This document shows positions 1-64,000 of a stretch of 64,000 nt of DNA, piece after piece (positions within the stretch are counted from its first letter, which is position 1; the number at the start of each line of letters is the position of its first letter). Made by a program: the position numbers and the translations under genes. The notes under the pieces were generated by a model that saw only the letters and a list, made by a program, of their open reading frames with translations, had not been told where the DNA came from and made no database searches. This DNA comes from Amycolatopsis mongoliensis. Its GTDB lineage: Bacteria; Actinomycetota; Actinomycetes; Mycobacteriales; Pseudonocardiaceae. The stretch spans positions 7,626,001 through 7,690,000 of the forward strand of contig NZ_CP127295.1 in NCBI RefSeq assembly GCF_030285665.1, read 5' to 3'.

Positions 1-54
1 GCCCCGTGCGGATCGGCTGCGGATCGTCTCCGCCTGCTTTCCGTCGGATTGGTA

Positions 55-945
55 CTACGGCGCCGTGACATCGCTGCTCCTCGCGTGCTCGCCGATCAGG
101 TCCAGGAGCACGGGCCACGCGCCTTCGGGCAGGTCGTGGCCCATGCCGGGGATGGTTTCGAGCCGGGCGCCGGGGATCGCACGGGCGGTGGCGCCGCCGC
201 CGGTGGGGTGGACCATCCGGTCGCGGTCGCCGTGGATCACCAGCGTGGGAGCGGTGATCGACCGCAGCAGGGCGGTCCGGTTGCCGGAGCGGAGGATCGC
301 GGCGAGCTGGCGGCCCACGCCGCCGGTCGAGGGATCACGGTCCCAGGCCGTCCCGGCCGCTTCGCGCACCCAGGCGTCGTCGAACGGGAAGCCGTGCGAA
401 CCGATGTGGCGGAACATCAGGGCCGCGCGCTCGACGGCCTCCTCGCGGGACTTCGGCGGCTTCGCCGCCATCAGCCGCCAGGTCGAGAGCGCCGGACGGC
501 CGACCCGACGTGCCCCGGTCGTCGACATGATCGACGTCAACGTCCGCACGCGGGCCGGGCTCAGCGCCGCCACGGTCTGCGCGATCATGCCGCCCATCGA
601 CACCCCGGCGACGTGGGCGGTCTCCAGGCCCAGCGTGTCGAGCAGGCCGACGGTGTCGGCGGCCATGTCCTTCAGGCCGTACTGCTGCGCGGGGAACCGG
701 CCGGCGAGCATCGCGGCGAAGCTCGGCGGCCGGAAGCGGGGGTGCGTCGAGCGCCCGGCGTCGCGGTTGTCGAACCGGACGACCTCGAACCCGCGCTCGG
801 CAAGCTGCGCGCAGAAGGCGTCCGGCCAGCTGTGCAGCTGCTGGCCCAGCCCGGCGACGAGGAGCAACGGCTCGGCGCCGCGGTCCCCGATCCGTTCGTA
901 CGCCAGGGAAATGCCCCGGCCGGCGTCGGCGATCTCTTCGGTCAC
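55..945 (-). CDS. alpha/beta hydrolase
   Basis: Alpha/beta-hydrolase fold protein of 296 residues, probably a cytosolic esterase or lactonase-type enzyme; the substrate cannot be read from the sequence. The nucleophile elbow is GVSMGG near residue 110, the acid is in HGDRDRM and the catalytic His is in GMGHDLP near the C-terminus. I chose the GTG at 945 because AGGAG lies 7 bases upstream and because it overlaps the TGA of the upstream P450 gene in a GTGA arrangement, so the two are translationally coupled. A longer open frame upstream lies inside the P450 gene and is not needed. The pairing with a P450 suggests a shared small-molecule oxidation/hydrolysis task (inference). Confidence 0.85.
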   Translation of the reverse strand: MTEEIADAGRGISLAYERIGDRGAEPLLLVAGLGQQLHSWPDAFCAQLAERGFEVVRFDNRDAGRSTHPRFRPPSFAAMLAGRFPAQQYGLKDMAADTVGLLDTLGLETAHVAGVSMGGMIAQTVAALSPARVRTLTSIMSTTGARRVGRPALSTWRLMAAKPPKSREEAVERAALMFRHIGSHGFPFDDAWVREAAGTAWDRDPSTGGVGRQLAAILRSGNRTALLRSITAPTLVIHGDRDRMVHPTGGGATARAIPGARLETIPGMGHDLPEGAWPVLLDLIGEHARSSDVTAP

Positions 946-2234
946 GAATCTCCTCCGGTGCTCCGGCGGCGCACGACCGCGCGCCCGCCCTTGGCGGGGG
1001 CGTAGGCCACGCCCCGCGAGTGCCAGCGTTCGCCGCGGTCGGCCGTCGGCACGAGGTCGAAGTCCCGCAGCAGGGTCCGCAGCACCACGGTCATCTCCAT
1101 GGTCGCGAACGCGGCGCCGAGGCAGCGCCGGGTGCCGCCGCCGAACGGGATCCACTGGTAGAGGTCGGGGCGCGCGCCTTCGAAGCGGTGCGGGTCGAAG
1201 GTGGCCGCGTGCGGGAACACCGCGTCGTCGTCGTGGATCAGGGCGATGCTGACGAGCACCGCGTACCCCTTCGGCAAGGTCCAGCGGCCGAGCTGGTAGC
1301 CGTCCTGCTTGACCTGGCGCGCGGTCAGGTCGATGACCGGGCGGGTGCGCTGGACCTCGAGGATCGTGGCGTCGAGGAGCTTCCCGTCGTCTTCGTTCAG
1401 CTCTTCCAGCAGCGTGGGGTGCCGGCGGAGGCGTTCGACGGCCCAGGCCAGCGTCGTCGCCGTGGTTTCGTGCCCCGCCGTGAGGAGGGTGAGGAGCTGG
1501 TCGGCGATCTCGTCGCGGCTGAGCCCGGATCCGTCGTCGTAGCGGGTCTGCAGCATCATCGAGAGGACGTCGTCGCCGTCCGGGCGGGCCTTCGCGATCA
1601 GCCGGTCGACGATCGCGTCGTATTCGCGGCGCATCCGTTCGAAGCGGCGCCAGGGGTTGAAGCGGCCCTTCTTCGGGATGGGCGCGACGGCCAGCCGGGA
1701 GCCGAGGGTGACGAACGGCGGGAGCAGCTCGCGCAGCTCGGCGAACTCGGCCCCTTCGGCGCCGAACACGGCGCGGAGGATGGCGTTGAGCGTGATCCGC
1801 ATCATCGACGGCAGGGTGGCGAACGCTTTTCCGTCCGGCCAGCTCTCCAGCTCACGCAGGGTTTCTTCTTCGACGATCTTCTCGTACGCGGCGAGCCGGC
1901 GGCCGTGGAAGGGCGGCACGAGGAGCTTGCGCTGCTTTTTGTGCTCGTCGCCCGACAGCGCGAACATCGAGTGCGGGCCGAGCACCCGGCCGAGGTTGAC
2001 CTCGAGGTTGTCGACGAGGTCGGACCCGGAGGTGAAGAGCTGCTTGATCTCGGCCGGGTCGCTGATCACGACGGCGTGGCCGAAGATCGGCACGTTCACC
2101 GTGAAGGCGTCGCCGTACCGCTCCCGCAGGCGGCGCATTCCGCGGAGCGGGAACGTCAGGGCGTAGGCGCCCTGGACGGCGCGCGGTGCCGTCGGCCCCG
2201 GCGGCAGCGTCACCGCGGTTGTCATGGTCGTCAT
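942..2234 (-). CDS. cytochrome P450
   Basis: Soluble bacterial cytochrome P450 of 430 residues, which would insert oxygen using electrons from ferredoxin partners encoded elsewhere. The I-helix oxygen-activation motif is AGHETT, the K-helix ExxR is EVQR, and the heme-thiolate loop is FGGGTRRCLG with the Cys ligand about 55 residues from the end. Length and layout are normal for a class I P450; the fusion-free soluble form resembles actinobacterial oligotrophic P450s rather than macrolide hydroxylases. Start ATG at 2234 has GGGAGGG just upstream; a second in-frame ATG at 2225 is an alternative. It is divergent from a TetR gene across an 84-base gap with paired palindromes, so repression by that TetR is likely. 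Substrate unknown. Confidence 0.93.
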   Translation of the reverse strand: MTTMTTAVTLPPGPTAPRAVQGAYALTFPLRGMRRLRERYGDAFTVNVPIFGHAVVISDPAEIKQLFTSGSDLVDNLEVNLGRVLGPHSMFALSGDEHKKQRKLLVPPFHGRRLAAYEKIVEEETLRELESWPDGKAFATLPSMMRITLNAILRAVFGAEGAEFAELRELLPPFVTLGSRLAVAPIPKKGRFNPWRRFERMRREYDAIVDRLIAKARPDGDDVLSMMLQTRYDDGSGLSRDEIADQLLTLLTAGHETTATTLAWAVERLRRHPTLLEELNEDDGKLLDATILEVQRTRPVIDLTARQVKQDGYQLGRWTLPKGYAVLVSIALIHDDDAVFPHAATFDPHRFEGARPDLYQWIPFGGGTRRCLGAAFATMEMTVVLRTLLRDFDLVPTADRGERWHSRGVAYAPAKGGRAVVRRRSTGGDS

Positions 2235-2251
2235 CGACCCTCCCGAGAAGT

Positions 2252-2291
2252 GGTACGCGAGCGTACCGTCGGTACGGTACGCCGGTGTACC
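2252..2291. promoter_or_regulatory. paired TetR-type operators in divergent promoter
   Basis: Two copies of one inverted repeat lie between the P450 and TetR starts. The first, 2252-2267, is GGTACGC-GA-GCGTACC with perfect 7-base arms. The second, 2276-2291, is GGTACGC-CG-GTGTACC with one mismatch. Their centres are 24 bp apart, and a third perfect palindrome GTACCG-T-CGGTAC (2263-2275) sits between them. Size and placement fit autoregulation plus control of the P450/hydrolase pair by the TetR protein at 2319. Confidence 0.75.
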
Positions 2292-2318
2292 ATCCGGTTT
2301 CAAGAGGAGGGGTATACC

Positions 2319-2915
2319 GTGACGGCAATGTCTTCCGTGGACGTCGACACGCGCCGGTTCCGGCAGCGGCTGCTCGACGGGCTCGCGGCATCGATCACCG
2401 AGGACGGGTTCCGCGACACGACGGTCGCCGACGTCGTCCGCCGCGCCCGCACCTCCCGCCGGACGTTCTACGAACACTTCTCCAGCAAGGAAGAGTGCTT
2501 CATCGCGCTGCTGGCGGACGCGAACCGCTCGATGATCCAGCAGATCTCCGACGCCGTCGACCCGCGCGCGCCGTGGGCCCTTCAGGTGCGCCAGGCGATC
2601 GAGGCGTGGATCGCCTGCGCGGAGTCGGAGCCGGCGATCACGCTGAGCTGGATCCGCGACGTCCCGGCGCTGGGAGCCCAGGCCCGCGACCTCCAGCGCG
2701 ACGCGATGGAGGGGTTCATCGCGATGACGCAGAGGTTGACGGACACGCCCGAGCTGCGGGCGGCGGGGATCAGCCCGCCGTCCCGTCAGCTGGCGATCAT
2801 GCTCCTGGGCGGGTTGCGGGAGCTGATCGCGACGACAGTGGAGGACGGCGGCCGGGCCGGCGACGTCACCGAGGTCGCTGTGCGCGCCTCGATCGCGTTG
2901 CTCGGCCCGGCCTAG
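2319..2915 (+). CDS. TetR-family transcriptional regulator
   Basis: DNA-binding repressor of 198 residues. The N-terminal helix-turn-helix has the TetR signature (TTVADVVRRARTSRRTFYEHF, about residues 30-50) and the C-terminal ligand-binding half is all-helical and unassigned. Start GTG at 2319 is set by GAGGAGGGG six bases upstream; an in-frame ATG three codons later is possible. Its start faces the P450 gene over the operator pair, so it probably represses that pair and itself until a ligand binds. Its TAG stop codon lies inside the left terminal repeat of the element at 2912-3161, so the insertion may have reshaped the last residues; the length is still normal for the family. Confidence 0.93.
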   Translation: MTAMSSVDVDTRRFRQRLLDGLAASITEDGFRDTTVADVVRRARTSRRTFYEHFSSKEECFIALLADANRSMIQQISDAVDPRAPWALQVRQAIEAWIACAESEPAITLSWIRDVPALGAQARDLQRDAMEGFIAMTQRLTDTPELRAAGISPPSRQLAIMLLGGLRELIATTVEDGGRAGDVTEVAVRASIALLGPA

Positions 2916-3161
2916 TGTCGCGCGTCCGAGGTTCGTTGACAGCGGCCCGGCCCTGCGCGTCAAGGTGGCGTCGGGCGCATCGGACCGGGATCTGCCGAGG
3001 GTCGCGGCGGCTGGTCCGGCGACATGAATGAGTCATTCATGTCGCCGGACGAGGTGAATGAGTCATTCACTGCATCGCGGCCGGGGCCTGCACGGGCCGG
3101 GCTCTCATGACGCAGGTTCCAGCCGTACCGAACGTCAAACACCTGCCACGCGCGACACTAG
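2912..3161. mobile_element. MITE-like element with terminal inverted repeats
   Basis: A 250 bp non-coding block bounded by perfect 14-base inverted repeats: CTAGTGTCGCGCGT at 2912-2925 and ACGCGCGACACTAG at 3148-3161. If CTAG is a 4-base target duplication, the terminal repeats proper are TGTCGCGCGT/ACGCGCGACA, with TG...CA ends. It occupies the whole gap between two convergent genes and supplies the stop codon of the TetR gene. It holds no ORF and contains the strong palindromes at 3014-3070. An alternative reading is a large bidirectional terminator. Confidence 0.5.
3014..3070. repeat. two AATGAGTCATT-centred palindromes
   Basis: The first is a perfect palindrome at 3014-3050 with 18-base arms (GTCCGGCGACATGAATGA) around a single G. 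The second, at 3054-3070, is GTGAATGA-G-TCATTCAC with 8-base arms. Both share the core GAATGAGTCATTC. They lie between the ends of two convergent genes, so they could end transcription from both sides or be the body of the MITE-like element. The AT-rich core contrasts with the GC-rich surroundings. Confidence 0.8.
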
Positions 3162-3165
3162 TTCC

Positions 3166-3444
3166 TCACGCGTCCAGGTCCCGCGCGATCAGTTCGGCCA
3201 GCGCGTCGACCGAGGTCCGGGCGTGGTCACCGTCGGCGGTGAGCTCGACCTCGTCGCCGAAAGCGGCACCCAGGGTCATCAGTCCCAGGACACTCGCGGC
3301 GTCGACCGGATCCCCGGCCACCCCGCCGGTGATCTTGGCGATCTTCACCTTGGCCGGCTGACCGGCGGCCGTTTTCGCGACCAGGCCCGCCGGGCGGGCA
3401 TGGAGCCCGACGCTGCTGGCGACGAGCGTGCGGCGTTGGTACAC
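3166..3444 (-). CDS. ptsH: phosphocarrier protein HPr
   Basis: HPr of the phosphoenolpyruvate sugar phosphotransferase system, 92 residues, cytosolic. It takes phosphate from Enzyme I and passes it to EIIA. The active His15 is in GLHARPAG; a Ser46-region regulatory site of the low-GC type is not evident. Start GTG at 3444 has GGAG nine bases upstream. It is the last gene of the leftward fru cluster, 11 bases after the EIIBC gene, and partners the Enzyme I gene transcribed the other way from the same promoter region. Confidence 0.93.
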   Translation of the reverse strand: MYQRRTLVASSVGLHARPAGLVAKTAAGQPAKVKIAKITGGVAGDPVDAASVLGLMTLGAAFGDEVELTADGDHARTSVDALAELIARDLDA

Positions 3445-3455
3445 AGTGGACTCCT

Positions 3456-4907
3456 TCAGGCGTTGACGGTGTGGGCGGACACGGCGGCGGAACGTTCGGT
3501 CGCCCGGAAGCGCACCTGCTTGAGCAGGATCACCGAACCGGCGGCGACCGAGGTGCCCGCGACCAGTGCCACCAGGAACAGCAGCGGGCTGCCGATCAGC
3601 GGGAGCACGAAGATCCCGCCGTGCGGGGCGCGCAGGGTCGCGCCGAACGCCATCGACAGCGAGCCGGTCACCGCCGAGCCCAGCATGATCGACGGGATCA
3701 CCCGGAACGGGTCCGCCGCGGCGAACGGGATCGCGCCCTCGGTGATGAACGACGCTCCCAGCAGCCACGCCGCGCGCCCGTTCTCGCGTTCGGCCTCCGT
3801 GAACAGCTTCTTCCGCACGGTGGACGCCAAAGCCAGCGCCAGCGGCGGCACCATGCCCGCCGCCATCACCGCGGCCATGATCTGCAGCGACGCCGTCGCG
3901 CCGGTGGTCAGGCCGCCGACCGCGAACGCGTACGCCGCCTTGTTGACCGGGCCGCCCATGTCGAACGCCATCATCAGGCCGAGCAGCGCGCCCAGCAGCA
4001 GCGCGCTGACGCCGCTGAGGCTGTTGAGCCAGTTCGTGAGGCCCGACGTCGCCGCGGCGATCGGCTTCCCGACCACGACGTACATCAGTACCCCGACCAC
4101 AATGGACCCGAGCAGCGGGTAGACGACCACCGGCATGATGCCGCGCATCGCCTTCGGTACCTGGATCCGCTTCAGCGCCAGCACGACGCCACCGGCCAGG
4201 AGACCCGCGACGAGGCCGCCGAGGAACCCGGCGCCGACGGTGACGGCGATCGCGCCGCCCACGAAACCGGGGGCGATCGCCGGGCGGTCGGCCATCGCGA
4301 AGGCGATGAACCCGGCCAGCACCGGCACGAGGAAGTCGAAGGCGGCGCTGCCGATCTGGAACATCAGCGCGGCCCAGCCGGCCACCGAACCCGCGTCGAA
4401 GTGCTCGGTGACCTTCGGTGCGTCGACGATCTTGTAGCCGCCCAGGGCGAAGCTCAGGGCGATCAGCAGCCCGCCCGCGGCGACGAACGGGATCAGGTAG
4501 CTGACGCCGGTCATCAGCCACTGGCGGATCCGCGTGCCGGCCTTGTCGTTCGAGCCGACCTTCGAGGTGAGTTCGGGAGTGGCGGGTGCCGCCGCGACGG
4601 GCTCGCGGGCCGCGGCCTTCGCGCGTTCGAACAGTCCCGCGGCGTCGTTGATCGCGGCCTTGACCGGCGCTTCGACGATCGGCTTGCCGGCGAAGCGTTC
4701 CCGGCCCCGCACGGCGAGGTCCGCGGCGAAGATGACGGCGTCCGCGCTCGCGATGTCCTCGGCGGACAGCGGCTCGGAGCCGGCCGAGCCCTGGGTCTCG
4801 ACGACGATCGTGTCGCCGTTGGCCTTCGCGGTCTGCTCGAGCGACTCGGCGGCCATGTAGGTGTGCGCGATCCCGGTGGGACAGGCGGTGATGGCGACGA
4901 ACTTCAT
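3456..4907 (-). CDS. fruA: PTS fructose transporter subunit IIBC
   Basis: Membrane permease and phosphotransfer subunit of 483 residues for fructose-type sugars. The N-terminal IIB domain carries the phospho-Cys9 in the motif ACPTGIAHTY; a linker near residues 100-130 is followed by a IIC domain with about eight to ten hydrophobic segments. It imports the sugar while phosphorylating it at C1. Start ATG at 4907 has GGAGGTGG upstream inside the end of the EIIA gene (stop at 4910). The separate EIIA gene is immediately upstream, so the full EIIABC is split over two polypeptides here. Confidence 0.93.
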   Translation of the reverse strand: MKFVAITACPTGIAHTYMAAESLEQTAKANGDTIVVETQGSAGSEPLSAEDIASADAVIFAADLAVRGRERFAGKPIVEAPVKAAINDAAGLFERAKAAAREPVAAAPATPELTSKVGSNDKAGTRIRQWLMTGVSYLIPFVAAGGLLIALSFALGGYKIVDAPKVTEHFDAGSVAGWAALMFQIGSAAFDFLVPVLAGFIAFAMADRPAIAPGFVGGAIAVTVGAGFLGGLVAGLLAGGVVLALKRIQVPKAMRGIMPVVVYPLLGSIVVGVLMYVVVGKPIAAATSGLTNWLNSLSGVSALLLGALLGLMMAFDMGGPVNKAAYAFAVGGLTTGATASLQIMAAVMAAGMVPPLALALASTVRKKLFTEAERENGRAAWLLGASFITEGAIPFAAADPFRVIPSIMLGSAVTGSLSMAFGATLRAPHGGIFVLPLIGSPLLFLVALVAGTSVAAGSVILLKQVRFRATERSAAVSAHTVNA

Positions 4908-4909
4908 GG

Positions 4910-5362
4910 TCAGGCCACCTCCTGGCGGATGTACTCGGCGACGGCCGCCGCGTCGGTGGCGTCGAGGAGGTGCTGCTTGAACTCCACCCGGACGAGCCGG
5001 CGGGCGAGGGCGGCCAACACCTGGAGGTGGTCGCTGCCGCCGCCTTCGGGCGCGGCGATGAGGAAGATCAGCGTCGCCGGGCCGTCCGGGGCGCCGAAGT
5101 CGACGCCCGCGGCGCTGCGGCCGAACGCCAGCGTCGGCGCGGTCACCGCGGCCGAGCGGCAGTGCGGGATGCCGATGCCGCCTTCGAGCCCGGTGGCCAT
5201 CTGCTCCTCGCGGGCGGCGACGTCCTTGAGGAACAGGTCGAGGTCGGTCACCCGCCCCGCGGAGACGAGCCGCTGCGCGAGCCCGCGAACGGTGGCGTTC
5301 TTGTCCGTGGCGTCGAGGGCGAGGTCGACCAGGTCGGCGGTGATCAGGTCTGCGGTGGTCAT
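4910..5362 (-). CDS. PTS fructose-type EIIA
   Basis: Cytosolic EIIA of the fructose/mannitol class, 150 residues, which relays phosphate from HPr to the IIB domain of the next gene. The phosphorylated His67 is in GIGIPHCRS. Start ATG at 5362 overlaps the TGA of the 1-phosphofructokinase gene as ATGA, so expression is coupled. It is followed by EIIBC after two bases. Confidence 0.92.
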   Translation of the reverse strand: MTTADLITADLVDLALDATDKNATVRGLAQRLVSAGRVTDLDLFLKDVAAREEQMATGLEGGIGIPHCRSAAVTAPTLAFGRSAAGVDFGAPDGPATLIFLIAAPEGGGSDHLQVLAALARRLVRVEFKQHLLDATDAAAVAEYIRQEVA

Positions 5363-6303
5363 GCGGCGGCTCCGCTGAGGGTGAGGGTGGGGTCGGCGTC
5401 GAGCACGCGCACCTGGTCGGGGTGCACGTCGTGCGGGGTGGGCATGCGGCTGCCCTCCTGCGTGACCGCGGCGGTGCCGTAGGCGACCGCGGTCCGCAGG
5501 GCTCGGGGGCCGGTTCCTCCCGCGTGGAGGAACCCGGCGAGTGCGGCGTCTCCGGCGCCGACGGTGCTGCGCACGGCGACCAGCGGGCCGAGCGCGTGGC
5601 AGGTTTCCGCGCCCTCGACGAGCACGGCGCCGCGTGCGCCGAGGCTGACCAGCACGCGGCCGACGCCGGCGGAGATCAGCTCGCGGCAGAAGGCGACGAC
5701 GTCGCCGAGCAGCGGCAGCGGGCGGCCGGCGAGCTCGGTCAGCTCGTCGAGGTTCGGCTTGAGCAGGTCCGGCCCGCCCGCGCAGGCGGCGGCGAGCGGC
5801 GCGCCGGAGGAGTCGACGGCGACCTTGGCCCCGGCGTCGTGGGCCAGTTTCGTCAGCCGCGCGTAGAAGTCGTCGGGCACGCCGGCGGGCAGGCTTCCGC
5901 AGCACACCAGCCATTCCGCACGCGCGGCCAGCTCGACGGCGCGGCGTTCGAGGGTGGCGAGCTCGGCGGGGGAGATCTCCGGGCCCGGCTCGTTGATCTT
6001 CGTCGTGGTCCCGTCGGCTTCGACGAGCGTGATGTTGCTGCGGGTCGTCCCGGCGATCGGCACGGCGACGACCGGGACGCCTTCGGGGGCGAGCAGGTCG
6101 GCCAGCCGTTCGCCGACCAGGCCGCCCGCGGGCAGCAGCGCGACGGTCGGCGTCCCGGCGGCGGCCAGGGCGCGGGCGACGTTGACGCCCTTGCCGCCGG
6201 GGTCGAGCCGCACGGCCTCCGCGCGGAGGACCTCGCCGCGGCGCAGCTCGCCCAGTCGCGCGGTCCGGTCGAGGCTCGGGTTCGGGGTCACGGTGACGAT
6301 CAC
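5359..6303 (-). CDS. pfkB: 1-phosphofructokinase
   Basis: PfkB/ribokinase-fold sugar kinase of 314 residues that converts fructose 1-phosphate to fructose 1,6-bisphosphate. The family signatures are TPNPSLDRT at the N-terminus, DPGGKGVNVARAL near residue 35 and the catalytic VGAGDAALAGFL near residue 245, whose Asp is the base. Start GTG at 6303 overlaps the TGA of the DeoR regulator gene (GTGA). The order regulator, kinase, EIIA, EIIBC, HPr marks a complete fructose operon. Confidence 0.93.
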   Translation of the reverse strand: MIVTVTPNPSLDRTARLGELRRGEVLRAEAVRLDPGGKGVNVARALAAAGTPTVALLPAGGLVGERLADLLAPEGVPVVAVPIAGTTRSNITLVEADGTTTKINEPGPEISPAELATLERRAVELAARAEWLVCCGSLPAGVPDDFYARLTKLAHDAGAKVAVDSSGAPLAAACAGGPDLLKPNLDELTELAGRPLPLLGDVVAFCRELISAGVGRVLVSLGARGAVLVEGAETCHALGPLVAVRSTVGAGDAALAGFLHAGGTGPRALRTAVAYGTAAVTQEGSRMPTPHDVHPDQVRVLDADPTLTLSGAAA

Positions 6304-7061
6304 GCCAGCACCACCTCCGGGCCCGCCTCTTCGAGCTCGGCCACTGCGCCAGCGTCGAGGCCGCTGTCGGTGACCAGGACGTCGATCTCGGTCAGCCGCG
6401 CGAACCGGCTGAGCTGGTCGGTGCCGTACTTGCTGTGGTCGGCCAGCAGCACCCGCTTGCGGGCGGCGGCGACCACGGCGGCCTTCACCGCGGACTCGGC
6501 CATGTCCGGCGTCGTGCAGCCGTGCTCGGCGGAAAAGCCGTTGGCGCCGAGGAAGGCGACGTCCACGAGCAAGCCGTCGAGCGCGCGCAGCGTCCACGCT
6601 TCGACGGCGGCGAGCGTCGTCCCGCGCACGCGGCCGCCGAGGATGTGCAGCGTGATGCCCGGGCGAGTGGCGAGGATCGACGCGACCGGGATCGAGTTGG
6701 TGATCACCGTCAGCTCGCGGCCGGCGGGCAGGAGCGTCGCGAGCCTGCTGGTGGTCGTGCCCGCGTCGAGCAGGACCGAGCCGCGCTCGGGCACCAGGTC
6801 GAGGGCGGCCCGGGCGATCGCGTCCTTCTCGGCGGCGTTGGTCTGGTCCCGCTGCGCGACCTCGGGTTCGAAGTCGAGCCGCTCGACCGCGACGGCGCCG
6901 CCGTAGACGCGGCGGACGACGCCCTGGCGTTCGAGGACGCCGAGGTCGCGGCGGATGGTCTCGGGGGCGACACCGAGTTCGGTCGCGACGTCGTTGACGT
7001 CGACCCGGCCGTCGCGACGTGCGCGTTGTGCCAGGAGCTGATGCCGTTCGGCGGCGTACAT
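6300..7061 (-). CDS. fruR: DeoR-family regulator of the fructose operon
   Basis: Transcription factor of 253 residues. It has an N-terminal DeoR helix-turn-helix (GRVDVNDVATELGVAPETIR, residues about 18-37) and a C-terminal sugar-phosphate sensing domain ending in the typical LLADHSKYG segment. It is the first gene of the leftward operon; start ATG at 7061 has GGAGAGGA upstream. It probably binds the three TGCCCGTT repeats next to its own start and is released by a fructose phosphate, as known for FruR-type DeoR proteins (inference). Confidence 0.9.
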   Translation of the reverse strand: MYAAERHQLLAQRARRDGRVDVNDVATELGVAPETIRRDLGVLERQGVVRRVYGGAVAVERLDFEPEVAQRDQTNAAEKDAIARAALDLVPERGSVLLDAGTTTSRLATLLPAGRELTVITNSIPVASILATRPGITLHILGGRVRGTTLAAVEAWTLRALDGLLVDVAFLGANGFSAEHGCTTPDMAESAVKAAVVAAARKRVLLADHSKYGTDQLSRFARLTEIDVLVTDSGLDAGAVAELEEAGPEVVLA

Positions 7062-7111
7062 GCCCGTTCCTCTCCGATGTTTGCCCGTTGTAGTTTGATT
7101 GTGCCCGTTGT
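7061..7111. promoter_or_regulatory. triple TGCCCGTT repeats, likely FruR operators
   Basis: Direct repeats begin at 7061 (TGCCCGTT), 7082 (TGCCCGTTGT) and 7102 (TGCCCGTTGT), spaced 21 and 20 bp, that is about two helical turns. They lie in the 103-base divergent region between fruR and ptsI and the first overlaps the fruR start codon. Placement on one helix face fits cooperative binding by the DeoR protein controlling both directions. Confidence 0.7.
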
Positions 7112-7164
7112 TACCGTACTGTCAATCCCCAGTTACGAGATCCTTTGCTCCCGGAGGTCCCGCC

Positions 7165-8727
7165 ATGCAGTTGTCCGGAGTCGGAGTCAGCCCCGGCCGG
7201 GTCGCCGGTCCACGCGTCGTCGTGGCCGCTGACCTGCGGGAACCCGCTTCTTCCCCAGCTCCGGACGATCTGCTCGCGGAAGCGGGCAAGATCGGGCCGG
7301 CGACGGAAGCAGTCGCCTCGTCGCTGTCCGATCGTGCCCGTTCCGTGTCCAGTGATGCCCGATCGGTCCTGGAGACGACGGCGGCGATGGCCGCGGACCC
7401 GGCGCTGGCCGCCTCCGCGGAACGGCTCGTGCGGGAGCGCTCGCTGCCTGCGCCGCGCGCGGTGTGGGAGGCGGCGGGCGAGTTCATGACGGCGTTGCGG
7501 GCCGCCGGCGGTTACCTGGCCGAACGCGCCGCGGACGTCGCCGACGTCCGCGACCGGATCGTCGCCGTCCTGTCGGGGCAGGCCCCGCCCGGCCTCCCGG
7601 AGCTGACGTCGCCGAGCGTGTTGGTGGCTCGCGACCTCGCCCCGGCCGACACCGCCGGGCTCGACCCGGACCTCGTCCTCGCGCTGGTGACGGAAGAGGG
7701 CGGACCGACGAGCCACACCGCGATCCTGGCCCGGGCGCTGGGGATTCCCGCCGTCGTCGCGTGCGCCGGCGTCCTGGAGCTTTCCGGTCCGGGCCTCGCG
7801 GTCGACGGTGCCGCGGGCACGGTCTCATCGTCCGACGGCCGCGTGCTGGCCCCGCCGCGGACGCCTCGCCCGGCGTGGGACGGCGTAGGCCGGCTCGCCG
7901 ACGGGCACCGCGTGAAGCTGCTCGCCAACGTCGGTTCGTCTGCCGACGCCCGCGCTGCCGCCGCGGCCGGCGCGGAAGGGATCGGACTGTTCCGCACGGA
8001 GTTCTGTTACCTGTCGGCGGCTTCCGAGCCGGCGGAGGCGGAGCAGAGGGCCGCGTACGCCGCGGTGCTGGAGCCGTTCGCCGGGAAGCCGGTCGTCGTC
8101 CGGACGTTGGACGCCGGTTCGGACAAGCCGCTCGCGTTCCTGCCGATGGGGGAGGAACCGAACCCCGCGCTCGGCGTCCGCGGCCTGCGGGTCGCGTTCG
8201 ACCGGCCGGACCTGCTGGACCGCCAGCTGAGCGCGATCGCCGCGGCGGCGGCCGACACGGGCGCCGAGCTGTCGGTGATGGCCCCGATGGTCGCGACGGC
8301 GGCGGAGGCGGCCTGGTTCGCTTCGCGTGCGCGCGCGGCGGGAATCGCCCGGGTGGGCGTGATGATCGAGATCCCGGCGGCGGCTCTGTGCGCCGCGGAG
8401 ATCCTCGCCGAGGTCGACTTCGTCTCCCTGGGCACGAACGACCTGGCCCAGTACGTCTTCGCGGCGGACCGCCAGCTCGGCGCGGTGGCCTCGTTGAACG
8501 ACCCGCACCAGCCGGCGTTGCTGAAACTGGTGGGCCTGGTCGCGGAAGCCGGCGCGGCGACGGGAAAGCCGGTCGGGGTGTGCGGGGAGGCGGCGGCGGA
8601 TCCCTCGCTGGCGCCGGTGCTGACCGGCCTGGGAGTGACGTCGTTGTCGATGAACGCGGTGGCGTTGGCGGGCGTGGGCACGGCCCTGCGCGCGGTCGAC
8701 CTCGCGACGTGCCGGGCGCTAGCTTGA
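7165..8727 (+). CDS. ptsI: PTS Enzyme I (phosphoenolpyruvate-protein phosphotransferase)
   Basis: Cytosolic Enzyme I of 520 residues, somewhat shorter than the ~570 usual for the family. It autophosphorylates from phosphoenolpyruvate and passes phosphate to HPr. The phospho-His (about residue 184) lies in GGPTSHTAILARA; the PEP-binding barrel has GIGLFRTEF, GVRGLR, IEIPAAAL and the signature LGTNDLAQYVFAADR, with the Cys of VCGEAA near the end. Start ATG at 7165 has GGAGG seven bases upstream. It is transcribed away from the fru operon across the triple operator, so general and fructose-specific PTS parts are co-regulated. Confidence 0.94.
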   Translation: MQLSGVGVSPGRVAGPRVVVAADLREPASSPAPDDLLAEAGKIGPATEAVASSLSDRARSVSSDARSVLETTAAMAADPALAASAERLVRERSLPAPRAVWEAAGEFMTALRAAGGYLAERAADVADVRDRIVAVLSGQAPPGLPELTSPSVLVARDLAPADTAGLDPDLVLALVTEEGGPTSHTAILARALGIPAVVACAGVLELSGPGLAVDGAAGTVSSSDGRVLAPPRTPRPAWDGVGRLADGHRVKLLANVGSSADARAAAAAGAEGIGLFRTEFCYLSAASEPAEAEQRAAYAAVLEPFAGKPVVVRTLDAGSDKPLAFLPMGEEPNPALGVRGLRVAFDRPDLLDRQLSAIAAAAADTGAELSVMAPMVATAAEAAWFASRARAAGIARVGVMIEIPAAALCAAEILAEVDFVSLGTNDLAQYVFAADRQLGAVASLNDPHQPALLKLVGLVAEAGAATGKPVGVCGEAAADPSLAPVLTGLGVTSLSMNAVALAGVGTALRAVDLATCRALA

Positions 8728-8732
8728 CGGGC

Positions 8733-9143
8733 ATGGAGAGCGACAACAGCCGGAGTGTCTTCGACGTCCACGCGGAAGCGGCGGCGCTGCCCGCGACCGC
8801 CACGACGATGCTGGTGGACAAGTACTTCGTCGACAAGCCGTCGGCCAGCGCCCGGATCTTCCGGATCTACCGCGAGGTTCCGTTGCACTACCACGAGGAG
8901 TGCGACGAGCACCTCTACGTGCTCAGCGGCGGCGGCACGTTCCACCTGGACGGCGAGCAGTTCGAGGCGCGGCCGGGGATGTTCCTCTGCTTCGAGCGGC
9001 GGAAGGTCCACGGCTTCCCCCGGATCACGGAGGAACCCCTGGTGGTGCTGGCCATCGACGTCCCGCGGCGGCGCCCGGACGACATCGTGTTCGTCGATCC
9101 TTCCGAAGGGGACGCCCGGACGTTCATGGCCCGCAACGCCTGA
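8733..9143 (+). CDS. cupin-domain protein
   Basis: Single-domain cupin of 136 residues. Motif 1 is seen as HYHEECDEHLYVLSGGG (residues about 50-66), giving a His/His/Glu/His metal-site pattern, and motif 2 as RPGMFLCFERRKVHG with the final His. Small cupins of this kind bind metal and act as sugar isomerases, dioxygenases or ligand sensors; nothing here decides which. It starts five bases after ptsI and so may be co-transcribed. No strong ribosome site is visible before the ATG at 8733. Confidence 0.8.
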   Translation: MESDNSRSVFDVHAEAAALPATATTMLVDKYFVDKPSASARIFRIYREVPLHYHEECDEHLYVLSGGGTFHLDGEQFEARPGMFLCFERRKVHGFPRITEEPLVVLAIDVPRRRPDDIVFVDPSEGDARTFMARNA

Positions 9144-9146
9144 ACA

Positions 9147-10109
9147 TCAGGTGACGGTCGGATCCCCGAGGGCGAGCTCCGGCGGCCGTCCCCGCCGCCG
9201 GGTGATGACGACGGCCGCGGAGCCGAACGGAGACGCCGCGACGCCCGGACGCGACATCTCGAGCCGCAGTTTCAGCGCACCGGTGACGTCGAGGTCGATC
9301 GCGGCCGGCTTCCCGAACGCCACTTCGTGCTCGGACCGGGGCCTGCCGTCGAGGAGCACGCGGAACCGGCCGACCTGGAAGGGATCGGCAGCGTCGTCGA
9401 GCACCCCGGCGACGGTCGAGAACCGCTGGTAGCGGCCGCCGAGGTCGACCTCGACGTACCCCGGCGCGGCGCTCGAACGCAGCACGATGCTGTCCTCGTA
9501 CCGCACGCCGTCGATCCAGGCCGCCGTTCGCTGCACCCCGGAGCTGCTGCCGGTCCACCGCAGCTCGTTCGCGAGGACCGGCTGCGGCTCCTGGGACCCG
9601 CCGAGCCACCGGCCGCGTGGCGGCATGGGGTGCTTCCCCCGCCCGGTCATCGCGGCGAGCAGGTCGGCGACGCCGTCGTCGGTGAACTCCGTGATCTCGT
9701 ACCGCGTCATCGAGTAGGGGTTGAGGAACTCGGGAATGTCGTCGATCGACCCGCCGGGCAGGACGACCGGCAGGACCCGCCGGGTGCCGTCCTGGAGGTC
9801 CTTGGTCAGCTTGTTGCGGATGATGGCGGTCTCGAACTGGGCACCGCGTCCTTCGTCCGGTGGTGCGTCGCCGTCGGCTCGAGCCCGGTACAGGGGAGAG
9901 GCCACGACGAGGATGAAGTCGGCCGCCTTGAGGTGCCGGGTGGCCCACAGTGACCAGTCGATGCGGTGGTTGTCGTGCCACTGGTCGAGCACGACTTCGA
10001 GGCCGATCCGGCTGTGCAGGAAGGTTGCGAACTTCCGGACGTGGTCCTTGTGCTCCTGGGTGTCGTGCGAATAGCTGACGAACACCCACGGTGCCTCGTG
10101 CTCGGGCAT
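9147..10109 (-). CDS. SEFIR-domain protein with C-terminal NPCBM-like domain
   Basis: Protein of 320 residues with two recognisable parts. Residues about 8-150 form a SEFIR/TIR-type domain (WVFVSYSHD at 8-16, then a Rossmann-like alternation with ILVVASPLY and VLPVVLP); such domains act in signalling and, in some bacteria, NAD+ cleavage. Residues about 185-310 resemble an NPCBM/NEW2 beta-sandwich (VEVDLGGRYQRFSTVAGV, FRVLLDGR, LDVTGALKLRLEM), a carbohydrate-binding fold. I see no signal peptide or membrane segment, so this domain would act inside the cell. Start ATG at 10109 has GAGGGG upstream. It converges on the cupin gene (3-base gap) and diverges from the TIR operon. Confidence 0.75.
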   Translation of the reverse strand: MPEHEAPWVFVSYSHDTQEHKDHVRKFATFLHSRIGLEVVLDQWHDNHRIDWSLWATRHLKAADFILVVASPLYRARADGDAPPDEGRGAQFETAIIRNKLTKDLQDGTRRVLPVVLPGGSIDDIPEFLNPYSMTRYEITEFTDDGVADLLAAMTGRGKHPMPPRGRWLGGSQEPQPVLANELRWTGSSSGVQRTAAWIDGVRYEDSIVLRSSAAPGYVEVDLGGRYQRFSTVAGVLDDAADPFQVGRFRVLLDGRPRSEHEVAFGKPAAIDLDVTGALKLRLEMSRPGVAASPFGSAAVVITRRRGRPPELALGDPTVT

Positions 10110-10320
10110 CGGCTTCCCCTCGGGATCGGTCGGTGATTCACCGATCCGGGAGATCGGTACTCCGGAAACACTTCGCGGCTTCGCTCTCGGCTTCCGACTG
10201 TCATGTATCGGCGTTAGGGAAATTTGTCAAGATGCGTTTTCCGGCGGCAGGTCGGACGTGGCCAGTTATTGTCCTGGATCTGTCAGGTTTGCCGCCTTCT
10301 TCGCCGGTGGCAAGCGGATC

Positions 10321-10362
10321 TAGTATGACATCCGCCTGGTGGGGAGCGATGAAGGAGCGTCA
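10321..10362 (+). promoter_or_regulatory. putative promoter and ribosome site of the TIR operon
   Basis: A -10-like TAGTAT lies at 10321-10326 and a Shine-Dalgarno AAGGAG at 10352-10357. The latter favours GTG 10369 over the upstream in-frame GTG at 10339, which has no ribosome site. The rest of the divergent gap 10110-10320 is less GC-rich than its neighbours but shows no clear -35 box or operator that I can support. Confidence 0.35.
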
Positions 10363-10368
10363 GCACGC

Positions 10369-10950
10369 GTGTACCAGTACGACGTCTTCATCAGCTACCA
10401 ACGTTCGGGCAAGGATGTCCCTTCGTGGGTGCGAAATCATTTTCACCCGCGGTTGACCGAGGTGCTCGACAACAACTTCTACCGAGACGTCCGGGTTTTC
10501 TATGACGACCGGATCCCGACGGGTGCGAACTGGCCCGAGCAGCTGCGGTCGGCGCTTCAGCGCAGTCGCGTGCTGGTGCCGGTGTGCTCTCCGAAGTACT
10601 TCAAGGACGAGTGGTGCTTGGCCGAGTGGCACTCGATGGCGGAGCGGGAAGTGCTCGGCCAAGACTCGCAGGAGAGCCCGCCGCAGCTCATCTACCCGGT
10701 GATCTTCTGCGATTCGTGGAACTTCCCCGACTACGCCAACGCGCGGCGGATGCGTGACCTCCACAAGTGGAACCAGCCCTTCGAACACTTCCAGACCGCA
10801 CCGGCGTACCTCGACTTCAACGAACAGATCGGGCAGATCGCCAAGGAGCTGGAGGAGCTCATCGAACGGGCGCCGGACTGGCGTGACGACTGGCCGGTGC
10901 TCACCCCGGCCCCGGAACCGCCGAAGCGGGCACGGATGCCGAGGTTTTGA
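10369..10950 (+). CDS. TIR-domain protein, probable NADase-type effector or sensor
   Basis: Protein of 193 residues that is almost entirely one TIR domain: YDVFISYQRSG at 4-14 (strand A and BB-loop start), YDDRIPTGANW at 45-55, and SPKYFKDEWCLAEW at 74-87. The Glu86 in the WCxxE motif sits where enzymatic TIR domains carry the catalytic Glu that cleaves NAD+. A short Pro/Arg-rich tail (about residues 165-193) follows. The gene heads a four-gene operon, three bases before the KGGVGR ATPase. FxsC-like and other actinobacterial TIR proteins share this form; the NADase role is inferred. Confidence 0.82.
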   Translation: MYQYDVFISYQRSGKDVPSWVRNHFHPRLTEVLDNNFYRDVRVFYDDRIPTGANWPEQLRSALQRSRVLVPVCSPKYFKDEWCLAEWHSMAEREVLGQDSQESPPQLIYPVIFCDSWNFPDYANARRMRDLHKWNQPFEHFQTAPAYLDFNEQIGQIAKELEELIERAPDWRDDWPVLTPAPEPPKRARMPRF

Positions 10951-10953
10951 TCC

Positions 10954-12591
10954 ATGCCGGGATCGGTCTTCACGTTCTACTCCTACAAAGGCGGGGTCGG
11001 CCGGAGCTTCACCCTGGCCAACATCGCCGTACTGCTTGCGCGCTGGGGCCACCGGGTGCTCTGCCTGGACTGGGACCTCGAAGCGCCCGGCCTCGGCGAC
11101 TACTTCCGGGAACAGCTACCCCGCGCGCCGCGCGGAGGTGTGGTCGACCTCGTCGACGACTTCCGCGCCGGCCGTTTCGAGCCGAAGAAGTACATCCTTC
11201 CGCTGAAGAACGTGGACGTGCTGGACTTCATCGCTGCGGGCCGTGAGGACCGCGGGTACATCGGCCAGGTGCAGGGAATCGACTGGGACGGTCTCTACGA
11301 CGAGGGCTTCGGCGAGTACCTCGAAAAGTGCCGCGACCAGTGGACCGCCGAATACGACTTCGTCTTCATCGACAGCCGGACCGGGATCTCCGACATCGGG
11401 GGCATCTGCACGGCGCACCTGCCGGACCACCTCGTCATGCTGTTCACGGCGAACAGGCAGAGCATCGGCGGCGCGATGGACGTCGCCCGGCGGGCGGACG
11501 CGGCCAGGAATCTGCTGCCGTTCGACCGCTCGCGGCTGACCGTCCTGCCAGTGCTGTCGCGGTTCGACAGCCGGGAGGAGTACGGCCGGTCGGAGGAGTG
11601 GCGGAAGATCGTCGTCGGCGAGACGTCCGAGTTGTACCGGACGTGGCTCGACCAGTCCGTCGCGCCCGCGACGATGTCCCGCCACCTCACACTGCCGTAC
11701 GTGTCCTACTGGAGTTTCGGCGAGCAGTTGCCGGTGCTGTCGGAGAAGACGCCGAGTGCGGACCAGATCGGGTTCGCGCTGGAGACGGTGGCAGCGGTGA
11801 TCGCGTGCCGGCTCGACCGCACCGACCTGCTGGCCGAGAACCGAGACGCCTACGTGTCCGCAGTGCGGGCGAGCCGGCAGGAGTTCAAGCACGACCTGCG
11901 GGTCAGCATCCCACGTTCGTCGGTCGGCATGGCGAACGAGCTGGTCGCCGAGCTGGAGAAGCTCGAAGTCCGCGTGGGGAAGTCGCTGTCGGGTGATCGT
12001 TCACTGCTTGCGCGGGCCGAGGACGACGCGCGGCACCTGTGCCTGCTCGTCGACGGCAAGGTGAGCCGCTGGCAGGCGGCCGAGGTCGAGCTGTTCCTGC
12101 ACCGCACCCTCGGCCAGGACCGCCGGGTGATCCCGATCTTGACGGCGGGTACCGAGGCGGGGATGCTGCCGGGCTACGTCGGCAACCTCAGGTATCTGCG
12201 CTTGGGCGCTTCCCGCGGCTCGGCCGAGGTGGCCCGCGACCTGGTTGGCCAGCTGAAGGGCTTCACCCCGCTCGTCGAGACGGACGACGACCTCGACCTC
12301 GCCACAGTGCTCGGCCAGGCGCGCGGATCTCGGCTGCGCCCGTCCCGTTGGGACCTGGTGGACGAGCTGGTCACCGCCCTGCAGTCGGCAGTCGGGGCCG
12401 GTGACGGCGGGCGGACGAAGGAGCTCGCGGCGGACCTCGCAGTGGCAACCAAGCCCCGGCCCCCGAACGGCGACGACCAGCACGCGGCACCGCCGAGGGT
12501 CCGCCAGTCGATCGACTGGCTCCTGCGGACCCTCGAGGCCCGCGCAAAGACCACGACGCAGCACCCGAACCACCGGAAGGATCTCGGATGA
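10954..12591 (+). CDS. KGGVGR-motif variant ParA/MinD-like ATPase with TIR-like C-terminus
   Basis: Protein of 545 residues. The N-terminal ~300 residues are a SIMIBI (ParA/MinD) ATPase with deviant Walker A YKGGVGRSF (10-19; Arg replaces the usual Lys/Thr context), switch segment LDWDLEAPG near 37-45 and Walker B DFVFIDSRTGISD near 138-150. Residues about 350-430 (LCLLVDGKVSRWQAAEVELF, VIPILTAG, NLRYLRLG) look like a degenerate TIR/SEFIR-type Rossmann domain without the catalytic Glu context. The product is probably a nucleotide-dependent switch. It follows the TIR gene by 3 bases and overlaps the next gene by ATGA. I know the family only as a class found beside TIR and NTPase genes; its function is undetermined. 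Confidence 0.75.
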   Translation: MPGSVFTFYSYKGGVGRSFTLANIAVLLARWGHRVLCLDWDLEAPGLGDYFREQLPRAPRGGVVDLVDDFRAGRFEPKKYILPLKNVDVLDFIAAGREDRGYIGQVQGIDWDGLYDEGFGEYLEKCRDQWTAEYDFVFIDSRTGISDIGGICTAHLPDHLVMLFTANRQSIGGAMDVARRADAARNLLPFDRSRLTVLPVLSRFDSREEYGRSEEWRKIVVGETSELYRTWLDQSVAPATMSRHLTLPYVSYWSFGEQLPVLSEKTPSADQIGFALETVAAVIACRLDRTDLLAENRDAYVSAVRASRQEFKHDLRVSIPRSSVGMANELVAELEKLEVRVGKSLSGDRSLLARAEDDARHLCLLVDGKVSRWQAAEVELFLHRTLGQDRRVIPILTAGTEAGMLPGYVGNLRYLRLGASRGSAEVARDLVGQLKGFTPLVETDDDLDLATVLGQARGSRLRPSRWDLVDELVTALQSAVGAGDGGRTKELAADLAVATKPRPPNGDDQHAAPPRVRQSIDWLLRTLEARAKTTTQHPNHRKDLG

Positions 12592-13217
12592 CCGACCGCT
12601 TGGGACATCACCAGACTGCGGCGATGTTGACGCTGATGGCGCTGGGCCGCCAGGTACTCAATCCGGAACTGAAGGAGCTGGTGGGCTTCACGCTCACGGG
12701 TAAGGATCGCACGCAGCTGCAGGACGGCGGGTACATCACGAGTGTGCAGGTCAGTAAGCCCGGCCGCCCCTACGCCCACGAGCTCACCGAAGACGGATGG
12801 GCCTGGTGCCTGGAGGAGCTCGCAGTCGGTAGCCCGCCGGAGACGCGCGCGCAGAGTCACCTGTGTTCCGCGCTCTACGTGTTCGCCAGCCGACTCGGCG
12901 AGCACCTCGGGCGCCGGAACCTGCAATGGGCCGACATCATCCCGGGCCCGGCCAAATCACTCGAGAACCGCATCCGGACCGCCTACCTCGAGCTTGTCAG
13001 TGAACCGCGCGGCTGGGTCGCTCTGGTGGACCTCCGGCCGAAGCTCGGCGGGGCACCCGCGGAGGAGGTCGACGTCGTACTCAAAGAGCTGAGTCGCACA
13101 GGCAAGGCGCACCTCGTGCCGGAGGAGAATCGCAAGGCCCTCACCACCGCCGATCACCAAGCGGCGATCCGCATCGGCGGTGAGGACAACCACCTCATCT
13201 CGATCGAGGCATCGTGA
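12588..13217 (+). CDS. unknown protein with probable winged-helix domains
   Basis: I do not recognise this 209-residue protein by family. Residues about 12-75 (QTAAMLTLMALGRQ, then a polar beta-hairpin with LTEDGWAWC) read like a winged helix, with TEDG typical of the wing/recognition part; residues about 115-205 contain a second helical segment and ARLA-type hairpin (LRPKLGGAPAEEVDVVLKEL, HLISIEA) that could be another winged helix. It overlaps its upstream neighbour by ATGA and its downstream AAA-HerA neighbour by 4 bases. That tight coupling suggests an adaptor or DNA-binding partner of the large ATPase (inference). Confidence 0.6.
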   Translation: MTDRLGHHQTAAMLTLMALGRQVLNPELKELVGFTLTGKDRTQLQDGGYITSVQVSKPGRPYAHELTEDGWAWCLEELAVGSPPETRAQSHLCSALYVFASRLGEHLGRRNLQWADIIPGPAKSLENRIRTAYLELVSEPRGWVALVDLRPKLGGAPAEEVDVVLKELSRTGKAHLVPEENRKALTTADHQAAIRIGGEDNHLISIEAS

Positions 13218-16200
13218 TGGACGAGCTGACGGCGCTGGCAACACTGCGGTTCGACTGGGCGGACACACCCGACCATGTCTGGCGGGATTCGCCCTACCAC
13301 GTTGACGGGCTGCACGCCGATGCACTCGACGCACTCGACACCGGCATTCGCGACGCCATCGCCAGCGACGGACCCAGCCCCATCGGACTCGTTCTGCGTG
13401 GGCTGAAAGGCGTCGGCAAGACCCACCTCCTGGGCCTCGTCCGCAGGCACGTGCACCGCGCGCGGGGATACTTCTTCCTCGATGACGTGACCGCCGCCGA
13501 AGCGTTCTGGGACAACACGGCCGAGGCACTGCGTCGTGGCCTGTCCCGGCTGGACGAATCGGGCGAGTCGCAGCTGAAGAGCTTTCTTCTACGAGTGTGC
13601 TTGCGAGCTCAAGTCGGCGCCGATGTCACGACGACCATCCGGCGTGGGCGCGGGCTGAAGGTGGACGACCTCGAAGCCTTCGTCGACGGAGTACGTCGCC
13701 TGGACGAGATGGTTGCCGATCGGTGTGAGGACACCGCGCGAGCGCTTGTGCTCATCGCCAGCCGGGACCGCGGTTCAAAATACATCGGTGAGGATTACCT
13801 GGACGGAAACGACGAGCTCACCGCCGAAGCTCGGGAGTGGAATATCTATTCACGGCCCAAACCCTCGCGTGTGCTCGTCGAGGAGATCACTCAGCTCCTC
13901 TCCCTCACCGGTCCGGTCGTGATTGCCGTGGATCAGCTCGACACGCTGGTCGCGCGATCGATGAGGCGCACTCAGGAGATCGGCGACAGCGTCGAGGAGG
14001 ACCTGCTCGTGGCGCAGATCGCCGACGGGCTCATGGGGCTGCGGGAGGTCACCCACAAGACCCTGACCGTCTTGGCATGTCTGCCCAGTACTTGGGAACA
14101 GATCAAGACGAAGGCGGCGGGCACCGTTCCTGACCGGTTCCGGGAGTCGGTGACGCTCGGCCGGATCACCGACGCCGGCGTCGGTCGGGCCTTGGTGGAG
14201 AAACGGCTCGGGGTGGCCTACCAGGCCATGGACTTCATGCCACCCCATCCGACCTGGCCCGTCGCTCCGTCGGCGTTCGAAGGAACGTGGGAACAGTGGA
14301 CCCCGCGGGAACTTCTGAAGCGCATCGGCGCCCACATCGACGTGTGTCTGCGCAGCAAGCAGATCCGGGAACTCAGCTCTTTCGACGAGCGGGTCCCGGT
14401 GGCAGTGGCCCCGGTGCGGACGGCCCTGGAGAACGACCGCTTCGGCGAGCTCGACACCGAATTCGAGAGGGTGAAGGCGGAAGTCGATCCGGGAAAGCTG
14501 CTCACCGAAAAGACCGAGGACAAGGTGATGCCAGGTCTTCTGTCGGCCGCGCTGCGTTGCTGGATCGCCGAAGTCGGCGACGACGACCTGGAATGGTCGT
14601 GCGAACACCAGAACGGGCGCAGCGAGGTGCACGCCTGGCTCACCCGGACAATCGACGAGACGGCCGACCTCCAAGAGCACTGGGCGTTCCGGGCGATAGC
14701 CGCTCGGCAACCCCTCGCCGCGCTGAGCCGGTTCCGGAAAGCTCGGTCCGCCGCGGGACAGCGGCTGGGGGTGGACAACCGCCATCTCGTGATCATCCGC
14801 GAACCGAAGTGGTCGCGGGGCGAAAAGACCCAGCTGGAACTCGACGAGTTCCGGAAGGCGGGCGGCCGGAGCATGCCGCTCTCCGACAAGGACGTGCGCA
14901 CCTTCTGGGCCCTCGATCGAATGCTCGGCAACGGTGGCCGTGAGCTGCACGAGTGGCTGATCGACCGCCGTCCCGCGAGCCGGTCGGATCTGTTGTCCGC
15001 CGTTCTTCCGGAGAAGCCGTCGGGGCAGCCCACCGAAGGGACGCATCCGCCGCCGGTGGACGGGGAGATCACGCTCGGCACCGTCGTCGGCTCGGGGGAG
15101 CCGGTGCGGGTCGAACTCTCCGCCCTCCGCAAACACGCCGCCGTGTTCGCCGGTTCCGGTTCGGGGAAGACCGTGCTGCTCAGGCGGATCGTGGAGGAGT
15201 GCGCTCTCCTGGGGGTCTCCGCGATCGTCCTGGACCCGAACAACGACCTCGCCCGGCTCGGTGACGCCTGGCCCACGCCGCCCGACGGCTGGGGGCCTGA
15301 CGACGCCCAGCTGGCGAAACGGTACCTGGCCGAAACCGACGTCGTCGTCTGGACACCGGGCCGGGCGACCGGGCGGCCGCTCGCGTTCCAGCCGCTGCCG
15401 GACTTCGCCGGCGTCCTCGACGACTCCGACGAGTTCGCGGCGGCGGTCGAGGTGGCGGTGGCGACACTGGCGCCCCAGGCTCGGCTGACCGGGAGCACCG
15501 CGAAGACGAACATCGGGCTCGCCGTGCTGCGGCAGGCCGTAGTGCGGCACGCGCGGACCGGGTCGCGCAGCCTGCCCGAGCTGATCGAGCTGCTGACCGA
15601 GCTGCCCGAGGACGTCAGCAACCTCAACGACGCCCCGCGCATCGCGGCCGGCTTGGCCGAGGTGCTGAAGGCGGCGATGGTCAACGACCCGCTGTTCGCG
15701 GGCGGCGGCGAGCCGGTGGACCCGGGCGCGCTGCTCACCCCGGCTCCCGGCAAGCGGGCCCGGGTGTCGGTGATCAGCTTCGTCGGCCTGCAGGCCGACG
15801 AGCAGCGGCAGAACTTCGTGAACCAGCTGCAGATGGAGCTGTTCGCGTGGATCAAGCGCAACCCGGCGGGCGACCGGCCGCTGGGCGCGTTGTTCGTGAT
15901 GGACGAAGCCCAGACGATGGCGGCGTCGGGCACCCTTACGGCGAGCACGCGCAGCACGATCGTCCTCGCCTCGCAGGCGCGCAAGTACGGCTTGGGCCTG
16001 CTGTTCGCGACCCAGGCGCCCAAGGGGCTGCACAACCAGGTGGTCGGCAACGCGATGACGCAGTTCTTCGGCCGCCTGAACAGCCCGGCCCAGATCGCGG
16101 CGGCCAACGACCTGGCCCGGGCCAAGGGAAGCCCCGTCGCGGACATCTCACGCCTGGAGCGCGCCCAGTTCTACGTGGCGGGGGAGGCGTTCGGGTTCCG

Positions 16201-16294
16201 CCAGGTGGCGACGCCGCTGTGCCTGTCCTACCACCCGGCCAGCCCCCTTCGCCTGGAGGAGGTGATCGCCCGGGCGCGCGATGAGCAGGAGTGA
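13214..16294 (+). CDS. double ATPase: AAA/STAND-like module fused to HerA/FtsK-like motor
   Basis: Protein of 1026 residues with two P-loop NTPase modules. The first has Walker A GLKGVGKTH (63-71) and Walker B VVIAVDQLD near 235-243. The second has Walker A GSGSGKTVLL near 646, Walker B FVMDEAQT near 894 and the downstream GLLFATQAPKGL and FFGRLN segments typical of HerA/VirB4/FtsK translocases. HerA-type motors drive DNA or protein translocation, and are paired with nucleases or sensors in several anti-phage systems; no nuclease is seen here. Start GTG 13214 (or ATG 13217) overlaps the preceding TGA. A terminator hairpin follows at 16299. Confidence 0.82.
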   Translation: MMDELTALATLRFDWADTPDHVWRDSPYHVDGLHADALDALDTGIRDAIASDGPSPIGLVLRGLKGVGKTHLLGLVRRHVHRARGYFFLDDVTAAEAFWDNTAEALRRGLSRLDESGESQLKSFLLRVCLRAQVGADVTTTIRRGRGLKVDDLEAFVDGVRRLDEMVADRCEDTARALVLIASRDRGSKYIGEDYLDGNDELTAEAREWNIYSRPKPSRVLVEEITQLLSLTGPVVIAVDQLDTLVARSMRRTQEIGDSVEEDLLVAQIADGLMGLREVTHKTLTVLACLPSTWEQIKTKAAGTVPDRFRESVTLGRITDAGVGRALVEKRLGVAYQAMDFMPPHPTWPVAPSAFEGTWEQWTPRELLKRIGAHIDVCLRSKQIRELSSFDERVPVAVAPVRTALENDRFGELDTEFERVKAEVDPGKLLTEKTEDKVMPGLLSAALRCWIAEVGDDDLEWSCEHQNGRSEVHAWLTRTIDETADLQEHWAFRAIAARQPLAALSRFRKARSAAGQRLGVDNRHLVIIREPKWSRGEKTQLELDEFRKAGGRSMPLSDKDVRTFWALDRMLGNGGRELHEWLIDRRPASRSDLLSAVLPEKPSGQPTEGTHPPPVDGEITLGTVVGSGEPVRVELSALRKHAAVFAGSGSGKTVLLRRIVEECALLGVSAIVLDPNNDLARLGDAWPTPPDGWGPDDAQLAKRYLAETDVVVWTPGRATGRPLAFQPLPDFAGVLDDSDEFAAAVEVAVATLAPQARLTGSTAKTNIGLAVLRQAVVRHARTGSRSLPELIELLTELPEDVSNLNDAPRIAAGLAEVLKAAMVNDPLFAGGGEPVDPGALLTPAPGKRARVSVISFVGLQADEQRQNFVNQLQMELFAWIKRNPAGDRPLGALFVMDEAQTMAASGTLTASTRSTIVLASQARKYGLGLLFATQAPKGLHNQVVGNAMTQFFGRLNSPAQIAAANDLARAKGSPVADISRLERAQFYVAGEAFGFRQVATPLCLSYHPASPLRLEEVIARARDEQE

Positions 16295-16298
16295 CCCG

Positions 16299-16334
16299 GC
16301 TCGGTCTCGGGTCCGGTCGCACCCGGGACCGAGC
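16299..16334 (+). terminator. intrinsic terminator after the TIR-HerA operon
   Basis: Hairpin with 14-base arms GCTCGGTCTCGGGT (16299-16312) and ACCCGGGACCGAGC (16321-16334), one mismatch, 8-base loop, five bases after the HerA-fusion stop. No T tract follows, as usual in high-GC actinomycetes. The stem is nearly the same as that of the terminator at 27453. Confidence 0.75.
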
Positions 16335-16398
16335 GATGGGTCTGCTTGGGCGGCTTCCACCGGCGCTCCACCGGCATAGCCTTCCTTGGCGATTCCGG

Positions 16399-16764
16399 TC
16401 ACACCGCTGTGACGACTTGCCACACGATCGCCAGCAACCCGACGACGATCGGGTGCACCGCGACCGCGGCGCGGGCTAGCGAGCGCAGCACCAGGACGAC
16501 GCTGCGATCGCCCACGCAGGCCAGGCGGGCGATCCCGTCGCCGTAGGCGTACGCGAACGGGGACGGGGTCCCGCCGTCCCGGCGACGCGTGCGGCTGATC
16601 CAGAACTCCGGGAGCACCAGCACCGCCGCCACCAGGGAAATCGTCTCACGGACGGGCTCGACGAGCGTCCGGAGAACCACGGGGAGGGCGAACCGGACGG
16701 CGAGGCAGGCCACCACGACGACGAATGCCGACGTCGCCAGCGCGTGCGGGAAAGCCGGCCACAT
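16399..16764 (-). CDS. small membrane protein
   Basis: Protein of 121 residues with hydrophobic stretches near residues 9-30 and 36-52 and again at 88-121 (VVLVLRSLARAAVAVHPIVV and VGLLAIVWQVVTAV), suggesting three or four membrane helices with a positively charged RTRRR loop between. No family recognised. Start ATG at 16764 overlaps the TGA of the SPFH-like gene, so it is the last gene of the four-gene leftward operon and probably the membrane component of that module. Confidence 0.65.
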   Translation of the reverse strand: MWPAFPHALATSAFVVVVACLAVRFALPVVLRTLVEPVRETISLVAAVLVLPEFWISRTRRRDGGTPSPFAYAYGDGIARLACVGDRSVVLVLRSLARAAVAVHPIVVGLLAIVWQVVTAV

Positions 16765-17831
16765 CAGGCACCGCCGGCGACGTCTTCGGCGATGTGCGGG
16801 CCCTCCTGGGCCGGCCGCGCGGTGTCACCGTTGCGGCCCGGTTCGAACGGCAGTCGGCGCGCCGCGTCGGTGCCGGTCAGCACGCGGCGGATGGACGTCT
16901 GCATCCACTGCATCATGACCCGGACCTCGTCGTCGATCTGCCAGCGGTCCAGCGCGTCGGAGCCGATCAGCTCGGTGACGAAGTTCAGGACGTCCTTGCG
17001 GTGCGTGTCCCGCTCGGCCACCAAGGCTTCGACGACCGCTTGGACGTTCCGCGGGTTCTGCGCCAGCTGCAACGCGAACTGGTCGAGGTCGCCCTGCTCG
17101 ATCAGTTTCTTGAACGCCCGGACCTCGGCGTCGAGCCGGAGGGCGCGCTCGGTCTGGGCGTCCATCCTCAGGCGCACCAGGACGTTCGTCGAGAGCCCGT
17201 ACTCCGCCCGGAGCCAGCGCGAGTCGAACTGGGCGGCGTTTGCCGCCTTCTCGGCGGTTTCGACGTCGGAGGTCTCGAGGGTCCGGCTCGCCTGCCGGAG
17301 CCCGGCCAGCAATTGAGGGACGACGAGCGGGCGGATGTCCCGGAGTCCCTTGGTCACGACGGTTTCCGGGTCTTCGACCCGCCACTGGACGTCCACCTCG
17401 GTGCGGAAGACGAACGCGTCGCCGGCACTCGGCAGCGTGACTTCCAGGCTGAGGTTGCGCAGCGAGAGGTCGACGTCGTACACCGACCGGTAGCCGCCCC
17501 AGAGCAGTTCCCCGGTGGTCGGCTGTTTCGTCCAGGAGAAGACGTCGAGCCGGCCGTCTCGTCCGACGAACACGCGGGCGACCCAGGGCCGCTGGGCCTT
17601 GTGCCTCCGGAGCAGGCTCAACCGGCTGACCCGTTCGGCACCGACGATCGGCGCGTAGGCGGACGCGGCAAGCGTCCGCACGGTCGACTCGTAGTTCCGC
17701 TCTGCTGCCTTCTGCCAGCCACCGTCGGCCGGCGCCTCCGCGGGGGCGCCGGCCGGCGCGCTGGGTGGCGGAGTCGCGGTCCGCTCGCGTTCTTTCCCCC
17801 CGGCCTCGGGACTGATCGTCTTTTCGGTCAT
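16764..17831 (-). CDS. SPFH/band-7 (prohibitin-like) domain protein
   Basis: Protein of 355 residues. A Pro/Ala-rich N-tail (about 1-40) precedes an SPFH-like core: FRTEVDVQWRVEDPETVV near 145-162, PLVVPQLLAGLRQASRTLE, then the YGLSTNVLVRLRMDAQTERA segment and a helical tail to residue 330. SPFH proteins form membrane-associated cages and have turned up in phage defence and stress complexes. I see no N-terminal membrane anchor, so attachment may come from the small membrane protein encoded next (ATGA overlap at 16764). Start ATG at 17831 overlaps the NTPase stop, also ATGA. Confidence 0.7.
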   Translation of the reverse strand: MTEKTISPEAGGKERERTATPPPSAPAGAPAEAPADGGWQKAAERNYESTVRTLAASAYAPIVGAERVSRLSLLRRHKAQRPWVARVFVGRDGRLDVFSWTKQPTTGELLWGGYRSVYDVDLSLRNLSLEVTLPSAGDAFVFRTEVDVQWRVEDPETVVTKGLRDIRPLVVPQLLAGLRQASRTLETSDVETAEKAANAAQFDSRWLRAEYGLSTNVLVRLRMDAQTERALRLDAEVRAFKKLIEQGDLDQFALQLAQNPRNVQAVVEALVAERDTHRKDVLNFVTELIGSDALDRWQIDDEVRVMMQWMQTSIRRVLTGTDAARRLPFEPGRNGDTARPAQEGPHIAEDVAGGA

Positions 17832-20104
17832 ACCGCCACCCTCGTTCCTTCACCGTTCCGCAGCGCCGTGCTCAGCCGAGCCGCGACTTCAGGCCGCAGC
17901 GGGTCCGCCCAGTCCTCGGTCAGCCGGCCGAGCAGGTACTGCAACCGTTGTGCGTCGCCGTCGTGGACCACGAGCCCGGCCATGAACCTGGCCAGCACGT
18001 CGAGCAGGGCCGGGTCCCGCTGGCTCGAGCGGACCCAACGGGCCAGCAGGAACCGGGCCAGGTCGTCGCCGTCCCGGGACCGCAGGGCCTTGGCCAGCAG
18101 CTCGGTGATCCGCCGGGCGGTGTCGTCGTCCTGCGCGCACAGCGCCAGCAGCAACGGCCAGCGCTGCGCGCCGTGGGGCAGGACCGGCCGGTCGTTCTCC
18201 ATCGACACCGACAGGTAGTCGAGTTCGAAGCCGTAGAAGCTCGCCAGGTGCCGGAGACTGGTCAACGCGAGCCTGCGCAGGCTGCTCCGCTTGCTCGCCA
18301 GCCACCGGCGCAGATGATCGAGCACCTCGGGCACCTTGCCGAAGGCCAGCAGCTTGGCCACGCTGAAGCCGGCGATCCAGACGACCTCGTCGTCGCCTCC
18401 GCGAGCGAGCGGATGGGCGCGCTCCGACGGTGTGCCCAGCACCCGCAGCTCCTCGAGTGCTTCGAGCACGCGACGGCGCCCGAGAGCGAAACCGTAGGTC
18501 GCCGCCGCTGTCCAGCGCTCCTCCGCTGTCCCGAACCGGCGCCACCAGCGGAGTCGCTCGATGATCGCAGGCCGGACACCGTCGTCCTGAGCCGCCTGGT
18601 CGAGGGCGATCGCGGCGGACCGCCGCCGGAGGGACTGGAAGTCGTCCCAGTTGTCGGAGCAGGCGTTCGGTTCGATCATCTTGGTGAACACGGTGACGAA
18701 GTCCAGCCGGCCCAGGTATCCGATCGCCTGGGCGGCCCGAACCCACATCATCGGCCTGCTGTCCTTGCCGACTTCGGCGAACCACGGCTCGAGCGCGGTC
18801 CGCAGCCGGTGGTGGTGGCGCCAGACGTGGTCCAGCACCGCGGTGGGGTACCGCGGGTCGTGGAATTCGAGGAACTCCATCGGGATGAGCTCACGGCCGA
18901 AAGTCGCGTGCCCGCCGACGATCTTCGCGCGCAGCGCGGGCAACCGGTTGCTCCGGTCGTCCGCGAACAGCGACATCTCACGTTTGTCCTTGTCGGTCCC
19001 CTTACCGGTGAACTTGCGGCCCAGCGCCTCTGCGGCTTCGGCAACCAGCGTGTAAGGCGACCGGTTGAACACCGCCAGCGCGATCCGGAACGCGGCCAGC
19101 CGCAACGCCTCGTTGAGCTCGGGGCCGGGGGACAGGCCGAGCAACTCGCCGAACCACTCGGTCACCTGCTGGCCGACGGCCTGCTTGGCGTCCTGTTCGA
19201 CTTCCTCCCGGGTGCTTTCGCCGCGCGCGTGCTTGGCGAGCAGCGTGGCCATCCAGGCCGATTCGGACGGGCGGGGGCACGGCCCCAGGGCCTCCGCGGT
19301 CCAGGCGGCTTCGCTCAGCCGGCGCAGGTTCCGTGCGAAATCCGGGGGATCGGCAGGCCGGATCTCATGCTCGAGGTGCTTTCGGAGCAGGTCCTTCGGG
19401 TCCGGCGCCCGGTAGTCGAAGGCGTACCGGCCGAAGGCGCTGACGTGCCGCGGGTCGACGGCGGCGACCAGGACGCCGTAGCAGCGGGCTTCCTCCAGTT
19501 TGCCCCTGAACTCGTCGAGGATGGCTTCGGTGAGGCCGCCGCTGACCCGGCTCGGCAGCTCCACCACGTAGCCGGCGTCTTCTTCCCGGAGCTTCCCGGA
19601 GGCGAGCGACTTCGCGGTCTTGCCGCACCCGAGCCGGAAGACCCGGTTCGGCGCGAGCCGGTCGAGCAGGTGCATGGCCGTGGTGGTGCGTCCCGTTCCC
19701 GGCTGACCCCGCAGCAGGATGACGCGCCGTTTCTCCAATGCGTCGTACATCTCCGGGTACCGGTCGACCGCGAAGTACCGTTCCCTCGTCCAGCGGAGGA
19801 CATCGCCGGGCACGGGGCCGGCCGCGGGCGCCGCCTTCTCGCCGAGGAACAGCTCGTAGTTGTCCCCGACGTGCAGGTCGCGGAGGTTGGCCGTGCCGAT
19901 CGAGACCCGCGCCTTCGGGGCGAGATCGGGCGAGTAGAACTGCTCGCCGACGGACATGGCGTCGTTCACTTCCCGCCCGTTGTCGGACGAGAGCCGCTTG
20001 TCGCTGTCGCGGCCGCCGTCGACGGGTTCCTTGCCCGGCTGCAGGCCCGCTCCGCCGGTACCCGGCTCTTGAGTGGCCGGTCCCTCGTTCTCGGCGGCGC
20101 TCAT
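17828..20104 (-). CDS. P-loop NTPase with N-terminal amyloid-like motif and helical-repeat C-terminus
   Basis: Protein of 758 residues. The first ~60 residues are polar and low-complexity. Residues 67-88 hold a short Gly/Asn/Val-rich stretch (VSIGTANLRDLHVGDN) resembling amyloid-type signalling motifs. A P-loop lies at 133-141 (GQPGTGRTT), followed by a STAND-like ATPase region with VLVAAVDPRH as a possible Walker B strand. The C-terminal ~350 residues are helical and HEAT-like (repeated LRRLALTSLRHLA-type helices). This layout (short N-terminal motif, NTPase, repeat sensor) is that of NLR/STAND receptors. It overlaps the cyclase-like gene upstream (ATGA, 20101-20104) and the SPFH gene downstream. 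Confidence 0.65.
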   Translation of the reverse strand: MSAAENEGPATQEPGTGGAGLQPGKEPVDGGRDSDKRLSSDNGREVNDAMSVGEQFYSPDLAPKARVSIGTANLRDLHVGDNYELFLGEKAAPAAGPVPGDVLRWTRERYFAVDRYPEMYDALEKRRVILLRGQPGTGRTTTAMHLLDRLAPNRVFRLGCGKTAKSLASGKLREEDAGYVVELPSRVSGGLTEAILDEFRGKLEEARCYGVLVAAVDPRHVSAFGRYAFDYRAPDPKDLLRKHLEHEIRPADPPDFARNLRRLSEAAWTAEALGPCPRPSESAWMATLLAKHARGESTREEVEQDAKQAVGQQVTEWFGELLGLSPGPELNEALRLAAFRIALAVFNRSPYTLVAEAAEALGRKFTGKGTDKDKREMSLFADDRSNRLPALRAKIVGGHATFGRELIPMEFLEFHDPRYPTAVLDHVWRHHHRLRTALEPWFAEVGKDSRPMMWVRAAQAIGYLGRLDFVTVFTKMIEPNACSDNWDDFQSLRRRSAAIALDQAAQDDGVRPAIIERLRWWRRFGTAEERWTAAATYGFALGRRRVLEALEELRVLGTPSERAHPLARGGDDEVVWIAGFSVAKLLAFGKVPEVLDHLRRWLASKRSSLRRLALTSLRHLASFYGFELDYLSVSMENDRPVLPHGAQRWPLLLALCAQDDDTARRITELLAKALRSRDGDDLARFLLARWVRSSQRDPALLDVLARFMAGLVVHDGDAQRLQYLLGRLTEDWADPLRPEVAARLSTALRNGEGTRVAV

Positions 20105-21333
20105 CCGAACAACCCGTTGCCGTGGTACACCGGGCCATTGACGTACGACCCGTGGATGACGGCGCTGCCGATGTTCGAGACCGGCCCGTTGACCACCCCG
20201 GCGGTGTGGGCGGGCGGCGCCGTGGCCTTCGTCTGCCGGGCGCTGCTCGCGTGCGGAGCCATCGCGTACCCGGGCACGCGCAACCAGGATTCCGGCTCGG
20301 TGCCGGTGCGGCGGTAGCTGTCGGGATGAACCATGCCGGCGCCTGAACCGGCCACGAACCGCCGGTGCACGGCCTCGGACACGACGACGACCACCGGCGC
20401 GTCGGCCACTCCGGCGAGCACGGCCGAAGCCGGTTCGCCCGTGGCGAGCCTGCGCGCCGCGTCGAGGTCGCGGCCGGCGGCGATGCCGACGGACACCGTG
20501 ACGCGCCCGGACGTCCCGACCGCCTCGTGCAGGTGGTGCACCCACACCCCTAGCACGAAATCGCCGGAGACGGCGGAAGAGAGCGGAACGACGAACGCGT
20601 CGCCGGTGCCGGGAACGTGGTCCGGACGGGGGATTCCCGCCGCGTCGAACGACGCGAGCGCCGCCGCGCGAGCGCCTTCCGAGCCCGCGGCCGGGGCCAC
20701 CCAGATCGTCAGGTCTTCCGGTTCGATCAGCCTCGACAGCCGTTCGGCGGAGACGCCGGGTACCCGGATCCAGGCTTTCTCCCGGAATTCCTTCTCCGGC
20801 TCGTCCACCAGGACCGGGGTGAAGTCCGCGGCGGACAGAGTGGTGAGCCGCTGCCGGACGGAACCGAAGATCGGTTCGGAAAGGACCTGGACTAGGTTTG
20901 CTTCGGGAACCAGCGCCAGCGCGGCGCGGGACGGCTTGGCGTCGCGCAGCCGGCAGACGTGCACCGGGCCGTCCGCGGCGTAGCCGCAGGCCGCCGGGAC
21001 CGCGCCGCCGTGGTGGATCGCCAAGCGCAGCCGCAGCCGCGCGTTCGGCAGCCGGTCGTGGTTGAACCGCCCGAGCCACGCGTCGAGTTCGCGCACGAAC
21101 GGATCGACCAGCGCGAGCTCGGCTCCGCTGTCGGCGATGAAGTCCAGGAACCCGTCACCGGCCGGCTGCCGGTGCCACGCCGCGGGATCCAGGCCCGCGG
21201 CCGCCCCCGCCGCGTCCACTGCGGTGGTGAGCGCCTGCTGGAGATCGAACTGCTGCTGCCCGTCGCGGCTGCCGTACCGCCAAGCGTCGACGGCGAGCAA
21301 CAGCATCCTGGTGAAGTCGATGTGGTCCGGCAA
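20101..21333 (-). CDS. tandem nucleotidyl-cyclase-like protein with C-terminal amyloid-like motif
   Basis: Protein of 410 residues. Residues about 5-135 form a class III nucleotidyl-cyclase-like domain: LLLAVDAWRYGSRD supplies the first metal Asp (D16), RQPAGDGFLDF the second (D60), and LRLAIHHGGAV the strand before the dimer arm. Residues about 205-335 repeat the fold in diverged form (TGDAFVVPL retained, first Asp lost), so the protein may be an internal pseudo-dimer with one metal-binding half. Residues 379-410 are a Gly/Asn/Val-rich tail with the repeated word VNGPV. Possible roles are cyclic nucleotide synthesis (as in Pycsar) or nucleotide sensing; the substrate cannot be told. It is 45 bases behind a CRP/FNR gene. 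Confidence 0.65.
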   Translation of the reverse strand: MPDHIDFTRMLLLAVDAWRYGSRDGQQQFDLQQALTTAVDAAGAAAGLDPAAWHRQPAGDGFLDFIADSGAELALVDPFVRELDAWLGRFNHDRLPNARLRLRLAIHHGGAVPAACGYAADGPVHVCRLRDAKPSRAALALVPEANLVQVLSEPIFGSVRQRLTTLSAADFTPVLVDEPEKEFREKAWIRVPGVSAERLSRLIEPEDLTIWVAPAAGSEGARAAALASFDAAGIPRPDHVPGTGDAFVVPLSSAVSGDFVLGVWVHHLHEAVGTSGRVTVSVGIAAGRDLDAARRLATGEPASAVLAGVADAPVVVVVSEAVHRRFVAGSGAGMVHPDSYRRTGTEPESWLRVPGYAMAPHASSARQTKATAPPAHTAGVVNGPVSNIGSAVIHGSYVNGPVYHGNGLFG

Positions 21334-21378
21334 CCCGTCCTCCTCCGAAGATCGGTGACCCTCCGGTGGTCCCGAGCC

Positions 21379-22071
21379 CTAACTCTGAGCCACGTCTTCG
21401 TCCCTGATCCCGTATTGATACGGGTTCGCCCGGTCGGCTACGCCGAACCGGGACAGCCCCGCGAGGTCGTCGACTACGATCCGTCGGGATTTCCGGTGCA
21501 CCAGACCGGATCGGTGCAACCGGTGCAGAGCTTTCTCGAACGTCGCCAGCGCGACCCCGGCCAGCGAAGCGATCTCGGTCTGCGTCAGCCCGACGTCGAG
21601 ATCCCAGCCGTCCGGTGTCCGGACTCCGTAGGCGCGCGCGATTTCGGCGAGGACCCGGCCGACCCGCACCGGCGCAGGGCACGCGACGAACTCCGCCCGG
21701 CGGACGTTCGCTCCGGACAGCCGCTGGCTGAGCGAGCCGGCCATCGCGGCCCACGCGTCGGGCCTGCGGTCGAAGAACGTCGTCAGCTGCGCGTTCCCGA
21801 TCAGTTTGACGCGGGCAGGCGTGCAGGTCACCACGTCCGCGGAGCGTCGGCGGTGCTCCAGCATCGCCATTTCGCCCAGCAAGTCACCGCGGCCGCGCAG
21901 GCCGAGGAGGACCGGCCGGCCGAACTCGGTGTCCACGAACACTTTCACCAGCCCGTCGAGCACGACCAGTACGTGGTGGCTTTCCTCCCCCTGCCGGAAG
22001 ACGTGCTGGCGCGCGCCGTAGGTGACCGTGGTGCCGAGTTCGAGGAACCGTTGCCGGGTGCGGGCGGACAT
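21379..22071 (-). CDS. CRP/FNR-family transcriptional regulator
   Basis: Regulator of 230 residues from the ATG: cyclic-nucleotide-binding beta-roll (about 15-120, with GLRGRGDLLGEMAML) and a C-terminal winged helix (LTQTEIASLAGVALATFEKA, about 165-185). No Cys cluster, so not an Fe-S FNR. The ATG at 22071 has no ribosome site, whereas a CTG at 22113 does (GGGAGGGAG), and the extra 14 residues read WPDGSLLGRM, matching FPPGSLLAGL in the paralogue at 22836; the true start may therefore be CTG 22113. It precedes the cyclase-like operon by 45 bases and is divergent from the PycTM-like gene. Confidence 0.85.
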   Translation of the reverse strand: MSARTRQRFLELGTTVTYGARQHVFRQGEESHHVLVVLDGLVKVFVDTEFGRPVLLGLRGRGDLLGEMAMLEHRRRSADVVTCTPARVKLIGNAQLTTFFDRRPDAWAAMAGSLSQRLSGANVRRAEFVACPAPVRVGRVLAEIARAYGVRTPDGWDLDVGLTQTEIASLAGVALATFEKALHRLHRSGLVHRKSRRIVVDDLAGLSRFGVADRANPYQYGIRDEDVAQS

Positions 22072-22287
22072 GCGGCCGAGGAGGCTGCCGTCGGGCCAAG
22101 GCTGCTGGTTCAGCTCCGCTCCCTCCCTGGAGTGCCGCGGACGTCCATTGCGCCCCGCTCACGACGGTGACCACCACCTCAGAGGACGGGATCGCGCGGG
22201 AAAAGTCACCAGCGGAGAACCCATCGGAGGACGGCGTGACCGCCTGGCGGGAGCGGGAAGCTGGGCGGGAACGAGGGGAGCAGCGCG

Positions 22288-22827
22288 ATGCGCAACGGCA
22301 GCACCAAGGCGCCGGCCGGGCTGAAGGGCGGGGTGGGCCGCTGGGAAGCGGAGCTCGGCACGGCCTTGACGACGGTTTCGTTCTTCCAGGGCGCGGTCCA
22401 GCACGCCGACGACAAGGTGCGGACCGTCGTCGCCGTGCAGACGATGATCACCGCGATGGTGACCGCTCAGGCCGGGCTGCTCGGCGCACCGCGTCCGGCG
22501 TCCGTGCCGCGGCTCGCGGTGTTCGCAGTCCTGCTCTGTTTCGCGATTGCGTATGCCTACTCGTCGTTCCACCTCGTGCAGGCCTTCCGGCCGCGGACGC
22601 GCGCGCCGTCGGCGCGGAATCGGTTCGCCTTCCCCAGCGTCGCGGCCGGCACCGCCGATCCGGTTCTCCGGACCCTGCGCGACCAGTGCGCCCAGGCCCA
22701 CGAGCTGGCCGGGCTGCTGGCGGCTCTGGCGCTGCGCAAGCACCGTCACCTGCGGTCCGCGCTGGCCGGAACCTACGTCCTGTTCGCCGGGGGACTGGGA
22801 ATGCTGGTCCTGACGGCGGTGTCCTGA
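22288..22827 (+). CDS. PycTM/DUF5706-like three-helix membrane protein, possible Pycsar effector
   Basis: Membrane protein of 179 residues. A cytosolic helix with HADDKVRTVVAVQT leads into a first membrane segment (about 50-68), a second follows (VFAVLLCFAIAYAYSS, about 75-95), then a cytosolic stretch with RNRFAFPSVA and a helix QAHELAGLLAALALRKHRHL running into the last segment (about 155-177). This order matches the Pycsar transmembrane effector family, which binds a cyclic pyrimidine nucleotide and permeabilises the membrane. Start ATG at 22288 has GAGGGGAG upstream. It lies between two CRP/FNR genes and near a cyclase-like gene, which strengthens but does not prove the assignment. Confidence 0.6.
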   Translation: MRNGSTKAPAGLKGGVGRWEAELGTALTTVSFFQGAVQHADDKVRTVVAVQTMITAMVTAQAGLLGAPRPASVPRLAVFAVLLCFAIAYAYSSFHLVQAFRPRTRAPSARNRFAFPSVAAGTADPVLRTLRDQCAQAHELAGLLAALALRKHRHLRSALAGTYVLFAGGLGMLVLTAVS

Positions 22828-22835
22828 CGTGGCGG

Positions 22836-23549
22836 TCAACCGCCCGCCACGGCGGCGAGCCGCGCCTGGTCGCGGACGCACAGCCGGCGGTACCCGGTCT
22901 CGACGATGTTCTCGCGGCGCAGAAGCGCGAGGGCGCGGTGCACGGTCGGCTCCGCCGCGCCCACCAGGGCGGCGAGTTCGGGCTGGGTCAGCGAGACGCC
23001 GAGTTCGACGGTCGAGCCGGCCGGGACCCCGTAGGACGCGGCGAGCTCGACCAGCACCCGGGCGAGCCGGATCTTGACCTCCCGGCTGCCGAAGTCGATC
23101 CGGCGGCGGGTCGCCCAGCGCAGCTTGGCCCCCACGCTGCCGGACACCGCCAGCGCCAAGGCCGGCGTCTCCGCCAGGCACCGCCGGAACTCGGCCTGCC
23201 CGGCGGACCGCGCGCGCACCCGGCCGGCGGTGGTCACCGTGGCGATCCGGGGCTGGCCGTCGAGCGCCGCCAGTTCGCCCACCAGGTCCCCGCCGACCCG
23301 GATGGCCAGCAGCGCCAGCCGGCCTTCCGGCGTCGTCCCGGTGACCTTCACACAGCCTTCGACCAGCAGCAGCACGTGAGTGCTCGGCTCCCCTTCGCGG
23401 AGCAGTACGGTCTCGGGGCCGAATTCGCGTGCGGTGCCGAGAGTCAGCAACGCCGAGGCGGCTTTCGGTGGCAGACCCGCCAAGAGGCTTCCCGGCGGGA
23501 ACCGCGTGAGGTGATCACTCAACGTCACACTCCCCTCACCCAAGCGCAT
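22836..23549 (-). CDS. CRP/FNR-family transcriptional regulator (second copy)
   Basis: Regulator of about 237 residues, paralogous to the one ending at 21379 (shared PxGSLLAGL N-terminus, ALLAIRVGGDLVGELAAL beta-roll loop and winged helix LTQPELAALVGAAEPTVHRA). Start choice is open: ATG 23549 lacks a ribosome site and may be leaderless, GTG 23528 is too close to GGGGAG, and TTG 23522 has GGGGAG seven bases upstream. It converges on the PycTM-like gene with an 8-base gap. Confidence 0.85.
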   Translation of the reverse strand: MRLGEGSVTLSDHLTRFPPGSLLAGLPPKAASALLTLGTAREFGPETVLLREGEPSTHVLLLVEGCVKVTGTTPEGRLALLAIRVGGDLVGELAALDGQPRIATVTTAGRVRARSAGQAEFRRCLAETPALALAVSGSVGAKLRWATRRRIDFGSREVKIRLARVLVELAASYGVPAGSTVELGVSLTQPELAALVGAAEPTVHRALALLRRENIVETGYRRLCVRDQARLAAVAGG

Positions 23550-23716
23550 ACTATGGTGTGAGAGGCCGTCGGCAAAGGCCCAGAGGTGAGATCGCGGCGA
23601 TCCTGCGCGTCCAATCCGGCGAGCAGTTTTGACCCGCCCAGCGGCTGACGAGCCGACCGGCGCCGCGGAAGCCGGGCCGGGCTGCGTCAGCCGGTTCCGG
23701 GCACGAAGTCCGGCGC

Positions 23717-23741
23717 GTGGCCCCGGCCAAGCCGGGGCCAC
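23717..23741 (-). terminator. intrinsic terminator after the KAS III-like gene
   Basis: Perfect hairpin with arms GTGGCCCCGG (23717-23726) and CCGGGGCCAC (23732-23741) and a 5-base loop, nine bases past the stop of the leftward KAS III-like gene. The remainder of the gap 23551-23716 shows nothing further. Confidence 0.75.
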
Positions 23742-23749
23742 GAGTCACG

Positions 23750-24702
23750 TCACACGTGGCGGAAACACAAGGTGCCCCACTGGAAACCGGCGCTGATCGA
23801 CGACACCACGTACGTGTCTCCGGGGGCGACCGCCCCGCGCCGAAGCGCTCGTGCAATGCCGTGAACACGCCCGCCGATCCCGTGTTGCCCAGGCTCTGCA
23901 CCGTGATCGGTGCCCTCGCCAACGGAACCCCGAGCTTGTCCAGGGCCGCCTGGATGATGTTCAGGTTCGCCTGGTGCAGGAAGAAGTGCGTGACCTCCTC
24001 CACCGGTACCGCCGCGTTGTCCGTCGCCCGGAGGATGCTGTCCGGCAGGCAGCGGGTCGCCGTGTTCCAGACCGCTCTGCCGTTCATCTTCGGGTATTCG
24101 CCGGCCGCCGGGATCTCGACGTCGTAGGACAGCTCCGAGCCGAAGTCCCAGCCCAGCAGGCCGCCCTGTGGCGCCGATGCGCGCGTCAGGATCGCCGCCC
24201 CCGCCGCGTCGCCGAAGAACACCCTCGTCGTGCGGTCCGCCGAGTTCGTCACCCGGGCCGCGCAGTCGGCCGCCAGCACCAGGACCGTCCGGGCCGCCGA
24301 CGTCTGCGGCAGGTGCGCCGCCAGGAACAGTGCCTGGACCCCGTTCGCGCACGCCGTCTGCGTGACGTCCAGTGTGAGCGCGCGGTCCGCGCCCAGCGCC
24401 TCCTTGACGATCAGGGCCGTCGACGGCAGCGGCTGGTCGGAGGTGTAGGGCCCGACGATGATCGCGTCGACGTCGCGGGCGGTGACGCCGGCCGCGGCCA
24501 GTGCCGGGCGGGCCGCCGCCACGCACATGTCCGACGTCGCCCGGTCCGGCGCCAGCCGGCGGCGGGCGCGGATGCCGGTGCGGCTGACGATCCACTCGTC
24601 CGAAGTGTCCAGCGTCGCCGCGAGTTCGGCGTTGGTGACGACCTCCGGCGGCAGGTGGACTCCGGTACCCGTGATCGCGACGGGAACGGGCAGGCCGGTC
24701 AC
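23750..24702 (-). pseudogene. KAS III-like ketoacyl-ACP synthase, frameshifted near the C-terminus
   Basis: FabH/KAS III-type thiolase-fold condensing enzyme, about 317 residues if corrected. The triad is visible: Cys in TQTACANG, His in FFLHQANLN and Asn in LGNTGSAG. Starting at GTG 24702 the frame runs well to HERFGAG, then shifts; the natural ending GAVAPGDTYVVSSISAGF through CFRHV continues in another frame and stops at 23750. The break is at the four-C run 23833-23836 (GGGG on the coding strand), where one more G restores the frame. Left as it is, the frame would read on with an unrelated tail to 23551. GTGA overlap couples it to the ThiF-like gene. Substrate unknown; real decay or a homopolymer sequencing error. 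Confidence 0.8.
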
Positions 24703-25559
24703 CGGGCCCCTCCGGCGTAGACGTTCCGGGACGGGTGCAGCTGCCGGTCGAGGTCGGTGTAGAACCGGCCGGACCCGCAGGGCTGGCCGAGCAGGATGCG
24801 CCGGGCCGCCTCACCGCACAGCGCCCCGCCGAGCGCGACGCCGGACGCCAGCTGCGGCCAGCTGCTCAAAGTACGGCCCAGCTCGCCGAACGACGCCGCC
24901 AGCTCCAGGTTGATCCGCTCCGCGTCGACCATCGCGAGGATCAGCTCGACCTTCTCCCGGCGGCCGAGCTCGAGCAGGTCGACGGACTTCACGTCGCCGA
25001 GCAGCCCGTGCAGCAGCGGCCGGTCGGGCTCTTCGTCGAACCGCTCGACGTCGAGCATGCCGCGGTCGTTGCAGTCCATCACGATCAGGATGCCGAGGTC
25101 GCCCGCGTACTCGCGGGCCGCGATCTTCACCCACGGTGTGTCGCACTCCTCGACGAGGAGGTCGATCCCGCCGCGGAAGAACTCCTCGATGGTGTCCGGG
25201 TTCAGGCCGTCGCGCTGGATCTCGATGTCGAGGTACGGGTCGATCTCGACCATCTGGCGCGCCGACAGCACCGCTTTGTTGACGCCGAGGTCGTGCACCC
25301 CGCCGCGCAGCCGGTTCAGGCTCGACAGGCCGAAGTCGTCGAAGTCGGCCAGCCGGTACGCACCGCCGATGCCTTCCAGCGCGAACGTCAGCGCCGCGCT
25401 GTTGCCCACCGACGGCCCGATGATCCCGATCCGCTTGCCGAACAGGCTGCGCTGCTCGGGCCGCTCGATCCGGCCCCGGTTACGGTCGGTGCGCACCAGC
25501 CGGAACTCCTCCCGGGGCAGCACGTGCACGAGCCGCCCGGACCACGGGTACCAGGCCAA
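24699..25559 (-). CDS. ThiF/E1-like adenylyltransferase (Rv1355c-like), apparently 5' truncated
   Basis: ThiF/MoeB-type domain: RIGIIGPSVGNSAALTFA gives the nucleotide-binding loop, followed by LADFDDFGLSSLNR and a DLLVEECDTPWVK strand. Such enzymes adenylate a carboxylate; this subfamily is known from mycobacterial Rv1355c and its substrate is unclear. The annotated start is a TTG at 25559 with no ribosome site, but the same frame is open and protein-like for 24 more codons upstream (AEIERLKDDQ, GVPRWAYGT) to an in-frame TGA at 25632-25634, directly continuous with the GNAT-type frame before it. It therefore looks like the second half of one gene broken by a nonsense codon. Confidence 0.6.
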   Translation of the reverse strand: MAWYPWSGRLVHVLPREEFRLVRTDRNRGRIERPEQRSLFGKRIGIIGPSVGNSAALTFALEGIGGAYRLADFDDFGLSSLNRLRGGVHDLGVNKAVLSARQMVEIDPYLDIEIQRDGLNPDTIEEFFRGGIDLLVEECDTPWVKIAAREYAGDLGILIVMDCNDRGMLDVERFDEEPDRPLLHGLLGDVKSVDLLELGRREKVELILAMVDAERINLELAASFGELGRTLSSWPQLASGVALGGALCGEAARRILLGQPCGSGRFYTDLDRQLHPSRNVYAGGAR

Positions 25560-25631
25560 GGTTCCGTACGCCCACCGCGGAACCCCGGCCAGCTGGTCGT
25601 CCTTGAGCCGCTCGATCTCGGCGGCGTCGCG

Positions 25632-26510
25632 TCACGCCGGTTCGCGGTTGCGGACGAGTTCGGTCAGCTGGTCGTCGATCGTGTCGTGGACTTCGCGGAC
25701 GTCGCCGGAGGCCAGCAACGCGTCCAGCGCGCCGCCGGCGGTGTGCAGCACCGGACGCCACCCGTCGCGGTCCGGCGCGGGCGCGCCGGCCAGGGTGACC
25801 GGCGCGGGGGCGTGAGCCTTCGGCGCGGCGACGGCGGGCGCCGGGCGGCCGACGATGACCGGGAACTCGTCCCGCAGCCGCGTGACGAGCTCGTGGTGCC
25901 GCCCGGCCCCGTCGGCGACGCGGTGCAGCATGATCACGACGTCTTCGGTGTACTGCGGGACGTACCGGCGGGTGCCGCGCACGGGCCGGAAGCCGAACCG
26001 TTCGTGGAACCGGTCCTGGACGTCCTTCGTGCCGGACGTGCCGATCATCGCCCGCGCGCCGAGGTGGTGGGTCGCGCCGATCGCCAGCGCGTTGAGGTAC
26101 TGCCCCAGTCCCAGCTTCCGGGCGCGGTGCTCGACCACGAGCCGGCTGTGCTCGAACACGCCGGCCTCCGGGAAGCCCTCGGCGGCCAGCAGTTCCTCGT
26201 AGCGCTCGCTCCCGAGGAACTCGCGCGACTGGTACGGCACGCCGGCGTCCGGTGTGGACAGCCGGATGTACCCGAGCGGCAGGCCGGCCGGGCTCTGCCG
26301 GTCGATGAAGTGCCTCGCGCCGAAGTCGAGGGCCTGGTCGTCGGCGTGGGTGCCGTCGGCGCGGCGGAAGTCCGGGCGGCGGCCGTGGTCGAACAGGATC
26401 CGCGCGCGGAGTTCGCGGACGGCCCCGAGCATCGACCGGTCGCCGCGGAACGCCGTGACGTGCCAGTCCGGCGTGGCCGTGCCCGGACCGGAGTGGTTCA
26501 GGTGGGTCAA
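25632..26510 (-). CDS. GNAT/FeeM-like N-acyltransferase domain, N-terminal part of a broken fusion
   Basis: Protein of 292 residues from TTG 26510 (AAAGG six bases upstream). Residues about 20-185 are an N-acyl amino acid synthase/GNAT-like fold (VRELRARILFDHG, YIRLSTPD, EHSRLVVEHRARKLGLGQYL, IGTSGTKDVQDRFHERFGF). A Pro/Ala linker (about 205-235) precedes GWRPVLH and VHDTIDDQLTELVRNREPA, which is the usual lead-in to the Rv1355c-type ThiF domain that continues in frame after the TGA. If CGA mutated to TGA, both halves once formed one ~603-residue protein. It would acylate an amine and hand it to the adenylating domain (inference). Confidence 0.6.
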   Translation of the reverse strand: MTHLNHSGPGTATPDWHVTAFRGDRSMLGAVRELRARILFDHGRRPDFRRADGTHADDQALDFGARHFIDRQSPAGLPLGYIRLSTPDAGVPYQSREFLGSERYEELLAAEGFPEAGVFEHSRLVVEHRARKLGLGQYLNALAIGATHHLGARAMIGTSGTKDVQDRFHERFGFRPVRGTRRYVPQYTEDVVIMLHRVADGAGRHHELVTRLRDEFPVIVGRPAPAVAAPKAHAPAPVTLAGAPAPDRDGWRPVLHTAGGALDALLASGDVREVHDTIDDQLTELVRNREPA

Positions 26511-26884
26511 GTCGAGCCTTTTCTCCAGGAGGTGCGGGCGGAGGTCGCCCGGAAGAGGCCGGTCCGGACGGCGTGGTCCGGACCAGGGCGGGCGAACAGT
26601 AGCAGCGGCCGACCGCCCAGGCGTGAGGGTGTGAAATCGACTGCGTGCGGCCGAGAAATCCGTTATCCGCAGGGAAATCGACGCCCGGTGATCTCCGTGT
26701 CCGCTAATGATGAAGATCGACGACGGTCTTCCACCCGAAGGGGCGGCGGGCCGTTCCGGACGGGTGCCGGGGCGGTTCACGGTGCGGCTTCACCCCCGCG
26801 GGGGAGAGATCATCTTGCCGACGTCGATTCGGGCACCTCCTGTTCGACGTGAAGGTGACGACGACGCGAAGGAGGCGGTCAGCG
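26511..26884. other. intergenic region, no gene seen
   Basis: 374 bases between the divergent GNAT-type and RibD-like genes. Open frames crossing it have no coding-like codon bias and no start with a ribosome site. It holds the ribosome site AAGGAGG of the RibD-like gene near 26868-26875 and presumably two divergent promoters, which I could not place. Confidence 0.5.
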
Positions 26885-27448
26885 ATGACCGGACCGATCA
26901 GGCTCTACATGACGATGTCGCTCGACGGCTTCGTGGCGGGGCCGGACGACCGCGCGGGACAGGAAATGGGACGCGGTGGCTTCCGCTTGTTCGACTGGCT
27001 GGACGACCGCCACGGCGACGGGCCGAGCAGGCAGGTGTTCGCCGAGGCGATGGCGACGGGCGCGCTGATCTCCGGCCGGCGGACGTTCGAGCTGGCCGGC
27101 CGCTGGGGCGGCGACCACCACGACGGCGTCCCGATCCACGTGCTGACCCACCACGTCGACCCGGGCGACACCCCGCCCGGGAGCGCGCGGTTCTTCACGG
27201 ACGTGGTCGCGTGCGCGGAAGAGGCGCGCGCCGCGGCGGGCGAGCGCGCGGTCATGGTCCACGGCGCGGGTGCGGCGCAGGCGCTGCTGGAAGCGGGGCT
27301 GCTGGACGAACTGGAACTGCACGTCGTGCCGGTGCTGCTCGGCGCCGGCCGCCGGTTGTTCGGGGACGGGGACCTGATCGAGCTGGACCTGGTGCGGCAA
27401 CTGGCGGATCGCGGCGTACTCCACTTGCGGTACGTCGTGCGCCGGTGA
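26885..27448 (+). CDS. RibD C-terminal/dihydrofolate reductase-like protein
   Basis: Stand-alone DHFR-fold reductase of 187 residues. It begins IRLYMTMSLDGFVAGPDD, the usual opening of the RibD_C family, and carries SGRRTFELAGRWGG and VMVHGAGAAQALLEAGLLDELELH near the NADPH site. Members reduce small heterocycles with NADPH; only genomic context would say which, and none is informative here. Start ATG at 26885 has AAGGAGG upstream. Single-gene unit ended by the hairpin at 27453. Confidence 0.85.
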   Translation: MTGPIRLYMTMSLDGFVAGPDDRAGQEMGRGGFRLFDWLDDRHGDGPSRQVFAEAMATGALISGRRTFELAGRWGGDHHDGVPIHVLTHHVDPGDTPPGSARFFTDVVACAEEARAAAGERAVMVHGAGAAQALLEAGLLDELELHVVPVLLGAGRRLFGDGDLIELDLVRQLADRGVLHLRYVVRR

Positions 27449-27452
27449 CGGG

Positions 27453-27490
27453 CGCTCGGTCCCGGGGCGCGGCACGCCCGGGACCGAGCG
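27453..27490. terminator. bidirectional terminator
   Basis: Perfect 14-base arms CGCTCGGTCCCGGG (27453-27466) and CCCGGGACCGAGCG (27477-27490) with a 10-base loop, between the convergent RibD-like and Asp23 genes. The right arm is identical to that of the terminator at 16299. Confidence 0.8.
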
Positions 27491-27495
27491 GCGGA

Positions 27496-28203
27496 TCAGT
27501 CGGCGTCCGGGAAGTGGATGTCGGCGACGTGGACGTCCACGGACGCGACCTCGAGACCCAGGTACTGCTCGACCGCTTCGACCACCTGGATGCGGATCTG
27601 CTCGGCCAGCGTCTTCACGGCGCGCCCGAACTCGACCACCAGGGTGACGGCGATCGTGGCGACCTCGCCCTCGACCTCGACGGAGGTGCCCGCCTCGTCG
27701 AGTTCGTACACGCCTTCGGCCTTGCGGGCGACGCGGATGACGATCTTGGAGACCACGCCGTCGGCCACCGTGGTGCTGCCGCGGGTGCCGGCGGCGGGCC
27801 GGGATGCGGTTTCCTCGGCGGCTTCGGTCTCGGCAGCGACCGCCTCCGGGACCTCCTCGGCGGCTTCGATCTCTTCCGCGACGGCCTCGTCGGCGGTGTC
27901 GGTGTCCTCGTCGGACTCGGACTCGGCCTCGTCGGACTCCGACTCGACGGCCTCGTCCGCAACCGCGTCGCCGGACGCCTCGTCGGTGTCGTCCTCTTCG
28001 GTCTCGGCGGTGTCGTCGGCTTCGGAAACGTCAGCGGTCTCGTCGACGGCGTCCTCGGTCTCCGTGGCGTCCTCGGCCGGCTCGACCGTCTCGGTCTCGG
28101 TCGTGTCGACGGTTTCGGTGGCGGCGCTGCCGTAGCCGTAACCTTCTGAACTGGGCGTTTCGTTCTGGGCGCGACCGAAGATGCTGTTGATGACGTCGGA
28201 CAT
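27496..28203 (-). CDS. Asp23/Gls24 family protein with long acidic N-terminal region
   Basis: Protein of 235 residues. Residues about 1-30 (MSDVINSIFGRAQ) are followed by a ~100-residue tract built almost wholly of Glu, Asp, Thr, Ala and Val, certainly disordered. The C-terminal ~95 residues are the Asp23/Gls24 fold: STTVADGVVSKIVIRVA, VEVEGEVATIAVTLVVEFG and VEQYLGLEVASVDVHVADIHF. The family covers alkaline/envelope stress proteins that sit under the membrane via partners. Start ATG at 28203 has AAGGGG upstream. The acidic tract is much longer than usual for the family. Confidence 0.85.
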   Translation of the reverse strand: MSDVINSIFGRAQNETPSSEGYGYGSAATETVDTTETETVEPAEDATETEDAVDETADVSEADDTAETEEDDTDEASGDAVADEAVESESDEAESESDEDTDTADEAVAEEIEAAEEVPEAVAAETEAAEETASRPAAGTRGSTTVADGVVSKIVIRVARKAEGVYELDEAGTSVEVEGEVATIAVTLVVEFGRAVKTLAEQIRIQVVEAVEQYLGLEVASVDVHVADIHFPDAD

Positions 28204-28464
28204 GTTTTCCCCTTTTCGGGAGCGACGACTACGGATGGGGACGAGCTGAGACGGCGACACTATAGGGGTATCGCCGGTGACCTTCGCCACAGACCCCCAG
28301 GTTCGAGACTCGCTTGTGTCCCAACAGATATCCGGCGCGAGACAACGCTCTCCAGGTTGACTGGACCTGTGATCACGGTCCGTCAGGCGGGGGTGAGCGA
28401 TCAGTGATGTCGACCGGGAAATGGCGTCCGGGAATTGTCCACTTTTTGACCCCTCGGCATTCCG

Positions 28465-29682
28465 TCAGCCATTCCGGAATAGCCCGGCGGGAACGCTCGT
28501 GCCCACCGCGCGATACCCCGCGGGATTGAGGTGCAGGTGGTCGCCGACGTCGTAGGCGGGCAGCAGGCGGGTCGGCGCCGCCGGGTCCCGGACCACGCGA
28601 TCGAAGTCCAGTACCGCGTCGAAGTGGCCTCGGATCCACGTGTTCACCGAAGCCCGCGCCGCCTCGCGCAGCGGGTCGTCGTAACCCTCGTTGCCGCCGA
28701 ACGGGGTCAACGTCGCGCCGTACACCAGGATGCCGGCCGCGTGGGCGCGGGTCAGGATCTGGTCGTACGCGTCGATGAGGTCGGACGCCGTCCCGGCGGC
28801 GGAAGCGGGGGCGGCGGTGCCGAGGTCGTTGATCCCCTCGAAGACGATCGCCCGGGTGACCCCGCTCTGCGCCAGCAGGTCGCGGTCCAGGCGGGCCAGG
28901 ACGTTCGGGCCCAGGCCGTCCTGCAGCACCCGGTTGCCGCCCGCGGCCTGGTTGACGACCGCCCACGAAAGCCGTGACGCCAGCACGTCCGGCCAGCGGT
29001 CGTTGCCGTTGGTCGTCGAGCCGCGCCCGTCGGACAGCGAATCGCCGATCACCGCGACCGCCGACGCCGGCGAAAGCACCTCGACGCCGCTCAGGAAGTA
29101 CCAGTGGTCCACCGGCGTGGCGCCCGGCAGGTCCGAAGCGGACACCTGGTCGCCCGGCACCAGGTACGACGTCGTGCGCGAGCCGGGGTGGGACGTGATC
29201 GACAGCGAACTCTGGCCGTGCGCCAGGTAGGTCGTCACCGTGACGTTCTCGAAGGGGCGCACCGGGAACGGCAGCGGATCCGACACCACCTGCGCGCCCA
29301 CCGGGATCGTCGTCGAGGCCTTTCCGTGGAACGTCACCGGCATGACACTGCCCGGCACGACCGCCGGGACGCCCGCGCGCCCGTCGAGAGGACGTGCCAC
29401 CGAGACGGCCGAAAGAGGCAGCGGCGCCCCGCCGAAGGCGTTCGAGAACCGCAGGCGGAGGCGAGGCCCGCCGACGGACACGTGCGCCGTCTGGCGCACG
29501 GAAGCGTTGTCCAGCACCCGGTCGGTCCCCGTGTACGGCGCCGGCGGCAGGTTCGACGGCTCGGTCAGCTGCGGCATCGACGTCCAGGTCGCCACCCACT
29601 GCGACGCGGGCGGACGCCCGGACGCGCCGACGAACAACGCGGTCAGGACGGCCAGGACGACGATCACCGAAGTTCGTCTCAT
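28465..29682 (-). CDS. secreted SGNH/GDSL hydrolase
   Basis: Secreted esterase-type enzyme of 405 residues with a signal peptide (residues 1-22, hydrophobic VIVVLAVLTALFVGASG). An N-terminal beta-rich domain is followed by the SGNH core: VIGDSLSDG (nucleophile Ser), GGNR, GINDLG and DHLHLNPAG (Asp/His). In a xylan locus it most likely removes acetyl or other ester groups from xylan (inference). ATGA overlap with the GH3 gene upstream makes it the second gene of that leftward pair. Confidence 0.88.
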   Translation of the reverse strand: MRRTSVIVVLAVLTALFVGASGRPPASQWVATWTSMPQLTEPSNLPPAPYTGTDRVLDNASVRQTAHVSVGGPRLRLRFSNAFGGAPLPLSAVSVARPLDGRAGVPAVVPGSVMPVTFHGKASTTIPVGAQVVSDPLPFPVRPFENVTVTTYLAHGQSSLSITSHPGSRTTSYLVPGDQVSASDLPGATPVDHWYFLSGVEVLSPASAVAVIGDSLSDGRGSTTNGNDRWPDVLASRLSWAVVNQAAGGNRVLQDGLGPNVLARLDRDLLAQSGVTRAIVFEGINDLGTAAPASAAGTASDLIDAYDQILTRAHAAGILVYGATLTPFGGNEGYDDPLREAARASVNTWIRGHFDAVLDFDRVVRDPAAPTRLLPAYDVGDHLHLNPAGYRAVGTSVPAGLFRNG

Positions 29683-31976
29683 GATCCGAACTCCGGCGTC
29701 AGGACGCGGTCGAAGCCGACCTCACGGCGCGGCCCGGTCAGCGTGCAGTGCAGGGTCGCCGCGAACTGTTCGCTGGACGTCCCGACCCGCAGCTCGACGT
29801 CGCCGGGTTCGACCAGGCGCCGGCCCGACCGGCCCGTGTACGACGTCAGGTCCGCGTGCAGGCCGATGTCCACGACGGTGGTCGTCCCCGGCTCCAGCGA
29901 AACCCGGCGGGCCGCGATCAGCTGGCGCTCGGGACGCACGACCTCCGCCACCGGGTCGTGCAGGTACACCTGGACCACTTCCGTCGCGGTCCGGGCGTGG
30001 TCGTTCCGCAGCGTCACCCGGACCCGGCACACGCCGTCCGTCGGCCACAGCGAACCCGTCGCGCTCACGTCGACCCAGGTCGCGGGCGCGTAGGACAACC
30101 CGTGCCCGAACGGGAACAACGCCGACGGGTCGACCGTGCTCACCTCGCTGCGGCGGCCGAGCGGCGCCGCGAGGTAGGTCGAGGGCTGGCTCGCCCCGGC
30201 CGCCGGGAAGCTCACCGGCAGCCGGCCGGACGGATCGATCCGTCCACTCAGGACACCTGCCAGCGCCGGAGCGCCCTCTTCGCCGGGGTAGAACCCGGAG
30301 ACCACCGCGGCGAGCCGGGAGATCTGCCGGGAGAGCTCGTAGGGGCGTCCGGAGAGCAGGACCAGCACGACCGGCTTCCCCGTGGCGAGAAGCGCTTCCA
30401 GGAGTTCCTCCTGGCGGCCCGGCAGCCGCAGGTCCGGCGCGTCACAGCCTTCACCGGACGTCCCGCCGCCGAACAGCCCGGCCTGGTCGCCCAGGACGGC
30501 CACGCACACCGACGCGTCCGCGCACGCCGCCACCGCCTCCTCGATCCCGGCGTCGTCGCCTCCGACGACCGGGCAGCCCAGCGCGTACGTGACGTCGAAG
30601 GACGACCGCAGCGCCTCCACCACCGTGGGCACCGAGACGCCGAACGGGACGTCCGGGTGGTGCACGCCGACGTGCAGCGGGAACGAGTAGCAGCCGAGCA
30701 TCGCGCCGGGTGCGTCCGCGCGCGGCCCGACCACGGCGACCCGGGTGCCCGGCGCCACCGGCAGTGTCCCGTCGTTGTGCAGCAGCACGATCGACTTCTC
30801 GGCCACCTCGCGCGCCAGGGCACGGGAGCCGGGGTCGTCGAGGTCGATCTCCTCGGGAACCTCGGGCGCCCAGTCCGCGTCGAGCAGCCCCAGCTCGCAC
30901 TTCTGCCGCAGCACCCGTTCGAGGGCGCGGTCGACGGCGGCGGCGTCGACCGCGCCCCCTTCCACCGCGGCGAGCAGCGGCTCGCCGTAGCAGTCCATGG
31001 TGGGCAGCTCCACGTCGATGCCCGCGGTCAGCGCCTGCGCGGCGGCGTCGGCGCGGTCGGCCGCGACGCCGTGCAGCCGGTGCAGGAACGCGACGGAGAA
31101 GTAGTCGGAGACGACCGTGCCGGTGAAACCGTAGGTCTCCCGCAGCAACTCGGTCAGCAAGGCCGGGTCGGCGGCACCGGGGACGCCGTCGATGTCGGTG
31201 TAGGTGTTCATCACCGACCGGGCGCCCGCGCGCAGCGCCAGCTCGAACGGCGGGAGCAGGACGTCCGCGATCTCCCGCGGCCCGGCCGAAACCGGCGCGA
31301 GGTTGCGCCCGGCGCGGGAAGCGGAGTAGCCGACGAAGTGCTTCAAGGTCGCGATCACGCCGGCGGACTCGAGCCCGGCGACGTACGCGCTGCCGATCGC
31401 GCCGACCAGGTACGGATCTTCGCCGATGGTCTCCTCGACGCGGCCCCAGCGCAGGTCGCGGGCGACGTCGAGGACCGGTGCGAGCCCCTGGTGCACGCCC
31501 AGCTCCCGCATGGTCTGCCCGATGCGCGAAGCCATCCGCCGCACCAGGTCCGGGTCGAACGTCGCGCCCCACGACAGCGGCGCCGGGTAGATCGTCGCCT
31601 GCCACGCCGCGAGCCCGGTCAGGCATTCCTCGTGCACGACGGCGGGGATGCCGAACCGGTTGCTGGAGACGATCTGGCGCTGCGTGCGGGCGAGGCTGTG
31701 CGCCCCGATCAGCGGGTCGACCGGCCGGGTGCCGAAGACGCGGGTCAGCTGCCCGATGCCGTGGCGGACCAGGTCGTCGAGGTCGACCGCGGCGTCGACG
31801 AAGTCGTGCTGGTGCGGGGCCATCTCCCCGCCGGAGTCGATGCCGACCCAGACGCCGTAGAGCTGGGCGAGCTTCTCGCGGAGGGTCATCCGCGCCATCA
31901 GGGCGCGGACGCGCTCGCCCGGGTCGGCCGCGGTGTCTCGCCACGGCTCGGGGGCCGCGGCAGGCTGCGTGGTCAA
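29679..31976 (-). CDS. glycoside hydrolase family 3 (beta-xylosidase/glucosidase)
   Basis: GH3 exo-glycosidase of 765 residues, probably cytosolic because no signal peptide is seen. The N-terminal barrel has VVHEECLTG and the nucleophile region TVVSDYFSV (Asp); the GH3_C domain begins near residue 395 with EKSIVLLHNDG and a fibronectin-III-like domain ends the protein. In this locus it should split imported xylo-oligosaccharides to xylose. Start TTG at 31976 (GCGGAAAG upstream) is the least certain point. It overlaps the SGNH gene by ATGA and lies behind a LacI gene read in the same direction. Confidence 0.9.
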   Translation of the reverse strand: MTTQPAAAPEPWRDTAADPGERVRALMARMTLREKLAQLYGVWVGIDSGGEMAPHQHDFVDAAVDLDDLVRHGIGQLTRVFGTRPVDPLIGAHSLARTQRQIVSSNRFGIPAVVHEECLTGLAAWQATIYPAPLSWGATFDPDLVRRMASRIGQTMRELGVHQGLAPVLDVARDLRWGRVEETIGEDPYLVGAIGSAYVAGLESAGVIATLKHFVGYSASRAGRNLAPVSAGPREIADVLLPPFELALRAGARSVMNTYTDIDGVPGAADPALLTELLRETYGFTGTVVSDYFSVAFLHRLHGVAADRADAAAQALTAGIDVELPTMDCYGEPLLAAVEGGAVDAAAVDRALERVLRQKCELGLLDADWAPEVPEEIDLDDPGSRALAREVAEKSIVLLHNDGTLPVAPGTRVAVVGPRADAPGAMLGCYSFPLHVGVHHPDVPFGVSVPTVVEALRSSFDVTYALGCPVVGGDDAGIEEAVAACADASVCVAVLGDQAGLFGGGTSGEGCDAPDLRLPGRQEELLEALLATGKPVVLVLLSGRPYELSRQISRLAAVVSGFYPGEEGAPALAGVLSGRIDPSGRLPVSFPAAGASQPSTYLAAPLGRRSEVSTVDPSALFPFGHGLSYAPATWVDVSATGSLWPTDGVCRVRVTLRNDHARTATEVVQVYLHDPVAEVVRPERQLIAARRVSLEPGTTTVVDIGLHADLTSYTGRSGRRLVEPGDVELRVGTSSEQFAATLHCTLTGPRREVGFDRVLTPEFGS

Positions 31977-32047
31977 GGCTTTCCGCCCTTCGTCAGGAGG
32001 GAGCTTTCGGGGGTTCCGAGTGGCGAAGCCCCGGATGGCACAGGAGA

Positions 32048-33058
32048 TCAGAGGAGGGCCCGGGTCGAGCTCCGCACCACCAGGCCGGTGTCGAGGGTGA
32101 CGTGGGTGCGCTCGACCTCGTCGCCGTTGATCAGCGCGATGAGCATGCTGATCGCCCGGTGCCCCATCTCCCGGATCGGCTGGTCCACTGTGGTCAGTGG
32201 CGGGCTGCAGAGCGCGGATTCGGGGACGTTGTCGAAGCCGACCACCGAAAGGTCGTCCGGCACGGAAAGACCGAGCTCGCGGGCCGCGCCGACGGTCGCG
32301 ATGGCCGAGATGTCGTTCGCGGCGAACACCGCGGTGGGGCGGTCCGGGCCGGTCAGCAGGTCGTGCGCCGAGGCCGCGGAGACTTCCGGGTCGTAGGCGC
32401 CGATCCGGATGAGGTTCTCGTCTGCCGTTACGCCCGCCGCCTCGAGAGCGCGCAGGTAGCCCGCTTTCCGCAGTGACGCCGACTCGAGGTCGGGGCGGCC
32501 GGAGAGGAACGCGATCCGCCGGTGCCCCAGGTCGAGCAGGTGCTCGGTGGCCAGCTGCGCGCCCCGCAGGTTGTCGGAGTCGATGGTGGGCAGGTGCGAC
32601 GGCCCGGTGTGCGGGTCGACCGCGACGACCGGCGTGCCGGGCACCGCCTCGAGCGAGACGGCGGGCGTGACGAGCACGGCGCCGTCGACGAGGGTGCCGG
32701 AAAGGCGTGACAGGTAGCGCTTTTCCCAGCCCGCCGGGTCGCCGGTGCGGCCGCCGGCGGAGTAGACGACGAGCTCGAACCCGCTGCCGCGGATGGCGTC
32801 CGCGGCGCCCTTGAGCAGCTCCGTCGAGAACGGTTCGAGGTCGGCGACCAGGATCCCGATCACGTTGGTCCGGTGGTTGCGCAGGCTCTGGGCCACGAGA
32901 CTGGCTTCGTAGCCGAGCTCGTCGATCACCGCGCGGACCTTCGCGAGCGTCGCGGCGGAGACGCCGTAGCGCTCGTTGATCACTTTGGACACCGTGGCCA
33001 CCGAGACGCCGGCACGGGCCGCGACGTCACGGATGGTCACCCTGGAACTGGGCTGCAT
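32048..33058 (-). CDS. LacI-family regulator
   Basis: LacI/GalR repressor of 336 residues: helix-turn-helix VTIRDVAARAGVSVATVSKV (7-26), hinge, and a periplasmic-binding-protein-like sensor with GILVADLEPF and a FAANDISAI strand. Start ATG at 33058 is next to the operator at 33082. It should control the adjacent ABC transporter/GH115 operon and probably GH3-SGNH downstream of itself. Confidence 0.92.
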   Translation of the reverse strand: MQPSSRVTIRDVAARAGVSVATVSKVINERYGVSAATLAKVRAVIDELGYEASLVAQSLRNHRTNVIGILVADLEPFSTELLKGAADAIRGSGFELVVYSAGGRTGDPAGWEKRYLSRLSGTLVDGAVLVTPAVSLEAVPGTPVVAVDPHTGPSHLPTIDSDNLRGAQLATEHLLDLGHRRIAFLSGRPDLESASLRKAGYLRALEAAGVTADENLIRIGAYDPEVSAASAHDLLTGPDRPTAVFAANDISAIATVGAARELGLSVPDDLSVVGFDNVPESALCSPPLTTVDQPIREMGHRAISMLIALINGDEVERTHVTLDTGLVVRSSTRALL

Positions 33059-33081
33059 CGGCTCAGACTAGCGATGTAAAA

Positions 33082-33095
33082 CGTTATCGACAACG
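33082..33095. promoter_or_regulatory. LacI-type operator
   Basis: CGTTATCGACAACG, a 14-bp near-palindrome with a central CG and one mismatched pair, as usual for LacI-family sites. It is in the 133-base gap between the LacI gene and the divergent ABC transporter operon. Confidence 0.65.
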
Positions 33096-33191
33096 ATTGA
33101 CATCCGATTTGCCCGGGAGCAAACTCTTCGCCAACCCGGGTGCAGTCGCGCCCCGTCCAACTCGGCCGAAGTCGTCAGGAGTGGACCCACG

Positions 33192-34484
33192 ATGTTTGTG
33201 AAACGCAGAATTCCCGTTCTCGCCGCACTGGTGGCGATCGTGCCGCTCGCGCTCTCGGCGTGCAGCGGGGGGAGCGACACACCCGCGCAGCCGAGCGGGC
33301 CGGTCACCCTCACCTGGTGGCACAACGGCACCACCGACCCGATCAAGTCGATCTGGGAGAAGGTCGTCGCCGACTACCACCAGGCGCACCCCGACGTCAC
33401 GCTCAAGGCCCAGCCGCTGCAGAACGAGGACTTCCCCACCAAGGTCCCGCTCGCGCTGCAGGGCGCCCAGCCGCCGGACGTCTACCAGTCCTGGGGTGCC
33501 GGCGAGCTCGCCTCGCAGGTCACTTCGGGCAAGCTCGCCGACATCACCGACGCGACCAAGCCGTGGATCTCCGGGACGGGCAAGTTCGCCGAAAGCTGGC
33601 AGGTCGACGGCAAGCAGTACGGCGTGCCGTTCGAGCAGCACTTCGTCGGCTTCTGGTACCGCAAGGACCTCTTCCAGCAGGCCGGGATCACCACCCCGCC
33701 GAAGACGATGGACGAGCTCAACGCCGCCGTCACGCAGCTCAAGGCCAAGAACATCGCGCCGATCTCCGTCGGTGGCAAGGACCGCTGGCCGGACGCCTTC
33801 TACTTCAACTACTTCGCCGTGCGCGAGTGCTCCGCCGACGTGCTCAAGCAGTCGGTGAAGGCGGTCAAGCTGGAAGACCCGTGCTGGACGAAGGCCGGGC
33901 AGGACCTCAAGAGTTTCCTGGCCACGCAGCCGTTCCAGACCGGGTTCGCCGGCACCCCGGCCCAGCAGGGCGCGGGCAGCTCCGCCGGCCTGGTCGCCAA
34001 CGGCAAGGCCGCGATGGAGCTGCAGGGCGACTGGGAACCCGGCACGATGTCGGCGCTGACCGACGACAAGCAGCTGGACTCCAAGATCGGCTGGTTCCCG
34101 TTCCCGTCGGTGGCGGGCGGGCGGGGCGACCCGGCGGCCGTGCTCGGCGGCGGTGACGGCTTCGCCTGCACCTCCCGCGCGTCGAAGGCGTGCGCGGACT
34201 TCCTGCAGTACCTGAACACCGAGCCGGTGCAGACGCAGCTCGCGGCGAAGGGGGCCGGCCTGCCGGTCAACAGCGCGGCCGCCAAGTCGCTGAAGACCGA
34301 CACGCTGAAGCAGGTTTACGACTACGGCGTGAAGGCGCCCTACCTGCAGATGTACTTCGACAAGGCGTTCCCGACCGCGGTCGGCGCGGCGCTGAACGAC
34401 GCGGTGGCCAACATGTTCGCCGGCCAGGGCACCCCCGAAGGCATCGTGGCCGCCGTCAACCAGGCCGCGGCGGGCAACAAGTGA
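33192..34484 (+). CDS. sugar ABC transporter substrate-binding lipoprotein
   Basis: Extracellular solute-binding protein of 430 residues, family 1 (oligosaccharide). The signal peptide ends in a lipobox LSAC (Cys24), so it is membrane-anchored outside the cell. VTLTWWHNG opens the mature fold. Four Cys residues in the mature chain may form disulfides. First gene of the rightward operon with two permeases; no ATPase gene is near, so a shared MsiK-type ATPase encoded elsewhere is expected, as is known in actinomycetes. Substrate is likely (glucurono)xylo-oligosaccharide from context. Confidence 0.92.
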   Translation: MFVKRRIPVLAALVAIVPLALSACSGGSDTPAQPSGPVTLTWWHNGTTDPIKSIWEKVVADYHQAHPDVTLKAQPLQNEDFPTKVPLALQGAQPPDVYQSWGAGELASQVTSGKLADITDATKPWISGTGKFAESWQVDGKQYGVPFEQHFVGFWYRKDLFQQAGITTPPKTMDELNAAVTQLKAKNIAPISVGGKDRWPDAFYFNYFAVRECSADVLKQSVKAVKLEDPCWTKAGQDLKSFLATQPFQTGFAGTPAQQGAGSSAGLVANGKAAMELQGDWEPGTMSALTDDKQLDSKIGWFPFPSVAGGRGDPAAVLGGGDGFACTSRASKACADFLQYLNTEPVQTQLAAKGAGLPVNSAAAKSLKTDTLKQVYDYGVKAPYLQMYFDKAFPTAVGAALNDAVANMFAGQGTPEGIVAAVNQAAAGNK

Positions 34485-35452
34485 CCACGGCGGCGACGCC
34501 GGTGCGGAAGGCGACGCCGCCTTCCGCACCGGCGGCGGGCGCCCGGGTGAAGCGTCCCGGCCTGGGCAAACGGCTCGAGCTGGCGCTCCTGCTCGGGCCG
34601 GCCCTGCTGGTGTTCGTCGGCTTCGTGCTGGTACCGATCGGGATCGCCGGGTTCTACAGCCTGTTCAAGTGGAACGGCTTCGGCCCGCTCGACGACTTCA
34701 TCGGTTTCGACAACTACGTCGACGCGTTCAGCGGCACGGTGTTCCAGGGCGCGATCGTGCACAACCTGATCATCGCCGGGCTGTCGATCGTGGTGCAGCT
34801 GCCGCTGTCGATCGGGCTGGCGATGCTGCTCAACCGCAAGCTGCGGGGACGCGCGGTGCTGCGCGCCCTGGTGTTCGCGCCGTACGTGCTCTCCGAGGCG
34901 ATCACCGCGGTGATCTGGGTGCTCATGCTGCAGCCGGGGGGCTTCGCCGACCAGGTGCTGAAGGGCGCCGGGCTCGGCGGCCTGGTCCACCAGTGGCTGG
35001 CCGACCCGGGCATCGTGCTCTACACGCTGTTCGCGGTGATCACCTGGAAGTACGTCGGCTTCGGCATCATCCTGCTGCTCGCCGGTCTCCAGGGCGTGCC
35101 CGCCGAGCTGCGCGAAGCCGCCGCGCTCGACGGCGCGTCGGCGTGGCAGACCACCCGGCACGTCGTGCTGCCGCTGCTCGGGCCGACCATCCGGATCTGG
35201 ATCTTCCTGTCGGTGATCGGCTCCCTGCAGCTGTTCGACGTGGTCTGGATCATGACGCTGGGCGGGCCGGCGAATGCGTCGACGACGATGGCGACCTACC
35301 TGGTCGACCACGGCTTCAAGCGCTACGAGTTCGGGTTCGGCTCCGCGGTGGCGGTCATCCTCTTCGTCATCTGCTTCGTGTTCGCCCTGCTGTACCAGCG
35401 GTTCGCGCTCCGCCGTGACACCGAGGGCGCCTTGACGAGGATGGTGGGCTGA
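34481..35452 (+). CDS. sugar ABC transporter permease (MalF-like)
   Basis: Integral membrane permease of 323 residues with six predicted helices after a positively charged N-tail. The EAA loop is ELREAAALDGASAWQTTRHV, the contact site for the ATPase. Start GTG at 34481 overlaps the stop of the binding protein (GTGA). Pairs with the permease that follows. Confidence 0.92.
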   Translation: MTTAATPVRKATPPSAPAAGARVKRPGLGKRLELALLLGPALLVFVGFVLVPIGIAGFYSLFKWNGFGPLDDFIGFDNYVDAFSGTVFQGAIVHNLIIAGLSIVVQLPLSIGLAMLLNRKLRGRAVLRALVFAPYVLSEAITAVIWVLMLQPGGFADQVLKGAGLGGLVHQWLADPGIVLYTLFAVITWKYVGFGIILLLAGLQGVPAELREAAALDGASAWQTTRHVVLPLLGPTIRIWIFLSVIGSLQLFDVVWIMTLGGPANASTTMATYLVDHGFKRYEFGFGSAVAVILFVICFVFALLYQRFALRRDTEGALTRMVG

Positions 35453-36276
35453 TGCGCTCCCGCAGGTTCGGCCTGTCGATGGGGTACCTCGCGGCGATCG
35501 TCGTGCTCGGCGTGACGGTCGTGCCGCTGCTGTTCGTCGTGCTCGGCGGGTTCCGCACCAACGCGCAGATCAACTCCGCCCCGGCCGGCCTGCCCGGTCC
35601 GTGGGTGACGGACAACTACGCCTCGGTCCTCGGTTCGGGCGCGTTCTGGACGTTCCTCGGCAACAGCGCGCTGGTCGCGGTGATCGCGACCGCGGTCGCC
35701 GTCGGCCTGGGGTCGATGGCCGGGTACGCGCTTTCGCGCTATCACTTCAAGGGCCGGGAGGCGTTGTACACGCTGTTCACGCTCGGCCTGCTGTTCCCGC
35801 TGACCGTGGCGACGCTGCCGCTGTACCTGTGGCTGCGCCAGCTGGGCATGCTCGAGACCTTCTGGGGCGTGGCCATCCCCGAGGCGGCGTTTTCGCTGCC
35901 GGTGACGATCGTGATCCTGCGCCCGTTCATGCACGCCATCCCGGGCGAGCTCGAGGACGCCGCCGTCCTCGACGGCGCGACCCGGCTCGGGTTCTTCTGG
36001 CGCATCCTGCTGCCCCTGTCGGCGCCCGCGCTGACCACGGTCGGCGTGCTCGCCTTCGTCACCAGCTGGAACGCCTACCTGCTGCCCCTGCTGGTGTTCA
36101 ACGACTCCGCGCACTTCACGCTCCCGCTCGGCGTCGCCACCTTCCAGTCCCAGTACTCGCAGGACACCGCCCGGGTGCTCGCGTTCACCGCGTTGTCGAT
36201 GATCCCGGCACTCGCGTTCTTCGTGCTCGCCGAACGGCGCATCGTCGGCGGGCTGACCGGATCCGTGAAGGGCTGA
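35452..36276 (+). CDS. sugar ABC transporter permease (MalG-like)
   Basis: Second permease, 274 residues and six helices, with the EAA loop ELEDAAVLDGATRLGFFWRI. Its ATG shares one base with the preceding stop (TGATG). With the first permease it forms the translocation channel for the oligosaccharide delivered by the lipoprotein. Confidence 0.92.
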   Translation: MRSRRFGLSMGYLAAIVVLGVTVVPLLFVVLGGFRTNAQINSAPAGLPGPWVTDNYASVLGSGAFWTFLGNSALVAVIATAVAVGLGSMAGYALSRYHFKGREALYTLFTLGLLFPLTVATLPLYLWLRQLGMLETFWGVAIPEAAFSLPVTIVILRPFMHAIPGELEDAAVLDGATRLGFFWRILLPLSAPALTTVGVLAFVTSWNAYLLPLLVFNDSAHFTLPLGVATFQSQYSQDTARVLAFTALSMIPALAFFVLAERRIVGGLTGSVKG

Positions 36277-36291
36277 CTCAGGAGGTCTGCC

Positions 36292-39200
36292 GTGCCGTCC
36301 GAGGTCCACCGTCGTGCCTTCCTGCAGGTGCTCGCCCTGGCCGGGGCGGGATCCGCGGCCCTGCCGGGCCTCGCCGAAGCCGGGACGGGGTTCCCGTTGG
36401 TGTCGCGGGGAAAGGCCGCGACGATCGTGGTGAGCTCCGGCGACCTGCCGGGGGTCCGGCGGGTCGCCGGAGACCTGGCTGACGACGTCGAGCGCGTCAC
36501 GGGTGTCCGCCCGGCCGTGTCCGACGTGGTCCCCGCCGAGGGACCGGTGGTGCTGGTCGGCACGCTGGGCCACAGTCCACTGGTCGACTACCTGGTGCGG
36601 GCCGGCCGGCTCGACGTCTCCGGCATCGCCGGGAAGTGGGAGACGTCGCTGAGCCAGGTCGTCGGCGGGAAGCTCGTGCTCACCGGCAGCGACCAGCGCG
36701 GCGTGATCTACGGCGTCTACGAGATCTCGCGGCGCATCGGCGTCTCGCCGTGGTACTGGTGGGCCGACGTCCCGCCGCGGCGCAGCACCGAGCTGTACCT
36801 GCCGGGGGAGCGGTTCAGCCTCGGCACGCCGCACGTGAAGTACCGCGGGTTCTTCATCAACGACGAGAACCCGGCGCTCGGCACCTGGGCACCGGCCTAC
36901 TTCGGGCCGGGCAAGGCGCCCGGTTTCCCCAACGGCTTCAACCACCTCTTCTTCGCCAAGGTCTTCGAGACGATGCTGCGGCTGCGGGCCAACTACCTGT
37001 GGCCGGCGGTGTGGGGCCGCGCCTTCGCCGAGGACGACCCGCTCAACCACGCCACGGCGAAGGAGTACGGCGTCGTGATGGGCACCTCGCACGAGGCGCC
37101 GATGATGCGCGGGATCGAGGAGTGGAACCGGCACGCGGTGCCGGCGGTCCGCGACTCCGCCGGGACCATCACGACGCCGGGCCACGACCCGTACGGCGGC
37201 ACGGGGGAGTGGAGCTTCCGCCGCAACGGCGAGGCGATCAAGGCCTACTGGACCGACGGGATCCGCCGAATGGCCCGTGAAGGCTTCGAGGGCGTCGTCA
37301 CGCTCGGCATGCGCGGCAACGGCGACGTCAGCCTGCCCGACGGCGACGGCATCGAGCTGATGCGGGAGATCATCGCGGCCGAACGCGACATCCTCGCCCG
37401 CGAGCTGAGCACGGACGTCCCGCAGGTGTGGACGCTGTACAAGGAGGTCCTGCGCTACTGGGCGCAGGGCCTGCGCCCACCCGACGACGTCATCGTGGTG
37501 TTCACCGACGACAACTGGGGCAACATCCGCAAGCACCCGGACCTGTCCCTGCCGCCGCACCCCGGCGGGTACGGGCTGTACTACCACTTCGACTACGTCG
37601 GCGGCGGCCGCAACTACAAGTGGGTCGACACGGCGCTGATCGCGAACACCTGGGAGCAGCTGCACCAGGCGAGCGCCTACGGCAACGACCGGCTGTGGGT
37701 GGCCAACGTCGGCGACATGAAGGGCAACGAGCTGCCGCTGCAGTTCTTCCTCGACTACGCCTGGAACCCTTCGGCGCTCCCGGCCGAGCGACTGTCCACT
37801 TGGGAGCGTGAGTTCGCCGCGGAAAACTTCGGTGCGGCTCCGGCGTCGGACATCGCGTCGGTCCTGCACGACTACGGGCGGCTGCAGTCGCGGCGGAAGC
37901 CGGAGCTGCTGAACCGGCGGATCACGCTCCACCCGGACGGCACCATCGGCTACGACGACCAGGCGACGCCGTTCAGCCTGGTCGGCTACCGCGAGCTGGA
38001 CCGGGTCACCACCGAGTGGCAGGACCTCGCGGCGCGGGCGGCGAAGATCGCCGCACGGCTGCCTTCAGCCTACCGCGACGCGTTCTACGAACTGGTTTCG
38101 TACGAGGTCACGGCGTCGGCGAACCTCTACGCGCTGCGGCGGGCCGAGTTCACGAACCTGCTGTACGCGGCCCAGGGCCGGGCCTCGGCGAACGGGCTCG
38201 CGGCCGTCACGGAGGCCCGCTTCGCCGACGACCTCGCCCTGGCGGCGAAGTACAACACCGGCATCGCGGGCGGCAAGTGGCAGGGGTTCCAGACCCAGCC
38301 GCACATCGACTACGGCGACATCGCCCGCTACGGGCCGAACGCGCCCTGGCAGCAGCCTGAGCTGGACAACGTCGCGCTGCCGGACGTCATCTTCCCCGCG
38401 GTCCGGCGGCTCGACCTGCCCACCGCCGCCGAACTGGGGGTCGCCGTCGACGGTTCGGAGCAGTGGTGGCCCTCGGCGCCGGGACGTCCCGTGCTGCCGG
38501 AGTTCAGTCCGTACCAGAGTGCGCCCGCCCAGTACATCGACGTGTTCAACCGCGGCCGGACGCCTTTCCGGTGCACGGTTTCCGCCGGTGCGCCGTGGGT
38601 GGTGGTCGAGCCGCGCGGCGGCCGGGTGGAGGAGGAGCTGCGGATGACCGTGCGGATCGACTGGGCCCGGGCGCCGAAGGGCACGTCGACGGTGCCGGTC
38701 ACGGTGTCGGGCGCGGGGCGTTCGGTGGCCGTGGACGCGGTCGTGCGGAACCCGGTGGTGCCGGCCTCGTGGCGGCGTGGGTTCGTCGAAGCCGGCGGGT
38801 ACGTGTCGATGGAGGCGGAGCACTGCAGCGCGAACGTCGGCGCCGGGCCGGTTTCGTGGCGCCGGATCCCCGACCTGGGCCGGACCGGCGCGGGGATGAC
38901 GCCGTTCCCGGTCACCGCGGCGAGCCGCGCGTCGGGTGCCGGGCCGCGGCTGGAGTACCGGATGACGCTGTTCACGGCGGGGCCGGTGACGGTGTGGGCG
39001 TACCTCTCGCCCCGCAGCAACGTGCTGCAGGGGGACGGGCTGCGGTACGCGGTGTCGTTCGACGACGCGGCGCCGCAGGTCGTGAACATCACGAAGGCCA
39101 CGGGCGCCGACGACATGACGATGAACCGGCAGTGGGAGCGGACCACGTCGGACAACGTGAACCTGACTTCGACGCGGCACGAGGTCGCGGCGCCGGGTCC

Positions 39201-39321
39201 GCACGTGCTGAAGGCGTGGATGGTCGACCCGGCGGTGGTGCTCCAGAAGCTGGTGGTCGACACGGGTGGGCTGCGGCCGAGCTACCTGGGGCCGCCGGAG
39301 AGCATGCGGTGGCCCTCGTGA
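36292..39321 (+). CDS. glycoside hydrolase family 115 (xylan alpha-glucuronidase)
   Basis: GH115-type enzyme of 1009 residues that would remove (4-O-methyl)-glucuronic acid from internal and terminal xylose units of xylan. A twin-Arg-like N-terminus (RRAFLQVLALAGAGSAALPG) suggests export. The catalytic region contains KYRGFFINDENPALGTWAP, GTSHEAPMMRG and DNWGNIRKHP; a C-terminal domain (GYVSMEAEHCSA onward) completes the usual layout. Start GTG at 36292 has GGAGG upstream, 15 bases after the permease, so it belongs to the transporter operon. Confidence 0.88.
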   Translation: MPSEVHRRAFLQVLALAGAGSAALPGLAEAGTGFPLVSRGKAATIVVSSGDLPGVRRVAGDLADDVERVTGVRPAVSDVVPAEGPVVLVGTLGHSPLVDYLVRAGRLDVSGIAGKWETSLSQVVGGKLVLTGSDQRGVIYGVYEISRRIGVSPWYWWADVPPRRSTELYLPGERFSLGTPHVKYRGFFINDENPALGTWAPAYFGPGKAPGFPNGFNHLFFAKVFETMLRLRANYLWPAVWGRAFAEDDPLNHATAKEYGVVMGTSHEAPMMRGIEEWNRHAVPAVRDSAGTITTPGHDPYGGTGEWSFRRNGEAIKAYWTDGIRRMAREGFEGVVTLGMRGNGDVSLPDGDGIELMREIIAAERDILARELSTDVPQVWTLYKEVLRYWAQGLRPPDDVIVVFTDDNWGNIRKHPDLSLPPHPGGYGLYYHFDYVGGGRNYKWVDTALIANTWEQLHQASAYGNDRLWVANVGDMKGNELPLQFFLDYAWNPSALPAERLSTWEREFAAENFGAAPASDIASVLHDYGRLQSRRKPELLNRRITLHPDGTIGYDDQATPFSLVGYRELDRVTTEWQDLAARAAKIAARLPSAYRDAFYELVSYEVTASANLYALRRAEFTNLLYAAQGRASANGLAAVTEARFADDLALAAKYNTGIAGGKWQGFQTQPHIDYGDIARYGPNAPWQQPELDNVALPDVIFPAVRRLDLPTAAELGVAVDGSEQWWPSAPGRPVLPEFSPYQSAPAQYIDVFNRGRTPFRCTVSAGAPWVVVEPRGGRVEEELRMTVRIDWARAPKGTSTVPVTVSGAGRSVAVDAVVRNPVVPASWRRGFVEAGGYVSMEAEHCSANVGAGPVSWRRIPDLGRTGAGMTPFPVTAASRASGAGPRLEYRMTLFTAGPVTVWAYLSPRSNVLQGDGLRYAVSFDDAAPQVVNITKATGADDMTMNRQWERTTSDNVNLTSTRHEVAAPGPHVLKAWMVDPAVVLQKLVVDTGGLRPSYLGPPESMRWPS

Positions 39322-39365
39322 GCCGGCGGCCGGCCCGCGCCGGCGGGACGGGCGAGGCGAGCCGG

Positions 39366-40427
39366 TTACCCGGCCAGCGCCCCGTGCCCGTGGTGAGCCG
39401 GGGCCGCCGTGCTCTGGCGGACCACCAGGCTGGTCGCCAGCTCCAGCCGGTGGCTCGCCGGGTGCGACCCCCGGGCCAGCGAGATCGCCAGCCGCGCGCC
39501 CGCGGCCGCCATCTCCTGCAGGGGCTGGCGGATCGTCGTCAGCTCCGGGGTCAGCCAGCGCGCCACCGGCAGGTCGTCGAACCCGATCACGCTCAGGTCG
39601 TCCGGGATCCGCAGCCCCGCGTCGCGCGCGGCCTCGTACACCCCGAGGGCCTGCAGATCGCTGCCGGCGAACACCGCCGTGGGGCGGTCGGGGAGGGTCA
39701 GCAATGACGCCAGCTCCCGGTAGCCCGCCCGGACGTGGAAGTCGCCGCGACGCACCAGCGCCGGGTCGAACGCCAGCCCGGCCGTCTCCAGCGCCGTGCG
39801 GTAGCCGTCGATCCGGGCCCGGCTGCACAGCACCCCGTCCGGCCCGCCGATCATCGCGATCCGGCGGTGGCCCAGCTCCACCAGGTGCCGGGTGGCGGTC
39901 AGCCCGCCCTGCCAGTTCGTGGCCCCGATCGAGGGCGTCTCCGGCCCCGGCGCGCCGGCCGGGTCGACCACGACGAGCGGGATGTCGCGGGCCCGCAGCT
40001 TCGCCAGCTGCCCGCCGGTGAAGTCGGAGCACACCGAGACGATGCCGACCGGCCGCCGCGCCAGCACGCTTTCCAGCCAGCTCTGCCCGGGCGTGTGCCG
40101 GCCCGACGATTCCGCGAGCACGACCGCCATTCCGTTTTCGCGGGCGACGCACTCCACCCCGCGGATGATTTCCAGCGCCCACGTGCTTTCGAGTTCGTGG
40201 AACATCAGTTCCAGGAGCCGGGAACGGCGGGACCGTTCGTCGGCGCGCCGGCGGTAACCGTATTTCCCGATGACCGCTTCCACGCGGGCGCGGGTGCTTT
40301 CGGCGACGTCGGGACGGCCGTTGAGCACTTTCGAAACAGTCGGTACGGAAACCCCCGTCTCGGCGGCTATCCGGGCGATGGTGACCCGGGAGGTGACCGG
40401 CTCGGGATCCTCGGACGTCGTTGTCAT
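39366..40427 (-). CDS. LacI-family regulator, probable xylan-utilisation repressor
   Basis: LacI repressor of 353 residues with HTH VTIARIAAETGVSVPTVSKV (15-34) and a sugar-binding core (VSVCSDFTGGQL, VFAGSDLQALG). Divergent from the GH10 xylanase gene over 69 bases containing a CGAAA-C-TTTCG palindrome, the form of site known for BxlR/XlnR-type LacI proteins of streptomycetes. It should repress the xylanase and itself until xylo-oligosaccharide is present. Confidence 0.9.
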   Translation of the reverse strand: MTTTSEDPEPVTSRVTIARIAAETGVSVPTVSKVLNGRPDVAESTRARVEAVIGKYGYRRRADERSRRSRLLELMFHELESTWALEIIRGVECVARENGMAVVLAESSGRHTPGQSWLESVLARRPVGIVSVCSDFTGGQLAKLRARDIPLVVVDPAGAPGPETPSIGATNWQGGLTATRHLVELGHRRIAMIGGPDGVLCSRARIDGYRTALETAGLAFDPALVRRGDFHVRAGYRELASLLTLPDRPTAVFAGSDLQALGVYEAARDAGLRIPDDLSVIGFDDLPVARWLTPELTTIRQPLQEMAAAGARLAISLARGSHPASHRLELATSLVVRQSTAAPAHHGHGALAG

Positions 40428-40468
40428 GAAGGGGATTCTAGGTCATCGAAACCCGGTTGGACACACTT

Positions 40469-40479
40469 CGAAACTTTCG
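40469..40479. promoter_or_regulatory. xylan-regulator operator CGAAACTTTCG
   Basis: Perfect 11-bp palindrome CGAAA-C-TTTCG between the divergent LacI and GH10 genes, seven bases ahead of the GH10 ribosome site GGAGGAG (40486-40492). The motif agrees with the CGAA-N-TTCG consensus described for xylan-utilisation LacI proteins. Confidence 0.75.
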
Positions 40480-40496
40480 GAAAATGGAGGAGTGAG

Positions 40497-41516
40497 ATGG
40501 TGGGAAGAATTCCTATTAAACGCGCACTGGTGACGGTCGCGGTCGTCGCGGGTATTGCCGTGTGGCAGGCGCCGGCGGCATCGGCGTCCGTTCCGCTGAA
40601 AGACATCACGCACCGCTACGTCGGCAGTGCGGTGGCGGCGGCGTACCTGGCGGACGAAGCGGATTACCGGGCCGTGCTCACCCGCGAATTCGACAACGTG
40701 ACGCCCGAGAACGAGATGAAATGGGGGACGGTCGAAGCCGTTCGCGGCCAGTACGACTGGTCGGGCGCCGACGCGATCGTCCGGTACGCGCAAGCGCACC
40801 ACATGACCGTGCGCGGCCACACGCTGGTCTGGCACTCCCAGCTGCCGGACTGGGTGGCCGCACTGCCCGCCGACGAGCTGCGCCGCGTGCTGCGCGACCA
40901 CATCACGACGGAGGTCAAGCGGTACAAGGGAAAGGTCCGTGCCTGGGACGTCGTCAACGAACTGTTCAACGAGGACGGTACCCGTCGCGACACCGTGTTC
41001 CGGCAGAAGCTCGGCGACGGCTTCGTCGCGGACGTGTTCCGCTGGGCGCACGCGGCCGACCCGGCGGCGACGCTCTACATCAACGACTACAACATCGAAG
41101 GCCGCAACCCGAAGAGCGACGCGGTGTACGACCTGGTGAAGACGCTCCGGCGGCAGGGCGTCCCGATCGGCGGCGTCGGGGTCCAGGCGCACCTGTCGAT
41201 CCAGTACGGCTTCCCGGCGGAGTACCGCGAGAACCTGGCCCGCCTGACGAAGCTGGGCGTGGACGTCGCGATCACCGAGGCCGACGTCCGGATCCCGACC
41301 CCGCCCGACGCGGCGAAGCTCGACACCCAGGCGAGCTACTTCGACCGGTTGTGGGACGGCTGCCAGGCGGTCCGGCGGTGCGTGGAGTTCACGACGTGGG
41401 GCTTCACGGACCGGCATTCGTGGGTCCCGGGCGTCTTCCCCGGCGAGGGTGCGGCCTGCCTGTTCGACGAGAACCTGCAGCCGAAACCGGCCTACCTGCG
41501 GATCAACCCCTGGTGA
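40497..41516 (+). CDS. secreted GH10 endo-1,4-beta-xylanase
   Basis: GH10 xylanase of 339 residues. The signal peptide (1-31, ending PAASAS) is followed by a single catalytic barrel: HTLVWHSQLPDW, WDVVNELFNED (acid/base Glu) and VAITEADVRIP (nucleophile Glu). No carbohydrate-binding module. It cuts xylan outside the cell into oligosaccharides for the ABC transporter. Start ATG at 40497 has GGAGGAG upstream. Its last 14 bases overlap the convergent deacetylase gene. Confidence 0.95.
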   Translation: MVGRIPIKRALVTVAVVAGIAVWQAPAASASVPLKDITHRYVGSAVAAAYLADEADYRAVLTREFDNVTPENEMKWGTVEAVRGQYDWSGADAIVRYAQAHHMTVRGHTLVWHSQLPDWVAALPADELRRVLRDHITTEVKRYKGKVRAWDVVNELFNEDGTRRDTVFRQKLGDGFVADVFRWAHAADPAATLYINDYNIEGRNPKSDAVYDLVKTLRRQGVPIGGVGVQAHLSIQYGFPAEYRENLARLTKLGVDVAITEADVRIPTPPDAAKLDTQASYFDRLWDGCQAVRRCVEFTTWGFTDRHSWVPGVFPGEGAACLFDENLQPKPAYLRINPW

Positions 41517-42081
41517 GTCCCGGCCGGAGACCGCGGGCGGCGAGCGCCGAGAGGATCCTCGGCACCGCCGCCACGGTCTCCGGCCGGCCTTCGTGCATCA
41601 GCACGACCCCGCCCGGCTCCACGCGGTCCGCCGCGGCGACGATCTCGTCCGTGGCGGCACCCGCCCAGTCGCGGGTGTCGACGGTCCACAGGACCTCGGT
41701 CAGCCCGTGCCCGGCGGCGGTCGCCCGGACGGCGTCGTCCGTGTCGCCGTAGGGCGGCCGGAACAGCACGGGGCGAGCACCGGTCAGCGAAACCAGGAGG
41801 TCCTGCGTCCGCCGGACCTCCTGGTCGCGGTTCTCGGCGGACAGGCCGGTGAGGTGCGGGTGCGTCCACGTGTGGTTGCCGATCACGTGGCCGGCGGCCG
41901 CGATCGCCCGGACCAGCGCCGGGTGCTCGGCGGCGTGCTCGCCCCACAGGAAGAACGTCGCCCGCACCCCGTCGAGCGCCGCCAGCAGCGCCGGCGTGGT
42001 CGAAGGGTACGGGCCGTCGTCGAAGGTCAGCGCCACCGCGTCCACCCCGTCAAGGTCACCCGGGGACACCCCGCGAAGCAA
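41503..42081 (-). CDS. polysaccharide deacetylase (NodB/CE4-like)
   Basis: CE4 deacetylase of about 192 residues. Motif 1 ALTFDDGPYP gives the catalytic and metal Asp, motif 2 HVIGNHTWTHPHL the metal His pair, and FRPPYGD plus DTRDW and VVLMHEG the remaining motifs. It removes acetyl groups from sugar polymers and could act on acetylxylan or peptidoglycan. No signal peptide is seen with either start (TTG 42081 or GTG 42069), which is unusual for the family; the start is uncertain. It follows the desaturase gene by about 20 bases. Confidence 0.85.
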   Translation of the reverse strand: MLRGVSPGDLDGVDAVALTFDDGPYPSTTPALLAALDGVRATFFLWGEHAAEHPALVRAIAAAGHVIGNHTWTHPHLTGLSAENRDQEVRRTQDLLVSLTGARPVLFRPPYGDTDDAVRATAAGHGLTEVLWTVDTRDWAGAATDEIVAAADRVEPGGVVLMHEGRPETVAAVPRILSALAARGLRPGLTRG

Positions 42082-42101
42082 GGACTTTCGGCGGGCTTTC
42101 G

Positions 42102-43034
42102 TCAGCGGGCCAGGGCGGCCAGCCGCTTGGCGGTCGGCCACCGGACGTTCCACGCCCAGCCGAGCTTCTCGAACGCCCAGATCACCCGGGCGGAGATGTC
42201 GATCTGCCCGCGCTGCGCGCCGTGGCGGGCCGACGTCGGGTCCTCGTGGTGGGTGTTGTGCCAGGACTCGCCCATCGACAGGATCGCCAGCGGCCAGAAG
42301 TTCGCCGACCGGTCGCGGCTGGCGAACGGGCGCTCGCCGATCATGTGGCAGATCGAGTTCACCGACCACGTCACGTGGTGCTGGAACGAGATCCGCGCCA
42401 GGCCCGCCCAGAGGAACGCGGTGAGCGCGCCCCACCACGAGAGCGTGATCAGGCCGCCGAGCAGCGGCGGGAGCAGCAGGCTGACGACGACCCACAGCGG
42501 GAAGAGCCGGTCGACGACGCGCATGTCGCGGTCGGCCTCGAGGTCGGGGGCGAAGCGGTCGACGTTGGTCTTGTCGCGCCCGAAGAGCCAGCCCATGTGG
42601 GCGTGCCAGAAGCCGCGGGCCAGCGCCAGCGGGGACGTGCCGAACAGCCACGGGGAGTGCGGGTCGCCCTCGCGGTCGGAGAACGCGTGGTGGCGGCGGT
42701 GGTCGGCGACCCAGCCGATCACCGGGCCCTGCGCCGCGAGGCCGCCGGCGACGGCCAGCGCGATCCGCAGCGCCCGCTTCGCGCGGAACGCGCCGTGGGT
42801 GAAGTAGCGGTGGTAGCCGACGGTGATGCCGAGCGTCGACACGACGAAGAACGCGCCGCCGATCGTGAGGTCGAGCCAGCTGACGCCCCAGCCCCAGAAC
42901 ACCGGCACGGCCGCGGCGAGCGCGAGGAACGGGACCAGCAGGAACGTGCGGATGGTGATCAGCTCGGCCACGGACTGGCGGCCGGAGAGCACGGGTTTGG
43001 CGACGGGACGGGGAGCCTTCACGGAGGCTGTCAT
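42102..43034 (-). CDS. acyl-CoA/fatty acid delta-9-type desaturase
   Basis: Membrane di-iron desaturase of 310 residues with the three His boxes HRYFTH, HRRHH and HNTHH and four membrane segments. It puts a double bond into C16/C18 acyl chains using O2 and reductant. The product oleate/palmitoleate is the substrate of the methyltransferase at 43626, so the two may supply one branched-lipid pathway. Start ATG at 43034. The 240 bases upstream of it hold its promoter, not resolved. Confidence 0.92.
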   Translation of the reverse strand: MTASVKAPRPVAKPVLSGRQSVAELITIRTFLLVPFLALAAAVPVFWGWGVSWLDLTIGGAFFVVSTLGITVGYHRYFTHGAFRAKRALRIALAVAGGLAAQGPVIGWVADHRRHHAFSDREGDPHSPWLFGTSPLALARGFWHAHMGWLFGRDKTNVDRFAPDLEADRDMRVVDRLFPLWVVVSLLLPPLLGGLITLSWWGALTAFLWAGLARISFQHHVTWSVNSICHMIGERPFASRDRSANFWPLAILSMGESWHNTHHEDPTSARHGAQRGQIDISARVIWAFEKLGWAWNVRWPTAKRLAALAR

Positions 43035-43274
43035 GCACTACTCGTTTCGAAGTCATCGCGCGCGGAGCGGGGCTCACGCGCGGGGGCCGGGGAGCGGGTA
43101 CACCCGGCGGTCAGCGGTCTGCGGTGGCCCGGGCGTGTCGCCGCTCCTGCCGGCGATCGGCCCCGACGGCCACGAGCCGAGATCGAGACCGGCGGGACGC
43201 TGGCATCCGAGGGGCTCTCGACCCCCGCCACGTTACCGGACCGTTGTGAACCCGCGGTGTGGCCGCGAACGAGA

Positions 43275-43306
43275 AAGGCCCCCGCCCCGGTGGGGGCGAG
43301 GGCCTT
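43275..43306 (-). terminator. terminator after the cold-shock gene
   Basis: Hairpin with 14-base arms AAGGCCCCCGCCCC (43275-43288) and GGGGCGAGGGCCTT (43293-43306), one mismatch and a 4-base loop, 14 bases after the stop of the leftward cold-shock gene. Confidence 0.8.
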
Positions 43307-43320
43307 CGGTGCCTCGTGGC

Positions 43321-43524
43321 TCAGATGACGCTCACGCGCTGGGCCTGGGGGCCCTTCTGACCCTGGCCGATCTCGAACTCCACGCGCTGACCCTCGTCGA
43401 GCGACTTGAAGCCGCTGCCCTGGATCTCGGAGTAGTGGACGAACACGTCCGGACCCCCGCCGTCCTGCGCGATGAAGCCGAAGCCCTTTTCACCGTTGAA
43501 CCACTTGACACTGCCCTGAGCCAT
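43321..43524 (-). CDS. cold-shock protein (CspA family)
   Basis: Single cold-shock domain, 67 residues: [15 protein letters not shown] (RNP1) and DVFVHYSEI (RNP2). Binds single-stranded RNA/DNA as a chaperone. Start ATG 43524 (Met-Ala-Gln, the usual beginning); ATG 43530 two codons earlier is possible, with AGAGTAGG ahead. Long A/T-rich leader directly upstream, common for csp genes. Own terminator follows. Confidence 0.95.
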
Positions 43525-43625
43525 ACCCATACCTACTCTTTTTTGGTGAGCCTGGGCGTCCCGTTCGGACGCCCGGTCTCGGGACCATCCTCGCATCACC
43601 GGTCCGGACTGGCCAGCCCCGGTGG

Positions 43626-44891
43626 TCAAACTCCCCAATCGGGGCGCAGCGGCATGCCCATCCCGCCCTCGCGGTCGGTCCGCACCCCGAGGATCTGGTG
43701 CAGTTCGATCTCCCGGCGCTCGAAGGCCAGCCGGCAGGCGGCCAGGTAGAGGGCCCACACCCGGCTGCGGCCGGTGCCCGCTTCGGCGACCGCCTCGTCC
43801 CAGTGCTCGTCGAGGTTCGCGCACCACCCGGCCAGCGTCAGCGCGTAGTGCTCGCGGAGGTTCTCCGAGTGCCGGACCTCCAGGCCGGCGTCGTGCATGG
43901 CCGTGACGAGCTCGCCGGGAGCCTCGAGCTCGCCGTCCGGGAAGACGTAGCGGTCGATGAACCCGCGCGAGCGGTGCGCGACGCTGGTGTCCGGGTTGGT
44001 GATGCAGTGGTTGAGCAGGCGCCCGTGCGGCTTGAGCTTGGCCGCGAGGAACCGGAAGTAGCCGGGCACGTTGCGGGCGCCGATGTGCTCGGTCAGGCCG
44101 ATCGACGAGATCGCGTCGAACCCGGTTTCGGTGACGTCCCGGTAGTCGAGGTGGCGGATCTCGGCGCGGTCGGCCAGGCCGAGGGAGACGATGTTCTTCT
44201 GCGCCCACTGGGCCTGCTCGCGCGAGAGCGTGACGCCGAGCGCCTCGACGCCGTAGTGGCGGACGGCGTGCGCCACCATCCCGCCCCAGCCGCAGCCGAC
44301 GTCGAGCAGCCGCATCCCGGGCTGGAGGCCGAGCTTGCGGCAGACCAGGTCGAACTTGTGCTCCTGCGCGTCCTCCAGCGAGGCGCCGGCCTCCGGGAAC
44401 ACCGCGCACGTGTAGGCCATCGACGGGCCGAGGACCAGCTCGTAGAACCGGTTGGACACGTCGTAGTGGCTGGCGATGGCCGCGCTGTCGCGGCTCTTCG
44501 AGTGCCGCAGCGCGGTCATCCCGCGCCGCAGCCGGCTCGGGTGCTCCTCGGCGGGCGGCTTGACGACGCGCAGGTGGCGGGCGCCGAGCTTGCGCAGCAG
44601 CCACAGCCGGTCGGCCGGGGTGAGCTGGTCGACCTGGGCCGCCAGCGCGTGCAGCGCGGTGTAGAGGTCGCCGGACACGTCGAGCGCGCCCGCGACGTAC
44701 GCGCGGGCGAGGCCGAGGTCGCCGGGGGAGGACATCAGGTAGTCCAGGGCCAGCGGTGAGCGCACCTGGATCGCGACCGGCGCGTCGGCCGGACCGCTGC
44801 TGCTGCCGTCGTAAGCGGTGATCGACACGGTCGCGCGGGGGCCGAGCAGGCGCTCGAAGACCTCGCCGACCGGGGTGCTTTCCTGGGTCAC
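43626..44891 (-). CDS. tmsB: cyclopropane-synthase-like fatty acid methyltransferase (TmsB/BfaB type)
   Basis: SAM-dependent methyltransferase of 421 residues of the cyclopropane fatty acid synthase family. The SAM motif is [11 protein letters not shown] near residue 200, preceded by [26 protein letters not shown] acyl-binding helices. Coupled (11-base gap) to an FAD-linked oxidoreductase, it matches the tmsAB/bfaAB pair that makes 10-methylstearic (tuberculostearic) acid: methylenation of oleoyl phospholipid by this enzyme, then reduction. Start GTG 44891 has AAGGA upstream. A plain cyclopropane synthase is the alternative. Confidence 0.75.
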
Positions 44892-44902
44892 GTTCGTTCC
44901 TT

Positions 44903-46297
44903 TCACCGGCGGCGGACACATTTCTCGTAGAGGCCGAGCAGCCGCTCGTCCGGGTCGTAGGTCCGCTTGAGCTCACGGTAGGTTTCCCCGTTGTAAAGCC
45001 GCCAGAACTCGTCTTCGGCGTAGAAGCTGTCCGAATAGAGCGACTTGTGCCCGCCCAGCCGGGTGACCTCGGCTTCGATCATCCGGTTGTGCACGCCGTC
45101 GCGCTCACCGGGGTCCAGCGGCACGGCCGACCAGAACCCGAAGTTGACGTAGAGCGCGTCGGGGTCCAGCTCGTAGAGCGGCCAGCGCACGCCGCCGGGG
45201 CGCTGCCGGAGCGGGCAGACCCACACCGGGCTGATCGGGATCTCCCGCTCGAAGAACTCGAGGAACTCCGCGGCGCGCCCGACCGGCACCTCGATGTCCT
45301 GCACGATCGTCTCCTCCGGCGGCAGGCGACGGAGCTTGAGCAGCCGCTGGGCGATCTTGAACCGGCGGTCGAGCGCCACGGCCTTCCAGTAGACGGAGGA
45401 CCGCAGGAACCGGCGGCCGAGCAGCAGCCGCGGCAGCCGGTGCTGGACGCCGAACGCGCGCGAGCACCAGAACCAGTCGGTGTCCCAGCGCCAGAGGTAG
45501 TCGCGGACGGTGAGGTGGTCGGTCCGGCGGGTCCGGATCGAGCGGTAGTAGATGTCGAGCCAGGTGTAGTCGCTGGTCGCGGGCGCCGTGTCGGTGAACG
45601 AGGCCAGGGTGAGGTACAGCTCGTCCGGGCCGAACACCGTGCCGTCGACGAAGTCGTGCTCGCCGCTGTCGCAGGCTTCGGCGAGGGCGCGGAAGTAGCT
45701 GTCGCGGTCGTGATAGCGGACGTGCCGGAGCTCGACGAACGGCTTCACCGGCTCGAGGACGATCTTCAGGCGCAGCGCGTAGCCGAGGGTGCCGTAGGAG
45801 TTGGGGAAGCCGCGGAAGAGGGCGGCGTGCTCGTTGTCCGGGGTGGCGACGACGATCCGGCCGTCCCCGGTGAGGATCTCCAGCTCGAGCACGGACTCGT
45901 GCGGCATGCCGTTGCGGAAGGACGAGGACTCGATGCCGAGCCCGGTGACCGCGCCGCCGAGGGTGATGGTCTTGAGCTGCGGGACGACCAGGGGCATCAG
46001 GCCGTGCGGCAGCGTGGCGTCGACCAGCTGCTCGTAGGTGACCATCCCTTCGACGTCGGCGGTGCGGGTTTCGGGGTCGACGCGCAGTACGTGCGTGAAG
46101 CCGGAAACGTCCAGTCCGGGGTGTTTCGCGGCGGCCCGGGAGCGGAAGAGGTTGGACGTCCGCTTCGCCAGCCGGACGGTGGCTTCGCCGCTGATCGCGG
46201 TGAGCTGCCGGCGCAGGTCGTCGACGCGGGCTTCGTGCTCGGGGAACGCCGGGCCCGGACGGGCTTCGGGGACCCCGGCCTGATCGATGGTCACCAC
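44903..46297 (-). CDS. tmsA: FAD-linked oxidoreductase (TmsA/BfaA type)
   Basis: FAD_binding_4 (PCMH-type) oxidoreductase of 464 residues, related to DHCR24-like enzymes. FAD region: [37 protein letters not shown] and [14 protein letters not shown]. Expected to reduce the 10-methylene intermediate made by the next gene to the 10-methyl acyl chain. Start GTG 46297 or 46294 with AGGA ahead. Function follows from the gene pairing and family resemblance. Confidence 0.75.
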
Positions 46298-46439
46298 CCG
46301 ATCCTGCCTCACGGCGAGCACGGGCGCACTGTGCTGCCGGGCCTGGACATCGGATCTTCGCGATTGATCACGGCGAAGGCGGGTATTCAGGTCGCGGACC
46401 GCGGGGATCCCGCGGCGACCTGGGGAAAGCGAGGCGGCG

Positions 46440-46853
46440 TTGAGCATTCTGATCGATTTCGGGCGCGACACGGAGTTCTCGTTCGAGCGGGGGCTGCGCG
46501 GGTACGTCGCCGCGGTGGCCCGCGCAGTGGGGGTCGGGCTGGAATCCTGCACGCTGGACGCGGGAACGCCCGCGGCCGCGTACATCGCGCTCGACTGGCG
46601 CTTGACGCGCTTCCCCGGCCACGACTTGGCGCTGGTCTGGGACGAGACCCACGGCTGGGCGGCGGCGATCGAGGACGCGGACGGAGCGACCGTCCTGACG
46701 TATCTCGGCGGCTCCGTGCTGCCCGAGCCGCGCGCGGTGGTCCGGTTCCTGGCGGCGGTCCGCGCGGGCGACCCGGACGCCGGAACACTCGCGGCGCCGG
46801 CGCTGCGAGAGCCCGGTGACCACGAGGAACTGCTGGCGACGCTCGTCCACTAG
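46440..46853 (+). CDS. DUF6292-like protein
   Basis: Small protein of 137 residues beginning with TTG (GAGG upstream). RGLRGYVAAVARAVGV and ALVWDETHGWAAAIE resemble the DUF6292 family frequent in Pseudonocardiales, function unknown. No signal peptide or membrane segment. It precedes the S9 peptidase gene by 22 bases. Confidence 0.7.
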   Translation: MSILIDFGRDTEFSFERGLRGYVAAVARAVGVGLESCTLDAGTPAAAYIALDWRLTRFPGHDLALVWDETHGWAAAIEDADGATVLTYLGGSVLPEPRAVVRFLAAVRAGDPDAGTLAAPALREPGDHEELLATLVH

Positions 46854-46875
46854 CTGCTTCGGGCAGACTGGCCCG

Positions 46876-48702
46876 ATGGACGTGGGGGAACTGACGGCGG
46901 AGGACGTGGTCGACCGGGTGGTGCCGCGCGACCCGCGGATCTCCCCGGACGGCCGATGGGTCGTGTACGTGACGGCGCCGGTGGGCCGAGCGGGGGAGTA
47001 CCCGGTCAGCGGTCTGTGGCTTGTTCCGGTGGACGGGAGCAGGCCCGCACGGGAACTGATCGGCGGTGCGGCCGAGAACCGGTCACCGCGCTGGGCCGCG
47101 GACTCCGGTTCCGTCTTCTTCCTTTCGGATCGCGACGAGCGCGGAACGGCGCAGCTGTACCGGATCAGGGTGGACGGCGGCGGCCTCGAGCGGCTGACGG
47201 AGTGGGTCGCGGGGGTCAGCGATCATGTGCCGCTGGCGGACTCGGTCGTGGTGATCGCCCCGGACGCGGCCGACCAGGCGAGCGACCCGCAGGTCCGGAC
47301 CGTCCTGCCGGATGCGGTACGCCGCTGGGACACCCGAGCGCGCCCCGACCGGCTCTGGCTGCTCGACCTCTCCACCGCCACCCTCCGGCCGCTCGGCGAC
47401 CTCGGCGACCGGCACGTCCGCGAAGTGGCCGCCCGCCCGGACGGGACAGCGCTCGCCGTCTTCACCTGGTCGTGCGCCGATCGCGAGCCCGGCGTCTTCG
47501 AACCCGGCCTCCACCTCGTCGACCCCGTCACCGGCGAGACCCACGACCTCGGCACCCCGGTCCTGGAAGCAGCCGACCCGGCCTGGTGGCACGACGGCAC
47601 CGACTGGCACCTCGCCTACCTCGGCCTGACCCCGCCCGGCCTGATCGGCGGCACCGCGATCTTCGACGGCGACGAGAACCTCACCGAAGGCCTCGAGATC
47701 TGCCCCACCGAACTCGTCCAGGTCGACGACGGCCCGCCCCTCGCGCTGTTCGCCGAAGGCCTGGACACGACCGTCCGCCGCCTCGACGCCACCTTCACCG
47801 AGATCGCCCGGGTCCGCGGCAGCTGCCTGACCGCGAGCCGCGACGGCGGGGTGATCGCCGTGGTCGCGAGCACCGGCACCGAACCCGACGAGATCCACGC
47901 CGGCCCGCCGCACGACCTCACCCGGCGCAGCAGGACCGTCCCGGACCGGACCTGGGGCACCCAGCACCGGCTGGACTACCGGACCCCGGACGGCCTGACC
48001 CTCGACGGGCTGCTGATCCTGCCGCCGGGAAAGACGAAGGCCGACGGCCCCTTCCCGCTGGTCACCCTGGTCCACGGCGGCCCCCACGACCGGTACGCCG
48101 ACCGCTTCCACCTCGGCTGGTACCCCTCGGGCCAATGGCTCGCCGCCGCCGGCTTCGCGGTCTTCCTCCCGAACGCCCGCGGCGGACTCGGCCACGGCCA
48201 CGCCTTCGCGGCGAGCGTCGCCGGGGACGTCGGCGGTGCGGAGTTCACCGACGTCCTCTCCGGCATCGACCTCCTCGTGGAAGACGGCGTCGCCGACGAC
48301 ACCCGGCTCGGCATCGGCGGCTGGAGCCACGGCGGGTTCTTCGCCGCCTGGGCCGTGACGCAGACCGACCGCTTCGCCGCGGCCGTCGTGGGCGCGGGGG
48401 TCATCGACTGGCCGCTGCTGGCCGCCACCGGCGAGCACAGCCGGTTCGAAGCAGCGCTCGGCGGTGCGGAAAACAGCCCCATCACCCACGCCGCGAAGAT
48501 CCGCACGCCGGTCCTGATCCTGCACGGCGAGGACGACACGAACGTCCCGCTCTCGCAAGCGGAACTCCTGCACCGCGCCCTCGGGGACAAACCCCACCAG
48601 TTCGTCGTCTACCCGCGCGAGGGCCACTCGATCCGCGAACGCGACCACCAGATCGACGTCCTGAACCGTTCCCGCGCCTGGTTCTCACACCTGCTCGCCT
48701 GA
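46876..48702 (+). CDS. S9 family (prolyl oligopeptidase-like) peptidase
   Basis: Cytosolic serine peptidase of 608 residues. The N-terminal ~390 residues are a TolB-like beta-propeller (ISPDGRWVVYVT, SPRWAADSGSVFFLSDRD), the C-terminal ~220 an alpha/beta-hydrolase with nucleophile GGWSHGG, acid in LHGEDDTNVP and His in YPREGHSIRE. Acts on short peptides or acyl-peptides. No clear ribosome site ahead of ATG 46876. Its last 18 bases overlap the convergent dioxygenase remnant. Confidence 0.92.
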   Translation: MDVGELTAEDVVDRVVPRDPRISPDGRWVVYVTAPVGRAGEYPVSGLWLVPVDGSRPARELIGGAAENRSPRWAADSGSVFFLSDRDERGTAQLYRIRVDGGGLERLTEWVAGVSDHVPLADSVVVIAPDAADQASDPQVRTVLPDAVRRWDTRARPDRLWLLDLSTATLRPLGDLGDRHVREVAARPDGTALAVFTWSCADREPGVFEPGLHLVDPVTGETHDLGTPVLEAADPAWWHDGTDWHLAYLGLTPPGLIGGTAIFDGDENLTEGLEICPTELVQVDDGPPLALFAEGLDTTVRRLDATFTEIARVRGSCLTASRDGGVIAVVASTGTEPDEIHAGPPHDLTRRSRTVPDRTWGTQHRLDYRTPDGLTLDGLLILPPGKTKADGPFPLVTLVHGGPHDRYADRFHLGWYPSGQWLAAAGFAVFLPNARGGLGHGHAFAASVAGDVGGAEFTDVLSGIDLLVEDGVADDTRLGIGGWSHGGFFAAWAVTQTDRFAAAVVGAGVIDWPLLAATGEHSRFEAALGGAENSPITHAAKIRTPVLILHGEDDTNVPLSQAELLHRALGDKPHQFVVYPREGHSIRERDHQIDVLNRSRAWFSHLLA

Positions 48703-49508
48703 TTTGAACTCCGCCTCCCCGCGGCTGAACGAGAACCCGTCCGCGCCGACGGTGACGTCGGCTTCGCGCGGCTCGGTCCGCTCGAGCACCGGCCGGACCT
48801 CGCCGTCGAGATCGAGCACCACCGACGGGTCGGTGTACCAGCTCGGCACCACCGGGTTGCCCCACCAGTCGCGGCGCTGGTCGTCGTGCACGTCCCAGGT
48901 GATCACCGGGTTGTCCGGGTCGCCGGTGTGGTAGTCATGCGTGTAGATCTCGATGCGGTGCCCGTCGGAATCCCGGACGTACAGGTGGAACGCGTTCGAC
49001 ACCCCGTGCCGGCCCGGCCCGCGCTCGATCGCGCCCGGCATCCGCAGCGCGCCGAGGTGGTCGCAGATGTGCAGGATCTGGTGCCGTTCGTGCGACGCGA
49101 ACGCGATGTGGTGCAGCCGCGGGCCGTCGCCGCCGGTCAGGGCGACGTCGTGCACCGTCGGCTTGCGGAACATCCACGCCGCGTACACCGTGCCCTCGTC
49201 GTCCTGGATGTCTTCGGAAACGCGGAAGCCCAAGCCCTCGTAGTACTTCCGGGCCGCAGGGACGTCCGGGGTGTCCAGGGTGAAGTGGTCCGGCCGCGAC
49301 GGGGCCCCGTCGCCGTGGAGGAACTCCTCGGGAACCCGAGCGGGTCGAGCACGCGCACCGCCTCGCCGATCCCGCGCGTCGCGCCCGCCGGACGGCGCGC
49401 GACGCGCACCCCGAGCGCGCGGTGGTACGCCTCGGCCAGGTCGAGGTCCGCGGCGCTCCGGACGCGGTTCGCCGCGAGTCGGTGCCGGCGCATCCCGCGC
49501 CCGAGCAC
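48685..49508 (-). pseudogene. extradiol (HpaD-like catechol 2,3-) dioxygenase remnant
   Basis: Vicinal-oxygen-chelate dioxygenase related to homoprotocatechuate 2,3-dioxygenase. The C-terminal VOC domain is intact (HFTLDTPDVPAARKYYEGLG, LHHIAFASHERHQIL with metal His, NAFHLYVRDSDGHRIEIYT with metal Glu). The N-terminal domain begins only midway (RSAADLDLAEAYHRALG) and then breaks: GEAVRVLDPLGFP ends in one frame and EEFLHGDGAPSRPD resumes in another at the three-G run 49330-49332, consistent with one lost base. About 75 N-terminal residues are missing because the gene abuts the regulator at 49581. Non-functional. Confidence 0.8.
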
Positions 49509-49553
49509 TCCGCCCGGCCCGGCTGCTGGCGCCCGTCCGCTCCGCCGTGTGAT

Positions 49554-49571
49554 CCTCCTCCCGGGAGGAGG
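49554..49571. promoter_or_regulatory. 18-bp perfect palindrome enclosing the ribosome site
   Basis: CCTCCTCCC/GGGAGGAGG. The right arm is the Shine-Dalgarno sequence of the regulator gene at 49581, so base pairing in the mRNA leader could hide it. Could also be a protein operator. Confidence 0.5.
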
Positions 49572-49580
49572 GGCTCACGC

Positions 49581-51794
49581 ATGGATTCGTTCGGTACTCG
49601 GCTGCGCCGCCTGCGGCGCGCCGCGGAGCTGACCCAGGAGGCACTGGCCGAGAAGTCCGGGCTCAGCGGCCAGGCCATCGGCGCACTCGAACGGGGCGAC
49701 CGCCGCTACCCGCACCGCGAAACCCTCGACCGGCTCGCCGACGCCCTCGGCCTCGCCGGGGACGAACGCGTGGACTTCGCCGCCGCGGCCGCGCGGCCCG
49801 GCAGCCCGGCGCGCACGGACGTCGTCCCGCGGGAGCTGCCCGGCGGGATCGCCGCGTTCACCGGCCGGGAAGCCGAGCTGGACCGCATCCTGGGGCTGTT
49901 CGGCGAACCCCGGCAGGGCGTCGTGGTGGCGATCGCCGGGATGGCGGGCGTCGGCAAGACCGCGCTCGCCCTCGAAGCCGGGCACCGGCTCGCGCGGCGC
50001 TTCCCCGGTGGCTCGCTGCACCTGGACCTGCGCGGGCACGCCGCCGACCCGCCGGATCCCCTGGACCTGCTCGACCGGCTCGTCCGCGAACTCGGGGGCG
50101 AGCCGCCGAAGCCGTTGTCGCTCGACGCCGCATCGGCGCGCTTCCGGACGCTGCTCGCTTCGAAGCGGGTGCTGCTCCTGCTCGACAACGCCCGCGACGC
50201 CGCGCACGTCGCGCCGCTGCTGCCCGGCGCCGGTGGTTCGGCGGCGATCGTCACCAGCCGCGCCGCACTGACGGACCTGCCGCAGGCGCACCAGGTGCTG
50301 CTCGACGTCCTGCTCGAGGCGGATGCGCTGCGCCTGCTCGCGGCCGAAATCGGGGCCGAGCGCGTCGCGGCCGAGCCCGCCGCCGCCCGGACGGTGGCGC
50401 GCCTGTGCGGGTACCTGCCGCTGGCGCTGCACCTGGTCGGCGCGCGGCTGGCGACCCGGCCGCGCTGGCCCGTCGCCCACCTCGCGCACCGGCTCGACGA
50501 CGAGCGCCGCCGTCTCGACGAGACGGGCGTCCGGACCAGCTTCGCGCTCGCCGTCGGAGCGCTGGACGACACCGCCGCCCGCGCGTACCCGCTCCTGTCG
50601 CTGCTCGACGTCCCGGAGCTGTCGGTGCCCGTCGCGAGCCGGTTGCTCGACGCGCCGGAGCGGGCGACGGAGGCCCTGCTGGAACGGCTCACCGACGAGC
50701 ACCTCCTGAGCACGCCGGCCCCCGGGTGGTACCGGCTGCACGACCTGCTCCGGCTCTATGCGCGGGAGCACGCGTCGCGGCTGCCGGCGGGCGAGCGGGC
50801 GGCGGCGATCACCCGCGTCGTCGAGCTCTGCGCGGCGATGGCCTGGCAGAGCATGGCGCTCGTCTCGGCGGCTTCGCACCGCCACGACTGGGCGGCCGGG
50901 CGGTGGGCGGCCGCCGGACCGGCGTCCACGGAGGAGGTGTTCGCCTGGCTCGACCGGCACCAGGCGCACCTCGTCACGGTCGTGCGGCAGGCCGCCGCCA
51001 CGCCCGGGGTGCCGCCCGAGGCGATCGCCGCCGTCGGGCTCGGCCTGTACGAGTACCACCGCGCGCGGGCCCGCTGGCGGGACGCCATCCAGGTCGACGA
51101 GGTGGCCCTGGAGCTGGTCGACGGCGTCGACCCGGTCGCGGCCGCGACGCTGCGCAACGACCTCGGGGTCGCCGAAGCGGAGCTGGCGAACGGCGGCGAA
51201 GCGGCCGGCTTCCGGCGGTCGCACGCCTTCCTTCGGCGGAGCCTCGCGGACTGGGAGGCGATCGGCGACGAGCGTCAGCTGGCGGGCATCCTCAACAACC
51301 TCTGCTTCGTGTACGGCCTCGGCGACGACGTCCACGCGGCCATCGGCTTCGGCGAGCGAAGCCTGGCGCTCAACCGGTCACTCGGGCTGCGGTACGTCGA
51401 GACGCTCAACCTGGTCAACCTGGCGGTGTTGTACGGACGCCAGGGCGACCGCGAGCGCGAACTGGCGTACGCGACCGAAGCGGTGGCCGTCGGCGAGGAA
51501 ACCGGCGATGTGCGGGGCATGGCGTACGGCCGGATGCGGATCGGGATCGTGCACCGCGAACTGGGCCGGCACGACACCGCGGTCGCGGAGCTGAGCCGGA
51601 GCGCGGACCTCTGGCGCGCGGCCGGCGTCCGGCTGTACGAGGCGATGACGCTGGCCGAGCTGGGCCGCGCACACGTAGGACTCGGGGAGCGGGACCGGGC
51701 CCGAAAGGTGCTCACGGACGCGCTGGAGCTGCTGCGGGAGTACGGCGGTGAGGAGCGCGCGGCCGCGGTGCGAGCGGAGCTGGACCGGTTGTGA
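49581..51794 (+). CDS. XRE-NB-ARC-TPR regulator (STAND family)
   Basis: Protein of 737 residues: N-terminal XRE helix-turn-helix (LTQEALAEKSGLSGQAIGAL, 17-36), NB-ARC ATPase with Walker A IAGMAGVGKTALAL near 122 and Walker B RVLLLLDNARD near 195, winged-helix region to about 410, then TPR-like helices to the end. Signal-dependent transcriptional regulator typical of actinomycete secondary metabolism or stress control; target unknown. Start ATG at 49581 with GGAGGAGGGG seven bases ahead. It lies head-to-head with the dioxygenase remnant. Confidence 0.9.
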   Translation: MDSFGTRLRRLRRAAELTQEALAEKSGLSGQAIGALERGDRRYPHRETLDRLADALGLAGDERVDFAAAAARPGSPARTDVVPRELPGGIAAFTGREAELDRILGLFGEPRQGVVVAIAGMAGVGKTALALEAGHRLARRFPGGSLHLDLRGHAADPPDPLDLLDRLVRELGGEPPKPLSLDAASARFRTLLASKRVLLLLDNARDAAHVAPLLPGAGGSAAIVTSRAALTDLPQAHQVLLDVLLEADALRLLAAEIGAERVAAEPAAARTVARLCGYLPLALHLVGARLATRPRWPVAHLAHRLDDERRRLDETGVRTSFALAVGALDDTAARAYPLLSLLDVPELSVPVASRLLDAPERATEALLERLTDEHLLSTPAPGWYRLHDLLRLYAREHASRLPAGERAAAITRVVELCAAMAWQSMALVSAASHRHDWAAGRWAAAGPASTEEVFAWLDRHQAHLVTVVRQAAATPGVPPEAIAAVGLGLYEYHRARARWRDAIQVDEVALELVDGVDPVAAATLRNDLGVAEAELANGGEAAGFRRSHAFLRRSLADWEAIGDERQLAGILNNLCFVYGLGDDVHAAIGFGERSLALNRSLGLRYVETLNLVNLAVLYGRQGDRERELAYATEAVAVGEETGDVRGMAYGRMRIGIVHRELGRHDTAVAELSRSADLWRAAGVRLYEAMTLAELGRAHVGLGERDRARKVLTDALELLREYGGEERAAAVRAELDRL

Positions 51795-52014
51795 CGACGG
51801 CCGTCAGGTAGGGCCGGGCCCGGTGCGCGGGGGCGCAGGCGATCTTGCCGTCGTGTCTCGCGCAGACGAGGGTGACGGTGTCGCGGAGCCGCTCCACGAG
51901 AACGACGTGCGTCGGCGCTTCCTCGGCGGTGGCGGGCACGCCGGTGAGCAGGGACGCCGCGACGAGTGCGGCGAGCAGGATCCTCCGGGCGGCTCTCACC
52001 GGTGCCTTTCTCAT
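51712..52014 (-). CDS. small secreted protein
   Basis: Unrecognised 100-residue protein with a clear signal peptide (MRKAPVRAARRILLAALVAA through VPATAEE). The mature part is short with two Cys (LVCARHDGKIACAPAH) that could pair, then a basic Pro/Ala/Arg tail. The tail overlaps the end of the regulator gene on the other strand by 83 bases, so the C-terminus is doubtful. GTG 51999 is an alternative start. Confidence 0.5.
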   Translation of the reverse strand: MRKAPVRAARRILLAALVAASLLTGVPATAEEAPTHVVLVERLRDTVTLVCARHDGKIACAPAHRARPYLTAVVTTGPAPLAPRPRAPHRRTPAAAPARP

Positions 52015-52133
52015 CGGGAGCGGCGGCACGAGTGATCTTCGCGGCGAGCGGCCGGGTGCGACAGCGACAACCTCTACGAAGGACCTCTACAAAGGCGAAG
52101 TGGAGGTGAGCCGGGCCGGTGCCGGTAGCCGAG

Positions 52134-52208
52134 ACTCACGTGGTCGAGGACGTGACTCGCGTGTCTGGAGCCGGAACTCGCGTGATTGAAGCCGGAACTC
52201 GCATGATG
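52134..52208. repeat. 21-bp tandem repeat
   Basis: Three 21-base units at 52134-52154, 52155-52175 and 52176-52196 plus a partial fourth, each starting ACTCRCGTG and the last two ending in AGCCGGA. The array is eight bases short of the stop codon of the leftward glycosyltransferase gene. I see no ORF in the gap 52015-52215. Confidence 0.7.
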
Positions 52209-52215
52209 CGGCGGG

Positions 52216-52935
52216 CTAGGCGACGGTGTCCGTTGCCAGGCTGCGGAGCAGGGCCGCGAGGCCGTCCGGTGCCCGGCCGTGCAGCCGTGCGCTCGTCACC
52301 ACCGGCGCCCCCGACTCGTAGCACCGGCGGAAGCCCTCCTGCCCGAGCCGCCGCCACAGGTCGTGGTCCTCGCCGGTCGCGCGGGGACCGAAGCCGCCGA
52401 CCACCTCGAACGCGTCCGCTCGCACGCCCAGGTTCGCGCCGTACACCGACCCGTGGCCCTCCGCCGTGCGCGCGCGGTCGAGGACGTGGTCGTACCGGGA
52501 AAGCGCCCGGGCCGACGTGCTGAACGGCGCCGAAAGCTCCGCCGTCCCCGCGATCGCGTGATACCCCTGGCGGGCGCGGGCCAGGTGCGCCCGCGCCCAG
52601 CCCGGCGTCACGCGCGTGTCGGCGTCCGTGCTCAGGAGCAGCGTCCGCGCCGGCGCGGGGGAGCCGAGGGCCGCGCGGACCCGCGCCACGCCCAGGTCGC
52701 GGACCTCGCCGACCGTCCGGGCCGACTCGGTCGCCAGGACCACGCCCGGCACCTCACCGAACGCCGCACGGGCCACCTCCGCCGTCGCGTCCCCGCACCG
52801 GTCCGCGACGACGCAGACCGCGCGGGCGATCCCGGCCGGCAGCCGCCGCAACGCCGCGTCCAACGCGCTCACGCACGCCCCCACGAGCTCGGCTTCGTCC
52901 CGCGCGGGCACGACGACGCCCACCGCCGTGATCAC
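52216..52935 (-). CDS. family 2 glycosyltransferase
   Basis: GT-A fold glycosyltransferase of 239 residues: VGVVVPARDEAELVGACVSA start, DADTRVTPGW (DxD-like metal motif), ATGEDHDLWRRL (ED base motif). Nucleotide sugar and acceptor unknown. GTGA overlap with the PIG-L/methyltransferase gene; the three genes 55129-52216 form a conserved actinobacterial set of unknown product. Confidence 0.85.
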   Translation of the reverse strand: MITAVGVVVPARDEAELVGACVSALDAALRRLPAGIARAVCVVADRCGDATAEVARAAFGEVPGVVLATESARTVGEVRDLGVARVRAALGSPAPARTLLLSTDADTRVTPGWARAHLARARQGYHAIAGTAELSAPFSTSARALSRYDHVLDRARTAEGHGSVYGANLGVRADAFEVVGGFGPRATGEDHDLWRRLGQEGFRRCYESGAPVVTSARLHGRAPDGLAALLRSLATDTVA

Positions 52936-54185
52936 CGGCGCCTCAGCACGTGCAACAGGAACTGCTCGTCGGTGTGCTCCACCAAGGGCTCGAACGCCGG
53001 GTGCGCGAGCAGCCGCACGTGAGCGTCCCGGCCGTCGCGCGGTGCCTCGGGCGCCCACGGGAGCCAGTGCACGGCCAGCAGGTGCCCGCCGGGCCGCAGG
53101 GCCGCCGCCGACGCCTCGATCGTGGCGTCGAGCGCGTGATCGTCCAGGTAGTACAGGAGTTCGCTGTACACCAGCAAGTCCACTGGCCCGGCCGGCACCG
53201 CGTCCGGCACCGCTCCGATGTGGACGTCCACATGGGACAGACCGGCGACGGCCGCGCGCGTGCGCTCCACCGCCGCGGGCACCGGGTCGGACGCGAGTAC
53301 CCGGTCGGCGCGCGCGGCGAGGTCGCGGGTCAGCACGCCCACGCCGCAGGCGGGCTCGACGACTGTGCCGTAGTGCTCGTCGGGCAGGCACGCCAGCACC
53401 ATCGCGCGCTTCCGCCGCTCGTACCACTTCGACCCCACCGACCACGGGTCTTCCGCGTCGGCGTACAGCGAAGCGAACCGGCTCACCGGCGCCGACGTCC
53501 GCGGCGGTTCCCGGAAGAACACCTCGGTGCCGTGGGTGAAGTGGGCCAGTACGTCCTCCGGCAGGATCGGGTCCTCGCCCCGCGGGCCCGGCTCGAGCTG
53601 CGAGGTGAACGTGGCGATCGCGGCGGCCTTGGCGTCCCGTTCCGCTCCGGTGAGCCGCAGCGACCGCGCCCGGGGCCACGGGATGGCCGGGTCGCCGGGA
53701 CGCAGCCGGTGCCAGAGCCAGATCGGGTACGACCAGCACTGCGCGGGCACCGGCGCCGCGGCGAGCGTGGCCCGCGCGGCCGCCTGGTGGTCGGGGTGCG
53801 GGTCGTCCGGCCACGGCAACAGGCACAGGTCGTGCCCGGCGGCGCGCTCGCGCAGGACGCCGGTCAGCTCGTCCTCGTGCGCGGCCAGCCCGGAGTCCGG
53901 CAGCCCGGCCCACGCAGGCTCGACGCCGGAAAGGCCCTGCGCCCGCAGGGAATCCGTCAGTTCGCGCCGGCGCGTGCGGGCCAGCTCGCGACGTTCCGCG
54001 GCACCCGCGGCGGGAAAAGCGGCTTCGCCGTCGGTCGCGACGACGAGCGTCACCGCGGTGCCTGCGGCGTGCAGGCGCTGCAGGAGGCCGCTCGCGCCGA
54101 GCGTCTCGTCGTCCGGGTGCGCGGCGACGACGAGGGCGCGTTCGAACGGCTGTTCCGGCCAGGCGGGCAGCTCGTCCGCGGTCAT
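52932..54185 (-). CDS. PIG-L deacetylase fused to SAM-dependent methyltransferase
   Basis: Bifunctional protein of 417 residues. Residues about 15-215 are a PIG-L/LmbE zinc deacetylase (VVAAHPDDETLG and PHPDHQAAARA supply the metal ligands). Residues about 235-415 are a NodS-like class I methyltransferase (VVEPACGVGVLTRDLAARAD as the SAM loop). Together they suggest N-deacetylation and methylation of a glycosylated small molecule. ATGA overlap with the acyl-CoA dehydrogenase gene upstream. Confidence 0.9.
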   Translation of the reverse strand: MTADELPAWPEQPFERALVVAAHPDDETLGASGLLQRLHAAGTAVTLVVATDGEAAFPAAGAAERRELARTRRRELTDSLRAQGLSGVEPAWAGLPDSGLAAHEDELTGVLRERAAGHDLCLLPWPDDPHPDHQAAARATLAAAPVPAQCWSYPIWLWHRLRPGDPAIPWPRARSLRLTGAERDAKAAAIATFTSQLEPGPRGEDPILPEDVLAHFTHGTEVFFREPPRTSAPVSRFASLYADAEDPWSVGSKWYERRKRAMVLACLPDEHYGTVVEPACGVGVLTRDLAARADRVLASDPVPAAVERTRAAVAGLSHVDVHIGAVPDAVPAGPVDLLVYSELLYYLDDHALDATIEASAAALRPGGHLLAVHWLPWAPEAPRDGRDAHVRLLAHPAFEPLVEHTDEQFLLHVLRRR

Positions 54186-55129
54186 GCCGGCCCCAGGACG
54201 GTGCGGCCGAGCGCGGCGAGATCGCGTTCCGCGTGGTGCTGCCGGACGTACACCGGCAGGTCGGCGACCCGCTGGGCGAAGCGCCGGTCCCGGCACGCCG
54301 GCGTCGGCCCGGTCACCTTGAGCGCCCGTTCGAGGACCTCGACGGCGCTGCGTTCCGCCGCGGCCCGGCAGGTGCCCGCGACCAGCGCGTCCACGTCTCC
54401 GGCGGCCGCTTGCGCGAGGACGGCGTCCGCGCAGCTCAGCGCGGTGTGCATCGCGCCGACGTGGGCCAGCTGGTGCTCGTCCGCGCCGCCGCGCTCGCGC
54501 AGGTAGGCGAGGACGTCGTCGAGGAGTCCCGCGGCGCCGCCGAGCCACACGGCCGCGACGCCGGCCCCGCCGAGCGCGAACCCGGGCCGGTGCACGTACC
54601 AGCCCGGCGGCCCGACGAGCGTGCCGGGCACGCCGTCGAACACGACGTCACCGCTGTCGGAGGCGTCCATCCCGACGGCCTGCCACGTGTCCGGGTGCCG
54701 CCGGACACCGGGATCGGCGAGGTCCACCTCGACCAGCCGGTCACCCGCGGCGACCAGCGCGCGGTCCAGCAGGGACAGCCCGGAGCAGAACCGGACCGTC
54801 CCGGTGAGCGCCCCGCCGTCCCACGCCGCGCCGGTCCCGCCGGACTTCGCCGCCCACACGCCGTAGAGCGCGCCCGTGGCGGGGGAGCGGCCCGCCTCGG
54901 CGAGGATCGCGACGGCGTCGGCATGGCCCTCGGCGAGCCGGGCCAGGGTCAGGTCGCGGCGGCCGAACGCGGCCAGTGCCACCCAGCGGGCCGCGGTCCG
55001 CCCGTCGCCGGGCAGCGGCAGGTCGAGCTCGCCCGCCGTGTGCAGCGAGCGCAGCTCGGCGCCGACCGAGGTGGCGGTGCGTGGCGACGGCAGGGGTTTC
55101 GGCGGGGTCTTCGCCAGCAGGGTGTTCAC
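54182..55129 (-). CDS. acyl-CoA dehydrogenase-like flavoprotein
   Basis: Protein of 315 residues with acyl-CoA dehydrogenase features (WAAKSGGTGAAWDGGALTGT middle-domain strand, VGMDASDSGDVVFDGV, C-terminal helical bundle), shorter than the usual ~380 because the N-terminal helical domain is reduced. The usual catalytic Glu cannot be placed with confidence. First gene of the trio; start GTG at 55129. Oxidation or desaturation of the trio's unknown product is inferred. Confidence 0.75.
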   Translation of the reverse strand: MNTLLAKTPPKPLPSPRTATSVGAELRSLHTAGELDLPLPGDGRTAARWVALAAFGRRDLTLARLAEGHADAVAILAEAGRSPATGALYGVWAAKSGGTGAAWDGGALTGTVRFCSGLSLLDRALVAAGDRLVEVDLADPGVRRHPDTWQAVGMDASDSGDVVFDGVPGTLVGPPGWYVHRPGFALGGAGVAAVWLGGAAGLLDDVLAYLRERGGADEHQLAHVGAMHTALSCADAVLAQAAAGDVDALVAGTCRAAAERSAVEVLERALKVTGPTPACRDRRFAQRVADLPVYVRQHHAERDLAALGRTVLGPA

Positions 55130-55203
55130 AAGATCGACGGTTACCCCGATTCCGCGGAGTTACGCGGGGTGTGAGGGTGATCCCGGCCGGGCACCCCCGG
55201 AGC

Positions 55204-56175
55204 ATGACGAGAACCCGCGCCTACCACGACGGCGTGCTGCACAAGGAAGACTTCCCCGTCGCGGAGGTTTCCGACTTCCTGGCCGAACCGGACACCGCCG
55301 TGTGGGTCGACCTCTGTGCACCGTCCGAAGCGGACCTGACCGAGCTCGCCGGGGAGCTGGGCCTGCACCGGCTCGCCGTGGAGGACGCCGGCCAGGAGCG
55401 GCAGCGGCCCAAGCTCGACCGCTACCACGGGCACGCCTTCCTGACCGCCTACGCCGTGCGGTTCGACGCGGAAACCGGGGATGTCGCCACTTTCGAGCTG
55501 GCGGCCTTCCTCACGCGGCGGGCGCTGGTCACGGTGCGCAAGAACGACGGCTTCGACATCGAGGCGGTCGTGCGGCGGTGGGACGAGAACCCCGAACTGG
55601 CGAAGTCCGGCGTCCCGTTCCTGGCGCACGGCCTGCTCGACTTCGTCGTCGACGGCCACTACGACGCCGTGCAGTCGCTCGACGAGCAGGTCGAAGCCCT
55701 CGAGGACCTCGTGTTCGACGACCGCCCGGACCAGTCGCACCTGCAGCGGCGCTCGTTCCGGCTGCGCAAGAGCCTGACCGCGCTGCGCAAGGTGGTGCTG
55801 CCGATGCGCGAGGTGGTCAGCTCGCTGATGCGCCCGGACCTGCGGCTGGCCGACGAGCTGACCCGCCCGTACTTCGAGGACGTCCACGACCACGCCCGGC
55901 AGGCCGCGGAGCAGACCGAGGCGCTGCGGGAGCTGGTGACCACGATCCGGGAGACGCAGCTGAACCTGCAGGGCAACCGGCTGAACCTGATCATGAAGAA
56001 GGTCACCGGGTGGGCCGCGGTGATCGCGGTGCCCACCGCGGTGACCGGGTTCTACGGCCAGAACGTCCCGTATCCGGGCAACGGCGAGACGAGCGGGTTC
56101 TGGGCCTCGACGGTCGCCGTGCTCGTGCTTTCGGTGGGGCTGTACGCGCTCTTCAAGAAGAAGGACTGGCTATGA
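55204..56175 (+). CDS. corA: CorA-family Mg2+/Co2+ transporter
   Basis: CorA-type channel subunit of 323 residues: large cytosolic N-terminal domain, long helix, and two C-terminal membrane segments. The selectivity motif reads YGQNVPYPG, with Gln in place of the Met of canonical GMN. The basic C-terminus FKKKDWL is typical. Start ATG at 55204 has GGAG close by; an in-frame GTG at 55171 (eleven codons earlier) is possible. Six-base convergent overlap with the FAD reductase gene. Confidence 0.9.
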   Translation: MTRTRAYHDGVLHKEDFPVAEVSDFLAEPDTAVWVDLCAPSEADLTELAGELGLHRLAVEDAGQERQRPKLDRYHGHAFLTAYAVRFDAETGDVATFELAAFLTRRALVTVRKNDGFDIEAVVRRWDENPELAKSGVPFLAHGLLDFVVDGHYDAVQSLDEQVEALEDLVFDDRPDQSHLQRRSFRLRKSLTALRKVVLPMREVVSSLMRPDLRLADELTRPYFEDVHDHARQAAEQTEALRELVTTIRETQLNLQGNRLNLIMKKVTGWAAVIAVPTAVTGFYGQNVPYPGNGETSGFWASTVAVLVLSVGLYALFKKKDWL

Positions 56176-57324
56176 CGCGGGTACCGGTTCGCCGCGCCGG
56201 ATGAGCTCCTGACCTCGCTCGTAGTCTTCGTCGGCTTCGTGGGTGAGCACACCGACCGCCTTGCCGTCGCGTTCGTACCAGACCGTGAAGCCGCCGTCGT
56301 CGCGCGGCAGCGGGCGGGCGCGGTCGAAGCCGTCGCCCCACGCGGCGTACTTCAGCACGCGGTCGCCGACCACCGACCAGAACCCGGGGACCGTGTCCCA
56401 CGCGGCGTCTTCGCCGGCCGCGGTCCGCCCGGCCACCTCGCCCATCGCCAGGCCTTCGCCCCAGTGCTCGACGGCCAGCGCGCGCCCGGCCGCCGGGTTG
56501 TGGGCGAGCGCGACGTCGCCCGCCGCGAGGACGCCGGGCGCGCTCGTGCGCAGGTGCTCGTCGGTGCGGATGCGGCCCTGCTCGACGGTGAGCCCGGCCG
56601 CTTCGGCCAGCTCGATCCGGGGCCGGACGCCGGTCGCGAGCACGACGACACCGGCGTCGAGGATCGGCACCAGATCGGTGCGGACCCGGTAGCCGCCCTC
56701 GATCGATTTCAGCTTCGTGCCGCGCAGCACGCTCACACCCTCGGATTTGAGCCAGCGCAAGAGGAATTCGCCCGCTTCGCGGCCGAGCCGCTTCTCCTGC
56801 GGGACGTCGTCGGGGCAGACGACGGTGACCTGGAGCCCGAGGCGGGAGAGGGAGACCGCCGCCTCGCAGCCGATGAACCCGGCGCCGACGACGATCGCGC
56901 TGCGCACCCCGGACGCGGCCGCGCGCAGCTCGCGGGAGTCGGCGGCCGACCGCAGCGTCCGGACGTCCGGGTGGTCGGCGCCGGGGATCCCCGGCCGGGC
57001 GGGCTCCGAGCCCGTGGCGAGCACGCACGTGGTGAACCGGTGGACCGCGCCGGAGGCGGTGCGGACCCGGCCGTCGCCCAGCTCGGTGACCGGGTCGCCC
57101 AGCGTGACGGTGATGTCGTGTTTCGCCAGGGAGTCCTCGTCCAGCAAGGGGAGCTCGGACTCGCCGCGGAGGAACTCCTTCGACAGCGGTGGGCGTTCGT
57201 AAGGCGGGTCGGCGTCGGCGGTGAGCAGGTCGACGGGACCCGTTCCGCCCGCTTCCCGGTAGGCGCGAGCCGCCGACACGCCGGCCGGCCCGCTGCCGAT
57301 GACGACGAGGTTCTGGGCATTCAT
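56170..57324 (-). CDS. FAD-dependent pyridine nucleotide-disulfide-type reductase
   Basis: Flavoprotein of 384 residues of the ferredoxin/rubredoxin reductase family. FAD loop LVVIGSGPAGVSAARAYREA at the N-terminus, NAD(P) loop IVVGAGFIGCEAAVSL near 150, second FAD motif VLAAGDVALAHNP near 270. Lacks a redox Cys pair, so it likely reduces an electron carrier, possibly for a P450. Start ATG 57324. Confidence 0.9.
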   Translation of the reverse strand: MNAQNLVVIGSGPAGVSAARAYREAGGTGPVDLLTADADPPYERPPLSKEFLRGESELPLLDEDSLAKHDITVTLGDPVTELGDGRVRTASGAVHRFTTCVLATGSEPARPGIPGADHPDVRTLRSAADSRELRAAASGVRSAIVVGAGFIGCEAAVSLSRLGLQVTVVCPDDVPQEKRLGREAGEFLLRWLKSEGVSVLRGTKLKSIEGGYRVRTDLVPILDAGVVVLATGVRPRIELAEAAGLTVEQGRIRTDEHLRTSAPGVLAAGDVALAHNPAAGRALAVEHWGEGLAMGEVAGRTAAGEDAAWDTVPGFWSVVGDRVLKYAAWGDGFDRARPLPRDDGGFTVWYERDGKAVGVLTHEADEDYERGQELIRRGEPVPAS

Positions 57325-57361
57325 GCCGGAGGAGTACCCGCTCGGTGCGCGGCGCACACTT

Positions 57362-57390
57362 CACTCCACAGTGGAGTGTCCACTGTGGAC
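57362..57390. promoter_or_regulatory. overlapping TCCAC-N-GTGGA palindromes
   Basis: CACTCCAC-A-GTGGAGTG (57362-57378) and GTCCAC-T-GTGGAC (57378-57390), both perfect, sharing one base. They lie 38 bases upstream of the FAD reductase start, suggesting an operator for it. Confidence 0.55.
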
Positions 57391-57568
57391 AACGAGGGTG
57401 CGACGACGGCCGGTGCCGCCGTCGAGCACGCGGCACCGGTCCCCGGGACGGCGTTCAGCCGAACGGGTCAATGCGACCGGGATGGCCTGGCGGGGAAGGA
57501 AAGGCTGGGGAGCACCACCTGGAGAGCGCGCACGGGCACGGGCGCGGCTGGTTGCTCAACCGTTGCGC

Positions 57569-57598
57569 CTCAGCATAGTGCAGCTGCACTATGCTGAG
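57569..57598. promoter_or_regulatory. 30-bp perfect palindrome upstream of the hybrid kinase
   Basis: Arms CTCAGCATAGTGCAG (57569-57583) and its exact complement (57584-57598), no loop. It is 62 bases before the kinase start. A smaller repeat GGTTG-CT-CAACC (57550-57561) is just upstream. The TATGCT and CATAGT words in the arms could also be -10 elements, so the site may be an operator over divergent promoters. The rest of 57391-57660 shows nothing else. Confidence 0.65.
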
Positions 57599-57660
57599 CC
57601 ATTCCGGTGGGCACACCGGGACGGCGCCGGGGTGCCGACAAGCGAAGAAACGGGTGGCGG

Positions 57661-62219
<4,559 letters not shown>

Positions 62220-62223
<4 letters not shown>

Positions 62224-64000
62224 CCGGCGACGAGAGCTTGACCACCGAAGAGCCGGTCGTCCCGCTGCCGGCGGCGCAGGTGTCCGCCAACCTGGCCCGG
62301 CTCGCCGACACCGTCGCCCGCCTGCGCGGCGAGGTCGACCACGCCCACGCCGTCGCCGACGGCCGCGCGCTGATCGAGCTCGCCAAGGGCGTCCTGATGG
62401 AACGGCTGCACTGCACGCCGGCCGACGCCGCCCGGCAGCTGGAAACGCTGGCGCAGCGCGCGGGGCTGACGCCGCTGGAGTTCGCCGCGGACGTCGTCGG
62501 CGAAGCCGCCGAGGACCGGATCACCGAGGTGACGCAGGAGTTCCTGGCCCGCGCCGAGGGCGAGGATTCCGTCGCGGTGCGGCTGCGCACCGCCGAAAGC
62601 GGCGTGCTCGCGGCCGGGGACACCCAGCGCGTCGCGGAGTCCATTTTGGAGCATGCACTGCGGCCGCTCGGCGCGACCGCGGTCGCCGTGTGGCTCGCCG
62701 GGCCCGACGGGTCGCTGACGCTCGCCGGTTCGGCCGGGTTCTCGGCCGAGGAGGCGGCGCGCTGGCGCTACGTCCCACCCGGCGTCGCGACTCCGGCCCG
62801 CAGCGCGCTGCTCGAACGCGACATGGTCTGGCACCCGACGCTGTCCGGCGCCGGGCTGCCGTCGATCGGGCAGCACACCCTCGCCGAGGGTGGCCGCGTC
62901 GCCGTGCCCACCGGCACCGGCGGCCGGATCATCGGCGTCGTCGAGATGTGCTGGCCGGACGCGCTGCCCGCCGAGCCCGGGCGTCTGCGCCGGCAGCTCG
63001 AGGCCCTGGCCGAGCTTTGTGCGCACACGCTCGACACCTGGGACGGCGTGATCGCCCCGGTGGCCGCGGGCGGTTCGGGGGACTTCCTCGGCGAGCTGGT
63101 GGACTTTGTCGACGGGCTGCACGACCCGGCGTTGCTGCTGTCGCCGTGCCTCGACGGCGGCCGGCTGACCGACTTCCGCATCCACCACGCCAACGTCCGG
63201 TTCGCCGACCCCGGCGGGCGCCCGCGCAGCCGGATCATCGGCACGCGGCTGCTGGAGACCTACCCGCTCGCGGCCGAGGAGAGCGGCCTGCTGGACATGA
63301 TCCAGCGGGTCTACGCCACCGGCGAGCCGTTCCGCGCCGACAGCATGACCGTCACCACCCTCGTCGACAAGGTGCCGCTGACCGTCCTCACCGACATCAG
63401 CGTGACGCGGTTCGCCGGCAACGTGCTGCTGATCCTGCGCATCCAGGACGACGCGGCCAAGCTCGCCGTGCTGCTGCAGCACGCCCAGCGGCTCGGTCGC
63501 ATCGGCGGCTTCGAAGAGAACGTCGTGACCGGGGCGATCACCTGGAACACCGAGCTGTTCGCGTTGTACGGCCTGCCGCCGACCGCGACGCCGCTGTCGC
63601 TGAACGAGCTGGCCGCGCACGCGCACCCGGACGACGCGCAGACGATCGGCCGGTTCCTGCGCGCGGTGCTGCACCACCGGCGCCCGTCGTCGACGGCGTT
63701 CCGGCTGCAGCGTTCCGACGGCGTCGCCCGGCACATCCGGGTCGTCGCCGAGCCGGTCGTGGACGGCCGCGGCGAGCTCGTCGCGGTCCGCGGGGCCTAC
63801 CAGGACGTCTCGGCGCAGCACTGGACCGAGGTGGCGCTGGCCGCGACGCGCGACAGGCTGGCGGAAACCGAGCAGGAGGCGATCGAGCGCAACCGGCTCG
63901 CGCTGCAGCTGCAGCACGCGATCATGCCGCCGGCCAAGGGGCCGATCGACATGCCGGGCCTGCGCGCCGCGGTCCGCTACCGGCCCGCGGAGAAGGAGCA
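62220..64000 (+). CDS. ANTAR-GAF-PAS protein with start of a PP2C/SpoIIE-type phosphatase (partial)
   Basis: At least 593 residues, running off the right edge. Residues about 22-85 resemble an ANTAR-like RNA-binding helical module (GRALIELAKGVLMERLHCTP). A GAF-like domain (about 130-270) and two PAS-like domains (about 280-420 and 425-535, with ITWNTELFALYGLPP) follow; the last visible part (RNRLALQLQHAIMPP) is the usual lead-in to a SpoIIE/RsbU-type PP2C phosphatase. Start GTG 62220 overlaps the kinase stop (GTGA). The pair looks like a kinase feeding a partner-switch phosphatase regulating a sigma factor (inference). Confidence 0.8.

What the first reader, a model, noticed from the sequence alone, without database searches (positions are those of the whole stretch)
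16399..22827. Cyclase-like operon with CRP/FNR regulator and a divergent PycTM-like membrane protein: possible expanded Pycsar-type locus
A tandem class III cyclase-like protein (metal Asp16 and Asp60 kept in the first half), a STAND-like NTPase, an SPFH-like protein and a small membrane protein overlap by ATGA at every junction, directly behind a cyclic-nucleotide-binding regulator. Divergent to that regulator is a three-helix protein resembling Pycsar transmembrane effectors. Signal maker, signal binder and membrane effector in one place suggest cyclic-nucleotide-triggered membrane disruption, with extra NTPase/SPFH parts not in described two-gene Pycsar systems.
Basis: partly seen in the sequence, partly recalled or inferred. 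Interest (0 to 1): 0.85.

Follow-up and report, generated by a model that had tools for sequence, protein, structure and literature searches.

The report
Cyclic-nucleotide alarm module in actinomycetes
A conserved cluster of genes in soil bacteria appears to link an immune-receptor-like protein to an enzyme that may make a small alarm molecule and to a membrane protein that may then damage the cell's own membrane; it resembles a known anti-virus system but uses a different enzyme and extra parts.

Summary
The order CRP2, PycTM-like, CRP1, CYC, STAND, SPFH recurs in 5 of 5 relatives with a full-length CYC. CYC is a class III cyclase homologue (hhalign probability 93-96) keeping both metal Asp and the catalytic Arg, but not the Asn, and it is outside the PycC models. 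In 394 genomes 22 of 64 PycTM hits (own included) lie within 10 kb of a CYC; 0.18 expected. Two new features: a palindrome in 7 of 7 CRP1-PycTM intergenic regions, and a pair-specific motif shared by CYC tails and the N-termini of neighbouring STANDs (36 pairs, 0 of 20,000 shuffles), as in amyloid-signalling NLR/effector pairs; it is weak in the window itself. Best reading: an NLR-like STAND assembles the cyclase, whose product drives a PycTM (or DUF4407) membrane effector and the CRP regulators. Catalysis, ligand and phage defence are untested.

The parts
21379..22071 (-). CRP1, CRP/FNR-type regulator with cyclic-nucleotide-binding domain and HTH; probably starts about 15 codons further upstream
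   Evidence: Pfam cNMP_binding 2.8e-16, HTH_Crp_2 2.6e-12; phosphate cassette GEMAMLEHRRRSA
20101..21333 (-). CYC, tandem class III cyclase-like protein, 410 aa, TTG start; first half with D16, D60, R128, second half degenerate
20119..20187 (-). CYC C-terminal motif (residues 383-405, GPVSNIGSAVIHGSYVNGPVYHG)
   Evidence: shared with STAND N-termini at family level; weak for the window's own pair
17828..20104 (-). STAND protein, 758 aa, P-loop GQPGTGRT (Lys replaced by Arg)
   Evidence: Pfam nSTAND3 27.7 bits
19841..19912 (-). STAND N-terminal stretch facing the CYC tail motif (residues 65-88, ARVSIGTANLRDLHVGDNYELFLG)
16764..17831 (-). SPFH/Band 7-like protein, 355 aa, no hydrophobic helix found
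   Evidence: Pfam Band_7 E 7.6e-4, below cut-off
16399..16764 (-). small membrane protein, 121 aa; found in 2 of 5 relatives
   Evidence: hydropathy
22288..22827 (+). PycTM-like membrane protein, 179 aa, three hydrophobic helices
   Evidence: PADLOC PycTM 6.6e-6, Pfam 22.5 bits; 35 of 35 database homologues carry PF18967
22836..23531 (-). CRP2, second CRP-type regulator (ORF open from 23741; start near 23531 inferred), convergent with the PycTM-like gene
   Evidence: Pfam cNMP_binding 4.9e-16; kept in 5 of 5 relatives
22220..22235 (.). palindrome CCCATCGGAGGACGGC, one mismatch to CCCRTC-N4-GACGGG; candidate CRP operator, about 50 bases upstream of the PycTM-like start

Best explanation
The locus is one form of an actinomycete conflict module with the core CRP, CYC, STAND (often plus SPFH) and a membrane effector (PycTM, DUF4407 or both). 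Proposed mechanism: the STAND protein acts as an NLR-like sensor; its N-terminal motif recruits or templates the matching C-terminal motif of the cyclase, and clustering lets the cyclase, whose fold works as a dimer, make a cyclic mononucleotide. The nucleotide activates the membrane effector, ending in membrane damage and growth arrest, and is read by the CRP-type regulators, which control the divergent promoters through a conserved palindrome. SPFH may organise the membrane site. Shown here: homologies, conserved order, CYC-PycTM linkage, the palindrome, and the family-level motif match. Inferred: catalysis, identity of the nucleotide, assembly, membrane damage, trigger, and an anti-phage role.
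For: Layout kept in 5 of 5 relatives with a full-length CYC. 10 of 11 PycTM-like hits in 100 genomes (own included) adjoin a CYC. 22 of 64 Pfam PycTM hits in 394 class genomes (21 of 63 without the own one) lie within 10 kb of a CYC, 0.175 expected. CYC aligns to class III cyclases at hhalign probability 93-96, score 51-66, column shuffles at most 16. Of 17 CYC in PycTM loci, 17 keep both Asp and the Arg and 10 also the Asn. CRP1 keeps the phosphate cassette. Palindrome in 7 of 7 intergenic regions. CYC-tail to STAND-N match: own partner mean 52.5, other partners 28.5, 0 of 20,000 shuffles, 36 pairs; 4 of 20,000 in 19 pairs of the window's clade. A paper states that amyloid signalling motifs work in pairs at NLR N-termini and C-termini of effectors of collocated genes (PMC12261475, passages). 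Neighbours at 9147-16294 score as bSEFIR, PDC-M28B and HerA/mad8.
Against: No structure, chemistry or infection data. The window CYC lacks the Asn (Val124). The window's own motif pair is weak: rank 29 of 36, rank 15 or 12 of 19. The catalytic-domain control also shows a small own-partner excess (37.0 against 33.3, 24 of 20,000 shuffles), so relatedness contributes; with cheaper gaps the clade test weakens to 94 of 20,000; a profile comparison of tails with N-termini found nothing (blocks partly mis-cut). The palindrome was read off the same regions it is counted in, and its exact copies are not in excess genome-wide over a reversed control. The STAND P-loop Lys is Arg. Five loci (L126, L127, L129, L131, L136) lie beside what I recognise as rpoC (recall), a fixed place unusual for mobile defence. 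Two genomes keep the PycTM-like gene without CYC in the stretch fetched (L089; L091 and L093, one genome). 42 of 64 PycTM hits are not near a listed CYC.
Confidence: 0.5

Rival explanations
1. A plain Pycsar-like system: the cyclase itself senses infection and its cyclic nucleotide acts on the PycTM-like protein; CRP, STAND and SPFH are regulatory additions.
For: PycTM-family effector beside a class III-type cyclase; canonical class III cyclases occur in 5 of 60 PycTM loci fetched.
Against: CYC is outside the PycC models. STAND is present in 15 of 17 PycTM loci with CYC and its N-terminus pairs with the CYC tail, so it looks integral. In some loci DUF4407 takes the place of PycTM.
Confidence: 0.15
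2. A regulatory, non-immune switch: CYC and CRP form a cyclic-nucleotide circuit that controls membrane or developmental functions in multicellular actinomycetes; the PycTM-like protein is a physiological channel.
For: CRP and palindrome at the divergent promoter; five loci at a fixed place beside what I recognise as rpoC (recall).
Against: Patchy presence (PycTM-like family in 11 of 100 genomes including the own one), different flanks in the five relatives, swapped membrane partners, defence-like neighbours in the window.
Confidence: 0.2
3. Pseudo-cyclase: in the window CYC has lost catalysis and acts as a nucleotide-binding scaffold or decoy between STAND and SPFH; the PycTM-like protein and the CRPs answer to a nucleotide made elsewhere in the cell.
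For: Asn replaced by Val in the window and its five close relatives, Lys replaced by Gln, degenerate second half; inactive cNMP cyclase domains are reported in related conflict systems (PMC7159879, passages).
Against: Both metal Asp and the Arg stay nearly invariant; 10 of 17 CYC in PycTM loci keep the Asn.
Confidence: 0.15

Closest known systems
Pycsar (PycC cyclase with PycTM or PycTIR)
   Same: class III cyclase-like protein encoded with a PycTM-family membrane protein; a cyclic-nucleotide-binding domain protein beside it
   Different: cyclase outside the PycC models; the binding-domain protein is a DNA-binding CRP regulator; STAND and often SPFH accompany it; DUF4407 can stand in for PycTM
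NLR-associated amyloid signalling pairs (BASS families)
   Same: matched short motif at the N-terminus of a STAND/NLR-like protein and the C-terminus of the neighbouring gene's product
   Different: the partner is a cyclase-like protein (the word cyclase occurs 0 times in the main text of the two papers searched); membership of a named BASS family not tested; weak in the window itself
Conflict systems with cNMP cyclase and Band 7 domains (Kaur et al. 2020, PMC7159879)
   Same: cNMP cyclase coupled to Band 7, inactive STAND proteins, CRP-like sensors, bias to multicellular bacteria (passages)
   Different: those passages concern MoxR-vWA ternary and related systems; Pfam shows no MoxR or vWA in the seven genes here; PycTM is not named in the passages seen
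CBASS / SMODS-SLATT systems
   Same: nucleotide signal plus small membrane effector
   Different: the nucleotide enzyme here is class III-like; no other nucleotide enzyme was found among the seven genes

Membership tests
Pycsar | cyclase belongs to the PycC clades | tested here: not met
   0 PADLOC hits to window CYC; four positive controls hit PycC models at best E 3e-74 to 3e-97; hhalign to 8 PycC-type sequences probability 0.5 and 54, to class III 93 and 96
Pycsar | PycTM-family (or PycTIR) effector beside the cyclase | tested here: met
   PADLOC PycTM 6.6e-6; Pfam 22.5 bits, below its 27.2 cut-off; 12 of 19 family members hit Pfam PycTM at E 1 or better; 35 of 35 database homologues carry PF18967
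Pycsar | product is cCMP or cUMP | not testable with these tools
   purine Lys is Gln56; compatible, not decisive
Pycsar | protects against phage | not testable with these tools
   no infection data
Class III nucleotide cyclase | homology over the catalytic domain | tested here: met
   hhalign probability 96.4, E 1.3e-9, 163 columns; unrelated controls 0.6 and 0.8; no single-sequence Pfam hit
Class III nucleotide cyclase | two metal-binding Asp | tested here: met
   D16 in 55 and D60 in 56 of 59 rows, 3 rows mis-extracted
Class III nucleotide cyclase | transition-state Asn and Arg | tested here: not met
   Arg128 kept (55 of 59 rows); Asn is Val124 in the window and in L031-L035; among 17 CYC in PycTM loci Asn in 10, Asp in 3, Val in 4
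Amyloid-signalling NLR/effector pair | matched motif at STAND N-terminus and partner C-terminus, neighbouring genes | tested here: inconclusive
   family level clear: 36 pairs, 0 of 20,000 shuffles, window clade 19 pairs, 4 of 20,000; the window's own pair is not significant (rank 29 of 36)
Amyloid-signalling NLR/effector pair | motif forms amyloid and passes the fold on | not testable with these tools
   needs peptides
STAND/NLR NTPase | intact Walker A Lys | tested here: not met
   GQPGTGRT in the window; Arg in 5 of 5 close relatives; among 14 further PycTM-linked loci shown, Arg in 10, Lys in 3, Ala in 1
CRP family, cyclic-nucleotide binding | phosphate cassette G-E...R-[ST]-A | tested here: met
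   GEMAMLEHRRRSA in CRP1

The most novel reading that the evidence does not exclude
An NLR-like STAND protein switches on a nucleotide cyclase by prion-like templating through a shared, pair-specific motif, turning a local receptor event into a diffusible cyclic-mononucleotide alarm that activates PycTM or DUF4407 membrane effectors and reprogrammes transcription through CRP regulators: a union of amyloid NLR signalling with Pycsar-type signalling, spread across actinomycetes.
Probability: 0.35. Interest if true: 0.88.

Novelty: new variant of a known kind. Interest (0 to 1): 0.7.

Why it matters
If true, it joins two immune logics known separately, amyloid-type receptor-to-effector signalling and cyclic-mononucleotide second messengers, and gives multicellular actinomycetes an NLR-triggered chemical alarm. 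It would place many actinobacterial cyclase-like, STAND, DUF4407 and PycTM proteins without described function into one testable system. The pair-specific motif and the palindrome make direct, inexpensive tests possible.

Tried and rejected
CYC by sequence found no solved structure; its profile gave 11 weak hits, E 0.15-1.1, of which seven are cyclase-type chains. The PycTM-like profile found no relevant structure. Base specificity from CRP1: its C-helix Asn aligns with an Asn of actinobacterial CRP chains (M. tuberculosis by recall), so it does not argue for cUMP. An exact palindrome scan of the intergenic regions found nothing shared; the degenerate palindrome was then seen by eye, so one search is partly circular; L033, L034 and L093 are similar to each other; by dinucleotide shuffles of the window (4.8 matches per 64 kb at one mismatch) about 0.12 rather than 0.027 sites would be expected in the seven regions. 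First motif-pair test used badly cut N-termini (own 44.8, other 30.8, 0 of 20,000); replaced. In one search five of 19 STAND blocks were cut wrongly (97 of 20,000; profile comparison E 0.077, nothing); redid it. Of the 13 database pairs, matched by equal contig length, six are confirmed by consecutive locus tags; three proteins sharing contig length 7360 (P0016, P0026, P0083) were left out as ambiguous. Rows L014, L017 and L019 are wrong segments. A search for DUF4407 literature gave three papers, listings only.

Full report
What is there. The window lies in a 10.8 Mb single-contig genome (G000); named close homologues are mostly Amycolatopsis. On the minus strand, 22071 down to 16399, run CRP1, CYC, STAND, SPFH and a small membrane protein. 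Two junctions are ATGA, one is TGATG, and CRP1-CYC is a 45-base gap. A PycTM-like gene (22288-22827, plus strand) is divergent from CRP1, and a second CRP gene (CRP2) is convergent with it.

Conservation of the layout. In 100 related genomes including the own one, 47 have some CYC-like match (E 1e-4 or better), and five besides the own genome have one over nearly the whole length. In all five the order is CRP2, PycTM-like, CRP1, CYC, STAND, SPFH in the same orientations; the small protein was found in two of five; HerA, its upstream partner, FabH and ThiF of the window were not found in those 18-20 kb stretches at E 1e-3. The PycTM-like family occurs in 11 of the 100 genomes, in 10 next to a CYC. 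The eleventh (G058, L093) keeps CRP1, the PycTM-like gene and CRP2 without CYC in the stretch fetched, and a further named genome (L089) keeps only the PycTM-like gene and CRP2 there.

What CYC is. The window CYC has no Pfam, PADLOC or NCBIfam hit, and its 34-member family has no convincing Pfam hit. Its N-terminal domain family (59 rows, 3 wrong) against 22 actinobacterial class III cyclases gives hhalign probability 93 (score 51; reversed 16; 30 column shuffles 9-15); a set of 29 that includes linked homologues gives 96 (score 66; shuffles at most 16; unrelated alignments 17 and 21). D16, D60 and R128 are kept; the purine-selecting Lys is Gln56 and the transition-state Asn is Val124. In 17 CYC from PycTM loci both Asp and the Arg are present in 17 of 17, and the Asn position is Asn in 10, Asp in 3 and Val in 4. 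Roles of these residues are recalled knowledge of class III cyclases. CYC is not a PycC: PADLOC PycC models find four class III cyclases of PycTM loci at best E 3e-74 to 3e-97 and give nothing for the window CYC; one linked CYC (L160) has a marginal PycC hit, E 0.019.

A wider module. Pfam PycTM in 394 genomes of the class: 64 hits in 50 genomes. I fetched the surroundings of 60 of the 64 (left out: own, G378, G359, G273). CYC is present in 17 of 60, canonical class III cyclases in 5, CRP without CYC in 3; the other 35 gave neither. Of the 17, CRP is found in 15, STAND in 15, SPFH in 10. By coordinates 22 of 64 hits (own included) are within 10 kb of one of the 150 CYC hits listed (list truncated), against 0.175 expected with 8 Mb genomes. 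From the other side, the 20 best CYC hits without a Pfam PycTM within 10 kb (G000 and G073 passed over) give 7 with STAND, of which 6 have a DUF4407-type membrane protein (2 of these also a PycTM-like one), and 13 without STAND, 6 of them with CRP. Nine further relatives' loci include 8 with STAND, and all 8 have a PycTM-like or DUF4407-type protein. DUF4407 was confirmed by Pfam in 7 of 10 proteins scanned and in L162. So the membrane partner looks swappable.

Regulation. CRP1 keeps the cyclic-nucleotide phosphate cassette. A 6-4-6 palindrome, CCCRTC-N4-GACGGG, is within one mismatch in 7 of 7 CRP1-PycTM intergenic regions (window 22220-22235), against 3 in 178 kb of the same loci (0.027 expected; about 0.12 by the shuffles). 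Exact copies are at 2-4 places per genome in the seven genomes searched, not in excess over a reversed control, but in G003, G021, G038 and G058 one of those few is this site. L089, without CRP1 in the stretch fetched, keeps an exact copy upstream of the PycTM-like gene, so CRP2 is at least as good a candidate binder. The motif was read off these regions, so the count is not an independent test.

The CYC-STAND motif. Reading CYC tails beside the N-termini of their neighbouring STANDs showed locus-specific matches, for example RFGGSLVAGDQHGVSGGQVTGNVHLGG against RFGGSAVGGSQHGVSGGQVGGDVYMGG in L126. In 36 adjacent pairs (L152 dropped) the local alignment score is 52.5 on average with the own partner and 28.5 with others; the own partner ranks first in 17 and in the top three in 24; 0 of 20,000 partner shuffles reach the own mean. 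Controls: reversed tails 28.1 against 26.3; catalytic part 37.0 against 33.3, reached by 24 of 20,000 shuffles. In the window's clade 19 pairs give 28.2 against 23.6, reached by 4 of 20,000 (94 of 20,000 with cheaper gaps), with clear cases (SGPVSNIGSAVI against SGPVSNIGHATI in P0005/P0072). The window's own pair is weak (rank 29 of 36; 15 or 12 of 19). Passages of two papers describe amyloid signalling motifs as pairs at NLR N-termini and C-termini of effectors encoded by neighbouring genes; the word cyclase occurs in neither main text (PMC12261475, PMC8086366).

Mechanism and limits. The most economical reading is receptor (STAND) to cyclase through the motif, and cyclase to effector and CRP through a cyclic nucleotide. 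Homology, order, linkage, palindrome and family-level motif pairing are shown; catalysis, ligand, assembly and immunity are inferred. Against a plain immune reading: five loci (L126, L127, L129, L131, L136) lie beside what I recognise as rpoC (recall), the STAND P-loop lacks Lys, and the window CYC lacks the Asn. For it: patchy presence, changing flanks, swapped membrane partners, and defence-like neighbours at 9147-16294.

Literature. Search listings that showed no description of this module: (library of open-licence PubMed Central papers only). Passages were seen in PMC11224242, PMC7159879, PMC8195603, PMC8086366 and PMC12261475; no paper was read whole. The 2021 Pycsar paper and the 2020 BASS paper are not held, so an earlier mention there cannot be excluded.

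Noticed in passing
9147-16294: Defence-like neighbours: SEFIR/TIR_2 plus NPCBM protein (PADLOC bSEFIR 5e-29), ParA-CATASP protein (PDC-M28B 1.6e-25), and an AAA plus HerA-type ATPase (mad8 3e-16).
   Followed up: partly
23551-24814 (minus strand): The ketoacyl-synthase III gene seems split between two frames: the end I would expect for this family (recall) lies in the overlapping frame 23750-24814. Described only.
   Followed up: no
22072-22118: CRP1 probably starts about 15 codons upstream of 22071: an in-frame stretch LNQQPWPDGSLLG, starting at a CTG codon, looks conserved in the relatives' intergenic regions.
   Followed up: no
L126, L127, L129, L131, L136: The CRP-CYC-STAND-SPFH-PycTM module lies beside what I recognise from recall as rpoC in five loci, a fixed chromosomal position.
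   Followed up: no
L036-L039, L186, L187, L190, L195 and others: DUF4407, a membrane protein family without known function, is a recurrent partner of CRP-CYC-STAND loci.
   Followed up: partly
L189, L191, L192: CRP-CYC pairs without STAND lie beside a 676-727 residue protein with three hydrophobic helices; two of the three have a weak VWA hit.
   Followed up: no
24699-25559: ThiF/E1-like gene overlapping the ketoacyl-synthase III gene by four bases, with a weak PADLOC E1-E2 hit.
   Followed up: no
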